Shown here piece by piece: positions 1 to 49,635 of a stretch of DNA of 49,635 nt. Each line of letters begins with the position of its first letter. The first letter of the stretch is position 1. Position numbers and translations under genes: made by a program. Source of the stretch: Erysipelotrichaceae bacterium (GTDB lineage: Bacteria > Bacillota_I > Bacilli_A > ML615J-28 > CAG-313); NCBI GenBank assembly GCA_015059015.1, contig SVBG01000002.1:1-49635 (forward strand). Reading direction: 5' to 3'. Under the pieces are notes generated by a model. That model was not told the origin of the DNA and made no database searches. It worked only from the letters and a program-made list of their open reading frames with translations.

Positions 1-5
1 AAGAG

Positions 6-116
6 AGTTTGGTGACATTGGTGGGGTGGACACACCTGTTCCCATGCCGAACACAGAAGTTAAGCACCCTAATGCCGACGATAGTTGGAAACAGCAAAAA
101 TAGGGCGTCGCCAGCT
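6..116 (+). rRNA. rrf: 5S ribosomal RNA
   Basis: Matches the 5S consensus: a 5' GGTGAC pairing with 3' GTCGCC closing the terminal helix, and the internal blocks CCCATGCCGAACACAGAAGT and TAAGC. It lies at the window edge and is followed directly by a tRNA cluster, so it is the last gene of an rRNA operon whose 16S and 23S genes lie upstream. Exact ends are uncertain by a few bases. Confidence 0.93.
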
Positions 117-171
117 CCTTTCTATATTCATAAAAACAACCGAATGGTGTTATGATTAAAATTGTACAAAT

Positions 172-247
172 GGAGGATTAGCTCAGCCGGGAGAGCATCT
201 GCCTTACAAGCAGAGGGTCGGCGGTTCGATCCCGTCATCCTCCACCA
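172..247 (+). tRNA. tRNA-Val (UAC)
   Basis: Acceptor stem GGAGGAT/ATCCTCC, discriminator A, encoded CCA. Anticodon loop CTTACAA gives anticodon TAC. First tRNA after the 5S gene. Confidence 0.95.
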
Positions 248-250
248 TGT

Positions 251-326
<76 letters not shown>

Positions 327-336
327 TTCTTTTATT

Positions 337-412
337 GACTCCGTAGCTCAGTCGGTAGAGCAACTGACTTTTAATCAGTGGGTCGAGCGTTCGAATCGCT
401 TCGGGGTCACCA
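337..412 (+). tRNA. tRNA-Lys (UUU)
   Basis: Acceptor GACTCCG/CGGGGTC, discriminator A, encoded CCA. Anticodon loop CTTTTAA gives TTT. Confidence 0.95.
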
Positions 413-422
413 TCTTAATTGT

Positions 423-509
423 GCCTGAGTGGCGGAATAGGTAGACGCGCAGGACTTAAAATCCTGTGGTAGCAATACCGTGCCGGTTCGATTCCGGCCT
501 TAGGCACCA
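423..509 (+). tRNA. tRNA-Leu (UAA)
   Basis: Class II tRNA of 87 nt with a long variable arm. Acceptor GCCTGAG/CTTAGGC, discriminator A, encoded CCA. Anticodon stem CAGGA/TCCTG encloses CTTAAAA, giving TAA. Confidence 0.94.
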
Positions 510-530
510 ATTTTTATAAAAAAACACAGT

Positions 531-606
531 GGGTCTATAGCTCAGCTGGGAGAGCACCTGCCTTGCACGCAGGGGGTCGAGGGTTCGAGCCCCTTTGGAT
601 CCACCA
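531..606 (+). tRNA. tRNA-Ala (UGC)
   Basis: Acceptor GGGTCTA/TGGATCC, discriminator A, encoded CCA. Anticodon loop CTTGCAC gives TGC. Confidence 0.95.
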
Positions 607-622
607 TTTCTATCAAATAGAT

Positions 623-699
623 GGCGGTGTAGCTTAGTTGGCTATAGCGTCCGGTTCATACCCGGAAGGTCGGGGGTTCAAGTCCCTCCGCCGCTACCA
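623..699 (+). tRNA. tRNA-Met, elongator (CAU)
   Basis: Very close to the Bacillus elongator tRNA-Met: GGCGGTG acceptor with a G1-U72 closing pair, anticodon loop with CAT, encoded CCA. It lacks the three G-C anticodon-stem pairs typical of an initiator. Confidence 0.93.
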
Positions 700-717
700 T
701 TCTAATACTTTAGTTTG

Positions 718-794
718 GGACCTTTAGCTCAGTTGGTGAGAGCTCCCGGCTCATAACCGGTCGGTCCTAGGTTCGAGTCCTAGAAGGTCCACCA
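718..794 (+). tRNA. tRNA-Ile2 (CAU, lysidine-modified)
   Basis: Acceptor GGACCTT/AAGGTCC, discriminator A, encoded CCA, anticodon CAT. The body resembles Bacillus tRNA-Ile(CAT), not Met, so the wobble C should be converted to lysidine by TilS to read AUA, a frequent codon here. The Ile2 assignment rests on remembered similarity of acceptor and D arm. Confidence 0.85.
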
Positions 795-815
795 TTTATT
801 ATATATAAAAAATAC

Positions 816-906
816 GGAGAAATACCCAAGTCCGGTTGAAGGGACTGGTCTTGAAAACCAGCAGGGTGTAACAGCCGCGGGGGTTCGAATCCCTCTTTCT
901 CCGCCA
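816..906 (+). tRNA. tRNA-Ser (UGA)
   Basis: Class II tRNA of 91 nt with a long variable arm. Acceptor GGAGAAA/TTTCTCC, discriminator G, encoded CCA. Anticodon stem CTGGT/ACCAG encloses CTTGAAA, giving TGA. Confidence 0.95.
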
Positions 907-914
907 TTTTTTTT

Positions 915-990
915 AGCGGGATGGAGCAGTTGGTAGCTCGCCGGGCTCATAACCCGGAGGTCGTTGGTTCAAGTCCTTCTCCCGCCACCA
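915..990 (+). tRNA. tRNA-fMet, initiator (CAU)
   Basis: Initiator hallmarks are present: an unpaired first acceptor position (A1 opposite C72), three consecutive G-C pairs in the anticodon stem (CCGGG/CCCGG) around CTCATAA, and encoded CCA. The T stem (GTTGG/CCTTC) is odd, with two adjacent U-U mismatches. Confidence 0.92.
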
Positions 991-992
991 AA

Positions 993-1069
993 GGTCCTAT
1001 GGTGTAGTTGGTTAACATGTCAGTCTGTCACACTGGAGATCGCGGGTTCGAGTCCCGTTGGGACCGCCA
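993..1069 (+). tRNA. tRNA-Asp (GUC)
   Basis: Acceptor GGTCCTA/TGGGACC, discriminator G, encoded CCA. Anticodon loop CTGTCAC gives GTC. Only two bases from the preceding tRNA. Confidence 0.95.
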
Positions 1070-1077
1070 TTTTAATC

Positions 1078-1153
<76 letters not shown>

Positions 1154-1166
1154 TTTTAAAAAAATA

Positions 1167-1195
1167 AGATATCTAATTATAGATATCTTTTTTCT
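1167..1195. terminator. terminator of the rRNA/tRNA operon, probably bidirectional
   Basis: Perfect 8-bp stem AGATATCT / AGATATCT around AATTAT, followed by a T tract on the plus strand. The stop codon of the convergent small gene at 1173-1301 lies inside the stem; the reverse strand reads through A-rich then T-poor sequence, so it is best supported for plus-strand transcription. Confidence 0.8.
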
Positions 1196-1301
1196 TTTTG
1201 TTTAAATACTTACAGTTTGAAATAGGTATTTGACAATTTCCATTATAATAACAGTCTGAACATTTTTCTCTTTTTCTTTTAGTTTTGTTTTCTTTTTCCA
1301 T
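1173..1301 (-). CDS. small Cys-rich protein, 42 aa
   Basis: A short reading frame with a good ribosome binding site (GAAAGGA, 9 bases before the ATG). The N-terminal third is very basic (MEKENKTKRKRE); then C14-x2-C17, C23 and C30, with aromatic residues between, form a compact four-Cys pattern that could bind zinc (CSDCYYNGNCQIPISNC). No family is recognised. The gene converges on the tRNA operon and its stop codon sits in the shared hairpin. The start codon, Cys spacing and binding site argue that it is real; function is unknown. Confidence 0.6.
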   Translation of the reverse strand: MEKENKTKRKREKCSDCYYNGNCQIPISNCKYLNKKKKDIYN

Positions 1302-1359
1302 ACTATATATCCTTTCAATATATATTTTTTTTAGAAAAGAAAAAAATTATACATGATAA

Positions 1360-1387
1360 TTGAAAAAAAATATAAATATGTTATAAT
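1360..1387 (+). promoter_or_regulatory. sigma-A-type promoter for the 4Fe-4S/DUF2779 pair
   Basis: TTGAAA (1360-1365), 16-bp spacer, TATAAT (1382-1387), about 22 bases before the start codon. Fits the consensus; the short leader leaves no room for an RNA regulator. Confidence 0.65.
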
Positions 1388-1408
1388 TAAGTAATAGAGG
1401 TGTTTATA

Positions 1409-2359
1409 ATGAATAAGATAATAAATTTTAGTAATATAATTAAATGTAATATGAATAAGTGTAATTTTTGTAGAAAATGTATGTATATATGTCCAACAAG
1501 AGCTTTGTCTATGATTAATGGTGAAATTCAATTTAATGAAAAAAAATGTATTTCTTGTAAAGATTGTATTAAAGTTTGTGATACTAATGCTTTATATTAT
1601 AATGTTAATGATGGGATATTAGAAGGAATAAACACTACTGCAATAATTCCTTATAATTCAAATAAACAATTTTTAACTAAAAAATATGATAATGTTATAA
1701 CATATGAACTAGGTGAAAAAGTTAAAATTATTGAAACTGCCTTTGAAATGGAAAATAGGACTAGTAAAATGATTTTAAAAGAAATGAAAATGCCGTTAAT
1801 AATATCTGATATTTTAAATTTTGATTTAATATTGAAAAATCAATTTAAAAATTTAGAAAAATATTATAGCAAAATCAAAAATCAATTTTATATATCTAGT
1901 TATCTACATAGATTAACAAATTTAAATAAAAATGTAAAAATTGTTGAATATGGAGTTCCTTTTGAAAATAAAAGTTATTTCTATAATAATAAAGTAGTTG
2001 ATGAAATTTGTGATATACCTTTTAAATATGATTCTAAATATAACATATTAGATGTAGTAAATATATATAAGGATTTATGTAAATTAGAATCAAATATGGA
2101 TTTACATAAAATAGAAGTAATAAATAGTTTAACAGTAAATATGTACAATAAAAATGTTGATGTAAAAATTTTATTTATTAATGAAATAAGTTTATTATCC
2201 TCTCTTGAAATTAACAAGTATGATTTTATTTTTGTTTGTGATAAAGATTCTTATAATTTAAATGAAAATTTATTAAAAGATGATGAAATTAATAAATTAT
2301 ATAAAACGAAATTAAAATCTCCGGGCAATACATTTGCTTTTATAGAGAAGGTGGAATAG
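1409..2359 (+). CDS. protein with two [4Fe-4S] ferredoxin motifs and an unknown C-terminal domain
   Basis: 316 aa from ATG 1409, preferred over a GTG nine bases earlier because AGAGGTG is well spaced from 1409. Residues about 10-60 hold two classic ferredoxin motifs, CNFCRKCMYICP and CISCKDCIKVCD, enough for two [4Fe-4S] clusters. The remaining ~240 residues are Lys/Asn/Ile-rich and not recognised; there is no signal peptide or membrane segment. Its stop codon is immediately followed by the ATG of the DUF2779 nuclease, so the two are almost certainly co-translated. An electron-transfer or redox role for the partner nuclease is inference. Confidence 0.75.
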   Translation: MNKIINFSNIIKCNMNKCNFCRKCMYICPTRALSMINGEIQFNEKKCISCKDCIKVCDTNALYYNVNDGILEGINTTAIIPYNSNKQFLTKKYDNVITYELGEKVKIIETAFEMENRTSKMILKEMKMPLIISDILNFDLILKNQFKNLEKYYSKIKNQFYISSYLHRLTNLNKNVKIVEYGVPFENKSYFYNNKVVDEICDIPFKYDSKYNILDVVNIYKDLCKLESNMDLHKIEVINSLTVNMYNKNVDVKILFINEISLLSSLEINKYDFIFVCDKDSYNLNENLLKDDEINKLYKTKLKSPGNTFAFIEKVE

Positions 2360-4321
2360 ATGAATATATCTAAAACTTTATTTAAATTATTGTCTAGATG
2401 TCAAAACGCTCCTTCATTATATAATATGTATATAAATCGAGGTTTTCATGATGTAAAAGAAATTAATGGTTTAGATTTAGATAATATAAAAAAAGAATTG
2501 TTGACAATAAAAGAAGAGGAATTAAGTGATGAACTTCTGGATTTGGAAACATCAATTTTTAGTAATATGTTTGATGATGAGTCTGGTGATGACTTAACTG
2601 TTGTTACTCCTGCACAGTTAGAGGCTTTTCAAGATACTTTTATAGAAGTTGAAAAATTAGCTGCTCAATATATTGAAAAAATTTTTGATAATAAAGTAAT
2701 TTCTTCAACTAATACATATGATCAAAAAAAATATGAATATTCACATAATGGTAATAAATATTATTGTTATTTAGATATATATTTAGAAGAAAAAAATAAA
2801 TTAAAAATTTTCGAAGTTAAAGCTACAACTAGTAAAAAATTTGATGAAATTCATTTTCAAACAAAAAGCCAAACTCCAATGTATCCTGTTTTTAAAATAA
2901 ATGATACTACTAAAATTATGGAATATAAAGTAAATGACTTTATTGGGATAACGTTAGATGATAAATTGATAACTGAAGATTTTATTTTAGGTAAACTAAA
3001 AAAACAATTTGATCGTTATTCACCATGTGGTAAATATTTTTATGATATTGCGATTCAACGACATATTATAGAAGAATCATATAAATCTACGGGAAAAGAA
3101 ATTCCGGAAATTGATTATTATTTAGTAGTTTTAAATCATGAATATATATATGATGGAAAAACTGAAAATGGAAAACGTATTTATAATACGAGTGTAGATG
3201 GTCAAGAATTATTTAAAATATATGATGTAAATTATATTACAAAAATTTATCAAGATTTAATTTATAAAGAACGAGATAATTTTGATAAAAATTCAGAGCG
3301 TTTAATAGTTGTAAATAATTGTTTAGGAGAACATTGTAGGTATAAGAAAAATGATCAATGTAAATTCTTTAATATTTGTCATGCGCCTGTTTTTATAGAA
3401 GGAAGTTTGTTGGAATTTACAAATAAGAAAAATTGTTTTAAGCATTTAACTAAATTAAATAAAAGCAAAAAGCGTGAAAGAATTTCAATGTATGAATTAA
3501 TAAATAATGGTATTTATACAATGAAGGATTCTTTGATTTATACTGAGGATATTGATCAAAAAATTGAGTATAATTGTTATATAAATAATGAACAATATAT
3601 TGATAAAGAAAATTTAAATTTTTTAATAAATCAAATTAAATATCCAATATATCATTTAGACTTTGAAAGTTATAATTGTCCCTTACCAAGATTTTATGGA
3701 GAAAAACCATATAGACAGTCATTGTTTCAATATTCATTACATGTTGAAAAAAGTCCAGGTGATTGTGAAATTGATAATTCTAATGGGAAATACCATTATG
3801 AGTTCTTGGCTCCTGATCATAATGATCATCGCAGAACTCTTGCAGAACAAATGATTAAAGATATTGATTTATCAAATGGTGGAACTGTTCTTGCATATCA
3901 TGCAGATTTTGAAAAGCAAAGAATAAAAGAATTAATTGATCTTTTTCCGGATTTAGAAAAGGAATTAAAACAAATTTTAGATAATGTTTTTGATTTAGAA
4001 AAAGTTCTTCATGCTGGAGAAAAGTTTTATAAATCAATTGATCCAAGTTATTCATTGGCGGGGAAACCAAAATATAATTTTTATGACATAAATTTACACG
4101 CGTCGTTTTCTATTAAGAAATTGTTACCTTTATTTACAAATTTAACGTATAGTGATTTAGAAGTTCAAAATGGTACTGAAGCTATTTTGGTATATGGAAT
4201 GTTACCTGAATTAACAAAAGAAGAATATAATACAAAATACTTAGCGTTAAAAGAATATTGTCGTCAAGATACATGGTCAATGGTTAAAATATTGGAAGGT
4301 TTAAGAAATTTAATAAAGTAA
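2360..4321 (+). CDS. DUF2779 family two-domain nuclease (Cas4/RecB-like plus DEDDy exonuclease-like)
   Basis: 653 aa. The N-terminal half resembles PD-(D/E)xK nucleases of the Cas4/RecB type: D139 in CYLDIY and E152-x-K154 in FEVKA, followed near residues 322-342 by a four-Cys group (NNCLGEHCRYKKNDQC...NIC) that may bind an Fe-S cluster, as in Cas4. The C-terminal half is the DUF2779 region with a DnaQ-like DEDDy signature: HLDFES near 434-439, AYHADFE near 512-518, and YCRQD (Y-x3-D) near 632-636. Both active sites look intact. DUF2779 proteins are common in Mollicutes and relatives but are poorly characterised. The start directly abuts the stop of the ferredoxin-like gene. DNA repair or defence are both possible. 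Confidence 0.82.
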   Translation: MNISKTLFKLLSRCQNAPSLYNMYINRGFHDVKEINGLDLDNIKKELLTIKEEELSDELLDLETSIFSNMFDDESGDDLTVVTPAQLEAFQDTFIEVEKLAAQYIEKIFDNKVISSTNTYDQKKYEYSHNGNKYYCYLDIYLEEKNKLKIFEVKATTSKKFDEIHFQTKSQTPMYPVFKINDTTKIMEYKVNDFIGITLDDKLITEDFILGKLKKQFDRYSPCGKYFYDIAIQRHIIEESYKSTGKEIPEIDYYLVVLNHEYIYDGKTENGKRIYNTSVDGQELFKIYDVNYITKIYQDLIYKERDNFDKNSERLIVVNNCLGEHCRYKKNDQCKFFNICHAPVFIEGSLLEFTNKKNCFKHLTKLNKSKKRERISMYELINNGIYTMKDSLIYTEDIDQKIEYNCYINNEQYIDKENLNFLINQIKYPIYHLDFESYNCPLPRFYGEKPYRQSLFQYSLHVEKSPGDCEIDNSNGKYHYEFLAPDHNDHRRTLAEQMIKDIDLSNGGTVLAYHADFEKQRIKELIDLFPDLEKELKQILDNVFDLEKVLHAGEKFYKSIDPSYSLAGKPKYNFYDINLHASFSIKKLLPLFTNLTYSDLEVQNGTEAILVYGMLPELTKEEYNTKYLALKEYCRQDTWSMVKILEGLRNLIK

Positions 4322-4427
4322 AAGATAGTACTTTTAAAATGTTTTTTTAATTAAGTTGAGTGTTTCTAAAAAATAACATTTAAAAAAATTTGGGGTATTT
4401 ACACCTTTAATTTTGTTTGTGGTCAAT

Positions 4428-4462
4428 AAAAGTGGTTCAGATTGTTGAACCACTTTTGTTAT
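4428..4462 (+). terminator. hairpin terminator after the DUF2779 gene
   Basis: 12-bp perfect stem (AAAAGTGGTTCA / TGAACCACTTTT) with a 6-base loop, about 107 bases after the stop codon, followed by GTTATTT, a weak T tract. Confidence 0.65.
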
Positions 4463-4625
4463 TTAAATTATTATGATTTTTATTTATTGAAAACTCATTA
4501 TTTCTCTTATTTAAGCAAAATAGAGAAGTTTAAAAATAGGTTGTAATTATTTTTTTATATTAAACGTTAAAAAACCAATAAAGATGTATAACTCCCAACT
4601 TTGCCTTAGTAAAATTAAATCTTAT

Positions 4626-4665
4626 AAAAAATATAGGGGTGAAAGTAGTTACCCCCATATTTTTT
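4626..4665. terminator. bidirectional terminator serving rimO
   Basis: Stem AAAAAATAT-GGGGT / ACCCC-ATATTTTTT with one A-C mismatch and a 10-base loop, flanked by A runs on one side and T runs on the other, so it can work for both strands. It lies 10 bases past the rimO stop. Confidence 0.8.
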
Positions 4666-4674
4666 ATATAATCT

Positions 4675-5997
4675 TTAAAATAAAGTATCATCTTTTTTAA
4701 TGTTTACTAATTTTGCATCTAAATCATAAGTAGAAGCGTCGATAATTTCTACACAAACAATACTACCTATTTCTAGTTCAATTGGACTATATATATATAT
4801 GCAACCATCTACATCATCTGGTGCAAACATATAATTTCTTCCGATATATGCGAATTTATCAAAATCATAGTCATCTATAATGCAGTTAAATTTTTTACCA
4901 ATTAAGGATTGGTTAAATTCAAGAGAAATTTTCTCTTGTTCTTTCATTATTGTATTATATCTTCGTTTAGCAGTTTTTGCGTGAACTTTTGGATACATAT
5001 CATATGAAGCAGTATCTTCTTCGTTTGAAAAAGTAAAACATCCTAGTCGTTCAAACTTAGTTTCTTTAACTAATTCTAGAAGTTCTTTAAAATCAGTTTC
5101 TTCTTCAGTTGGAAAACCTGTAATTAAAGTAGTTCTAATAATTGCCTCGGGTATAAAGTCTCTTATATATTTTATATGTTCTTTTATTAGTTCTTTTGAA
5201 CCTCTACGATTCATTGTAGAAAGCATTTTATTTGAAGCATGTTGAATTGGGATGTCAAAATATTTAGCAACTTTTTTGTTGTTTTTAATTTCTAATAAAA
5301 TTTCTTTAGTTATTTCATCAGGATATAAATATAATACTCTTACCCATTCTACATTATCAATTTCTGATATAGCACGCAATAAATGTTCTAATCTACGGGG
5401 ATCTTTATTTTTAAAGTCAGTTCCATATCTTGTTGTGTCTTGAGCAATTAATGTTATTTCTTTTGCACCGTTTGCAACTAATACTCTAGTTTCTTCAATT
5501 AATGAGTCAAAATCTCTACTTCTAAATTTTCCTCTAATTAATGGAATAGCACAATAAGCACATTTATTATCACAACCCTCTGCAATTCTTAAATATACGC
5601 TATGTTTAGATGTTGTAACAACACGTTTAGTATAATCCATTTTATATGATAATGTAGATGAAGTTAATTTTTTAAATAGTTCATCGATATTATTATAATC
5701 TTTTATTGGAAAGTAAAAATCTACTTCAGGTATACTTTCTTCTAAACTTTGTTGATATCTTTCAACCAAACACCCCATTACTATGATTTTTTTGTCTTGA
5801 TAATCGCATATTTCTAAAATAGTGTCTATTGCCTCTTGTTTCGCTGATTCTATAAAACCACATGTGTTAATTGCTATTATATCTGCTTCATCAAGTGAGG
5901 ATGTTAATTCAACATTATATTGTTTTGCCACACCTAAAAATAGTTCGGAATCAATTCTGTTTTTAGCACAACCTAATGATATTAAACCTAATTTCAT
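4675..5997 (-). CDS. rimO: ribosomal protein S12 methylthiotransferase
   Basis: 440 aa, the usual RimO length. It is a radical-SAM enzyme that adds a methylthio group to an Asp of ribosomal protein S12. The N-terminal MTTase domain has cluster cysteines C10 (ISLGCAKNRID), C46 and C76; the radical-SAM motif is C142-x3-C146-x2-C149 (CDNKCAYC), followed by AIPLIRGKFRSR, typical of RimO rather than MiaB. The C terminus (about 375-440) fits a TRAM RNA-binding domain. It is transcribed alone, divergent from pduL, from its own promoter. Confidence 0.95.
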   Translation of the reverse strand: MKLGLISLGCAKNRIDSELFLGVAKQYNVELTSSLDEADIIAINTCGFIESAKQEAIDTILEICDYQDKKIIVMGCLVERYQQSLEESIPEVDFYFPIKDYNNIDELFKKLTSSTLSYKMDYTKRVVTTSKHSVYLRIAEGCDNKCAYCAIPLIRGKFRSRDFDSLIEETRVLVANGAKEITLIAQDTTRYGTDFKNKDPRRLEHLLRAISEIDNVEWVRVLYLYPDEITKEILLEIKNNKKVAKYFDIPIQHASNKMLSTMNRRGSKELIKEHIKYIRDFIPEAIIRTTLITGFPTEEETDFKELLELVKETKFERLGCFTFSNEEDTASYDMYPKVHAKTAKRRYNTIMKEQEKISLEFNQSLIGKKFNCIIDDYDFDKFAYIGRNYMFAPDDVDGCIYIYSPIELEIGSIVCVEIIDASTYDLDAKLVNIKKDDTLF

Positions 5998-6021
5998 ATT
6001 TTTCTCTCTTTCTATATATAT

Positions 6022-6050
6022 ATTATACTATAAAAGAATAGTCTTTGCAA
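6022..6050 (-). promoter_or_regulatory. promoter of rimO
   Basis: On the minus strand: TTGCAA (6045-6050), 17-bp spacer, TATAAT (6022-6027), 25 bases before the rimO start. Confidence 0.7.
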
Positions 6051-6069
6051 TCTTTTTAGGCTTTTACTT

Positions 6070-6098
6070 TTGACCTATTATGATAAATTTGATATAAT
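6070..6098 (+). promoter_or_regulatory. promoter of pduL
   Basis: TTGACC (6070-6075), 17-bp spacer, TATAAT (6093-6098), 37 bases before the start codon. Close to consensus. Confidence 0.75.
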
Positions 6099-6134
6099 AT
6101 ATATGTATAAAAAAAGAAAGAGGTATTATTAATT

Positions 6135-6710
6135 ATGGCAAAAACTTTTATCGTTGAAACTTCAGCTCGTCATGTACATTTATCTGAAGCTGATTTTAAA
6201 GTATTATTTGGTGAAAATGCTACACTAACTAAGAAAAAGGATTTATCTCAACCTGGACAATATGCTTGTGAAGAAAGAGTTATTGTTAAAGGAACAAAAA
6301 AAGATCTTCCTGGTGTATCAATTTTAGGACCTTTTAGAAAAGAAAGCCAAGTTGAATTATCTGCAACTGATGCTCGTAGTATTGGTTTGGGTATTGCAGT
6401 TCGTGAATCAGGTGTTTTAGATGGTACTCCTGGTTGTACTTTAGTTGGTCCTGCTGGTGAAGTTACACTTGAAAAAGGCGTTATTGTAGCAAAAAGACAT
6501 ATTCATGCTACAGTTGCTGATGCTGCTGAACTTGGTGTTGTTGATAAAGAAATTGTTAGTGTTAAAGTATCAACTCCTGAAAGAAGTCTAATTTTTGGTG
6601 ATGTTGTTGTACGCGTAAACGATAGTTATGCACTTGCAATGCATATTGATACTGATGAATCTAATGCTGCTGGCATGGTTCCAGGTGTTATGGGTGAAAT
6701 TGTAAAATAA
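6135..6710 (+). CDS. pduL: PduL-type phosphate acyltransferase (phosphotransacetylase)
   Basis: 191 aa covering the two PduL half-domains. PduL enzymes swap CoA and phosphate on acetyl or propionyl groups and are zinc-dependent. Likely metal ligands are visible: H13 and H15 (ARHVHLSE), H122 and H124 (KRHIHA) and H170 (AMHIDTDE). There is no N-terminal encapsulation extension and no microcompartment, diol or ethanolamine gene nearby, so it is probably the housekeeping phosphotransacetylase replacing Pta in acetate fermentation; that is inference. It is monocistronic, with its own promoter and terminator. Codon use looks like that of a highly expressed gene. Confidence 0.92.
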   Translation: MAKTFIVETSARHVHLSEADFKVLFGENATLTKKKDLSQPGQYACEERVIVKGTKKDLPGVSILGPFRKESQVELSATDARSIGLGIAVRESGVLDGTPGCTLVGPAGEVTLEKGVIVAKRHIHATVADAAELGVVDKEIVSVKVSTPERSLIFGDVVVRVNDSYALAMHIDTDESNAAGMVPGVMGEIVK

Positions 6711-6720
6711 TAAAATAATT

Positions 6721-6759
6721 GAAGTCTTGAATGATTAATTTCATTAGACTTCTTTTTTT
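6721..6759 (+). terminator. terminator of pduL
   Basis: Stem GAAGTCT / AGACTTC around an 18-base interior that can pair further, followed by seven Ts. Confidence 0.85.
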
Positions 6760-6835
6760 GTTCAACTGATTTTACTTTTTAGATAAAATATGATAAAATA
6801 TATATATAAGATTATAAAAAGAAAAGGTGATTATT

Positions 6836-7063
6836 ATGTTATGTCCACATTGTCATGCTGAAAATAATTATGATGCACTAACTTGTGATTTTTGTATGCA
6901 TGAACTTCCTATGACTGAAGAAAGAAAAAAAGAAATTCAATTTAAGAAAAAGATTGAAAAACAAAACAAGTTCAAGAAATCAATGACTAAATTAATTGGA
7001 ATATCGTTAGGTGTTCTTGCGATTATTGCAGTTGTTGTTATTGCTTGGTTAATTAGAAGTTAG
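6836..7063 (+). CDS. zinc-ribbon protein with a C-terminal membrane anchor
   Basis: 75 aa from ATG 6836, chosen over an upstream GTG at 6827 because AAAAGGTG is correctly spaced before it. The N terminus is a zinc ribbon, CPHCHAENNYDALTCDFC (two C-x2-C pairs), then a charged linker, then one hydrophobic segment near residues 53-72 ending in LIRS. That arrangement suggests a tail-anchored cytoplasmic zinc ribbon. It lies 8 bases before mnmG, probably co-transcribed. Function unknown. Confidence 0.8.
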   Translation: MLCPHCHAENNYDALTCDFCMHELPMTEERKKEIQFKKKIEKQNKFKKSMTKLIGISLGVLAIIAVVVIAWLIRS

Positions 7064-7071
7064 AGGATTTT

Positions 7072-8985
7072 ATGGGTAAAATATTACAAAAAAGTGAATT
7101 AGAAAACATTAATAACATTTATGATGTTATTGTGGTTGGCGGAGGACATGCTGGCATTGAGGCAGCTCTTGCACCTGCTAGAATAGGGTTAAAGACCTTA
7201 ATGGTATGTGGTTCATTTGAACGTATTGGGAATATGCCTTGTAACCCTTCGGTTGGTGGTCCTGCTAAAGGAATCTTAGTTAGAGAAATTGATGCACTTG
7301 GTGGACAAATGGCTAAGACTGCTGATAAGACTGCACTTCAAGTTAAAATGTTAAATCTTTCTAAAGGACCAGCGGTTTGGGCAATGCGTGTTCAATCTGA
7401 TAAAATTGCGTATGCATCATATATGCAAAAAGTGTGTAGTGAACAAGAAAATTTAGATATATATATTTCTTTAGTTGATAGCTTAATTGTTGAAAATAAA
7501 ACAATTAAGGGCGTTAAACTAGAAGATGAATTATGTATATATAGTAAGACTGTAATTATTACAACTGGAACATATTTATCTTCTTGTGTTATGTGGGGAA
7601 ATCATAGTGAACCTGCAGGACCTGATGGAGAAAAAACTAATTATGGATTATCTGCTTCTTTAAAAGAATGTGGTTTTGAATTGTTAAGATTAAAAACAGG
7701 AACACCACCAAGACTTTATACTGATACAATTGATTTTTCAAAAGGTGTTTTAGAAGAAGGGACAAATCTTCCGTTAACATTTAGTTATGAAACTGATCCT
7801 AAAGAAATGATTCCTTTTGATAAACAAGTACCATGTTATTTAATATGGACAAATGCAGAAACACATAAAATTATTTGGGAACATATGAATGAATCTAGTA
7901 TGTATTCTGGTCTTGTTACAGGTGCTGGCCCTAGATATTGTCCTTCGATTGAAACTAAATTGGAAAGATTTAGAGATAAAGAACGTCATCAAATTTTCTT
8001 AGAACCAGAAAGTCTTTCATTAAATGAAACTTATATTCAAGGTTTTTCTACTTCTATGCCTCATGATGTTCAAGAAGCAATGGTTAAGTCGTTACCTGGA
8101 TGTGAAAATGCAAAAATAGCTAGATATGCTTATGCAATTGAATATGATGCGATAAATCCAATGCAATTATATCCAACACTAGAATCTAAACTTGTAAAAG
8201 GATTGTTTTTTGGTGGTCAAGTAAATGGAACAAGTGGATATGAAGAAGCAGCTGCACAAGGGTTGATAGCAGGTATAAATGCAAGTTGTAAGATTCGTGG
8301 GATAGATCCTATTGTTTTAAAAAGAGATGAAGCGTATATTGGTGTGTTAATAGATGATTTGGTTACTAAAGGTGTAATTGATCCTTATAGAATGCTAACT
8401 TCACGTGCTGAATATAGGTTGTTGTTGCGACATGATAACGCAGATCAAAGATGTACTAAGTATGGATATGATGTTGGGTTAATAAGTGAAGATAGATATC
8501 AAAGATTCTTAAATAAAATAGAACTAATTAGACTTGAAAAAGAGAGATTATCTATATTAAGAATAACACCTAAAAAAGAAATTAATGAATATTTAGAATC
8601 AATAAATTCACCTATTTTAAAAGATGGAATTAGTGCAAAGGATTTAATGAAACGTCCTGAAGTTCACTATGTAGATATTGTTAAAATGTGTGATTTAAAA
8701 AATCCACTTGAATATCCAAATAGTGATCAAATTGATATTGAAATAAAATATCAAGGTTATATTGATAAAGCTTATAAAGAAGCAAAAAGAGTTTTAAAAT
8801 TAGAAACTGTAGTAATTCCTAATGATATTGATTATGATGCTATTCCAAATTTAGCTAGTGAGGCTAAAGAAAAATTGAAACAAGTAAGACCACTTACGAT
8901 TGCTCAAGCAAATAGAATTAGTGGAGTTAATCCTGCTGATATATCAATATTATTAGTTTATCTAGAAAGTAGACGTAAAAAATGA
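7072..8985 (+). CDS. mnmG: tRNA uridine-5-carboxymethylaminomethyl modification enzyme MnmG (GidA)
   Basis: 637 aa, full length. With MnmE it installs cmnm5 on wobble U34 of certain tRNAs, using FAD. The N-terminal dinucleotide-binding motif is VIVVGGGHAGIEAA, followed by the family blocks GNMPCNPSVGGPAKG and YAIEYDAINPMQLYPTLE. The C-terminal helical domain that contacts MnmE is present (EYRLLLRHDNAD and onward). Its TGA stop overlaps the rsmG ATG by four bases (ATGA), showing coupled translation and also that TGA means stop here. mnmE is not in this window. Confidence 0.97.
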   Translation: MGKILQKSELENINNIYDVIVVGGGHAGIEAALAPARIGLKTLMVCGSFERIGNMPCNPSVGGPAKGILVREIDALGGQMAKTADKTALQVKMLNLSKGPAVWAMRVQSDKIAYASYMQKVCSEQENLDIYISLVDSLIVENKTIKGVKLEDELCIYSKTVIITTGTYLSSCVMWGNHSEPAGPDGEKTNYGLSASLKECGFELLRLKTGTPPRLYTDTIDFSKGVLEEGTNLPLTFSYETDPKEMIPFDKQVPCYLIWTNAETHKIIWEHMNESSMYSGLVTGAGPRYCPSIETKLERFRDKERHQIFLEPESLSLNETYIQGFSTSMPHDVQEAMVKSLPGCENAKIARYAYAIEYDAINPMQLYPTLESKLVKGLFFGGQVNGTSGYEEAAAQGLIAGINASCKIRGIDPIVLKRDEAYIGVLIDDLVTKGVIDPYRMLTSRAEYRLLLRHDNADQRCTKYGYDVGLISEDRYQRFLNKIELIRLEKERLSILRITPKKEINEYLESINSPILKDGISAKDLMKRPEVHYVDIVKMCDLKNPLEYPNSDQIDIEIKYQGYIDKAYKEAKRVLKLETVVIPNDIDYDAIPNLASEAKEKLKQVRPLTIAQANRISGVNPADISILLVYLESRRKK

Positions 8986-9689
8986 ATAAAACTGAATTAG
9001 AACAATTGTTAGTAAGTACATTTTATATCACGGATTTGAGTGTTTTAAAGTCATTATATATATATTATGAAATGTTATATGAGACTTCAAAAGTGATGAA
9101 TTTAACAACTATTGTAGAATTAGAAGAAGCCTATATAAAACATTTTTATGATAGTTTATTATTATCAAAAGTTATAGATTTAAATGAAACTATAACTCTT
9201 GCGGATGTTGGAACAGGGGCTGGATTTCCTGGCTTAGTTTTAAAAATAATATACCCTAATTTAAATGTTACATTGATTGAACCTCTAACTAAAAGATGTA
9301 AATTTCTTCAAAGTGTTATTGATAAATTAGAGTTAAAAGGTATTGTCATTGTTAATGATAGAGCAGAAAATGCAATAAAAACTATGAGAGAATCTTTTGA
9401 TGTTGTTACTGCACGAGCCGTTGCATCACTTAATATTTTGTCAGAAATATGTGTTCCTTTTGTAAAATTAAATGGTGTTTTTGTTGCTTTAAAAGGATCT
9501 TCTTATCAAGAAGAAATTGATTTATCAAATCAAGCTGTTACAAAATTAAAGGTTAAATTATTTAAAAAAGAATTATTAGAATTGCCTTTAAATATGGGTG
9601 AAAGAGCTATTCTTGTATATAAAAAGTATGAAAAAACGCCTAGTACTTATCCAAGATTATATGCAAAAATAAAGAAAAATCCTCTTTAA
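8982..9689 (+). CDS. rsmG: 16S rRNA (guanine527-N7)-methyltransferase RsmG (GidB)
   Basis: 235 aa, normal length. Class I methyltransferase acting on G527 of 16S rRNA. The SAM motif is LADVGTGAGFPGLVLKI, followed by the acidic LIEPLTKRCKFL strand and VVTARAVASL, all typical of RsmG. It overlaps mnmG by 4 bases and precedes parA by 13 bases, the gene order commonly seen near the origin in Bacilli. Confidence 0.96.
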   Translation: MNKTELEQLLVSTFYITDLSVLKSLYIYYEMLYETSKVMNLTTIVELEEAYIKHFYDSLLLSKVIDLNETITLADVGTGAGFPGLVLKIIYPNLNVTLIEPLTKRCKFLQSVIDKLELKGIVIVNDRAENAIKTMRESFDVVTARAVASLNILSEICVPFVKLNGVFVALKGSSYQEEIDLSNQAVTKLKVKLFKKELLELPLNMGERAILVYKKYEKTPSTYPRLYAKIKKNPL

Positions 9690-9702
9690 GAAAGGACTTA
9701 AA

Positions 9703-10467
9703 ATGGGAAAAATAATATCTATTGTTAATCAAAAAGGTGGGGTAGGAAAGACTACTACAACGATAAATTTAGGTGCTGCACTTGCATATGAAAATAAGAA
9801 AGTTTTAATTGTTGACTTTGATCAACAAGCAAACGCTACAAAAGGACTAGGAATTAATCGAGAAGATATTTTATTTGATATTGCTGATTTTTTCACACAT
9901 ATTGGTCTTTTGACTAAGGCAATAATGAAAACATCAATTCAAAATTTATTTATAATACCTGCTACTATTAAGCTTGCAAGTGTTGAAGAATCATTATACA
10001 CAATTGAAAATAAAGAATATTTACTTGCACAAAAATTAAAAAGAATAAAAAACAATTATGATTATATTTTAATAGATTGTCCACCATCACTTGGTTTAAT
10101 TGTTGATAATGCTTTATATGCTAGTGATTCAGTTTTGATTCCAGTTGAATGTAGTTTCTACGCATATGATGCACTTACTCAAATGATTAATAAAATTGAT
10201 AAAGTACAAAAAGAAAAAGATATTGAAATAGAAGGTATATTAATTACAAAACTTGATAATCGTACTACGGTTGGATATGATATTGTTGATAAGGTTAAGT
10301 TTTTATTTCCGAATAAAATCTTTAAAACAATTATTACATATTCAACACACATTCAAGTTGCACCTTCAACAGGTCAAAGTTTATTAGAATATTCGATAAA
10401 TTCACGTGGATCAAAAGAATATAAAGCGTTAGCTTTGGAAATATTAGGAGATAATAGAAATGATTGA
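9703..10467 (+). CDS. ParA/Soj family chromosome-partitioning ATPase
   Basis: 254 aa. Deviant Walker A KGGVGKTTTTINLG at residues 10-23, Walker A' VLIVDFDQQANATKGL, Walker B YDYILIDCPPSLG. This is the Soj/ParA type that binds DNA nonspecifically and is controlled by ParB. A good AAAGGA binding site precedes the ATG. It overlaps the DUF951 gene by 8 bases. No parB/spo0J or noc follows, unlike the usual soj-spo0J pair. A role in origin segregation, or control of another ParB located elsewhere, is inference. Confidence 0.93.
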   Translation: MGKIISIVNQKGGVGKTTTTINLGAALAYENKKVLIVDFDQQANATKGLGINREDILFDIADFFTHIGLLTKAIMKTSIQNLFIIPATIKLASVEESLYTIENKEYLLAQKLKRIKNNYDYILIDCPPSLGLIVDNALYASDSVLIPVECSFYAYDALTQMINKIDKVQKEKDIEIEGILITKLDNRTTVGYDIVDKVKFLFPNKIFKTIITYSTHIQVAPSTGQSLLEYSINSRGSKEYKALALEILGDNRND

Positions 10468-10663
10468 TATAACATTAGTTACTTTAAATTCACTAATTGA
10501 ATTTAAAAAACCGCATCCATGTGGTGGAAAGATTTGGAAAGTTTTAAGAACTGGTATAGATTTTAAACTTGAATGCGAAACTTGTAAACGTATAATTATG
10601 ATATCTAGACTTGATGTAACAAAAAGAATTAAAAAAATAATTGAACAAAAAGTAGAAGAATAA
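10460..10663 (+). CDS. DUF951 domain-containing protein
   Basis: 67 aa, the full size of this family. Key features are the HPCGG block near residue 19 and a later C-x2-C (LECETCKR), giving three cysteines and a histidine that could bind zinc, then RLDVTKRIKKI. Members are widespread in Bacilli, often next to parB or ychF near the origin; function unknown. It overlaps parA by 8 bases, and its stop codon is inside the following terminator stem. Confidence 0.9.
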   Translation: MIDITLVTLNSLIEFKKPHPCGGKIWKVLRTGIDFKLECETCKRIIMISRLDVTKRIKKIIEQKVEE

Positions 10664-10681
10664 TTATCTTCTACTTTTTTT
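10647..10681 (+). terminator. terminator of the mnmG-rsmG-parA-DUF951 operon
   Basis: Long stem AAAAAGTAGAAGA / TCTTCTACTTTTT with a 7-base loop, ending in a T run. It overlaps the last codons of the DUF951 gene. Confidence 0.85.
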
Positions 10682-10733
10682 GCTGTTTTTTACTGGTAAT
10701 ATATTATATAATCAAATAAAAATTGGGGGTTCT

Positions 10734-12875
10734 ATGAAAAAGGTAAATTTAATAATTATAGGCTTAGGAATAGGTTTAACAATTAATTATGGTGTTGGTT
10801 ATGCGTTATTGATTCCAGTCTTTTTATATTATTTAAAAAAAGATATAAAAAATAGTTTTTATTTAGTTCCTATAATATCAATTGGTACGTTAATTTTTAA
10901 TTTTGAAAACTTGGTTGCTATTTTAATTTTAGAACTATTTATTGTTTTATCATGTTTTTTTATATTGAATACTAAAAGAATATTTAGATATAAAATGATT
11001 TTCTATAGTTTAATATTAATAGTTGGGAACATAATTTCTTTTTTATTACTAGATATACGAATATTTAATTTGAATAATGTATTATTTGTTGTTATTAGTT
11101 TAGCCATATTTTTGTTTCTTTGTTTTGAAGATTATATATATTTAAATAATATTATTAAACAACCCACTTTATACACGGAGCATATTGTTGTAATTATAAG
11201 TGTTTTGGGGTGTTTTAAAGTAAATTATTTAGGGATTTCATTAGGATTAATTTCATCTGCTTATTTTAGTATGTTTTATGCAAAAAAATATAAAAATATT
11301 CAATCATTAATACTCATGTTTGTTTTGTTTATGATATCTTTATTAGGTTTTGATTATAATGAAAGTATTATTATATTAATTATGGGATGTTTGTTTTTTC
11401 TTGATTATAATTATTTATTCTTTTTAATTAATGTACTTTTAATTTTGATTTCTTTAACAACAACAATATTTAATAATATTCATTTATATTCTTTCATGGT
11501 AACATCTATTGTTTTTGAAGTTTTGTGGCTCGTTTTTGATAGAAAAAAACCAATTGTAAAAATGAATAATAATTATTATAATTTAATTATAAATAACTCA
11601 ATTACATTAGAGTATGGAGTGTTTTCTTCTTTTTTAGATTTTTTTATTAATACATTTAAATCTAAAAAAATATATAGTGAACAAATGACTAAAGCGCTTA
11701 ATTGTGTAGTTGAGAGACACTGTAATATGTGTAATAAACAAAGTGAGTGTTATAAAGAAAATAAGACAGATATTGTGTATGAAATAAAACATTTAATTGA
11801 ACAAAAAGAAGTATCTCAAAATTTTAAAAGAAATTGTTCTAGTATTCAAAGCATGATGCAAACGGCAGAACATTTATCTAAACAAATGATTAAAGAAAAA
11901 GATGCTTCAAATATTATATTATTAGCGGTTCTAAATGAAATTAAAATTGTACTAAATAAATATCAAGATGAAATTGAAAATAAGAAATTAATTAGTGGAA
12001 AGATTGTTGAAAAGTTTCATAATAAATTATATAATTCTACAATTGATATTATTGATATTAAATATAAAAAAATGTTTAAAGATGATTTTTGCATTGAAGT
12101 TATTATACGAAAAAATGATATATCTATAAAAGAAGATGTATGTTTGCTAATTAAAAATTCATTTAAACTTAATTGTCGTATTGAATGTAAAGAACAAAAT
12201 AATGAACTAATTTTTATAGTATTACCTGAAGAAAAAATTCATATTAAATATGGATATGGTAGCTTATCTTCTTCTCAAACAGAATTATGTGGTGATAATC
12301 ATTTAATTAAAAGTTATCAAAATGGACATTTTCTTGCGGCTATATCAGATGGAATGGGAAAGGGATTTTTAGCATTTGAGGATAGTAGAAGAGTTTTAGA
12401 AGCTCTTGATTCTCTTTGTTATTGTTCCACTAGTGTAGAAACTAATATTGAAATTTTAAATTTATTATATATATTACAGGGGTATACTGAACGTTATAGT
12501 ACACTTGATGCTATAGATATTAATAGAAGTTCAATGGTTGCTAATGTATTTAAATTAGGTGCATCAAATACTTATATTTTTCATGATGATTTAACTTATA
12601 CTAAAATTGAAAATAGTTCTTTGCCCCTTGGAATAGAAGAAGAAATAATACATACCGAAATAAAATTAAAAGACAATGATATGATTTTATTTAGTAGTGA
12701 TGGAATATTTGAAAATGTTGTTGATGAAGATAAATTAATAAATTTAATTAAAAATATAAAAAGTGAAAAACCACAAAAGATTGCTTATGCTATTTTGGAA
12801 CATACCTTATCCACAAAGACGAAAGTAAAAGATGATATGTCAATAATTATTTTAAAGATTGAGGCGATAAAATAA
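10734..12875 (+). CDS. SpoIIE-like membrane serine phosphatase (PP2C family)
   Basis: 713 aa from ATG 10734, which follows a GGGGG binding site; an upstream in-frame ATG lacks one and overlaps the preceding terminator. The first ~270 residues form about ten hydrophobic segments, as in SpoIIE. A Cys group HCNMCNKQSEC near residues 328-338 marks the central region, and the last ~200 residues are a PP2C-type phosphatase with metal-binding AAISDGMGKG and ILFSSDGIFENV. SpoIIE activates sigma-F during sporulation by dephosphorylating SpoIIAA; this one is somewhat shorter than the ~820 aa of B. subtilis. No other sporulation gene is present in the window. Confidence 0.88.
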   Translation: MKKVNLIIIGLGIGLTINYGVGYALLIPVFLYYLKKDIKNSFYLVPIISIGTLIFNFENLVAILILELFIVLSCFFILNTKRIFRYKMIFYSLILIVGNIISFLLLDIRIFNLNNVLFVVISLAIFLFLCFEDYIYLNNIIKQPTLYTEHIVVIISVLGCFKVNYLGISLGLISSAYFSMFYAKKYKNIQSLILMFVLFMISLLGFDYNESIIILIMGCLFFLDYNYLFFLINVLLILISLTTTIFNNIHLYSFMVTSIVFEVLWLVFDRKKPIVKMNNNYYNLIINNSITLEYGVFSSFLDFFINTFKSKKIYSEQMTKALNCVVERHCNMCNKQSECYKENKTDIVYEIKHLIEQKEVSQNFKRNCSSIQSMMQTAEHLSKQMIKEKDASNIILLAVLNEIKIVLNKYQDEIENKKLISGKIVEKFHNKLYNSTIDIIDIKYKKMFKDDFCIEVIIRKNDISIKEDVCLLIKNSFKLNCRIECKEQNNELIFIVLPEEKIHIKYGYGSLSSSQTELCGDNHLIKSYQNGHFLAAISDGMGKGFLAFEDSRRVLEALDSLCYCSTSVETNIEILNLLYILQGYTERYSTLDAIDINRSSMVANVFKLGASNTYIFHDDLTYTKIENSSLPLGIEEEIIHTEIKLKDNDMILFSSDGIFENVVDEDKLINLIKNIKSEKPQKIAYAILEHTLSTKTKVKDDMSIIILKIEAIK

Positions 12876-12938
12876 AAATATATATATTAAACTTTAAAAA
12901 AAATAAAATATATGTTAAAATATATTTAGGTGATAAAT

Positions 12939-13784
12939 ATGATAGAGAAATTAGTAAAAATTTATAGCAATAAAATAGTATTAAAAGTAGAAAAATTTGA
13001 TTACAATAAATATTATTATTTTTATACAAACAATGAAACAGATGATATATTTGGAATTGAAAAAACAATTTCAGAAAATGAATATCAATTAATAAAATCA
13101 TCTTATATGGAAAAGAAAATTTATAATAATAATAATTTTCTTCAAACTATTTATGAGTATTTATTTGAAAATAAATCGTATCCTTTTAAAAATAAAAAAA
13201 CAAAGATTTTATTAATAGAATCAGAATATAATGAATTTAAAGAGCTTCTATTGAGTTTTTATAAAGAAGTAGAAGTGATTAAAATTGATAATTTATATGT
13301 GGCTTTTTGTTTTGAAAGTTATAATAATGATGTCAGTGATTTCGTTTCAACATTATCAGATGATCTTGGTATAAGTTTTAAATTACATGAAGGTATGAAT
13401 ATTTCAAATAAAGTTCAAGGAAATGTTGTAAGAAAATACATAGGTATTGTAAAGAAGTTTTTAGTTAAAAATGAGGAATTATATACAGATATTTCTAGTG
13501 TTCTATTGAACGCAGATGATAATTTATCAAAAGAATATGCATTAATTATTAATAATTGCTTGCTTGAACCTATTTTAATTGATTCTTTTGTTAAAGATAT
13601 AGTTTTAACTTATTTTAAAAATGATTTAAATGTTTCTAAAACTGCTAAAGAATTATATATAAATCGTAATAGTTTATTAAATAAATTTGAACAAATTTAT
13701 AAAGAAACAGGATTTAATTTACAAAAATTTTCTCATGCGTGTGCTATTTATTTATTAATTATATATAAGGGAAATTATAAATAA
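12939..13784 (+). CDS. PucR/CdaR-type transcriptional regulator
   Basis: 281 aa from ATG 12939, with TAGGTGAT before it (a GTG nine bases earlier is less likely). The C terminus carries the PucR-family helix-turn-helix: FKNDLNVSKTAKELYINRNS then LLNKFEQIYKETGFNL. The N-terminal ~210 residues match no domain I can name; they are probably a sensor. The last base of its stop codon is the first base of the next start codon (TAATG), so it is translationally coupled to the C39-like protease gene and may regulate it. Confidence 0.78.
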   Translation: MIEKLVKIYSNKIVLKVEKFDYNKYYYFYTNNETDDIFGIEKTISENEYQLIKSSYMEKKIYNNNNFLQTIYEYLFENKSYPFKNKKTKILLIESEYNEFKELLLSFYKEVEVIKIDNLYVAFCFESYNNDVSDFVSTLSDDLGISFKLHEGMNISNKVQGNVVRKYIGIVKKFLVKNEELYTDISSVLLNADDNLSKEYALIINNCLLEPILIDSFVKDIVLTYFKNDLNVSKTAKELYINRNSLLNKFEQIYKETGFNLQKFSHACAIYLLIIYKGNYK

Positions 13785-15076
13785 TGGTAGGATTATCAAA
13801 CTTTAAGATAAATTCTAAAGAAGATTTGAAATTTATCAGTAAAGGTGTGAAAATACAAAATGTACACGTAAATATTAAATGTAAATTAGATGGTTATTAT
13901 TTTGAAAATCTTTATATAAATGAAGAGTGTATTATAATTAATTGTATTGTTGAAGAAGAGGTAGTTATAAATAACCCTAATAAATTTATATTAATAAGAA
14001 ATTGTATGATTGGTAACTTGAAATGTTTTGGTATCGGAAATAATAATGCAAGTATACATATAGAACATAATATAATTTATGATGGAGTAATGTTTGAAAA
14101 ATTTTATGATTTAGGAAAGAATGTTTCTATATATGTATATCAAAATCAGTTAGATTCTAAATTAGTTATTAATAATAACTTTGTAAACGAAAACACTTGT
14201 GCTATGTGTGTTGCATGTAATAGATTTTTAAATGCTAATCAAAATAATTTTATTGCTGAAATTCCAGAATATATTGATGTAAAAGATAACTATTGTTTAA
14301 ACAATTATAAAATTAAATTTATTGATTTTAAAAAGTTTCCAAATTATTCCGGATATAATCGTAAATATTTAGGTAATGCGATGTCTTTGTTTGTGTTAGA
14401 ATCAGAATTTAAACTTAAGAAAATTGAACAAAATAGATATATGAGAATTAAAAATATTTCACAATATGTATCGAATGATAACGATCCTGCGTTACAAACT
14501 GGATGTGAGGCAACTTCTTGTGCAATCGCATTAAATTATGTATTAAAACAAGAAATTACTAAAAATGAAATGGCTGCTTATTTAGAAATTAAAGATTCAG
14601 GTGAAGCGTCTTTTTGGGATGCCTTTATTGGCGATATATATACTGATGGTTTTGGATGTATGTCAAGTGTTGTAGTAAAAGCAATAAATAAGTATTTAAA
14701 AGAAAAAGGTTTTGATAAGGATTATTATGTTGTAAATACTACTAATATGCCGTTATATGAATTATTAGGTTTCGTGAATAGTAAGATTCCAGTAATTGTG
14801 TGGTGTACAATGGGAAATAATGATCACATGTATCATAAGAAAAATGGTTCTACAAAATGGGATATTAATGGCAATAAATTGTATTGGCCTGGCAATGAAC
14901 ATTGTGTTGTAATAGCGGGATATAGTTTTACAAGAGGTACTATATATTTAATGGATCCTGAAAACGAAGATACTCGCTTCTTATTTAAAGAACGTAATTT
15001 GTATGAATTTGAAAATAGATTTACTGAATTATATTCACAAAGTATAGTAATACTAAGAAAAAGAAATACGAGATAA
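13784..15076 (+). CDS. C39-like papain-fold protease with an N-terminal repeat domain
   Basis: 430 aa. The C-terminal half (about 225-425) is a peptidase_C39-like domain: catalytic Cys in QTGCEATSCAIAL (C241), His in NEHCVVIAGYS (H373), and the Asp in IYLMDPEN. The first ~200 residues are a run of short beta-strand-like repeats rich in Asn, Ile and Cys (LIRNCMIGNL, YDGVMFEKFYD), suggesting a parallel beta-helix. No signal peptide or membrane segment is seen, unusual if it acts outside the cell. Coupled to the upstream PucR-type regulator. Substrate unknown. Confidence 0.8.
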   Translation: MVGLSNFKINSKEDLKFISKGVKIQNVHVNIKCKLDGYYFENLYINEECIIINCIVEEEVVINNPNKFILIRNCMIGNLKCFGIGNNNASIHIEHNIIYDGVMFEKFYDLGKNVSIYVYQNQLDSKLVINNNFVNENTCAMCVACNRFLNANQNNFIAEIPEYIDVKDNYCLNNYKIKFIDFKKFPNYSGYNRKYLGNAMSLFVLESEFKLKKIEQNRYMRIKNISQYVSNDNDPALQTGCEATSCAIALNYVLKQEITKNEMAAYLEIKDSGEASFWDAFIGDIYTDGFGCMSSVVVKAINKYLKEKGFDKDYYVVNTTNMPLYELLGFVNSKIPVIVWCTMGNNDHMYHKKNGSTKWDINGNKLYWPGNEHCVVIAGYSFTRGTIYLMDPENEDTRFLFKERNLYEFENRFTELYSQSIVILRKRNTR

Positions 15077-15083
15077 AAGTGAT

Positions 15084-15112
15084 AAAGCTACTTGCTTAAG
15101 TGGCTTTTTTAC
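15084..15112 (+). terminator. terminator after the C39-like protease gene
   Basis: Ten-bp stem AAAGCTACTT / AAGTGGCTTT with a GCTT loop and a T run. Confidence 0.88.
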
Positions 15113-15146
15113 ATTTTGTTAGAAAATTAAAAAAATAAACAACAAA

Positions 15147-15174
15147 TTGTTTATGGAAAAAAGAATAATATAAT
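15147..15174 (+). promoter_or_regulatory. promoter of the msmX-type/comK-like/pgk/tpiA cluster
   Basis: TTGTTT (15147-15152), 16-bp spacer, TATAAT (15169-15174). The -10 box is perfect, the -35 box weak. It lies 67 bases before the ATPase start. Confidence 0.55.
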
Positions 15175-15240
15175 GATATACTATTTATGTAAAATAAAAA
15201 ACTAGGCAAAAATGTCTATAAGAAAGGAAATTATTTAATT

Positions 15241-16377
15241 ATGGCAACAGTTGAATTAAAAAACATTAACAAAATTTATGACAATAATGTTCAAGCTGTA
15301 TTTGATTTTAATTTAAAAATTAAAGACCGTGAATTTATTGTTTTCGTAGGACCTTCAGGTTGTGGTAAAACTACTACACTTCGTATGGTTGCAGGGTTAG
15401 AAGAAATTACTTCTGGTCAATTATTAATTGATGATGAAGTTATGAATGACGTAGCTCCAAAAGATAGAAATATTGCGATGGTATTCCAATCATACGCTTT
15501 ATATCCACATATGACAGTTTATGATAACATGGCATTCGGTTTAAAATTAAGAAAATTTAGCCGTGATGAAATTGATCGTCGTGTTCAAAATGCTGCTGAA
15601 AAATTAGGTTTAAAACCATACCTAGATCGTAAACCTGCTGCTTTATCAGGTGGTCAAAGACAACGTGTTGCGTTAGGCCGTGCTATCGTTCGTGACGCAA
15701 AAGTATTCTTAATGGATGAACCTTTATCTAACCTAGATGCTAAACTACGTGTACAAATGAGATCTGAATTAATTAAAATCCATGAATCATTAGGTACAAC
15801 TACTATCTATGTAACACATGACCAAATTGAAGCTATGACTATGGCATCAAGAATCGTTGTTATGAAAGATGGTTGGATTCAACAAATCGGTGCTCCAAAA
15901 GATATCTATGACAATCCTGCAAATGTATTCGTAGGTGGATTTATTGGTACTCCTCCAATGAACTTTATTAATGGTCGCGTTGGTGAAGATGGTGTGTTCG
16001 AATGTGGTAACCAAAAATTTGGTGTAGTTAGACTTGCTGTTCCTGAAAAACAATTAGCTTTATTAAAAGAATATAATTATATTGATAAAGATATTATTTT
16101 AGGTATTCGTCCTGAAGCTGTATTTGACAGTGAAGAAGATATGGAAAAATATCCTCAATGGGTTGTTGAACGTAAAGTTGACGTATCTGAATTATTAGGT
16201 GCTGAATCACAAATTACAGTTAAACTTCCTGGTACAGATCGTGCTGGTCAAAATTTAACTGCTAAAGTTCCTGCAAGAGTTGACGTTCATATGGGTGATA
16301 CAATTAAACTTGCGTTAAATATGAATAAATGTCATTTCTTTGATCCAGAAACTCAAGTAAGAATTAAGAGAGATTAA
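15241..16377 (+). CDS. MsmX/UgpC-type ABC transporter ATP-binding protein for sugars
   Basis: 378 aa, the size of the MalK/MsmX/UgpC group. Walker A GPSGCGKTTTLR, signature LSGGQRQRVALGRAI, Walker B VFLMDEPLSNLDAKLR and H-loop VTHDQIEAM are intact; the C-terminal ~130 residues are the TOBE-type regulatory domain. No permease or binding-protein gene is adjacent, so it is probably a shared ATPase serving several carbohydrate importers, as MsmX does in Bacillus. Strong codon bias and an AGAAAGGA binding site suggest high expression. It starts a cluster with the comK-like gene (5 bases downstream), pgk and tpiA. Confidence 0.9.
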   Translation: MATVELKNINKIYDNNVQAVFDFNLKIKDREFIVFVGPSGCGKTTTLRMVAGLEEITSGQLLIDDEVMNDVAPKDRNIAMVFQSYALYPHMTVYDNMAFGLKLRKFSRDEIDRRVQNAAEKLGLKPYLDRKPAALSGGQRQRVALGRAIVRDAKVFLMDEPLSNLDAKLRVQMRSELIKIHESLGTTTIYVTHDQIEAMTMASRIVVMKDGWIQQIGAPKDIYDNPANVFVGGFIGTPPMNFINGRVGEDGVFECGNQKFGVVRLAVPEKQLALLKEYNYIDKDIILGIRPEAVFDSEEDMEKYPQWVVERKVDVSELLGAESQITVKLPGTDRAGQNLTAKVPARVDVHMGDTIKLALNMNKCHFFDPETQVRIKRD

Positions 16378-16381
16378 TTAA

Positions 16382-16822
16382 ATGCTTGATGTAGAAGTGC
16401 TATATATAATAAAAAATAGTGATTCTACAAATATTGTTAAAATTCAAGAAGAATTAATAGTCAACGAAACAATAAATAAAATAATTAATCGAACTTGCTT
16501 AAAATTCTTAACAACACTAGATGGAAGAATTGAAGCAATTAAACAAGTATATAAAATATCGAAATTTGTTCCAGTATATATATTTGATGGTTTGATATTA
16601 CAACCAATATATAGCAATAAAAGTTGGAATCAATTGTATGTTAATATATGTAATATAAAGAAAGTTAATAAGGTTAATGATCAAACGGTCATTACCTTTA
16701 TTAACGAAAAGACGATATTTTTAGAAATATCATATGAAAGAATGAAACGATATTTAAAGAAGTGCTTAAAAATTAAGGATAATGAAATTAAAAAAATGAA
16801 AGAGGAAAAATATTATGGCTAA
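16382..16822 (+). CDS. ComK-like competence transcription factor
   Basis: 146 aa, shorter than B. subtilis ComK (192 aa), but the core aligns by eye: INRTCLKF (ComK VDRSCRFF), [19 protein letters not shown] (YAGRKAGTYEVTKISHKPP), [18 protein letters not shown] (FLFPTLSSTRPQCGWISHVH) and [16 protein letters not shown] (VTFSNGKTMELPISY). ComK activates DNA-uptake genes in Bacillus. Here it lies between a sugar ATPase and pgk; its end overlaps pgk by 8 bases, so expression is tied to sugar metabolism genes. Codon use is more AT-rich than either neighbour. The DNA-binding role is inferred from similarity. Confidence 0.75.
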
Positions 16823-18044
16823 GAAAAATATTAGAGATATCGTATTAACTGGTAAAAAAGTATTAATGCGTGTTGACTTCAATGTACCTATGAAAAATGG
16901 TGTTATTACTGATACAAACCGTATTGTTCAAGCTTTACCTACAATTAATTATGCGTTAGAACAAGGTGCTAAAGTAATTCTTTTCTCTCACTTAGGACGT
17001 GTTAAAGAAGAAAAAGATTTAGCTAAAAATGACCTTGCTCCAGTTGCAGTTAAACTTGCTGAATTATTAGGTAAACCAGTTAAATTTGTTAATGCTACTC
17101 GTGGTGCTGAATTAGAAGAAGCTATTAACAATATGAATCCTGGTGAAGTAGTAATGTTCCAAAATACTCGCTATGAAGATTTAGATGGTAAAAAAGAATC
17201 TAAAAATGATCCAGAACTTGGTGCTTATTGGGCAAGTCTTGGTGATGTATTTGTAAATGATGCATTTGGTACTGCTCATCGTGATGCTGCATCTAATACT
17301 GGTATTGCTGCAAATGTTAAGGGTGAAAGTGTAAGTGGATTCCTACTAGAAAAAGAAATTAATTTTATTGGTGGTGCTGTTGATAATCCTGCTCATCCAT
17401 TTGTAGCAATTCTTGGTGGTGCAAAAGTTTCTGATAAGATTTCTGTTATTGAAAACTTACTTAATAAAGCTGATAAAGTTATGATTTGTGGTGCTATGGC
17501 TTATACATTCTTTAAAGCTTTAGGTTATGAAGTTGGTAAATCTAAATGTGAAGTTGATTTCGTTGAATATGCTAAAGGTTTACTTGAAAAAGCTAATGGC
17601 AAGATTGTTTTACCAGTTGATGTAGTTGCTGCTAATCCAAGTGATGAAGCTTGTGCTGAAGATTTCTTTGGAGCTATTGCTGCTTGTGAAACTAAAGTTG
17701 TTAAAGCTACTGAAATTCCTGCTGATTGGCAAGGTCTTGACTGTGGTCCTGAAACAATTAAAGAATATGCTAAACAATTAGAAGGTGCTAAGACTGTTGT
17801 TTGGAATGGTCCTGCTGGTGTATTCGAAGTTGAAAAATTTGCAGTTGGTACTAAAGCTATTTGTGAAACTCTTGCTAACTTAGAAGGGGCTATTACTATT
17901 ATTGGTGGTGGTGACTCTGCTGCTGCTGCAATTTCAATGGGTTATGAAGCTAAATTCTCACACATCTCTACAGGTGGTGGTGCAAGTTTAGAATACTTAG
18001 AAGGTAAGACTCTTCCTGGTGTAGCTTGCCTAGATGATAAATAA
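16815..18044 (+). CDS. pgk: phosphoglycerate kinase
   Basis: 409 aa. Converts 1,3-bisphosphoglycerate and ADP to 3-phosphoglycerate and ATP in glycolysis. The N-terminal substrate motif is [14 protein letters not shown], with HLGRV and [10 protein letters not shown] following; the nucleotide-binding lobe has [12 protein letters not shown] and the C-terminal GGGDSAAAA. Full length with strong bias toward a few codons. GAAAGAGG precedes the start, which lies within the end of the comK-like gene; tpiA follows after 11 bases. Confidence 0.97.
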
Positions 18045-18055
18045 GAGGTAAAAAC

Positions 18056-18811
18056 ATGAGAAAACCTATTATTGCTGGAAACTGGAAGATGTTTAAGACT
18101 CGTGATGAAGCATTAGAATTTATCTATCAAGTAAATAATGATTTACCATCAAAAGATTTAGTTGATAGTGTAGTTTGTGCTCCATTTACAGTGCTTCGCG
18201 ATTTAGTTAAACGTCAAGGAGAAAATTTAAGAATCGGTGCTCAAAACATGCATTTTGAAGAAAATGGTGCTTTTACTGGTGAAATTGCTCCTGTAATGCT
18301 TGAGTCTTTAGAAGTATCATATGTTATTATTGGTCACTCTGAAAGAAGAGCTATGTTTAATGAAACTGATGAATCATGTAATAAAAAACTACATGCTGCA
18401 TTTGCTCATAATTTAGTTCCAATTCTTTGTGTTGGTGAATACTTAGAACAAAGAGAAGATGGTAGTTGGAAAGAATTAATTAAAGGTCAAATTGTTGCAG
18501 ATCTTGCTGGTTTAACAGTTGATCAAGTAAAAACTTTAGTTATTGCTTATGAACCAATTTGGGCTATTGGAACTGGTAAAACTGCTACTCCTGAAATTGC
18601 TGATGAAACATGTGGATTTATTCGTAATGTAATTAAAGAATTATATTCTGAAGAAGTATCTGAGACTATTCGTATTCAATATGGTGGAAGTGTTAAAACA
18701 TCTAATATTGATGAATTAATGGCACAACCTAATATTGATGGTGCTTTAATTGGTGGTGCAAGTTTAAATGCTGCTGATTTTAAAGTATTAGTAAAAGCTG
18801 CTGTAAAATAA
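18056..18811 (+). CDS. tpiA: triosephosphate isomerase
   Basis: 251 aa. Interconverts dihydroxyacetone phosphate and glyceraldehyde-3-phosphate. Start block PIIAGNWKMFKT with the catalytic Lys, His in IIGHSERR, catalytic Glu in AYEPIWAIGTGK with the flexible loop, and phosphate-binding QYGGSVK and LIGGASL. Full length. Last gene of the pgk cluster, with a strong terminator 24 bases after the stop. Confidence 0.97.
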   Translation: MRKPIIAGNWKMFKTRDEALEFIYQVNNDLPSKDLVDSVVCAPFTVLRDLVKRQGENLRIGAQNMHFEENGAFTGEIAPVMLESLEVSYVIIGHSERRAMFNETDESCNKKLHAAFAHNLVPILCVGEYLEQREDGSWKELIKGQIVADLAGLTVDQVKTLVIAYEPIWAIGTGKTATPEIADETCGFIRNVIKELYSEEVSETIRIQYGGSVKTSNIDELMAQPNIDGALIGGASLNAADFKVLVKAAVK

Positions 18812-18834
18812 TTGATTAATTATTGAATTAAATT

Positions 18835-18870
18835 AGATATTCTAATTTTAGGTTAGAATATCTTTTTTTT
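18835..18870 (+). terminator. terminator after tpiA
   Basis: Perfect 11-bp stem AGATATTCTAA / TTAGAATATCT with a 7-base loop and a run of seven or more Ts. Confidence 0.92.
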
Positions 18871-18929
18871 GTAATGTAAGGTTATTATGTGGTATAATAT
18901 ACTTAGATGAATTAAGAATAGGAAAGAGT

Positions 18930-19562
18930 ATGAACAGATATCAAGAATTAAAAAAAGAAAATGATCAATTACTGAATAGTTTAGGAGATTCATATCTTCG
19001 TCTTGCTACAATATATATAAAAAAAGCAAGAGGATATGCGGTAAAAAATGAAGACACTGAGGTTAAAATTAGAGATACTTTGTATATATTGAAAAAATAT
19101 AGTGATGATGGTGCTTTATGTAATGTTGTTATTAAAAACGAATCTGAGTTTATAGAAGAAAGAATTGCTCTTCTTTCTAAGCAATATAAAGATCCAGAAA
19201 TGATTAAAGGTGCTATTATTTTAGCTGTGCTTATAATTGTATGTATTGGATGGGTTGCGGTAAGTAAATATCTATCTAGAAAAGTGTATTATGAAAAACC
19301 TACATCATTTATAGTGTCGAATGTGAAAGATAACAAAATTACTTTAACTTGGGGTAAAGTTGCGCTTGCGCAAGAATATTCTTTATATTATGAAGTAGAT
19401 GGTAAAACATCTTCTACTTATTATTCTGAAGAATGTGAATATACATTTACATTAGAATATGGTAAAACTTATACATTTTATGTTTATGTAGCAGCAGATG
19501 ATGTATTTGGAAAATCTGAGGAAGTTAGTGTAATATATACTTTAAATAGTAATAATGATTAA
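18930..19562 (+). CDS. single-pass membrane protein with an FN3-like external domain
   Basis: 210 aa. The N-terminal ~92 residues are charged and soluble-like; one hydrophobic segment at about 93-113 (AIILAVLIIVCIGWVAV) follows; the rest looks like a fibronectin type III fold (NKITLTWGKVALAQEYSLYY, then YGKTYTFYVYV). The topology, cytoplasmic N terminus and exported FN3, is inferred since there is no cleavable signal. It stands alone between the tpiA terminator and the rpsD promoter, preceded by GGAAAGAG. Function unknown. Confidence 0.75.
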   Translation: MNRYQELKKENDQLLNSLGDSYLRLATIYIKKARGYAVKNEDTEVKIRDTLYILKKYSDDGALCNVVIKNESEFIEERIALLSKQYKDPEMIKGAIILAVLIIVCIGWVAVSKYLSRKVYYEKPTSFIVSNVKDNKITLTWGKVALAQEYSLYYEVDGKTSSTYYSEECEYTFTLEYGKTYTFYVYVAADDVFGKSEEVSVIYTLNSNND

Positions 19563-19572
19563 GTCGTATCGT

Positions 19573-19601
19573 TTGACTTTTTATACAAAAAAGAGTATAC
19601 T
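19573..19601 (+). promoter_or_regulatory. promoter of rpsD
   Basis: TTGACT (19573-19578), 17-bp spacer, TATACT (19596-19601). A near-consensus strong promoter that leaves an unusually long ~175-base leader before rpsD. Confidence 0.88.
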
Positions 19602-19607
19602 ATATTA

Positions 19608-19770
19608 GGTGCAGATAAAAGCAGCATTCAACTTGATTGTAGATTTTAGATGGTCACGAAGAAATTCGGATGTTAGTAGTCCCGCTGCTTAGGCGAAAAC
19701 AATAAGATTATCTATCCTATGGTTTTATTTGAAGTTTTTATCTCACAAGTAAAAAAAATAAATTAAAGGA
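19608..19770 (+). ncRNA. structured leader of rpsD, probable S4 autoregulatory element
   Basis: The rpsD leader has clear pairing: AAGCAGC (19619-19625) with GCTGCTT (19684-19690) closes a domain containing a CGAA-GAAA-TTCG hairpin (19657-19668) capped by a GNRA loop, and a second AT-rich stem follows near 19700-19730. In B. subtilis, S4 represses its own translation by binding a structured rpsD leader with a pseudoknot. Position and architecture fit that; family membership was not tested with a covariance model. No reading frame is present. Confidence 0.7.
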
Positions 19771-19781
19771 GAAAAAACAAA

Positions 19782-20381
19782 ATGGCACGTTATACAGGTC
19801 CAAGTTGGAAGGTTGCAAGAAGATTAAAATTCTCAATCTTAGAAAACGGCAAAGAATTACAAAAGAGAGCTTATGCTCCAGGTCAACATGGCCAAAGAAG
19901 AGTTAAACTATCTGAATATGGTTTACAATTACAAGAAAAACAAAAAGTACGTAATGTTTATGGAATGAATGAAAAACAATTCTATAATACATTCGTTAAA
20001 GCTGGAAAACTTCCTGGTAAACACGGTGAAAATTTCTTAGCAATGCTTGAATCAAGATTAGATAATTTAGTTTATCGTTTAGGTTTTGCATCTACTCGTA
20101 GACAAGCAAGACAATTAGTTAATCATGGTCATTTCTTAGTAGATGGAAAGAAAGTAGATATTCCTTCATACTTATGTAAACCTGGTCAAACTATTGCTTT
20201 AAAAGAAACTTCAAAAGGTTTAGTAATCTGTAAGGAAGCTTTAGAAAATACAGTTGCAAGAGTTCCTTATGTTGCTTATGATGAACAAACAGGTGTTGGT
20301 ACATTTGTTCGTTTACCAGAACGTTCAGAATTTTTACCTGAAATTAAAGAAAACTTAATCGTTGAATTCTACAACAGATAA
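19782..20381 (+). CDS. rpsD: 30S ribosomal protein S4
   Basis: 199 aa, normal length. S4 nucleates assembly of the 30S body by binding 16S rRNA and represses its own synthesis. The opening [18 protein letters not shown], the [20 protein letters not shown] block and the S4 domain [20 protein letters not shown] are visible. The N terminus lacks the four zinc-binding cysteines (C- form). AAAGGAG precedes the ATG. It is monocistronic, with its own leader and terminator, as in Bacillus. Confidence 0.97.
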
Positions 20382-20405
20382 TAACTAAAAATTAATAAGC
20401 AGTAA

Positions 20406-20442
20406 AAAACTGTTAACCAATTGGTTAACAGTTTTGTTTTTT
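20406..20442. terminator. terminator after rpsD
   Basis: A perfect palindrome, AAAACTGTTAACC / GGTTAACAGTTTT with AATT at the centre, followed by GTTTTTTT. It could also act on the convergent gene, but the minus strand tail is T-poor. Confidence 0.88.
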
Positions 20443-20477
20443 TAAATTTAAAAAACATTATTTTTTACAGAACTTTT

Positions 20478-23087
20478 TTATTCAGTTTTTAAAGTTGCAG
20501 ATTCAGAAAAATATACAATAGTATCGTTTCTATCTGTCGCGACAAGGGTAATAGTGTATTCTGTATTTGACTCTAAATTATAAAGTGAATATGAAGTTGT
20601 GAATACAGTACCTTGACGATATTTAAATTCTCCAATGTATTCATTATTTATATATATTTTAAATTTATTGATTTTATATTGTATTGAAGCATCTAAAGGA
20701 GTGAATGCTAAATTAGCAGATGAAGAAGTAATGTCACTAAAGGTGATATTAAGAGGTATATGTAAAATTAGTTCTTTGTAGATGATTTCACTACTTCCAT
20801 CTGAATATTCTAAAGTAATTTCAAATTTATAATCGAAATTAGGATTTATATTAGAAAGAGTAAGTGATGTGTAAGAAGAACTTGGGAATACTGAATAATC
20901 GTAAATTGTATTTTGATTTATTTCTTTTATGTGTAGTTTTTCTACATTACCATAGAATTCTTTTGCCCATGAAAATGTAATTTCATTTTTCTCTTGATTA
21001 TATTCGTATGTTATTGAATTTTTTAATTCTTCTTTTGTTGCTGTAAAGCTGTCGTTACATGATCTGTTTGTAATTGACCATGATTTGCCTAAAGAACCAT
21101 TTGCATATATGATTTGAATGTTTATAGACTCATCTGTAATATCTATCATATAACCTTTTGCTGTATTAATTGCATTATCTGCGTTTGCTGCACCTTTTAT
21201 ACCGGAATATGCACCAGTTAGATAACATGTGCCTAAATATGGGTCTGTTGTTTTTTGCCCGTTATATAAATATTCTGTTAAAGTTTCTGAATGATAGTGT
21301 CCGCTAAGTACTAAATCAACTGAGTATTTATCAAAAAGTTTTAAGAATTTTTCATCATAATCTGTATTATCGAAATTAACAGGAATATGGAACATTACTA
21401 CAGAATAAGAATAATCAACGGTTTCTAATAAGTTTGTCATCCAATTCATTTGTTCATCATAGCCTGTAGCTTTTACATTATCTACTAAAATAAATAGCGT
21501 ATCGTTGTGTTTAAACCAACCGTTAGAACCTGATAGTGCGGATGTCCCGTTATTTGGACCTGCGTTAAATATTTTAAAATATGAGTTATCTCCTTGTCCT
21601 GTTCCATTAAAATAATACTCGTGATTTCCAGGGACGCTCATAAATGGTAGTTGTTTTAATGAATTTGCACAGTTAAAATAAATATCCCAAATTTTGCTGT
21701 TTCCACCTGTATCGATTAAATCTCCTGAATCCATAATAAAACTAATGTTTGGATTTTTAATTAATGCTTGTTTTATTATTTCTTCTGAAACTGCAGCAGA
21801 GGATGTTGTTCCTGTTGTACCTGTATAATAATGTGTATCAGTTAAAAATAAGAAAGAAGTTGTAGAATCACCACCAGCTGTTTTGAAAGTATAAACATCT
21901 GAATAAGTATTGTTGCCTTTATTGATTTTATAAATATATTCTGTATTGTTTTCTAAATCTGTCATTTCAATGCGCCAAATATTTCTTCCTTCAAATTTTC
22001 CATCTAATAATTCATTTAAATCTTCAAAGTAATAGCCGTCTCCATAATATTCTTTAGCGTTCTCAAATTCTGGATCGTTTGCAGTTGTTACAAGAGCAAA
22101 TGATTTAGAGTTATATGTTGTATATTGAATTGTATACATAGTTGATGCGTCTTCACCAAATGCTCCACGAATATATTTTGCTTCAAAAGTATCTGTTTCT
22201 AATAGTGAATGGAATACTTCTATCACTATAGTTTGTTTAACATTGTTATTAGATGTAGATTGTGCTGTTACATATACCTTTCCATATTTTAATGCAGTTA
22301 ATGTTGCATTGTTTAATTCAGCTACTTCCCAATCAACTGTATCATCTTGAATAGACCAAGTTACTTCTTGTGAAGCGGATAGTGGATATATAGTTGCAGA
22401 AAGGTTGAGAGTTTCTCCCATAAACATTTCTAATTTATCAACATTGATCGTTAAACTTTCCGGTTCTCTTTGTAATATAATACATGTTACAGTATCAAAA
22501 ATATCAGTATTATCTTTATAATATAAAGTAATAGTTAGAGTCCCTTCTTTTAATGGAGTAAGAACGGAGTTTTCAATTACCGCAAGGCTGTTATCGTTTA
22601 ATTCCCAAATAACTTCAATATCTTCTTTTGATGAAGTGTATGTTAAGTTGATAGGTTCGTTAACGTATAACGTGTCACTAATTTCATTTATCTTAATATC
22701 GATAATTTCTGGTTCTCTTTTTAATATAGTACATGTGTGTGAGTCTGATATTTCTCTATTTTCTTTATAATATAAAGTAATAGTTAGAGTCCCTTCTTTT
22801 AATGGAGTAAGAACGGAGTTTTCAATTACCGCAAGGCTGTTATCGTTTAATTCCCAAATAACTTCAATATCTTCTTTTGATGAAGTGTATGTTAAGTTGA
22901 TAGGTTCGTTAACGTATAACGTGTCGTTAATAGTCTCTAATTCTAATGTAATATTTTCATTAGAATTATTGTTGTTTTGATTGTTATTATTGTTTTTACA
23001 ACTGTTACAACTGTTTAAAATTAAACAAATTGACAAAATAAAAAACATCAAAAATACTTTAATAAAATTGTTGTTTTTGTTTATCAT
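20478..23087 (-). CDS. metallophosphoesterase lipoprotein with Big_2-like and FN3 domains
   Basis: 869 aa. Signal peptide with lipobox LILNSC (Cys about 27), then an Asn-rich linker. Two nearly identical 83-residue bacterial Ig-like (Big_2-type) units follow, a third diverged one (EMFMGETLNLSATIYPLS), an FN3-like purple-acid-phosphatase N-domain, then a calcineurin-like phosphoesterase with metal motifs FLTDTHYY, DSGDLIDTG, VPGNHEYY and LSGHYHSET. Two further FN3-like units close the protein. It should sit on the outer face of the membrane and hydrolyse phosphoesters; substrate unknown. Perfect AAGGAGG binding site before ATG 23087. Transcribed alone. Confidence 0.9.
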   Translation of the reverse strand: MINKNNNFIKVFLMFFILSICLILNSCNSCKNNNNNQNNNNSNENITLELETINDTLYVNEPINLTYTSSKEDIEVIWELNDNSLAVIENSVLTPLKEGTLTITLYYKENREISDSHTCTILKREPEIIDIKINEISDTLYVNEPINLTYTSSKEDIEVIWELNDNSLAVIENSVLTPLKEGTLTITLYYKDNTDIFDTVTCIILQREPESLTINVDKLEMFMGETLNLSATIYPLSASQEVTWSIQDDTVDWEVAELNNATLTALKYGKVYVTAQSTSNNNVKQTIVIEVFHSLLETDTFEAKYIRGAFGEDASTMYTIQYTTYNSKSFALVTTANDPEFENAKEYYGDGYYFEDLNELLDGKFEGRNIWRIEMTDLENNTEYIYKINKGNNTYSDVYTFKTAGGDSTTSFLFLTDTHYYTGTTGTTSSAAVSEEIIKQALIKNPNISFIMDSGDLIDTGGNSKIWDIYFNCANSLKQLPFMSVPGNHEYYFNGTGQGDNSYFKIFNAGPNNGTSALSGSNGWFKHNDTLFILVDNVKATGYDEQMNWMTNLLETVDYSYSVVMFHIPVNFDNTDYDEKFLKLFDKYSVDLVLSGHYHSETLTEYLYNGQKTTDPYLGTCYLTGAYSGIKGAANADNAINTAKGYMIDITDESINIQIIYANGSLGKSWSITNRSCNDSFTATKEELKNSITYEYNQEKNEITFSWAKEFYGNVEKLHIKEINQNTIYDYSVFPSSSYTSLTLSNINPNFDYKFEITLEYSDGSSEIIYKELILHIPLNITFSDITSSSANLAFTPLDASIQYKINKFKIYINNEYIGEFKYRQGTVFTTSYSLYNLESNTEYTITLVATDRNDTIVYFSESATLKTE
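22513..22676 (-). repeat. 164-bp direct repeat, copy 1
   Basis: Identical base for base to 22762-22925, spaced 249 bp (83 codons), in frame within the metallophosphoesterase gene. Encodes the core of an Ig-like unit (VNEPINLTYTSSKEDIEVIW and onward). Confidence 0.95.
22762..22925 (-). repeat. 164-bp direct repeat, copy 2
   Basis: Second copy of the repeat at 22513-22676. The 85 bp between them are diverged but related, so the whole 249-bp unit was duplicated. Confidence 0.95.
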
Positions 23088-23460
23088 ATTTCCTCCTTAA
23101 TGATTATATAATAATTATTTATACAAGAAATATTATACAACAATATTTTTAAAAAGAACAATAAAATAATAATAACATTTTATAACTATAGGAAAAAATT
23201 GCAAAACAATAAAATAAAATGTTAAATATTTAGAACCAAAAAATATATTTTTAAATAACTTTTAAAAAGGGGTAATTTTAAAAGATTAATAAAAAAACGA
23301 CTAATTAAGCAATAAAATAAATAAAAATTCAAAAATGCCCTGTTTTTAAAGCTTATATTTTGAAATAAAGTTGAAATTTAAACTACATATACATTTTTAT
23401 AGATAAAAAAATAAAATAATGATATAATGAGGATACTTTAAAATTAAGAGGAGATTTACT
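23088..23460. other. intergenic region between divergent genes
   Basis: 373 bases, extremely AT-rich, with many A and T runs. A TATAAT box near 23423-23428 probably serves the cupin gene, without a clear -35 box. No gene, RNA or long repeat recognised. Confidence 0.6.
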
Positions 23461-23802
23461 ATGTTAACTAAATTTAATAATATTGAACCAGTTACAATTA
23501 ATAATTTAAGAGGGGGAGAGGGAAGTTGTACGCTTTATAAATTACAGGATTTACCAATTCAATATAATATGTTTGCGAAAATCGTTGTTCATCCTGCTTC
23601 GTCTATTGGTTTTCATACTCATGTAGGTGATGAAGAGATTATTTATTGTTTAGAAGGAAAAGGAAAAGTAATTGTTGAGGGAGAAACTAAAGAATTACTT
23701 CCTGGAATGATTAATGTTTGTAAAGAAAATCATGCACATTCTGTAATTAATGATTCAACAGAAGACTTAATAATCATTGGAATTGTCACAAAAGGAGCAT
23801 AA
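23461..23802 (+). CDS. small cupin-domain protein
   Basis: 113 aa single-domain cupin. Motif 1 is seen as GFHTHVGDEEIIYCLEGKG and motif 2 as LPGMINVCKENHAHSV, retaining the His and Glu metal ligands. Such proteins bind a metal and act as sugar isomerases, dioxygenases or sensors; the substrate cannot be told. AAGAGGAG precedes the ATG. The M28 peptidase gene starts one base after its stop, so they form an operon with the M42 peptidase. Confidence 0.88.
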   Translation: MLTKFNNIEPVTINNLRGGEGSCTLYKLQDLPIQYNMFAKIVVHPASSIGFHTHVGDEEIIYCLEGKGKVIVEGETKELLPGMINVCKENHAHSVINDSTEDLIIIGIVTKGA

Positions 23803-23803
23803 A

Positions 23804-25036
23804 ATGAGTTTAGATATATATAATTTACTAGAAAAAATAAGTTTTACTAGAGTTTCAGGCTCAACAGAAGAATTTAAATGTGCAAATATGTTAAAAGAAA
23901 CTGTAGAATCATTTGGTGGAAATGCAAGTATTTGGCCATTTGAAGTAAGCGGTTATAAAATTAATTCTGCAAAATTATCTGCTAATGGTAAATATTATGA
24001 AGTTAGTGGAATAAAAGGTAGTAGGAACGCAAGTGTTACAGCACCTTTATATTACATGGAAACTACGCTTGATACTGATAAATATGAATTAAAAGGTAAA
24101 ATTGTTTTAATTAATGGAGTAGTAAATGTTCCAATCTATAAGAAATTATTAAAATATGGTGCGGTTGGGTTTATATCTTATAGTGGTGACATTACTGATA
24201 CACCTGAAGATAGTGATTTAGAGAATAAAGAACTTCGTGATGTATTAAGAAATAAAGGAATTATACCTGGTGTTCATATGAGAACTACTACTGCAATAGA
24301 ACTTTTAAAGGATAATCCTAAAGAAATTACGCTTGAACTTTCACAAGATGAGTTTAAACTTACTTCACATGATGTTATTTCTGAAATTAAGGGATATATG
24401 TTTCCTGATGAAGTGGTTTGTATTACAGCGCATTTTGATTCGGTTGAATTTTCAAAAGGAGCATATGATAATGGTGCTGGAAGTGTTTTAATTATGAAAT
24501 TATATGAATTTTTTACTAAAAATGCTCCAAAAAGAACGCTTAGATTTATTTGGTGTGGTTCGGAAGAACGTGGACTTCTTGGATCCAAGGCATATGTTGC
24601 ATCTTTAAGTGAAGAAAAGTTAGAGAAAATAATTTTTAATATTAATGTTGATGTTGCGGGGACTATTCTTGGGACTGAATATGCAAATGTAATGGCTGAA
24701 AATGCATTAGTTGATTATGTTGAGTATGTTTCAAACGAAATTTCATTTCCAATTGTTGTTAGACAAGACATTTATTCATCTGATTCGATTCCATTTTCTG
24801 ATAAAGGAGTTCCTGCGATTAATTTAATGCGATTTGGACGTCCTGGTGCTGCTCATATTCACAATAGACATGATACAATGAGTTTTATTTCAAAAGAATC
24901 ACTAGAGAAGACATATATGTTTTTAGAATTTTTATCAAATAAATTAATTAATGCTAATACATTCCCTGTAAAAAGAGAAATTCCTGAAAATATTAAGAAA
25001 AAAATTGATGAATATCTATTTAAAAATGAAAAATAA
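23804..25036 (+). CDS. M28 family zinc aminopeptidase with a PA domain
   Basis: 410 aa from ATG 23804, which has AAAGGAG before it; an upstream in-frame start lies inside the cupin gene. A PA-like insert occupies about residues 60-165, then the M28 peptidase: CITAHFDSVEFSKGAYDNGAG (metal His and Asp), CGSEERGLLGS (catalytic and metal Glu), NVDVAGT (metal Asp) and HNRHDT (metal His). No signal peptide, so likely cytoplasmic. Frees N-terminal residues from peptides. Middle gene of the cupin-M28-M42 cluster. Confidence 0.9.
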   Translation: MSLDIYNLLEKISFTRVSGSTEEFKCANMLKETVESFGGNASIWPFEVSGYKINSAKLSANGKYYEVSGIKGSRNASVTAPLYYMETTLDTDKYELKGKIVLINGVVNVPIYKKLLKYGAVGFISYSGDITDTPEDSDLENKELRDVLRNKGIIPGVHMRTTTAIELLKDNPKEITLELSQDEFKLTSHDVISEIKGYMFPDEVVCITAHFDSVEFSKGAYDNGAGSVLIMKLYEFFTKNAPKRTLRFIWCGSEERGLLGSKAYVASLSEEKLEKIIFNINVDVAGTILGTEYANVMAENALVDYVEYVSNEISFPIVVRQDIYSSDSIPFSDKGVPAINLMRFGRPGAAHIHNRHDTMSFISKESLEKTYMFLEFLSNKLINANTFPVKREIPENIKKKIDEYLFKNEK

Positions 25037-25063
25037 TATATATAAACGAAAGAAGGAAGAAAA

Positions 25064-26098
25064 ATGTACGATAGAAAACTACTAGAATTGTTATTAAGCA
25101 CTCACTCTCCTTCTGGATATGAACTAAATATTCAGAAGAAACTTATTGAAACTACAAAAGATATCTTTGATGAGGTAATTACTCAACAAAATTATAATGT
25201 AGTTCATGTTTTGAATCCAAAATCTCCTACAAAGATTTTACTTTGTGCCCATATCGATGAGATTGGGATGGTTATAAATAAAATAAATGCCGATGGAACT
25301 TGTAGATTAGAACAAATTGGTGGAGCTAGACCATATATGTATTCTGGCCAAAGTGTTGTTGTTTTAACTGACCATGGGGAAGTTCCAGGAGTTATTGGGT
25401 ATCTACCTTATATGGAAAAAGGTATAAAAGCTACTGATCTTATTTTAGATCTTGGCGCATCAAGTGCTGAAGAAGCTATGAAATTAGTTAGGACTGGGAA
25501 TCCTGTAATGGTAAATAGGTCTTATACTTACCTTGCAAATGATTTTTTATCTGCGAAAGCACTTGACGACAAGCTTGCTGTATATATATTCCTTGAAGCT
25601 ATTAAGAAAGTTAAAGGAAAAACTGATATTGGAATTTACCTTGCGACGACGGTTGGAGAGGAAACTACTGGTCGTGGAGCTCATTCAGCAGTGGCAAGAG
25701 TTAATCCAACTTGTGCAATAAGTTTAGACGTAACTTACGCTGCTGATATCAATTATCGTGAAAATTTATTCAATGATGTTTATCTTTGCAAGGGTCCTGC
25801 TTTGACAGAAGGATCTTTGATGAATAAAGTTATTCATAAAGATATGATAAACATCTGTGAAGAATTAAAAATTCCATATCAAATTGAAACAGCACCTTCT
25901 AGAACTTACACTGACACTGACTCAATGTATACACATTTTGATGGTGTACCATGTTACTTACTAAGCATTCCTCTTAGATATATGCATTCTTCAGTGGAAG
26001 TGTGTAATTTAAGAGATGTTGATCAATTAATTGATTTAATTGCGGAATATTTAATTCGATTCAATCCTAAAAAATCTTTGAATCCTTTTGAATATTAA
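25064..26098 (+). CDS. M42 family aminopeptidase
   Basis: 344 aa, typical of the TET/glutamyl aminopeptidase family (PepA/YtoP/FrvX type). Motifs: LLCAHIDEIGMVI (metal His/Asp), FLSAKALDDKLAVY (bridging Asp), TVGEETTGRGAHSA (catalytic and metal Glu), ISLDVTYAAD and the C-terminal YMHSSVEVC with metal His. These are large cytoplasmic oligomers that finish peptide degradation. Preceded by AAGGAAG; 27 bases after the M28 gene; followed by a terminator. Confidence 0.93.
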   Translation: MYDRKLLELLLSTHSPSGYELNIQKKLIETTKDIFDEVITQQNYNVVHVLNPKSPTKILLCAHIDEIGMVINKINADGTCRLEQIGGARPYMYSGQSVVVLTDHGEVPGVIGYLPYMEKGIKATDLILDLGASSAEEAMKLVRTGNPVMVNRSYTYLANDFLSAKALDDKLAVYIFLEAIKKVKGKTDIGIYLATTVGEETTGRGAHSAVARVNPTCAISLDVTYAADINYRENLFNDVYLCKGPALTEGSLMNKVIHKDMINICEELKIPYQIETAPSRTYTDTDSMYTHFDGVPCYLLSIPLRYMHSSVEVCNLRDVDQLIDLIAEYLIRFNPKKSLNPFEY

Positions 26099-26105
26099 TA
26101 CATAC

Positions 26106-26128
26106 AACCTCCTTTGGGAGGTTTTTTT
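26106..26128 (+). terminator. terminator after the M42 peptidase gene
   Basis: Short strong stem AACCTCC / GGAGGTT with a TTTG loop and a T run. Confidence 0.88.
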
Positions 26129-26373
26129 ATAGAAACTACTTGTTTATGAGTAGTCTATAGGGCACCAGCTAGCCTCTATTTCTCTTAAACATATATATGT
26201 TTAATTGATTTTACTTGTTTTGCTTACTTCGCTTTTCTATCTTTTTGATTTTTCTCCCTTCACTTACATAATTAAAAAAAATAATGAAATTGCTTTTGCG
26301 AAAATTAATAAATTTTTATATAAAATTAGTTAAAGTTTATATGAAATATATATATAATTTTCTTAAAAAGACA
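26129..26373. other. intergenic region between convergent genes
   Basis: About 245 bases, AT-rich, with pyrimidine-rich stretches near 26200-26265 and no reading frame with a binding site. Nothing else recognised. Confidence 0.55.
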
Positions 26374-26404
26374 AAAACCTAGAAGAATATATATCTTCTA
26401 GGCT
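26374..26404 (-). terminator. terminator of lrgAB
   Basis: Perfect 9-bp stem CCTAGAAGA / TCTTCTAGG with a 7-base AT loop; the minus strand continues into TTTTTG. It lies just past the lrgB-like stop codon. Confidence 0.85.
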
Positions 26405-26409
26405 AAATT

Positions 26410-27120
26410 TTATAAAAATAATGCAATAATTACAGTTAGAATTCCGCTTGTTACGATTGCAACTGAGCTTATAGCACCCGCACGAGTAGACATTTCTACT
26501 GCTTTTGATGTTCCTACAGCGTGGCTAGATGCACCAAAAGCCATACCAATTGATGCTGAACGGTCAAGTTTAAATATTTTTGTTAAAATTGGACCAAATA
26601 AAGCCCCACAAATGCCGGTAATTACTACAGCAGCGATGGTGATTTCAGGGATACCTCCAATATCTTGTGAAATTTCTTTAGCAATAGCGGTTGTAACTGA
26701 TTTTGGTAGTAGTGAGTAGATCATTTGTTTATCCAAGCCAAAGAAATGACCTAAAATAAATACGCTACTCATTGAAACGGCACAACCAATAACTGTACCA
26801 ACTAAAATTGGAAGCCAATATTGTTTAATAATGTGACGTCTTGTATAGATTGGAAGTGCTAAACATACTGTAAGAGGGCTTAACATGAAATTTACGAAGT
26901 TTAAAGCGTTAGTATATATATCTACAGTCTCTTTTGTAGCAGCTCCTGTGATACTTTTTATGATTAATAGATATATAATTACTGTAATACTTGTTAAAAG
27001 TAGTGGATTGAACAGTTGATTTTTGATAATTCCTCTTAAAAATGAGAACAATGAGTATAAACCAAGTGTTAAACATATATAAAACACAGGTGAAGTGAAG
27101 ATTTTAATCATCGATATCAC
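26410..27120 (-). CDS. lrgB: LrgB/CidB family membrane protein
   Basis: 236 aa, about seven to eight hydrophobic segments. Family blocks include LLPKSVTTAIAKEI, GICGALFGP and SSHAVGTSKAVE near the C terminus. LrgAB/CidAB were described as holin/antiholin-like murein hydrolase regulators, and homologues (PftAB, PlsA-type) act in pyruvate or glycolate transport. Its start overlaps the end of the lrgA-like gene by 17 bases. Which of these roles applies cannot be decided from sequence. Confidence 0.9.
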   Translation of the reverse strand: MISMIKIFTSPVFYICLTLGLYSLFSFLRGIIKNQLFNPLLLTSITVIIYLLIIKSITGAATKETVDIYTNALNFVNFMLSPLTVCLALPIYTRRHIIKQYWLPILVGTVIGCAVSMSSVFILGHFFGLDKQMIYSLLPKSVTTAIAKEISQDIGGIPEITIAAVVITGICGALFGPILTKIFKLDRSASIGMAFGASSHAVGTSKAVEMSTRAGAISSVAIVTSGILTVIIALFL

Positions 27121-27487
27121 CTCTCATCTTATCTTGTAATAGCATTGTAAGTTTTACGCTTAAGCCTACACTTACAAATGTTAAAAAGAAGCTAATTATG
27201 ATGATTAAAAGTAGTTTCCACCATATTGGAGCAAGGATTCCGAAGTAGTTCATGATAGAAACGGCAACAGGAACAAAGAAAAAACCCATATTGTTGACGA
27301 AAAATTCACCTACATCATCTACAAAATCATATTTTATTACTTTTGTAGTTAGTAAAATGAATAAAATAATCATTCCAATTAATGAACCAGGAATAAATAT
27401 ACCAAGAATTTCTTTTAGTAGATAAGAAATTATCTCACCAACTACTGAAAATCCTGCTATAAGGGCGAGTTGTTTTAGTAATTTCAT
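27104..27487 (-). CDS. lrgA: CidA/LrgA family holin-like membrane protein
   Basis: 127 aa with four hydrophobic segments. The family signature IPGSLIGMIILFILL and the block VGEFFVNNMGFFFVPVAVSI are clear. Forms the partner of the LrgB-like protein encoded by the overlapping downstream gene. It is transcribed away from the tmRNA gene. Confidence 0.92.
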   Translation of the reverse strand: MKLLKQLALIAGFSVVGEIISYLLKEILGIFIPGSLIGMIILFILLTTKVIKYDFVDDVGEFFVNNMGFFFVPVAVSIMNYFGILAPIWWKLLLIIIISFFLTFVSVGLSVKLTMLLQDKMRGDIDD

Positions 27488-27600
27488 TGTTAGTACCTCA
27501 AATCAATAATTATTTTACCATAAAATTTATATTTTTACTACAAAAATCGTTTAAATTTTAAATTTAATCATATTATATATATGTATTTTGCACTAAGATA

Positions 27601-27629
27601 TTGACAAAATATAAAAAATTTAGTATAAT
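27601..27629 (+). promoter_or_regulatory. promoter of the tmRNA gene
   Basis: Perfect consensus: TTGACA (27601-27606), 17-bp spacer, TATAAT (27624-27629), 12 bases before the mature 5' end. Confidence 0.93.
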
Positions 27630-27641
27630 TACATATGTAAT

Positions 27642-28002
27642 GGGTCTGTAATTGGTTTCGACAGATTAGTTATGGTTGAGTAAGCATACCGTGGGCAGGC
27701 ACGTTAAAACCTTAGGTTTTAAATAAACGGAAATACAAATTATTCTTTCGCTTGCTAGTTAGCTAAGCGACCCTGTTTTACAGGTTAACTCATATATTTC
27801 TTTGTCTGTGAGGGATATATGGGTCAAATAGCAGACTTTGATGATTAGGACAGCTTGACCTATGATTCGAGATTTAGAGCTGGTAAATTATTAGTTTTGT
27901 TTATTTTCTAATAATTTATAAGACCAAATTAATAAACTAAGTATGTAGAAAGCGAAATTTGCGCTAGTTTGGACACGAGTTCGACTCTCGTCAGATCCAC
28001 CA
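27642..28002 (+). ncRNA. ssrA: transfer-messenger RNA (tmRNA)
   Basis: 361 nt. The tRNA-like ends pair as GGGTCTG / CAGATCC, discriminator A, encoded CCA; the T arm is GAG-TTCGACT-CTC and the D-like part has the typical TTGGTTTCGACA. The tag frame begins at 27729 with GGA and reads GNTNYSFAC, then TAG at 27756-27758 within a hairpin (CGCTT...AAGCG). tmRNA with SmpB rescues stalled ribosomes and tags proteins for proteolysis. The tag ends in Ala-Cys, not the common Ala-Ala. The 3' end is a classic site for island integration. Confidence 0.95.
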
Positions 28003-28015
28003 ACATTACACGTGT

Positions 28016-28046
28016 CCGCTTTACTGAAAGGTAAGGCGGTTTTTTA
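28016..28046 (+). terminator. terminator of the tmRNA gene
   Basis: Stem CCGCTTTAC / GTAAGGCGG with one T-G pair, a 6-base loop and seven Ts. Confidence 0.9.
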
Positions 28047-28052
28047 AATTAA

Positions 28053-28081
28053 TTGATAAAAATGTGAATGTATGATACAAT
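28053..28081 (+). promoter_or_regulatory. promoter of the restriction-modification pair
   Basis: TTGATA (28053-28058), 17-bp spacer, TACAAT (28076-28081) with an extended TG upstream of the -10 box. About 50 bases before the endonuclease start. Confidence 0.7.
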
Positions 28082-28129
28082 AAAGAAAAAATGTAAATTA
28101 TTAATTATATTAGATATACGAGGAAATAT

Positions 28130-28894
28130 ATGAACTATAAAGATTTTGAATTTAAAGTACCAGTAGAATCAGTTTCATACTTAGAGGATTCTAATTTTGT
28201 ATTAGAAATGATAAAATTAATTTTAAGAGATAGATGTCAAAGTGATAATAATAAAATTATAATTAACACCAATTTAAAAAAAGGATTACCGCTAGAAAAT
28301 ATAAATAAAATAGCTGGTCCTATGGTCGAAGCTTGGTGTTGTGAAGTTTTCTCTTCTATTGTTGAATCTGGAAATATTAAATATAATTTAATTAATGCTG
28401 AAGCGCAAACAAGATTAGGACTTGCAGATGTTATACTTCAATTTAGTAAAAATGAAAATTATCTTACAGCCAATGTAGATGTTAAAGCTACTTCTGAAGA
28501 CATTGAAAGTTCAGGTCAGATGCCAAATATTACGTCTTTTAGCCGTATAAGAACAGCTTATGTAGATGATCCAGATTTTATGTTTGTTATATTAAGTATA
28601 AAACATAAAGTATATTCAGTTAAAAATAAAAAAACTAATTTAGTTGATGGTATAATGGAAATAGTAGACTATAATGCTTATGATTTAAAACTTATTGGAG
28701 AAAATGATTTTATATATAATCCTGCATTGGGAACAGGACAAATACAAATAAAAGATATTCATTACGTAAATTATTTTAAAAGAACAACTTGGGAGTTTTG
28801 TCAATTATTAGATAAAAAGTATTTACATAGTTCCAAAAGGAATATTGATGATTGGTATAGAGAGGCGATAAAGAATGGGTGGATTAAAAATTAA
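28130..28894 (+). CDS. putative type II restriction endonuclease
   Basis: 254 aa. No close family is recognised, but a PD-(D/E)xK arrangement can be traced: E67 (MVEAW), D100 (GLADVILQF) and D117-x-K119 (ANVDVKAT). The 20-base overlap with the DNA methyltransferase downstream is the usual layout of a type II restriction-modification pair. The neighbourhood directly after tmRNA and the AT-rich codons fit horizontal transfer. Recognition site unknown. The restriction role rests on context plus these residues. GAGGAAAT precedes the ATG. Confidence 0.72.
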   Translation: MNYKDFEFKVPVESVSYLEDSNFVLEMIKLILRDRCQSDNNKIIINTNLKKGLPLENINKIAGPMVEAWCCEVFSSIVESGNIKYNLINAEAQTRLGLADVILQFSKNENYLTANVDVKATSEDIESSGQMPNITSFSRIRTAYVDDPDFMFVILSIKHKVYSVKNKKTNLVDGIMEIVDYNAYDLKLIGENDFIYNPALGTGQIQIKDIHYVNYFKRTTWEFCQLLDKKYLHSSKRNIDDWYREAIKNGWIKN

Positions 28895-29864
28895 TGAAAT
28901 TATTGTAGGTGATGCTATCCACGAATTGAGGAAATTACCTGATAAATCTATTGATTTAATAGTTACGGATCCTCCTTATAATTTAAAAAAAGATTATGGG
29001 GATACAAAAGATAATTTAGAATTTAATGAATATTTAGAATTTTCTAGAAAATGGTTAAAAGAATGTAAAAGGGTATTAAAAGATGATGGAACAATATATG
29101 TATTTATGGGAATGAGATTCATTTCATACATATATAGAATTCTTGAAATTGAATTAGATATGAAATTTTGTAGTTGGATTACATGGTATTATACGCAAGG
29201 TATTGGTAAAACCAAAGGATTTAGTCCTCGTCATGATGATATTTTAATGTTTACAAAAACAAAAAAATATAAATTTAATTTGGATGATATAAGAATCCCT
29301 CAAAAATATTATAGAAGTGTTAATAATATGAGAGGTGCTAATCCTGGAAATGTATGGGAATTTTCACATATACACTATTGTAACTCTAATAGAATGAAAC
29401 ATCCGACACAAAAACCTGAAGGTCTATATGAAAGAATAATTTTAGCGTCATCAAATCCTGGAGACATTGTACTTGATCCTTTTATGGGAAGTGGGACATG
29501 TGCTAGAGTATGTCAACAATTACAAAGAAATTGGTTAGGATTTGAAATTAATAATGAATATGCTAATTTAATAGAAACAAGATTAAAACAACCATTTAAA
29601 GGTTTTGATAGTATAGATGAAAAAATATTGAGAGTGCCTAATGATTTAAATGATTTAGATTATAGAAAAGAGTATATTAATAATCATATTAAATGGTTTT
29701 TAAAAAACCATCAAGATTGTATTCCAAAGTTTATTGAGAATGTTAAACAAAAATATGGTGATGATTATTGTGTTAAATTAAAAACAAAAAAACAAAAAAA
29801 CTTATCAAAACAAACGCCAAATTTGTTTAATTATTCATCTTTAGAAGAAAATACTGATTCTTAA
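28875..29864 (+). CDS. DNA methyltransferase, beta class (N6-adenine or N4-cytosine)
   Basis: 329 aa. Catalytic motif IV TDPPYNL is near the N terminus (D32-Y35) and the SAM motif I DPFMGSGTCARV lies at about 203-214, followed by FEINNEY; that order with an internal target domain defines the beta class. KHPTQKPEGLYERI is also typical. The DPPY form favours N6-adenine methylation, but this is not proven. AGAGAGG lies before ATG 28875, inside the end of the endonuclease gene, so the two are co-translated. It should protect the host from the adjacent endonuclease. Confidence 0.92.
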   Translation: MGGLKINEIIVGDAIHELRKLPDKSIDLIVTDPPYNLKKDYGDTKDNLEFNEYLEFSRKWLKECKRVLKDDGTIYVFMGMRFISYIYRILEIELDMKFCSWITWYYTQGIGKTKGFSPRHDDILMFTKTKKYKFNLDDIRIPQKYYRSVNNMRGANPGNVWEFSHIHYCNSNRMKHPTQKPEGLYERIILASSNPGDIVLDPFMGSGTCARVCQQLQRNWLGFEINNEYANLIETRLKQPFKGFDSIDEKILRVPNDLNDLDYRKEYINNHIKWFLKNHQDCIPKFIENVKQKYGDDYCVKLKTKKQKNLSKQTPNLFNYSSLEENTDS

Positions 29865-29928
29865 TGTGATTAAATTATCACATAATATTTTTCAAATTTC
29901 ATGAACCTTATCTCGGATCTATAGTTAA

Positions 29929-29963
29929 AAAATCCTGTAAAATTAATATTTTATAGGATTTTA
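29929..29963 (+). terminator. terminator after the methyltransferase gene
   Basis: Stem AATCCTGTAAAAT / ATTTTATAGGATT (one G-T pair) with A-rich and T-rich flanks. Its sequence resembles the hairpins at 32188 and 33762. Confidence 0.72.
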
Positions 29964-30041
29964 ATTTTATATTTCTAATAAAAATTAATGATTCAATATG
30001 ATTAGGTTAAATAAAAAAATATTTTAATATAGGAGAAATTA

Positions 30042-30914
30042 ATGGTTTTAAGAATAATTCAAGGTAAACAAGGTTTTGTTTTTGGTGGGCCTAAAGAAAC
30101 AATTTTAGCAATAGACATAAAAAATATAACTTATAAGATACAAATTAAACAACTTTTTCAAAGGGAAATTATTATTACTTCTTCTATCAATAACGATTAT
30201 AAAGATCTTTATTCAGTTTATTATTCTCTAGAATCATTATTGATGCTATTTGATGGACAATTTTATTCAGTATCTCATGTTTTTGATGAATCTAATGAAA
30301 TAACGGAAAGTTGGATAAAAAGAACTTTATCAAGTAGATCTTCTGCTGATTTTATGATTGGTAAATATAATAAATTAATTGATTTTGCTGAAGTTTTAAA
30401 TGCTAATATATTATTAAAATGGATAGGTATTGAATATGATTTAGATATTGTTAATAATATGATTCAATATTGTTTATCTAGTGTTAAAATGCCTAAGGAT
30501 ATGCAACTAGCATTTATGGTTGAATCTTTCATTCCAATTTGTGAATTGGTTTTTCATAAAAATTCATGGAAATTGCCTTCTGTAAAAAAAGGGGAATCAA
30601 AACTTAAAAAATTTTTACTAGAAATGATAAATCGTTATGGAAAAACTATATTTCAAAAAGAATTACAAATTGGAATAAATATTTTTTCTCAAAAGTTAGT
30701 AAATTCAAGAAATAGAATAAGTCATATCAAAACAAAGAGTAAAAAAGATTATATTAAAGGCAAGGAAAATGTATATTATTTGATGAAATTGTCTTTATTG
30801 TATCGAGTAATATTATTTGAAATTCTTGGTATTGAGAAAAATAAGTATGAGTTAAAATTAGATTCTATTATACAAACAATAGAACAAAGGTTTACAAAAA
30901 AATTTATATCTTAA
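30042..30914 (+). CDS. ApeA-like HEPN domain protein, probable antiviral RNase
   Basis: 290 aa. The C-terminal helical half matches the HEPN_Apea type: SRNRISHIK gives R223-x4-H228, the HEPN catalytic motif, followed by helices YYLMKLSLLYRVILFEILGI. The N-terminal ~80 residues are beta-rich with YSLESLLMLFDGQFY, resembling the ApeA N-domain. HEPN proteins of this type act in phage defence as RNases that stop growth after infection. It is shorter than most ApeA proteins (400 or more). It lies next to a restriction-modification pair downstream of tmRNA, in a likely defence island. AGGAGAAA precedes the start. Family call is by eye. Confidence 0.68.
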   Translation: MVLRIIQGKQGFVFGGPKETILAIDIKNITYKIQIKQLFQREIIITSSINNDYKDLYSVYYSLESLLMLFDGQFYSVSHVFDESNEITESWIKRTLSSRSSADFMIGKYNKLIDFAEVLNANILLKWIGIEYDLDIVNNMIQYCLSSVKMPKDMQLAFMVESFIPICELVFHKNSWKLPSVKKGESKLKKFLLEMINRYGKTIFQKELQIGINIFSQKLVNSRNRISHIKTKSKKDYIKGKENVYYLMKLSLLYRVILFEILGIEKNKYELKLDSIIQTIEQRFTKKFIS

Positions 30915-30920
30915 AAGTGT

Positions 30921-30954
30921 AAAACACCCTAGTTTAAAATAGGATGTTTTAAAA
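30921..30954 (+). terminator. terminator after the HEPN gene
   Basis: Stem AAAACA-CCTA / TAGG-TGTTTT with one C-A mismatch and an 8-base loop, close to the stop codon. Confidence 0.7.
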
Positions 30955-31062
30955 TTATTTAGAAATATATATGTGTGGTATAATTAGACATAATATTTAA
31001 TCGAATAGAAAAATGATAATGGTATTGAAACTATGAAATTTCACGCAAGGAGAATAAAAATG

Positions 31063-31527
31063 GTAAAGACTAAAATAACATATGATCAAAAATTTGAAAG
31101 TAAATTTTTAATGACTTTCGTTATTTCTATATCTACAATTGTCATAATAGGAGTGTCAATATATTGTATTTCCGAACAAATATATAAAGACGATATCACT
31201 TCATTTTTAACTTTATTGTTTATTTCTATTATTTTATCGTTCTTCGCTTTTATTCCGTGTATTATTATAGAAAGATATAAATTTATAATTGATTTAGATA
31301 ATCAAATATTAATTTTTCGTGATTATTTCAAAAGAACTGTCCATTGTGATTTGAATGATATTAAAATTCGAAGAAAATTTGTATGTAATTTTTATGGAGA
31401 TAGTGCTTATCCAGAATATAAGGTATATATATATTGTAAAGGCAAGAAGTTGTGCACAATAAGTTCAAGTGACTTCGAAAATAAAACAAAAGAAAGTTTA
31501 TTCGCCATTTTTAAAGAAAATATATGA
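31063..31527 (+). CDS. two-segment membrane protein, unknown
   Basis: 154 aa from ATG 31063, chosen because CAAGGAG lies 8 bases before it; an in-frame ATG at 31033 has no binding site. Two hydrophobic segments (about 13-33 and 42-64) are followed by a soluble ~90-residue tail resembling bacterial PH-like membrane proteins (YKFIIDLDNQILIFRDYF, then CDLNDIKI). No family is named with confidence. It lies directly before the next small gene and belongs to the accessory stretch after tmRNA. Confidence 0.65.
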   Translation, partial: VKTKITYDQKFESKFLMTFVISISTIVIIGVSIYCISEQIYKDDITSFLTLLFISIILSFFAFIPCIIIERYKFIIDLDNQILIFRDYFKRTVHCDLNDIKIRRKFVCNFYGDSAYPEYKVYIYCKGKKLCTISSSDFENKTKESLFAIFKENI

Positions 31528-31539
31528 TTGAGGATGTTT

Positions 31540-32079
31540 ATGTACTTTTTTAAAAGAAGAAAAAAAGAATTAGAATATATTGAAAGGATAAATAGTATTA
31601 TTGAAGGTACTGAATATCAAGTAGCAGTATTTAAAATATATTATAAAGCATTTGGAAATGTTTTATTAAAACTAGTTGCTAAAGGTAATAAAAACATAAA
31701 AATAGTTACTGATAGAGGAGATATATTTTTAAACACTAAGCCAATATTCTTTGATGAAAAAATAAAAGCTTCTAAAGATGTGACTGAAAAAGTATTTGAA
31801 ATTTTATCATTAGTAATAAATATTATTAAAACTGATGACTGGAGATTAACCGGACAAGAAGATTATTTACTGTTTGCTAAATTAAAAGAGATTATTCCAA
31901 GTGATTATTTAAAAACATTAGATAATCCAAAATATTTTCATGAACACTGCGAATTTTGTATGACAAAGCCAGAAGATAATAAAGAACAAAAATTCTATTG
32001 TACATTAGACAATTATCGCTGGATTTGTGAAGAATGTTATAATGACTTTAAAGAAAAGTTTAAGTTTAATAATCAATAA
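31540..32079 (+). CDS. unknown protein with a C-terminal zinc-finger-like motif
   Basis: 179 aa. ATG 31540 is preferred, with GAGG six bases before; earlier TTG and ATG codons are too close to or within the site. Residues about 120-170 carry CEFC ... FYC ... WICEEC, two C-x2-C pairs plus nearby His residues, which would form a zinc finger. The rest is not recognised. It starts 12 bases after the membrane-protein gene, so the two are likely co-transcribed. No function can be given. Confidence 0.65.
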   Translation: MYFFKRRKKELEYIERINSIIEGTEYQVAVFKIYYKAFGNVLLKLVAKGNKNIKIVTDRGDIFLNTKPIFFDEKIKASKDVTEKVFEILSLVINIIKTDDWRLTGQEDYLLFAKLKEIIPSDYLKTLDNPKYFHEHCEFCMTKPEDNKEQKFYCTLDNYRWICEECYNDFKEKFKFNNQ

Positions 32080-32187
32080 TGTTGAAGTGATATTAGCTTA
32101 TATATCGAAAATATGAAATTTCATAGTGCGGAAATGAATTTTCCAATTTTTCGTACAATGCTAAAACAATCCCGTTTCAATAGTTTA

Positions 32188-32221
32188 AAAATCCCGTAAA
32201 ATTTAAAAATTACGGGATTTT
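32188..32221 (+). terminator. hairpin in module copy 1
   Basis: Perfect 12-bp stem AAAATCCCGTAA / TTACGGGATTTT with a 10-base loop; the T-rich end makes it a likely terminator for the gene ending at 32079. Confidence 0.8.
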
Positions 32222-32290
32222 ATTGATTTTTTAAGGTTCCGGACACAGGTATCGTAGGGTACGCCCCTAGTCCACCAATAATATGCTAGT

Positions 32291-32320
32291 CTGGTTTGTT
32301 GAAAAAACAAGCCAGTTTTT
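32291..32320 (+). terminator. second hairpin in module copy 1
   Basis: Ten-bp stem CTGGTTTGTT / AACAAGCCAG (one T-G pair) with a 5-base loop and five Ts, placed after CCACCA as the real terminator is after the tmRNA gene. Confidence 0.82.
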
Positions 32321-32458
32321 AATTTTGTAGTAAATTTTTCTGTAGTATGGTATAATTAATCATAGGACTTAGTGAGAAAAAAATTTAAAATAGAATTGGC
32401 ACTATGAAAATTCATAGTATTTACATAATTTTGATTAATTGTTAGGAAGTGATTTTGA

Positions 32459-33235
32459 TTGAGTAAATATAAAGATTTTGAAACAGCATTGTCATTTTTA
32501 TTAGATTATGGATTTGAGTATTGTAGCGACATTAATAATCGCAAATGCTATAAAAATGAATATGGCGAATTAATGCTATATTGGAAAATGATAGATTATG
32601 ATTACGGTGTACCAAAACTTTTAATTAAAACAAATTATAATGAAAGCATTATTGATGTTGATAAAGAATATCTTAATTTAGGTAAAAAAAGAACTATTGG
32701 TTTTTATGATATGCTTTATTATGTAATAAAAGCAGAAATTGAAACTAATTACAAAATATTTAATTTAAACATAAACATTAAAAATATCGAAAAGATGAAA
32801 CAAGTATATACTTATGAATACTCGTATGATAAAGAATATATATTTAATAAACTTAAAAAAGCAAATGATTATAGAATTGTAATTAAAGATGAGTATAGGT
32901 TTATGATAGGTTTAGAGGCTACTCACTCTGGTGGTTTTTGGTATGTTGCCAATATAGAAGAGGTTGAGAATAAACAAACAATATTTGGACAAATAATTCA
33001 TAATCCTGATGAAGATGGAAAACCTAGGAAAGTAGAGTATAAAACAAAAGACAAAATAAAAGATGGATTAATCATTGCGGTTATGTTTATTATATTATGG
33101 TGGCTTTTATTGATTATTTGGATTTGTGGAAGTATATATTCATTATTTACTAAAAAGAAAGAAGAACTTACTAAAGAGCAAAAATTAGATAAATTTATGA
33201 CAGAATATTTATGTTGTAAAAAGAAAGAGGACTAA
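32459..33235 (+). CDS. unknown protein with a C-terminal membrane segment
   Basis: 258 aa from a TTG start at 32459, with TAGGAAGTG about 7 bases before it; no ATG fits better. The first ~200 residues are soluble-looking and Tyr/Lys-rich; a hydrophobic stretch at about 204-228 (LIIAVMFIILWWLLLIIWIC) precedes a charged tail with a final CC pair. No domain recognised. It follows module copy 1 and precedes its neighbour by 3 bases, so it forms an operon with the 140-aa protein gene. Confidence 0.65.
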   Translation: MSKYKDFETALSFLLDYGFEYCSDINNRKCYKNEYGELMLYWKMIDYDYGVPKLLIKTNYNESIIDVDKEYLNLGKKRTIGFYDMLYYVIKAEIETNYKIFNLNINIKNIEKMKQVYTYEYSYDKEYIFNKLKKANDYRIVIKDEYRFMIGLEATHSGGFWYVANIEEVENKQTIFGQIIHNPDEDGKPRKVEYKTKDKIKDGLIIAVMFIILWWLLLIIWICGSIYSLFTKKKEELTKEQKLDKFMTEYLCCKKKED

Positions 33236-33238
33236 AAA

Positions 33239-33661
33239 ATGATTAAATCCTTTGTAGATAACTTTATTAAAGATATATATAAAGAACGTATTCTATTTGA
33301 ATTAAGTTCTAATAAACCTAATAAAAGAGAAAAAGCATTTACTAAATTATTAGATTATAAAGAATACTTTAATTCAGATATAGAAAAAATTGATTTAACT
33401 CACTTAATGGATGAAGAAATATTAAAAGTAATTCATACAAAGTATAATGTAAAAGAGTGTTATAGCTTAAAATTTGATAAAAAATTTCAATTAGAAAAAG
33501 CAGTTATAAATACAATAAATAGTTATATGTTAGATATTTTAATTATTGATGAGGAAAATATAATATATATTGGTGAAGTAGGAGACCATAATGAAGGTGG
33601 AATAGCTTCTGTAAAATTTATTGCACATATATTGGGAAATAAAAATGGAGGTTGCAATTAA
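33239..33661 (+). CDS. unknown 140-aa protein, paralogue 1
   Basis: 140 aa, no signal or membrane segment. It is about half identical to the 131-aa protein at 33998-34393 along its length: both share FIKD-YKERIL-ELSS-KP, the KIDL-HL block and INTINSYMLDIL followed by IYIGEV. I recall similar small proteins of unknown function in other bacteria, often in variable regions; an immunity-like role is possible but not shown. Module copy 2 follows it directly. Confidence 0.7.
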   Translation: MIKSFVDNFIKDIYKERILFELSSNKPNKREKAFTKLLDYKEYFNSDIEKIDLTHLMDEEILKVIHTKYNVKECYSLKFDKKFQLEKAVINTINSYMLDILIIDEENIIYIGEVGDHNEGGIASVKFIAHILGNKNGGCN

Positions 33662-33761
33662 AACTCATATGTAGTTATTTGCCGTATATTAAATTTTAAG
33701 ATGCGAAATGTAATTTTCCGATTTTCCGTGTTTTGCTAAAGCAATCCCGTTCAATAGTTTA

Positions 33762-33795
33762 AAAATCCCGTAAAATTCAAAAATTACGGGATTTT
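33762..33795 (+). terminator. hairpin in module copy 2
   Basis: Perfect 12-bp stem AAAATCCCGTAA / TTACGGGATTTT, the same as in copy 1, ~100 bases after the stop of paralogue 1. Confidence 0.8.
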
Positions 33796-33864
33796 ATTGA
33801 TTTTTTAAGGTTTTGGACACGGGTATCGTAGGGTACGCCCCTAGTCCACCAATAATATGCTAGT

Positions 33865-33894
33865 CTGGTTTGTTGAAAAAACAAGCCAGTTTTT
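33865..33894 (+). terminator. second hairpin in module copy 2
   Basis: Stem CTGGTTTGTT / AACAAGCCAG with a T run, identical to copy 1. Confidence 0.82.
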
Positions 33895-33997
33895 AATTTT
33901 GTAGTAAATTTTAGATATATGTGTTATAATTAAGTACAGTATTTACTTGATTACAATTCGTTAATATTTATATAGTTAGAATATTAGGGAGAATAAA

Positions 33998-34393
33998 ATG
34001 GAAAAAATTTTTGTAGAAAAATTTATTAAAGATAAATATAAAGAAAGAATTTTATATGAATTAAGTTCAAAGAAACCGGATAAAAAAGAAAAAGTATTTA
34101 CAAAGTTACTAGAATATGATGAATATTTAAGAAATGATGTATCTAAGATTGATTTATCACATTTAACAGACGAGGAAATTGTGAGTGTTATTAGTAATCG
34201 TTTTAAAAATAAATATTGTTATAGTTTGAAATTTAATTGTAAAGTAGAGCTTGTTAAAGGTGTAATAAATACTATAAATAGTTATATGCTTGATATTTTA
34301 GTGATTGATGAAAATAATATTATATATATTGGCGAAGTTGAACATCATAAAGATGGAGGAAACGCTTCTGTAAAGTATATATTTTATACATAA
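33998..34393 (+). CDS. unknown 131-aa protein, paralogue 2
   Basis: 131 aa, paralogue of the protein at 33239-33661 (shared FIKDKYKERILYELSS, KIDLSHL, INTINSYMLDIL and IYIGEVEHHKDGG). It ends earlier, at SVKYIFYT, where paralogue 1 continues with FIAHILG, so its C terminus may be slightly truncated. GGGAG precedes the ATG. Preceded by module copy 2 and a TATAAT-type box near 33925. Function unknown. Confidence 0.7.
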   Translation: MEKIFVEKFIKDKYKERILYELSSKKPDKKEKVFTKLLEYDEYLRNDVSKIDLSHLTDEEIVSVISNRFKNKYCYSLKFNCKVELVKGVINTINSYMLDILVIDENNIIYIGEVEHHKDGGNASVKYIFYT

Positions 34394-34410
34394 CATTATG
34401 AAAATATGTT

Positions 34411-34840
34411 GAGAAAAAAGAATTAGGAATTAAAGTTAAAGGGTTTACTGCAGGAATAATTACAGGTGTTGTGTGTTGTTATTTATAGTATTCTTACTTT
34501 TCTTTATTTTTGTTGAACAACATATATTTTTCTTCATCAGTGTGTTAGGGTGTTTAGCAGAAAGTATCGCAATGATATGTGTTCTTTTTAAAGTTTTAAG
34601 ACAACCTAAAGTAATGCTTGAGTATGATGATACATATCTATATTTCAATGAATATCAAAAAAAACAAAAATCGAATTTAAAGAAATCGAATCAGTTAAAG
34701 TATTTAAATATTTCGATAGACACCATACGTATGAGTTTGGTGATATTGAAATTGTTATAATAAAAGGTATAACTTTACGAATTGGTAAGACATATTATGT
34801 TGATAAAGTTCATGACACAATTTTAAATCTTATTAAGTAA
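34411..34840 (+). pseudogene. frameshifted membrane protein gene with a PH-like tail
   Basis: Three fragments of one probable protein lie in different frames. First, a short piece near 34411-34488 (IKVKGFTAGIITGV) ends in TAG. Second, from about 34473 the frame encodes two hydrophobic segments and KVMLEYDDTYLYFNEYQKK. Third, from 34664 to the TAA at 34838-34840, frame -1 encodes KIEFKEIESVKVFKYFD ... VHDTILNLIK. The junction is an A8 run (34657-34664). The layout (two membrane segments, then a PH-like domain) resembles the gene at 31063. Decay, slippage at A8, or a sequencing error are all possible. Confidence 0.6.
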
Positions 34841-34914
34841 AAATTAAAATATGTATATTCATAAACTTATATTCTTTATAACAAAGTTTAAAAAATAATA
34901 GAAGGAGAAAAAGC

Positions 34915-37900
34915 ATGAGAAAATTATTTTGGATTATTGTTGTAGTATTTTTATTTATATTATCAGGTTGTGATAATTTTAATGGAAATCCAATAGTGAA
35001 TCAGCAATTATTTGATGAATTAACTTCAAAAGTAAATGAGTTTTCTGCTAAAATTGAAGAGAGTGATTACTTAAGTGTGGGTTTAAGAGTAGAACTAAAT
35101 AATGATAGAGTATCATCATTAATTAGTTGTGCTAAAGATCCGGCTTATATAGAGATTACAACTGGTACTGAAAAAGAAATTTATACACAAGAAGGCGATA
35201 AAGTATTTAAATATACTAAACTTAATACATCCACTTATGATAGAGATTTTTATTGTTATATATCAGATTTTGAAAACGATGAAGCAAACAATGATGTGCA
35301 AAATAGTGGTGATTATTATATCACTGAATTTAATAACGAAAAAATAAATGTTACAGTAAATGATAATATATATACACTGAAATGTAAATACAAAGATGCG
35401 TTAAATAAGGAAAGTAAAGAAATACTAGAAGATATTTATGAGTCACTGAATTTACCTATTGACATTTTATTTAATTCAGATTTAACTATAACATACACTA
35501 TAAAAGAAGAAAAAGTGAAAATGGATTTAGAAGTTGTTATTGAATATGAGGAATTTCCAGAACCTCTTGATTTAAAATTTACAGTAGAAATAGATATAAT
35601 GAAGTTTACGCCTAAAAATATGTTAGGTGGAGAATTTAAATTATCTGCACCTGATTGTTTTGAAGAAGTTTATAAAACATATGATTATAAAGAAGTGTTA
35701 AAACTTGATGCGTATAAAAAGACGTATTTAAGAATTGATGCTAAAAAAGGAATGCTAGTTTCAAATGAGAGAGGTTTAAAATTAGAATTATATGATGAAA
35801 ACTATAATTTAATTGGTGAATCATTAGGTAATATAGATTCATCAACATATATATCTATTAACTCGCTTTTATCAATTGAAGAAGATGGTACTTATTATGT
35901 AGTTGTTACAAATAGAAATCATGATACAACAAAATTTACTTTATCGCAGTATGAATATGATACAACCACAACATCCGAAGGTATAGATATATCTAATCCA
36001 ATTTCATTAGAAGGTACTATTGAAGGTAAATATGATATAGAAAAGCTAGTATATACAAATACTGATTCTACTGATAAGTCAGTCAGAATAGAAAACTTAG
36101 GTAATGAAGATATATTAATTTGTAAAATTCTAGATAGTAATAAAGTACTTATAGCAAGTAATACAGTAAAATTTATAACTATTAAACCTAATCAAGCAAA
36201 TTATATTACATTACAATCAGGTTTAAATGAATTGTTTATTTGTGAGCAATTTGATTTAACTGATGACGCAAATGGATATGACTATAATATTAAATTAAAT
36301 ATTATTGATTTTTCCATAAGTGATAATACGATTGAGGCGCCAATTCCAAGTGAATTTAATATGGATGCTCACAGTGATATATATTATTATTCGTATGTAG
36401 AAAAAGGGTTATATAGTTTTAGTGATGTAAATATATTTGGAAGTCGTCTAGAAGTAAAAGTATTTGATAAAGATGGCAAAAAAGTAAATGCAAACGTTGT
36501 TGAATATGGAAAATGGTTAGATGATTTTTCTAGAAATTATATAATTAAAGAAGATGGATGGTATTTTATAGGTGTTAGAAGTTATAGTTCAGAAAGTGGT
36601 ACAGTAATTCATCAAAAATATGATTATGAAACAATTGGTGATAAAAATAATCCAACATTTATTGATATAACAAGAGACATTACTTATGAAGGTGTATTAG
36701 AAGGGCATCATGATTTTGAATATTATCAATTAGAAAATAGATCTAATGAATTAAAAGTTTATTATATTGAAAATACATCAGAACAGTATTATAGAGTTAT
36801 TTTAAAAGAGTATCCTACATCTAATCCTAATATGATTAACTTTAATCCAGGTGATAAAATATGTTTTTCAAGCCAACCTGGTAGTTTTGAAATAATGATT
36901 GTTGAAAATGATTATTTAAATGCTGATACTACTTTAGAATATAAGTTTATTGTAAAAGAATTAGAAAATAATAATGTAACAGATAAGAATTCAAATAATT
37001 TACCAATACTTTCATTAGAATTTACTGATAAATACTATATAGCAGGTTTAACACTACCTAAAATGTATATGAAGTTAGTAGTTAAAGAAAAAGGTGCAAT
37101 AAGATTTCAATATTTAGATTACTTTACTAATAATGTTTTAAAATATGGATTCTCTTACTTTATATATGACGCATCAGGTAATAGAATATATAATGAAATT
37201 TTAGAACCAGGTGAATATATAGTTGAATTTAGTTATTCAGAAAGTGTATTACTTTATGCTAAAGTAAAATATACATTTCATTCAGCATTGGATCAAACAT
37301 ATGAAGTAGAATTAAAAGAATTAGACGATACATGTAATGATTATAAATATTCGTACATATATAGCGAAAAAGTACTAAGTACTCAATTTTTAAAGTACTA
37401 TTTTACACTGGAAGAAAAAACTACAATTTTGTATCATTCGTTAGAAGTTCAAATATTTGATGAATTTGATAATATACAAGTGTTAGTCCCAAATGGTAGT
37501 TGGTCATACGTAGCAAGATATTTATATGTAGATTTAGAACCAGGTAGATATTACTTCACAATCCCTGGAATTGATGCTGATCCGAGTGGAACATACAAGA
37601 TACCTATTCCAATTGGAATTAAAAATGTAAATAGAGATAATCCACAAGACTTTATAAATATGAACGAACTAAAATTAGATGAAGTAATACAAGTTAAACA
37701 AGATTTTGAAAATGACTTTGAATTTTTAAAATTTACAGTTTCTGAAACTTCTTATTACGAATTTAAAGGATATTATGTTAATGTATATATATACTCTTCT
37801 GTTAAAAGAATGTGTGCTCAAATTATACCATGGTCAGATAAAGAGGTTTACTTAAAAGAAGGAACATATTATATTGTTCTTGAACATCATTATGAAGAAG

Positions 37901-37935
37901 AAAATATTGGGGAAATAAAAGTTATTAAAAAATAA
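34915..37935 (+). CDS. large surface lipoprotein of unknown function
   Basis: 1006 aa. Signal peptide with lipobox FILSGC (Cys 19), so anchored to the outer face of the membrane. After residue ~240, several similar beta-sandwich-like stretches follow, each with patterns such as EDGTYYVVVTNRN, EDGWYFIGVRSYS and EPGRYYFTIPG, which resemble bacterial pre-peptidase C-terminal (PPC-like) domains; about five or six copies are suggested. No catalytic motif is visible. AGAAGGAG precedes the ATG. It stands alone between the decayed gene and the GDPD lipoprotein. An adhesion or binding role is inference. Confidence 0.72.
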   Translation: MRKLFWIIVVVFLFILSGCDNFNGNPIVNQQLFDELTSKVNEFSAKIEESDYLSVGLRVELNNDRVSSLISCAKDPAYIEITTGTEKEIYTQEGDKVFKYTKLNTSTYDRDFYCYISDFENDEANNDVQNSGDYYITEFNNEKINVTVNDNIYTLKCKYKDALNKESKEILEDIYESLNLPIDILFNSDLTITYTIKEEKVKMDLEVVIEYEEFPEPLDLKFTVEIDIMKFTPKNMLGGEFKLSAPDCFEEVYKTYDYKEVLKLDAYKKTYLRIDAKKGMLVSNERGLKLELYDENYNLIGESLGNIDSSTYISINSLLSIEEDGTYYVVVTNRNHDTTKFTLSQYEYDTTTTSEGIDISNPISLEGTIEGKYDIEKLVYTNTDSTDKSVRIENLGNEDILICKILDSNKVLIASNTVKFITIKPNQANYITLQSGLNELFICEQFDLTDDANGYDYNIKLNIIDFSISDNTIEAPIPSEFNMDAHSDIYYYSYVEKGLYSFSDVNIFGSRLEVKVFDKDGKKVNANVVEYGKWLDDFSRNYIIKEDGWYFIGVRSYSSESGTVIHQKYDYETIGDKNNPTFIDITRDITYEGVLEGHHDFEYYQLENRSNELKVYYIENTSEQYYRVILKEYPTSNPNMINFNPGDKICFSSQPGSFEIMIVENDYLNADTTLEYKFIVKELENNNVTDKNSNNLPILSLEFTDKYYIAGLTLPKMYMKLVVKEKGAIRFQYLDYFTNNVLKYGFSYFIYDASGNRIYNEILEPGEYIVEFSYSESVLLYAKVKYTFHSALDQTYEVELKELDDTCNDYKYSYIYSEKVLSTQFLKYYFTLEEKTTILYHSLEVQIFDEFDNIQVLVPNGSWSYVARYLYVDLEPGRYYFTIPGIDADPSGTYKIPIPIGIKNVNRDNPQDFINMNELKLDEVIQVKQDFENDFEFLKFTVSETSYYEFKGYYVNVYIYSSVKRMCAQIIPWSDKEVYLKEGTYYIVLEHHYEEENIGEIKVIKK

Positions 37936-38061
37936 AAGATGTTCTTATATATCTTATATTTTTAGAAACGTTTTTTATAAAATTTTAAGTATCATTAAAT
38001 TAAAATATATATATTTTTTAAGTAATATATGTATATTTAGTCTTGAGAAAATATAATTGAT

Positions 38062-38098
38062 GCCACTTTATTTATATGTAAAGTGGCCTGTTATTTTT
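38062..38098 (+). terminator. hairpin after the 1006-aa lipoprotein gene
   Basis: Perfect 9-bp stem GCCACTTTA / TAAAGTGGC with an 8-base loop, then a T-rich tail broken by CTG. About 125 bases past the stop. Confidence 0.65.
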
Positions 38099-38211
38099 AA
38101 TTTTACTTAAATATCTTCTAATTTATTAAAAATATTATAATTTTTAGACAATAACAAAAAAAAGTATTGTATAATGATATTGGAAGAAAAGTACAAAGGA
38201 GAACGAATAAC

Positions 38212-41200
38212 ATGAAAAAAACTTTGTTAGTTTTTATTTTAGTGTTTGCAGCTATTTTTATGATAAGTTGTAAAGGTAAAAATGGTTGTAATAATAAAAC
38301 ACCAGTTCATGAACATATTGCATGTGCTGAATGTGGTAAATGTACAGATCCAGATTGTGATGGCGAAGATTCTGATAAATGTCTAGGACACGAACCAATT
38401 CATGAACATATTGCGTGTCCAGACTGTGGTAAATGTACAGACCCTGAATGTGATGGAGAAGATGTAGATAAATGTCTTGGACATGAACCAAAGCATGAAC
38501 ACATTGCGTGTCCAGACTGTGGAAAATGTACAGACCCTGAGTGTGATGGAAAAGAAAGTGATAAATGTCTAGGACACGAACCAATTCATGAACATATTGC
38601 GTGTCCAGACTGTGGTAAATGTACAGACCCTGAATGTGATGGAGAAGATGTAGATAAATGTCTTGGACATGAACCAAAGCATGAACACATTGCGTGTCCA
38701 GACTGTGGAAAATGTACAGACCCTGAGTGTGATGGAAAAGAAAGTGATAAATGTTTAGGACATGAACCAAAGCATGAACATACAGCATGTGCTGAATGCG
38801 GAAAATGTACAGACCCAGAATGTGATGGAGAAGATGTAGATAAATGCTTAGGTCATGAACCAAAGCATGAACACATATCTTGTCCAGACTGTGGAAAATG
38901 TACAGACCCTGAATGTGATGGAGAAGATGTAGATAAATGTTTAGGTCATGAACCAAAGCATGAACATACAGTATGTGCTGGATGTGGAAAATGTACAGAC
39001 CCTGAATGTGATGGAGAAGATGTAGATAAATGTCTTGGACATGAACCAAAGCATGAACACATTGCGTGTCCAGACTGTGGAAAATGTACAGACCCAGAAT
39101 GTGATGGAGAAGATTCTGATAAATGTCTAGGTCATGAACCAATTCATGAACACATATCTTGTCCAGACTGTGGTAAATGTACAGACCCTGAGTGTGATGG
39201 AGAAGAAAGTGATAAATGTCTTGGACATGATAAAGTTGCTCCTGTTATTGAACTTGTAGATGGAGCAAGTGAAGAGTTAAAGTTAAATTGGAATAAAGAA
39301 GCTACTAATGAATTCTTATTAAGTGGCATTACTGCAACAGATGATGTTGATGGTGATTTAACTAATAATATAACAGTTTATCATGAAATTAATAATCGTA
39401 AATATGGTACATATGTAGTTACTTATGAAGTAAGTGATGAGGCTGGTAATACTGCTACATTTGAAAGAAATGTTACAGTTGTTTGGGATTATGCTGTAGA
39501 ATTTATTGGACATCAAGGTTCTTATTATGGTGTTGCTAACTCTGAAGAAGCATTCTTATATGCTGCTGAAACTTTACAGTATCAAGCACTTGAAACAGAT
39601 GTTAAGCAAACTAAAGATGGTGTGTTTGTATGTTGTCATGATGATACATTTGGTGGTTTAGCTATTGCAAGTACAAATTGGGAAGATTTAAAAGATGTTG
39701 TTGTAGATTCTAGTAGAACATCTGGCCTTCCTAGTCAATATGGTGAAATGCCTGGTACTGGTAAATATTCATCTAAAATTTGTACTCTTGAAAGATATTT
39801 AGAAATTTGTAAAGAATATGGTATTAAAGCTGTAGTAGAACTTAAAAGTTCTGCTGGTATTTCAAATAGTGATCAATCAAGAATGCCTGCTTTAATGGCA
39901 TTAATTGAAAAAACTGGCATGCTTGATCAAACTATCTTTTTAGCAAGTGCATATAATTGTTTAATATGGGTTAAACAAAATGGTTATGATTATATTCCTT
40001 GTCAATATTTAGTATCATCATTTGCATCTGAAACAGTATTTGAAAGATGTAAAGAATATGGACTTGATGTTAGTGGCTGTGTTACTTATGGTGATGGTCA
40101 AACAGAAAATACACCTGAATGGGTAGCAAGATATCAAGATGCTGGAATTAAAGTTTCAACTTATACATTTACACAATATAGTGATTATAGTGATGTACAA
40201 AAATGGATTGATATCGGTGTTGATTATGTTACAGTAGACTGGCAAAGTATGCATAAATTAAACTTACCTGATAATAGTGACATTGTATATCATACAGTTA
40301 AATTCTATGATCATGAAAATAATTTATTAAAAGAAACTAAAGTTAGAAGTGGTAGAGCTGCTGCTTCTCCTATTGCACCAAAGCGAGAGGGTTATGAATT
40401 TAGTGGTTGGAGTAAATGTATTGAAAATGTAACAGAGGATTTAAGTGTTACAGCAGAATATGAACTTGTTGAATATTCAATTACTTATGATTCTAATCTA
40501 TATGTATTAACTAAATCACAATGGGCTTCAAAAGAAGATTTTGTTAATGATTTTTATAATGATTTATTTGATTGGTTGGTTGCAAATGCATCTCATTTAT
40601 CATGTGTTACAGTAAATAATGGTAGTTATAAGATTTATGTAAACTCTACTGAATATGGAAGTTGTACAGTATCAAGTGCTCAAGATATTAAAGATTTATA
40701 TGTTTATACATTTGAACGTACATTTGCGACTTTAATTTATAAACCAATTAATGGTTCTAACTCACATGATTATGTTCCTGAAGTTGATAATAATTACTTC
40801 TTAAATTCAGAACCTTATCGTACTAAATACATTGGATGTAACTCATATTTCTTAAAAGCTATGGAAACTTCATATACAGGTTATAGTTATACATTTAAAC
40901 AAGCATCTAATAACCGTGTTCAAATCTTCTTTAGATTCCATCAATGGTGTAATGGTACAAGTATTGCAGCATTTAATGCATATCCTGAAAAGAATATGAT
41001 TAAATATTTAGTTGGAGTTGATGCTATAATGCCTACTGATTATGTTAAATATACAATTAACGATGAAATTATTTTATCTGCACCTACTGCTTCTATAGAG
41101 TTTTTAGGGTGGTATTTAGATCACGATGCTACAGGTGAGGCTGTTACTAAGATTGAAAAAGGAACAACTGGTGATATTATTCTTTATGCTAAATGGGAAG

Positions 41201-42054
41201 AAGTTGTAGTTCCAGATGTATATTCTAAAGTTAATTATGTATTAGACGGTGGAACTAATAGTGAAAATAATCCTACTGAATATTTAGAAGGTATTTCAAC
41301 TCTTCTTTATCCTGCTGAAAAAGCTGGTTATGTATTTAAAGGTTGGTCTAAAGAACAAGGTAGTAATTCATATATTACTTCTATCAGTGAATTAACAAGT
41401 GGTGAAATTACACTTTATGCTAATTATGAATATGCTGTCTATAAAATTACTTATGATTTACAAGGTGGAGATTGGGGTAACAAAGCTGAATTTACAGGAA
41501 AACCTGTTACTTCAATTACTACTAACAGAAAAGATGACTTCTGGTCTGGAACAAATTATGTTAGTTATATATATTTAGATCATGTTAGTACATATCCTAA
41601 AGCAACTTGGTCATTTAGAGTTGGTATTGCGTATGATGAATCAATGGGTATCTATGTTGTTAAGTCAGTTGCTGATCAAAATAAATCATTTGATGCAGAT
41701 ATTTGTGAATATGTAGTTACAATTTCTGGTTCATATGGACAATATGGTTCAACACAAGACTTTAGAAACGCAGTACAAGTTGGTCAAGGCGTTAAAATTA
41801 CAGGTGACGTAGATTCAGGTAATGCAACATTAGAATTCTATGATGCATCAGGAATGACTGGTGGTACAATTGAAAATTATGTTGTTGAATACACTATTGT
41901 AACACTTCCTTCAGTTCTACCTATTCCTCAAAAAGAAGGTAAAGTATTTGTTGGATGGGCACTATCTGCAACATCTTCTGAACCATTTACACAACTTCCT
42001 CAAGGTACTATGGGTGATGTAACATTATATGCAATATTTGCAGATGCTAATTAG
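38212..42054 (+). CDS. GDPD-domain lipoprotein with ten Cys-rich repeats and InlB-type repeats
   Basis: 1280 aa from ATG 38212, with AAAGGAG before it (the upstream frame extension lacks one). Lipobox FMISC (Cys about 21). Residues ~33-341: ten 31-residue repeats, HEHIACPDCGKCTDPECDG with a KCLGHEP end, each with five Cys and three His. Then an Ig-like DUF5011-type domain (ITATDDVDGDLT), a glycerophosphodiester phosphodiesterase domain (~425-690: FIGHQGSYYG, ALETDVKQTKDG, CCHDDT, AVVELKS), and three or four Listeria-Bacteroides (InlB B) repeats such as REGYEFSGWSK. The usual HRG motif is HQG here. It should act outside the cell; substrate unproven. Confidence 0.85.
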   Translation: MKKTLLVFILVFAAIFMISCKGKNGCNNKTPVHEHIACAECGKCTDPDCDGEDSDKCLGHEPIHEHIACPDCGKCTDPECDGEDVDKCLGHEPKHEHIACPDCGKCTDPECDGKESDKCLGHEPIHEHIACPDCGKCTDPECDGEDVDKCLGHEPKHEHIACPDCGKCTDPECDGKESDKCLGHEPKHEHTACAECGKCTDPECDGEDVDKCLGHEPKHEHISCPDCGKCTDPECDGEDVDKCLGHEPKHEHTVCAGCGKCTDPECDGEDVDKCLGHEPKHEHIACPDCGKCTDPECDGEDSDKCLGHEPIHEHISCPDCGKCTDPECDGEESDKCLGHDKVAPVIELVDGASEELKLNWNKEATNEFLLSGITATDDVDGDLTNNITVYHEINNRKYGTYVVTYEVSDEAGNTATFERNVTVVWDYAVEFIGHQGSYYGVANSEEAFLYAAETLQYQALETDVKQTKDGVFVCCHDDTFGGLAIASTNWEDLKDVVVDSSRTSGLPSQYGEMPGTGKYSSKICTLERYLEICKEYGIKAVVELKSSAGISNSDQSRMPALMALIEKTGMLDQTIFLASAYNCLIWVKQNGYDYIPCQYLVSSFASETVFERCKEYGLDVSGCVTYGDGQTENTPEWVARYQDAGIKVSTYTFTQYSDYSDVQKWIDIGVDYVTVDWQSMHKLNLPDNSDIVYHTVKFYDHENNLLKETKVRSGRAAASPIAPKREGYEFSGWSKCIENVTEDLSVTAEYELVEYSITYDSNLYVLTKSQWASKEDFVNDFYNDLFDWLVANASHLSCVTVNNGSYKIYVNSTEYGSCTVSSAQDIKDLYVYTFERTFATLIYKPINGSNSHDYVPEVDNNYFLNSEPYRTKYIGCNSYFLKAMETSYTGYSYTFKQASNNRVQIFFRFHQWCNGTSIAAFNAYPEKNMIKYLVGVDAIMPTDYVKYTINDEIILSAPTASIEFLGWYLDHDATGEAVTKIEKGTTGDIILYAKWEEVVVPDVYSKVNYVLDGGTNSENNPTEYLEGISTLLYPAEKAGYVFKGWSKEQGSNSYITSISELTSGEITLYANYEYAVYKITYDLQGGDWGNKAEFTGKPVTSITTNRKDDFWSGTNYVSYIYLDHVSTYPKATWSFRVGIAYDESMGIYVVKSVADQNKSFDADICEYVVTISGSYGQYGSTQDFRNAVQVGQGVKITGDVDSGNATLEFYDASGMTGGTIENYVVEYTIVTLPSVLPIPQKEGKVFVGWALSATSSEPFTQLPQGTMGDVTLYAIFADAN
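38308..39235 (+). repeat. ten tandem 93-bp coding repeats
   Basis: Ten in-frame 93-bp units encoding the Cys/His-rich repeat of the GDPD lipoprotein. Units 2-3 (from 38401) and 4-5 (from 38587) are a 186-bp higher-order duplication, identical for at least the first 165 bp. This points to recent expansion. Confidence 0.95.
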
Positions 42055-42077
42055 TATATAAATATATATAAGTATAA

Positions 42078-42116
42078 AAAAAGATCCTCGTTAAAATAAT
42101 AACGGGGATTTTTTCT
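42078..42116 (+). terminator. terminator after the GDPD lipoprotein gene
   Basis: Stem ATCCTCGTTA / TAACGGGGAT (one T-G pair) flanked by A6 and T6. Confidence 0.88.
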
Positions 42117-42219
42117 TTAATTATAATGCGGTTTTATATATTTTGTAAGTGTTTTTAATAAATAAAAACACAAAAAATATATTTGTGATATAATAAGTGT
42201 AAAAAGAGGATGTTTTGAA

Positions 42220-43521
42220 ATGAAAAAAGATTTAAAAACAAAACTTATAAGTAGAAAAATTAAAAAACCCAATCCATTTTTAATGTTTATAACAATGAGG
42301 TTACTAGGAATTCTTAATAGAAAATATAAAGTAAAATTTAATTATGATTATGATATTAAGTCTTTAAAAGACAGTCCTACAATATTACTTGCATCACATG
42401 CATCAAGATTAGAATTTATATATATGATATATGGATTTAAGCATAATGATATAAATATAGTATGTGGATATCAAAACATTATTAAAAAAGGATTATATAA
42501 TTTATTTATAAAATTAGGGGTAATTTCTAAATATTTATATCAGCCAGACATTGTTTGTATGAAAAACATTATGAAGGTATTAAAACATAATGGAACTGTT
42601 GGGATTTTTCCAGAAGGTATACAATCAACTAGTGGAAGTACTCATCCTATTAACCCTGCAACTGTTCAATTTATTAAAAAGAGTAAAGCAAATATTGTTG
42701 TAGCTACATCAAAAGGTGCTTATCTTGCAACACCACGTTATACAAATGATAGAAAAAAAGGTTATATTGAAATAAACTTTAGTAAAGTTTTAACTTCTGA
42801 TATGTTAGAAAAATTAAGTGATGAACAAATTTATAAAATATTAATAGATAAAATTAGTTATAATGATTTTGAATATAATAAAGTACAAAGAAATAAATAT
42901 ATAGGTAAAAAGCCAAATGCTTTTGGAATTGATAAAATCCTTTATAAATGTCCAGATTGTAAGAGTGAATATACTTTATATACACAAGATGACACAATTG
43001 TATGTAAACATTGTGGATTAAAAATAAAAGTTAATGAATATTATGATTTAGTTAAAGTAAAATGTAATAAATTACCAACCGATATTGATAAGTGGTATAA
43101 ATGGCAAAGAAATTGTGTTAAAGAAGAAATTATAAGTGATTCATTTGAATTATTTCTTAGTGGATCTATTTGTACGTTAAAAACAGATAAATTAAGAAAA
43201 TCACCTAAAAATAGAGAAGTTTTATCAATCGGTAGAGCTATTCTTAATAATAAAGGATTAAATTTTATTGGAAAATTAAATGATGAAATTGTTAATTTTA
43301 ATTTCGATGCAAAAACAATTTATTCTTTAACAGTTTCAACAAAAGGTTATTTAGAATTTTATGCAGGTAATAACTATTATATGCTAATTCCAGAAGATAA
43401 AAATCAATGTTTAATTAAATGGACTCTAGCATCAGAAGAAATTCATAATCTTTATGATGAAAAATGGAGATCTGCATGTATAGATGTATATGAATATAGT
43501 AAAGGAGACATATATGAGTAA
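42220..43521 (+). CDS. PlsC-like acyltransferase with a C-terminal zinc ribbon
   Basis: 433 aa. Residues ~50-200 form an LPLAT/PlsC acyltransferase: the catalytic block reads LASHASRLEF, i.e. H-x4-E where H-x4-D is usual, and the acceptor-binding block is GIFPEGIQST. A zinc ribbon follows at ~245-270 (YKCPDCKSEY ... VCKHCGLKI), then a ~150-residue domain not recognised. PlsC enzymes acylate lysophosphatidic acid or other glycerolipids at the membrane; here the added ribbon and domain suggest a different acceptor. It overlaps the YfcC-type transporter gene by 8 bases. Confidence 0.82.
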   Translation: MKKDLKTKLISRKIKKPNPFLMFITMRLLGILNRKYKVKFNYDYDIKSLKDSPTILLASHASRLEFIYMIYGFKHNDINIVCGYQNIIKKGLYNLFIKLGVISKYLYQPDIVCMKNIMKVLKHNGTVGIFPEGIQSTSGSTHPINPATVQFIKKSKANIVVATSKGAYLATPRYTNDRKKGYIEINFSKVLTSDMLEKLSDEQIYKILIDKISYNDFEYNKVQRNKYIGKKPNAFGIDKILYKCPDCKSEYTLYTQDDTIVCKHCGLKIKVNEYYDLVKVKCNKLPTDIDKWYKWQRNCVKEEIISDSFELFLSGSICTLKTDKLRKSPKNREVLSIGRAILNNKGLNFIGKLNDEIVNFNFDAKTIYSLTVSTKGYLEFYAGNNYYMLIPEDKNQCLIKWTLASEEIHNLYDEKWRSACIDVYEYSKGDIYE

Positions 43522-44995
43522 ATCTGATAAATTAAATGTAAAAGTAAAAATAGGACTTAAAAGTTTTATCACGGTTATTGCAATACTAATATTAGTACTT
43601 GTTTTTGTAGGTATTTTAACATATGTAATACCTGCAGGTAGATATACAATATATACAACAGATGCATCTAAAATAGGAGAACCTTTTTATCAATATACAA
43701 CAGATGAATCTTTAAATAAGCAAATTGTTATAGATTCATATCGTGTGTTAACAAATGCTGAAAATACATCACGTATACCATTTTACAGATGGTTAATTTC
43801 TCCAATTGAGGCTTTATTATTTGGTAGTAGTAGTTCTAATATGATTATGATTATTGCATTATTATTAGTGCTTGGTGGAACATTTAAAGTATTAGAAACA
43901 AGTGGTGGTCTTGTATCTTTAGTTAGAGTGATAATGGAAAGACTTAAATCTAAACGTTTTGCAGCCATATGGGCAATTACTGCTGTTATAATGGTTTTAT
44001 CTGCTGTATTTGGATTACAAGAACAATTACTTATTTTATTCCCGATTTTTGCAATGCTATGTACTGTGCTTAATTGGTCTAATTTTACCGCCATATCATT
44101 TATTTTAATTGCATCAGGTGTAGGGTTTACAACTGCAATTACAAATCCTTTAACTATAGGTACAGCATCCCTTGCTGCTGGTGTAAATGTAACAGATGGA
44201 ATGTGGTATAGATGTATAATCTTTGGTGTTATGTATGTTATTACTTCAATGTTTTTAGTTTATCTTGCTAAAAAAGATGAAAAGAAGGCTGTTGAAAAAT
44301 TTGATTCTGAAGAATTTATTATGGTATCAGAAGAAGAGCATAAAGAAGATATTAAAAAATCTAAGATGATTATCACACTTTTTTCAATTGCACTTCTTTC
44401 TGTTATTATTACCACATCAATTAAATCTTTAAGATCACTCGCCATGGTTTTTATGGCAGTTGCGTTTATTGTAGGTACAGTAATTATTGGTAGAATATTA
44501 CTTGGTTCGTATAAAAATTTATTTAAGAATTTTTTAAAGGGTGTTGTAGATGTTCTTCCTTCAATATTAATAATTATGATTGCATTTGGTATTACATATA
44601 TTGCAGAACAAGGAAACATACTTCATACAATATTCTATTACTTCTATAACTCAGTAACAAATATGTCGCCATATTTAGCTGTAATAATATTATATGTATT
44701 TGTACTTATTATTGAATTCTTTATTCCAAGTGCTTCTGCAAAAGCTGTATTAATCATTCCTATGTTAACACTTGCTCCAATAGATGGTATAAGTAAAACT
44801 GTTATTATTTTAACTTACCTTTTTGCAGATGGATATACTAATGTACTATATCCTACTTGTGGAACATTACTAGTAGGTCTTGGTCTTGCCAATGTAAGTT
44901 TTGCAGAATGGTTCAAAAAAACAATCTTATTCCAACTTCTATTAATGGTTCTATCAATTGGATTCTTAATGTTCGCAGTGTTTATTGGTCTATAA
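43514..44995 (+). CDS. YfcC/DcuC-type membrane transporter
   Basis: 493 aa from ATG 43514, which has AAAGGAG about 7 bases before; the longer frame begins inside the acyltransferase gene. About 11-12 membrane segments. Typical marks are the early LTYVIPAGRYT, the GFTTAITNPLTIGTASLAAGV half-site, and the C-terminal FFIPSASAKAVLIIPM plus PTCGTLLVGL. The family (C4-dicarboxylate anaerobic carrier, YfcC) includes amino-acid, dicarboxylate and related carriers, so the substrate is undecided. Coupled to the acyltransferase gene; a terminator follows. Confidence 0.88.
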   Translation: MSKSDKLNVKVKIGLKSFITVIAILILVLVFVGILTYVIPAGRYTIYTTDASKIGEPFYQYTTDESLNKQIVIDSYRVLTNAENTSRIPFYRWLISPIEALLFGSSSSNMIMIIALLLVLGGTFKVLETSGGLVSLVRVIMERLKSKRFAAIWAITAVIMVLSAVFGLQEQLLILFPIFAMLCTVLNWSNFTAISFILIASGVGFTTAITNPLTIGTASLAAGVNVTDGMWYRCIIFGVMYVITSMFLVYLAKKDEKKAVEKFDSEEFIMVSEEEHKEDIKKSKMIITLFSIALLSVIITTSIKSLRSLAMVFMAVAFIVGTVIIGRILLGSYKNLFKNFLKGVVDVLPSILIIMIAFGITYIAEQGNILHTIFYYFYNSVTNMSPYLAVIILYVFVLIIEFFIPSASAKAVLIIPMLTLAPIDGISKTVIILTYLFADGYTNVLYPTCGTLLVGLGLANVSFAEWFKKTILFQLLLMVLSIGFLMFAVFIGL

Positions 44996-45009
44996 TATTT
45001 AATAAAATA

Positions 45010-45040
45010 AATGTCACTTTACTAAATGTAAGGTGGCATT
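45010..45040 (+). terminator. terminator after the YfcC-type transporter gene
   Basis: Stem ATGTCACTTTA / TAAGGTGGCAT (two G-T pairs) with a 7-base loop and a T-rich tail. Confidence 0.75.
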
Positions 45041-45052
45041 TTATATTTTATC

Positions 45053-45081
45053 TTGAGAAAATAGTACATATATGCTATACT
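45053..45081 (+). promoter_or_regulatory. promoter of the serine hydrolase gene
   Basis: TTGAGA (45053-45058), 17-bp spacer, TATACT (45076-45081) with an extended TGC, 41 bases before the start. Confidence 0.78.
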
Positions 45082-45121
45082 ATATATAATAAAATCTATT
45101 AAAAAAACGAGGAGATATATA

Positions 45122-45952
45122 ATGAACACTACTTTAAAAGAAAAATTATTAGAAAAGAACTTAAATGTGTATTTTGTAGCAACTGCAGATAAAAATTATA
45201 ACATTCATAAAGAAACAATTGTTCCTGCTAATCCTTGTTGTAATTGTTATTCTGTTGCAAAAGCATTTACAGTAACTGCAGTAGGCATTTTATTTGATAG
45301 AGGTTTAATTACTGGTGATAGTTTATTGACTGATATTTTATCAAAATATATACCTAATGATATAGATCCTCTTTGGTATAAAGTAACAATACATGATTTA
45401 TTAACACATAAAGTTGGTTTTGGATGCGGAATGCTTGATATTGACGTAGAAGATGCATCAAAGTATCCTTCAATTGATTATTTAAAATTAGTACTAAATA
45501 CTAAACTAACTTATACACCAGGTACTAAATACCAATATACAGATGCTGCTTATTATTTATTATCAAGAGTAATTTATGAAGTATCTAAAACAGAATTAAG
45601 TGATTTATTAAGACCAATTCTTATGGAAATAATGAAATTTAAAGAATTTGCATGGAGCACATGTCCTAAAGGTTTTAGTATGGGAGCTACAGGACTTTAT
45701 ATAAGAACAGAAGATATGGTAAAACTAGGTATTCTTTATTTAAATAATGGGATGTGGAAAGAAACACGCATTATATCAAAAGAATGGGTTGATATTGTCC
45801 TGTCTAATGGATATGAATTTTCATCTTTAGGTGATGGGTGGTATGGTAAAGGTGGTATGCGAGGTCAAATGTTAATGTTTAACATTAACACAGGTAAAGC
45901 TATTGCCTATCATTCATTTGAAGATGGCATTTCTTATAAACTTTTTCTTTAA
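45122..45952 (+). CDS. serine beta-lactamase-like hydrolase (class C/PBP4* family)
   Basis: 276 aa. The nucleophile motif is S44-V-A-K47 in YSVAKAFTVT, and YTDAAYYLLSRV takes the place of the Tyr-x-Asn motif (YTD, not YSN). The third motif may be HSFEDG near the C terminus. It lacks a signal peptide and is shorter than most members (about 350 or more). The family includes esterases, D-aminopeptidases and beta-lactamase-like peptidases, so the substrate is open. CGAGGAGAT precedes the ATG. Single gene with its own promoter. Confidence 0.82.
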   Translation: MNTTLKEKLLEKNLNVYFVATADKNYNIHKETIVPANPCCNCYSVAKAFTVTAVGILFDRGLITGDSLLTDILSKYIPNDIDPLWYKVTIHDLLTHKVGFGCGMLDIDVEDASKYPSIDYLKLVLNTKLTYTPGTKYQYTDAAYYLLSRVIYEVSKTELSDLLRPILMEIMKFKEFAWSTCPKGFSMGATGLYIRTEDMVKLGILYLNNGMWKETRIISKEWVDIVLSNGYEFSSLGDGWYGKGGMRGQMLMFNINTGKAIAYHSFEDGISYKLFL

Positions 45953-45960
45953 GAAAAATA

Positions 45961-45985
45961 AAAAAAGGCTAGATTGCCTTTTTTT
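45961..45985. terminator. bidirectional terminator
   Basis: Stem AAAAAAGGC / GCCTTTTTT around TAGATT between convergent genes; runs of A and T on both sides allow use from either strand. Confidence 0.85.
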
Positions 45986-46517
45986 CTATTTTAAGTAGAT
46001 TAATTTTTTCTAAAGTAATTATTATAATAGGAATAACAACTATTTGTAATATAATACCTGGTAAAGCATTAACAAAAGCACCTAAAATAAAAGCATTAAA
46101 AGTAAATGTAGTATTATTTAGCCCCATGCAAATGAACATTGCAATACCCCAAATAATTCTACCAATAATCATAGAAATAATAAGAGAACAATATATATAT
46201 ATTTTCTTTTTTGGCAATATATTATACATTAATCCCGATATTACTCCATATGCTGCAAGTTCAAACGACATAGAAGTTGCGGTAGGGAATATTGGTGGAA
46301 TACCAAGTGTTAATGATCTAAGTAGTGGTACAATTAGCCCTATAATAAGTCCATATTTCCAACCACATATAAATCCACAAAGCATTACAGGGATATGAAG
46401 TGGACACAGCATTGCTCCAATTTCAGGAATTTGTCCAGTTAAAAATGGCATTACATATGCGAGTGCTAAAAATAATGCTGATAAAATTATTTTAATTAGT
46501 GTATTGCGTTTAGTCAT
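45969..46517 (-). CDS. ECF transporter S component
   Basis: 182 aa with five or six hydrophobic segments. Characteristic are the block AMLCPLHIPVMLCGFICGW, then IVPLLRSLTLGIPP, and FELAAYGVISGLMY. These small membrane proteins bind a vitamin or related nutrient and deliver it to the shared EcfAAT energising module, which is not in this window. No riboswitch is seen in the short region upstream, so the substrate cannot be assigned. Its stop lies within the hairpin shared with the converging gene. Confidence 0.85.
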   Translation of the reverse strand: MTKRNTLIKIILSALFLALAYVMPFLTGQIPEIGAMLCPLHIPVMLCGFICGWKYGLIIGLIVPLLRSLTLGIPPIFPTATSMSFELAAYGVISGLMYNILPKKKIYIYCSLIISMIIGRIIWGIAMFICMGLNNTTFTFNAFILGAFVNALPGIILQIVVIPIIIITLEKINLLKIEKKAI

Positions 46518-46643
46518 ATAGTTACCTCTTATGCTAAAGTTATTTTATCATAATATAAAAAAGTTATCTATTAAAGTGGAAATATATATTTAAACTCTTT
46601 AGATTTTATTGAATATATGATATACTTTTATTAGGTGAGTAAT

Positions 46644-47405
46644 ATGAATAAAGAAGAATTATTAATTTATTTAGAAAGTGAAGAAGAAAAAACATTTAAG
46701 GGTTGGGACTTTTCTTATCTTGATGGTAGATGGGAAAGTGAAAATCTACCTTGGGATTATACAAAAATAGTGAAACAATACTTAAAAAAAGAATCTAAGT
46801 TATTAGATATGGGAACTGGCGGTGGAGAGTTTCTTTTAACACTTAATCATCCTTATGAAAATACATCAATAACAGAAGGATACTTACCAAATTATTTAAT
46901 TTGTGAAAATAAATTAAAATCGCTTGGAATTAAAGTTTATAATTATGTGGGTGATGAAAAGTTATTATTAATTAATGATAATACTTTTGATATTGTTATT
47001 AATAGACATGAATCATATGATGAGGCAGAAGTGTATAGAATCTTAAAACCTGGTGGCATGTTTATAACACAACAAGTAGGAGCTTATAATAACAAATATC
47101 TTGCGACTTTCTTTGATGAAACACATATCGATCAGTTTCCAGAGTTAACACTTGATAAGTCAGTTAAAAGATTAATCGATAATAAGTTTACTATTATATA
47201 TAGTAATGAATATTTTCCAACACTAAAATTTTATGATTTAGGTGCAATAGCTTATTTTGCAAAAATTATTACTTGGGAGTTTTTAAATTTTAGTGTTAAA
47301 GATAACATTGATAAGTTTTTAATATTACAAGATGAATTAAGTAGTATAGGATATATATCATCTAAAGAACATAGGTTTATTGTTGTAGCTAGAAAGGGTG
47401 AATAG
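46644..47405 (+). CDS. class I SAM-dependent methyltransferase
   Basis: 253 aa from ATG 46644, with TTAGGTGAG before it (a GTG nine bases earlier is less likely). SAM motif I is LLDMGTGGGEFLLTL near residues 53-67, then FDIVINRHES (motif IV region) and YRILKPGGMFITQQ (post-motif region). The acceptor molecule cannot be inferred. The next gene begins 2 bases after its stop. Confidence 0.85.
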   Translation: MNKEELLIYLESEEEKTFKGWDFSYLDGRWESENLPWDYTKIVKQYLKKESKLLDMGTGGGEFLLTLNHPYENTSITEGYLPNYLICENKLKSLGIKVYNYVGDEKLLLINDNTFDIVINRHESYDEAEVYRILKPGGMFITQQVGAYNNKYLATFFDETHIDQFPELTLDKSVKRLIDNKFTIIYSNEYFPTLKFYDLGAIAYFAKIITWEFLNFSVKDNIDKFLILQDELSSIGYISSKEHRFIVVARKGE

Positions 47406-47407
47406 TT

Positions 47408-48559
47408 ATGAAATTAAAAGATAATATATATAATTTTACATTTTATCCAGTAAGTTATGAATTTGATAATTGTAATAAAGATTCGGATATATATGACTTA
47501 AACTGGATAAATGTTAAATTTGAGTTTAATTTTAAAGAAAAGCACATTGTAGAAGAAGATGCAATACTTACTACTTTTGAAATACACAACTTTATAAAAG
47601 AATTAGAAGATGAATTAATTTATAATGAGTATCATCAAGTTCGTCTTGATCCACTTGAACCATATTTTAATATTGTTGTAAGAAGAAAAATTAATTCATT
47701 TGAAATATATGTAACTTATGATTATCATAATCTTTGTGAAGAAAATAGACTTGAAATTCTTTTAACTTATACTATTGATGAATTAAAAGAGTTTGTTAAT
47801 GAACTTAAATTAGAATATTCAAACTTTAGATACAGAAGAATAGCTGATTTATATGAAAACAAAGTATTTAATTCTTTTGATGAACTAATTAATACAGTTT
47901 CTAATAATGAAATAATTAAAGGTGATATTTCATATGACATAAATAGTTTAAAAATTAAGACACACGAGTTCTTTAATTTAGTGATAGATGATGCATATAT
48001 GGTAAGTAATAACGAATTAAGATATGGATTAAGGCTTAATTCTAAAGATTTTTACATAATAGATGAAGATAACTTAATTAGTTTGTTAGAAAAATTATAC
48101 ACAAATTATATAATAGTTGAATATGTTTACCCTATTGGCATAAGAAAACTTAGAAGTTTTGATATATTTGAAAAAGATAAATTTAAATTAGAAAAATTTA
48201 AAAACAAGAAAAAAGTATTAAGAATATTTGATGCAAATAATATTTATTATTATAATAAAAAGTATATAAATATTATAGAAGATATATTTGAACAATATAA
48301 AAATGATGAATTAGATGAAAACTTAGAATGTATTTATTATTCAAATGATAATAAAAAAAGAATTCAAATTATTAAAAAAGAAAGTTATTATACATTAAAG
48401 TTTGAGAAGTTTAACACTTTTGAAGAATCTAATATATATACTACACAAAACTATGGGTATTGGATAATTATTGATGATGGCACTTCTCATTCATATGATT
48501 CAGTAGAAAGTTTAGAAAAGGATATTAGTGATTTATTAACTTACTATCATAAAGTTTAA
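47408..48559 (+). CDS. unknown protein, 383 aa
   Basis: 383 aa, acidic and rich in Asn, Asp, Glu, Ile and Tyr. No signal peptide, membrane segment, Cys motif or nucleotide-binding motif is visible. Short similar stretches, such as NTVSNNEIIKGDISYDI and FEQYKNDELDENLECIYYS, hint at repeated domains. It lies 2 bases after the methyltransferase gene and 23 before the kinase-like gene, so all three are probably one operon. Function unknown. Confidence 0.7.
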   Translation: MKLKDNIYNFTFYPVSYEFDNCNKDSDIYDLNWINVKFEFNFKEKHIVEEDAILTTFEIHNFIKELEDELIYNEYHQVRLDPLEPYFNIVVRRKINSFEIYVTYDYHNLCEENRLEILLTYTIDELKEFVNELKLEYSNFRYRRIADLYENKVFNSFDELINTVSNNEIIKGDISYDINSLKIKTHEFFNLVIDDAYMVSNNELRYGLRLNSKDFYIIDEDNLISLLEKLYTNYIIVEYVYPIGIRKLRSFDIFEKDKFKLEKFKNKKKVLRIFDANNIYYYNKKYINIIEDIFEQYKNDELDENLECIYYSNDNKKRIQIIKKESYYTLKFEKFNTFEESNIYTTQNYGYWIIIDDGTSHSYDSVESLEKDISDLLTYYHKV

Positions 48560-48582
48560 ATATATTTATAATCGGTGATAAA

Positions 48583-49215
48583 ATGAAATTTAAAAATGTA
48601 TATTTTATAAATGGTAATGCATATGCAGGAAAATCAACAATGGTGAAACTACTTGCAGAAAAGTATAATGGTGTTTTATGTGAAGAAAACTATCATAACG
48701 CATATTTAAGTGATTTAGATAAAAATGAATTTCCAGGTCTTACTTATACAAGAGATTTAAAGGATTGGAGAGATTTTATTAGAAGAACACCAGATGAATA
48801 TGAACATTGGATTAATATAACATCAAAAGAGTGTGAAATATTAGAACTACAAATTTTAGAAGATTTAATTAAAGAAGATAATTTAATTTTTGTTGATACA
48901 AATATTTCAATTGAAACATTATCAAAAATATCAGATAAAGACCATGTATTAATAATGCTAGCAGATCCCGATATATCTGTAAATAGATTTTTTGAACGAC
49001 CTGACAGAGAAAAACAGTTTTTATATAAACTTCTTTTAAATGAAGAAGATCCAGAAAAAGCACTTTTAAACTTTAGAAACTGTTTAAAACGTATTAATAC
49101 AAAAGAAAAATATAATGAGTTTTTAAACTCTGGTTTTAATATAATCTTAAGAGATGAAAAAAGATCGATAGATGAAACATTAAAATTAGTAGAACGTTCA
49201 TTTAAATTAAAGTAA
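48583..49215 (+). CDS. P-loop kinase-like protein
   Basis: 210 aa. Walker A NGNAYAGKSTMVKL lies at residues 10-23 and a Walker-B-like strand DNLIFVDTN near residue 105; the later RPDREKQFLYK resembles a lid region. Overall it looks like a small nucleoside-monophosphate or shikimate-kinase-type fold; the substrate is unknown. Preceded by TCGGTGA. Part of the methyltransferase-unknown-kinase group. Confidence 0.78.
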   Translation: MKFKNVYFINGNAYAGKSTMVKLLAEKYNGVLCEENYHNAYLSDLDKNEFPGLTYTRDLKDWRDFIRRTPDEYEHWINITSKECEILELQILEDLIKEDNLIFVDTNISIETLSKISDKDHVLIMLADPDISVNRFFERPDREKQFLYKLLLNEEDPEKALLNFRNCLKRINTKEKYNEFLNSGFNIILRDEKRSIDETLKLVERSFKLK

Positions 49216-49234
49216 AGTATTTATAGGTGATAAT

Positions 49235-49635
49235 ATGACTTTAAAATTATTTTTTCAAGCTATATTTAAATATTTATTAGGCATATTAATAGTGGGACTA
49301 TTAATCTTTTTACCTGCGGGGACTTATAAATATATATATGGTTGGTTATTTATGGGAGTATTATTTATTCCGATGTTTATAGCTGGAATTATTATGATGA
49401 TAAAAAATCCTGTTCTTCTTGAAAAAAGACTAGACGCAAAAGAAACTAGAAATAAACAAAGTATTGTTATTAAATTAAGTGGTTTAATGTTTATTACTGG
49501 TTTTATTGTAGCAGGTCTTGATTATAGGTATAAATGGTTAGAAATTCCAAGTATTGTTCCTTATATCGCGGCGGGTGTTTTACTATTTGCATATATATTA
49601 TGGGCAGAAGTATTAAGAGAAAACACATATTTATC
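49235..49635 (+). CDS. isoprenylcysteine carboxyl methyltransferase-like membrane protein (partial)
   Basis: The first 133 codons, cut by the window end. ATG 49235 follows ATAGGTGAT. Hydrophobic segments begin near residues 8-25 and 35-55, then the block KNPVLLEKRLDAKE and LSGLMFITGFIVAGLDYRY, typical of ICMT-like membrane proteins in bacteria. The catalytic C-terminal part lies outside the window. Substrate unknown. Confidence 0.78.
   Translation, partial: MTLKLFFQAIFKYLLGILIVGLLIFLPAGTYKYIYGWLFMGVLFIPMFIAGIIMMIKNPVLLEKRLDAKETRNKQSIVIKLSGLMFITGFIVAGLDYRYKWLEIPSIVPYIAAGVLLFAYILWAEVLRENTYL

Follow-up and report, generated by a model that had tools for sequence, protein, structure and literature searches.

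Arrays of small gene cassettes, probably accreted without their own integrase, at the 3' end of the tmRNA gene in an Erysipelotrichaceae bacterium and its relatives

The region downstream of the tmRNA gene (ssrA) in a 49,635-nucleotide stretch of the genome of an Erysipelotrichaceae bacterium (hereinafter, the window) and the corresponding regions of several related genomes contain arrays of small accessory genes delimited by recurrent junctions. We consider it likely that these arrays consist of integrase-less cassettes that accreted site-specifically at the 3' end of ssrA and were mobilized in trans, as opposed to being remnants of ordinary genomic islands. That the junctions are site-specific and anchored at ssrA we hold with high confidence. 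Since no recombinase was found in any of the arrays, the step from the arrays to active mobility is one that we infer.

The cassette array in the window and the structure of the junctions

Two nearly identical modules that a preliminary description of the window had placed at 32131-32338 and 33705-33911 are both present, with 94% identity; in a search of the 2.0 Mb genome, positions 12-219 of the first module query align to 33705-33912 (94%), and no full copy occurs beyond these two. The spacing between GGACAC and CCACCA had also been given correctly, namely, 25 nt in the modules and 20 nt in the tmRNA. Between 27600 and 34950, only three terminator-like sites were detected on both strands combined (shuffle mean, 1.1): the tmRNA terminator at 28016-28039 and the module hairpins at 32291-32315 and 33865-33889. 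The element exceeds the 207 bp originally named, as it also encompasses the tail of a cassette, about 150 bp long, which starts at about 32114 and 33688, and a promoter-bearing head that reaches 32356 and 33930, respectively. The features of the region are as follows.

27642-28002, + strand: ssrA (tmRNA) gene, the anchor of the array; acceptor stem GGGTCTG / CAGATCC
27992-28081, + strand: first cassette head, with CAGATCCACCA, terminator at 28016-28039 and -10 box at 28076-28081
28130-28894, + strand: type II restriction enzyme, 254 aa (PADLOC PDLC03492, E 6e-111)
28875-29864, + strand: N6/N4 DNA methyltransferase, 329 aa (PF01555, E 2e-71; PDLC03299)
30042-30914, + strand: ApeA-like HEPN protein, 290 aa (PF18739, E 6e-9)
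31033-31527, + strand: membrane-like protein, 164 aa (open reading frame; no family match)
31528-32079, + strand: 183-aa protein, 94% nucleotide identity to a G004 array gene
32114-32266, + strand: cassette tail, with a terminator-like hairpin at 32188-32221 and the 25-nt left end at 32242-32266
32267-32356, + strand: cassette head, with CTAGTCCACCA, terminator at 32291-32315 and -10 box at 32351-32356
32459-33235, + strand: 258-aa protein with a membrane segment (open reading frame; no significant family match)
33239-33661, + strand: 140-aa protein, no function assigned by family search
33688-33840, + strand: cassette tail, with a hairpin at 33762-33795 and the 25-nt left end at 33816-33840
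33841-33930, + strand: cassette head, with CTAGTCCACCA, terminator at 33865-33889 and -10 box at 33925-33930
33998-34393, + strand: 131-aa protein, with 67% identity to the 140-aa protein encoded in the preceding cassette
34915-42054, + strand: two large lipoprotein genes, LP1 (34915-37935) and LP2 (38167-42054)
42220-44995, + strand: acyltransferase and YfcC-like genes, the far flank of the island here, adjoining ssrA in G004

The last cassette, which encodes the 131-aa protein, has no recognized tail, and on its distal side, the window array lacks a recognizable closing junction. The variable region probably extends beyond 33911 because the gene at 42220 adjoins ssrA in the congeneric genome G004; its far limit is perhaps at 42054, and LP1 and LP2 possibly belong to it. 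LP2 contains many tandem short repeats (HEHIACPDCGKCTDPECDGE...), the number of which differs from that in G004. Inside the first unit, we observed weak matches to the tail hairpin of the module (29910-29963) and to the promoter stretch of the head (30973-31043); this 4.3-kb unit may consist of two or three fused cassettes.

Altogether, 26 junctions, tmRNA ends included, were read in five genomes. Each module is a recombination junction, the left half of which is the tail of one cassette and the right half the head of the next one. The heads start with CTAGTCCACCA or CAGATCCACCA, that is, the 3' strand of the tmRNA acceptor stem with the CCA, and the core common to the junctions is CWRRTCCACCA. 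In 22 of the 26 heads, a hairpin followed by a T run begins 8-14 nt after the CCA; these hairpins comprise 14 different stem sequences, so that the stem is kept while its sequence varies. An extended -10 box is found in 20 of the 26 heads, whereas shuffles yield 1.05; its usual position is 72 or 73 nt past the CCACCA, and two of the heads that lack it lie at the ends of arrays; given that a generic promoter scan of the window yielded no signal above chance, the assignment of the promoter rests on this conserved position. The left half usually contains a long hairpin followed by an end of a constant length of 25 nt (GACRCGGGTA...); three tails (positions 6208 and 14066 in G007 and 3562 in G004) retain a tmRNA-like T-arm instead. 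Some junctions (7597 in G004, 11131 and 18373 in G007) are decayed or half-missing. Approximately 21 units can be delimited, with a median length of about 1.5 kb.

The preliminary description had offered two readings of the modules. The first one, that they are diverged copies of the tmRNA 3' end, holds for the right half, with its acceptor strand, CCA and terminator, and fails for the left half, an element-specific fixed end without the tmRNA T-arm, which is also why the spacing is 25 nt as opposed to 20 nt. The second one, a mobile or cassette-bounding unit, comes closer to the hybrid tail-head junctions described here.

Distribution of the junctions and exchange of their halves

The arrays are present in 5 of the 15 genomes of the family that were analyzed: the genome that includes the window (G000), G004 from the same genus, G006, G007 and G011. 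The ruminant gut is the source of G004, G007 and G011 (recorded as 'Bacilli bacterium' from water deer, roe deer and goat gut isolates). Six other members of the family (G001, G002, G005, G010, G013 and G014) have ssrA and lack the modules. A search of 395 genomes of the class with a sequence model of the junction (R1) produced 24 strong matches (E up to 1e-6), all within the five array genomes, and in 22 cases, the match lies on the contig that carries ssrA, downstream of this gene and on the same strand. One of the remaining two is a full junction on contig 48 of G011; the other one is a head-like relic that follows a methionine-transporter-like operon on contig 19 of the same genome, away from ssrA (L151, reverse strand, near 5204-5139; G011:C19:19138-19213), in which the middle of the core is missing (TTGGACACTAGTCCAGCA). 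Such a search among relatives had been proposed in the preliminary description along with two outcomes that would speak against an ssrA-anchored island, namely, modules at many loci unrelated to ssrA and synteny of 28130-34393 conserved in all relatives; neither was found, and the region is not syntenic. A degenerate 36-nt pattern run against 84,980 species matched only G004, G007 and G011, in addition to one chance hit in coding DNA, and neither the module nor any of three core patterns matched phages, plasmids or IMG/VR. The five array genomes represent few events, and the junctions inside one genome are not independent.

Two observations concern tmRNA genes elsewhere in the family. In G006, a contig region (G006:C9:98000-114000, L093) that is probably a phage or a prophage in the assembly contains over 20 tRNA genes of diverse kinds along with an odd second tmRNA (84 bits). 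Another genome, G009, has two different tmRNA genes with differing tag peptides (L087 2-360, G009:C139; L088 195-556, G009:C137), the second of which is followed by large genes of an unrecognized kind.

Upstream of ssrA, the window and G004 are largely colinear (about 82%). Downstream of ssrA, G004 has the acyltransferase and YfcC genes followed by the array and two lipoprotein genes; in the window, ssrA is separated from the acyltransferase gene (42220) by the array together with both lipoprotein genes, the latter in the reverse order. The lipoprotein flank, which was considered for an empty-site comparison, occurs only in G000 and G004. The array differs between these two genomes in both content and position, supporting the accessory island anchored at ssrA that had been claimed originally, and the arrival of the cargo by successive insertions is borne out as well, with several insertions, as is the relationship of the module boundaries to the 3' end of the tmRNA. 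The acyltransferase-YfcC pair itself (42220-44995 in the window; L021 747-3524 of G004, in the array orientation; L022 11230-14029) is followed by a copy of the tmRNA T-arm in G004 and G007, a feature absent from the window; this pair may be old island cargo turned into a fixed neighbor.

The gene for the 183-aa protein is shared by the arrays of the window and G004, with 94% nucleotide identity and different neighbors. A RelB-RhuM cassette is 87.6% identical at the nucleotide level over 1.7 kb between G006 and G007, which belong to different genera and show identities of 80.3% for recA and 68% for xerD. These comparisons provide signs of exchange between species.

To characterize the junctions themselves, 75 bp on each side of the core were compared for all junction pairs, which are not independent of each other, with halves considered related at an identity of at least 0.75 and unrelated below 0.62 (shuffled background 0.51, maximum 0.61). 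Among the 26 junctions, there are 19 pairs with related left halves and unrelated right halves, and 35 pairs with the reverse relationship. The pattern is clear: left and right halves are exchanged independently of each other, and the breakpoint lies immediately 5' of the acceptor strand. The tmRNA itself is involved, as the left halves of the window and G004 tmRNAs are identical (1.00) and the sequences after the CCA differ (0.56), and the sequences behind ssrA in G006 and G011 are homologous to internal cassette heads of G004 and G007. Furthermore, the acceptor type (CTAGT or CAGAT) tracks the right half of the junction (permutation p 0.002) and not the left half (p 0.50), in a small sample with families assigned by hand, and therefore, the exchange maps just 5' of the acceptor 3' strand.

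The tmRNA acceptor stems are GGGTCTG/CAGATCC in G000, G004 and G007 and GGGCTAG/CTAGTCC in G006 and G011. In all five array genomes, the stem is still paired, the crossover falling inside the RNA gene and the gene being restored, and the head adjacent to ssrA is of the matching acceptor type; in the window, the first head is of the CAGAT type and the later ones are of the CTAGT type. The identity shared around the inferred crossover is very short, a pattern unlike that of a typical tyrosine recombinase, and may favor a serine recombinase or another mechanism.

Cargo, recombinases and the origin of the arrays

The cargo of the array in the window includes a type II restriction-modification pair, the ApeA-like HEPN protein and small proteins without an assigned function. 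The other arrays encode HipA-like and Fic proteins, RelB with Fic, RelB with RhuM, a zinc-protease-like protein and many small uncharacterized proteins that are often membrane-like. All recognized cargo genes are oriented as ssrA. Some of the genes have matches among the candidate families of PADLOC, which have the status of candidates and not of tested systems. The composition of the cargo suggests stocking of phage-defense and toxin-antitoxin genes.

The preliminary description saw no integrase, and a search of the island likewise found no integrase gene. In none of the arrays was a tyrosine recombinase (PF00589) or a large serine recombinase (PF07508) found, matches to both families being limited to other contigs, and ORF lists and family matches revealed no transfer genes in the arrays. 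Candidates encoded elsewhere in the genomes were examined and rejected. Two conserved tyrosine recombinases, XerC-like and XerD-like, are found both in array genomes and in genomes that lack arrays; the remaining integrases are not common to the array genomes, as far as these could be extracted; and, with respect to a CcrB/DsiB-like enzyme, large serine recombinases are encoded on other contigs with no junction sequence nearby, at RHS-tip loci in G000. At these loci (L144, G000:C3:226000-243000; L146; L152), genes for large serine recombinases are located beside short ORFs with a conserved RHS tip motif (RYYSPELCRFISPDD...NGLNLYCYCxNNP) and more tip ORFs come next, an arrangement that resembles a recombinase element for the exchange of RHS tips.

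In the scheme that we propose, a cassette would consist of a head, the cargo and a tail, and would be excised as a circle in which the tail meets the head, forming the attachment site of the element. A recombinase supplied in trans, by another element or a host gene, would then join this site to either ssrA or a junction already in place, the crossover falling immediately 5' of the acceptor 3' strand. The terminator of the incoming head would replace that of the tmRNA, and the head would also bring a promoter; the predicted outcome is a tmRNA with a 3' end that is still usable and cargo expressed from the promoter of its cassette. Further rounds of insertion would stack the cassettes head to tail in a single orientation. 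Weighing against this scheme are the lack of an identified recombinase, the decayed or incomplete junctions, the head-like relic away from ssrA in G011, the missing closing junction in the window, the shortness of the sequence shared at the crossover and the small number of genomes with arrays.

The main rival to trans-mobilized cassettes is the possibility that the arrays are remnants of ordinary tandem islands, each of which entered at ssrA with its own integrase, subsequently deleted, and which are now immobile. Dehalococcoides does have tandem islands at ssrA, some with an integration module and others lacking it, some of the junctions described here are decayed, and the three tails with a T-arm in G007 and G004 resemble classical island ends. 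Nevertheless, we regard this origin as unlikely, considering that about 21 units, with their small median size and conserved heads and tails, show no trace of an integrase, and that cassettes common to different genera are more similar than recA.

A second possibility is that homologous recombination among the repeated terminator-promoter modules, which offer 80-250 bp of homology and are near-identical inside a genome, shuffles the genes without any site-specific enzyme. Such exchange would place breakpoints anywhere in the module, whereas those detected cluster at the acceptor boundary, with the opposite halves at background identity, which makes this explanation decidedly improbable. An integron-like system, with a site recombined as a folded single strand, would fit the small cassettes in one orientation, the defense and toxin-antitoxin cargo and the GGAC/GTCC sequences that flank the core; however, the GGAC/GTCC pairing shows no covariation and is no better than in shuffles, there is no consensus fold, and no integron integrase is encoded beside the arrays, so that an integron attC site is rejected and a system of this type appears very hard to sustain. 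Finally, a regulatory repeat that merely resembles the tmRNA end would account for the terminator and promoter features of the head, but chance resemblance and a plain repeat can both be discarded as the sequences directly behind ssrA in G006 and G011 are module heads, the positions are confined to ssrA, and the halves are shuffled at the tmRNA boundary.

Relation to known mobile elements and implications

The closest published case of arrays comparable to these putative trans-mobilized cassettes is that of the ssrA islands of Dehalococcoides, which are arranged in tandem downstream of ssrA, bounded by 20-bp repeats of its 3' end, and carry strain-specific cargo; 15 of the 31 islands lack an integration module, and 16 possess one, including the CcrB-like DsiB; the vcr islands span about 12 kb, and the islands without a module have been proposed to be cis-mobilizable elements (McMurdie et al. 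2011, PMC3146451). The arrays described here share the tandem units downstream of ssrA and the 3'-end boundaries, and differ in that the units are about 1.5 kb long, the heads combine a standard terminator with a promoter, and no unit contains a recombinase; a counterpart of the CcrB-like DsiB next to attL, a feature of Dehalococcoides, was not found. The arrays also resemble CIMEs and accretion arrays in having att-like flanks at the unit ends, without an integrase or transfer genes, and in stacking in tandem at a single RNA gene. CIMEs have been discussed as moving together with an adjacent element, whereas no such neighbor was found here, and in contrast to CIMEs, the boundary and the promoter are standardized, in a cassette-like fashion.

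Integron cassette arrays consist of small cassettes with one or a few genes in one orientation and are rich in toxin-antitoxin or defense functions. Unlike integrons, the present arrays have neither an integrase nor a folded attC, most of the cassettes carry their own promoter, and an RNA gene serves as the anchor. Tycheposons and other tRNA-flanked elements insert at the 3' ends of small RNA genes, with short end repeats and cargo islands; all of these elements center on a tyrosine recombinase and on tRNA genes, whereas in the present arrays, only ssrA is used and no recombinase was found. In the literature searched, which was limited in extent, we found no description of such arrays.

A more far-reaching interpretation, which we put forward only tentatively and consider rather doubtful, is that the arrays represent a separate cassette-capture system, distinct from integrons, in which a trans-acting recombinase stacks promoter-bearing, terminator-insulated defense cassettes at the tmRNA gene and mediates their exchange across genera, with the tmRNA acceptor strand setting which cassettes can sit directly behind ssrA.

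The acceptor types of the arrays lead to a prediction on tmRNA compatibility, namely, that a tmRNA of the CAGAT type should bar cassettes of the CTAGT type from the first position behind it, and this holds in all three genomes with such a tmRNA. The features of the heads translate into a search pattern for other lineages: the acceptor strand, the CCA, a hairpin at +8 to +12 and a -10 box at +72 or +73.

For the biology of these bacteria, the arrays would mean that small defense genes can be stockpiled and exchanged without an integron, with the tmRNA gene serving as the dock, by means of self-contained cassettes that rebuild the 3' end of the dock, keep its transcription terminated and supply a promoter of their own. 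Many of the small uncharacterized proteins encoded in the cassettes are candidates for new defense functions.
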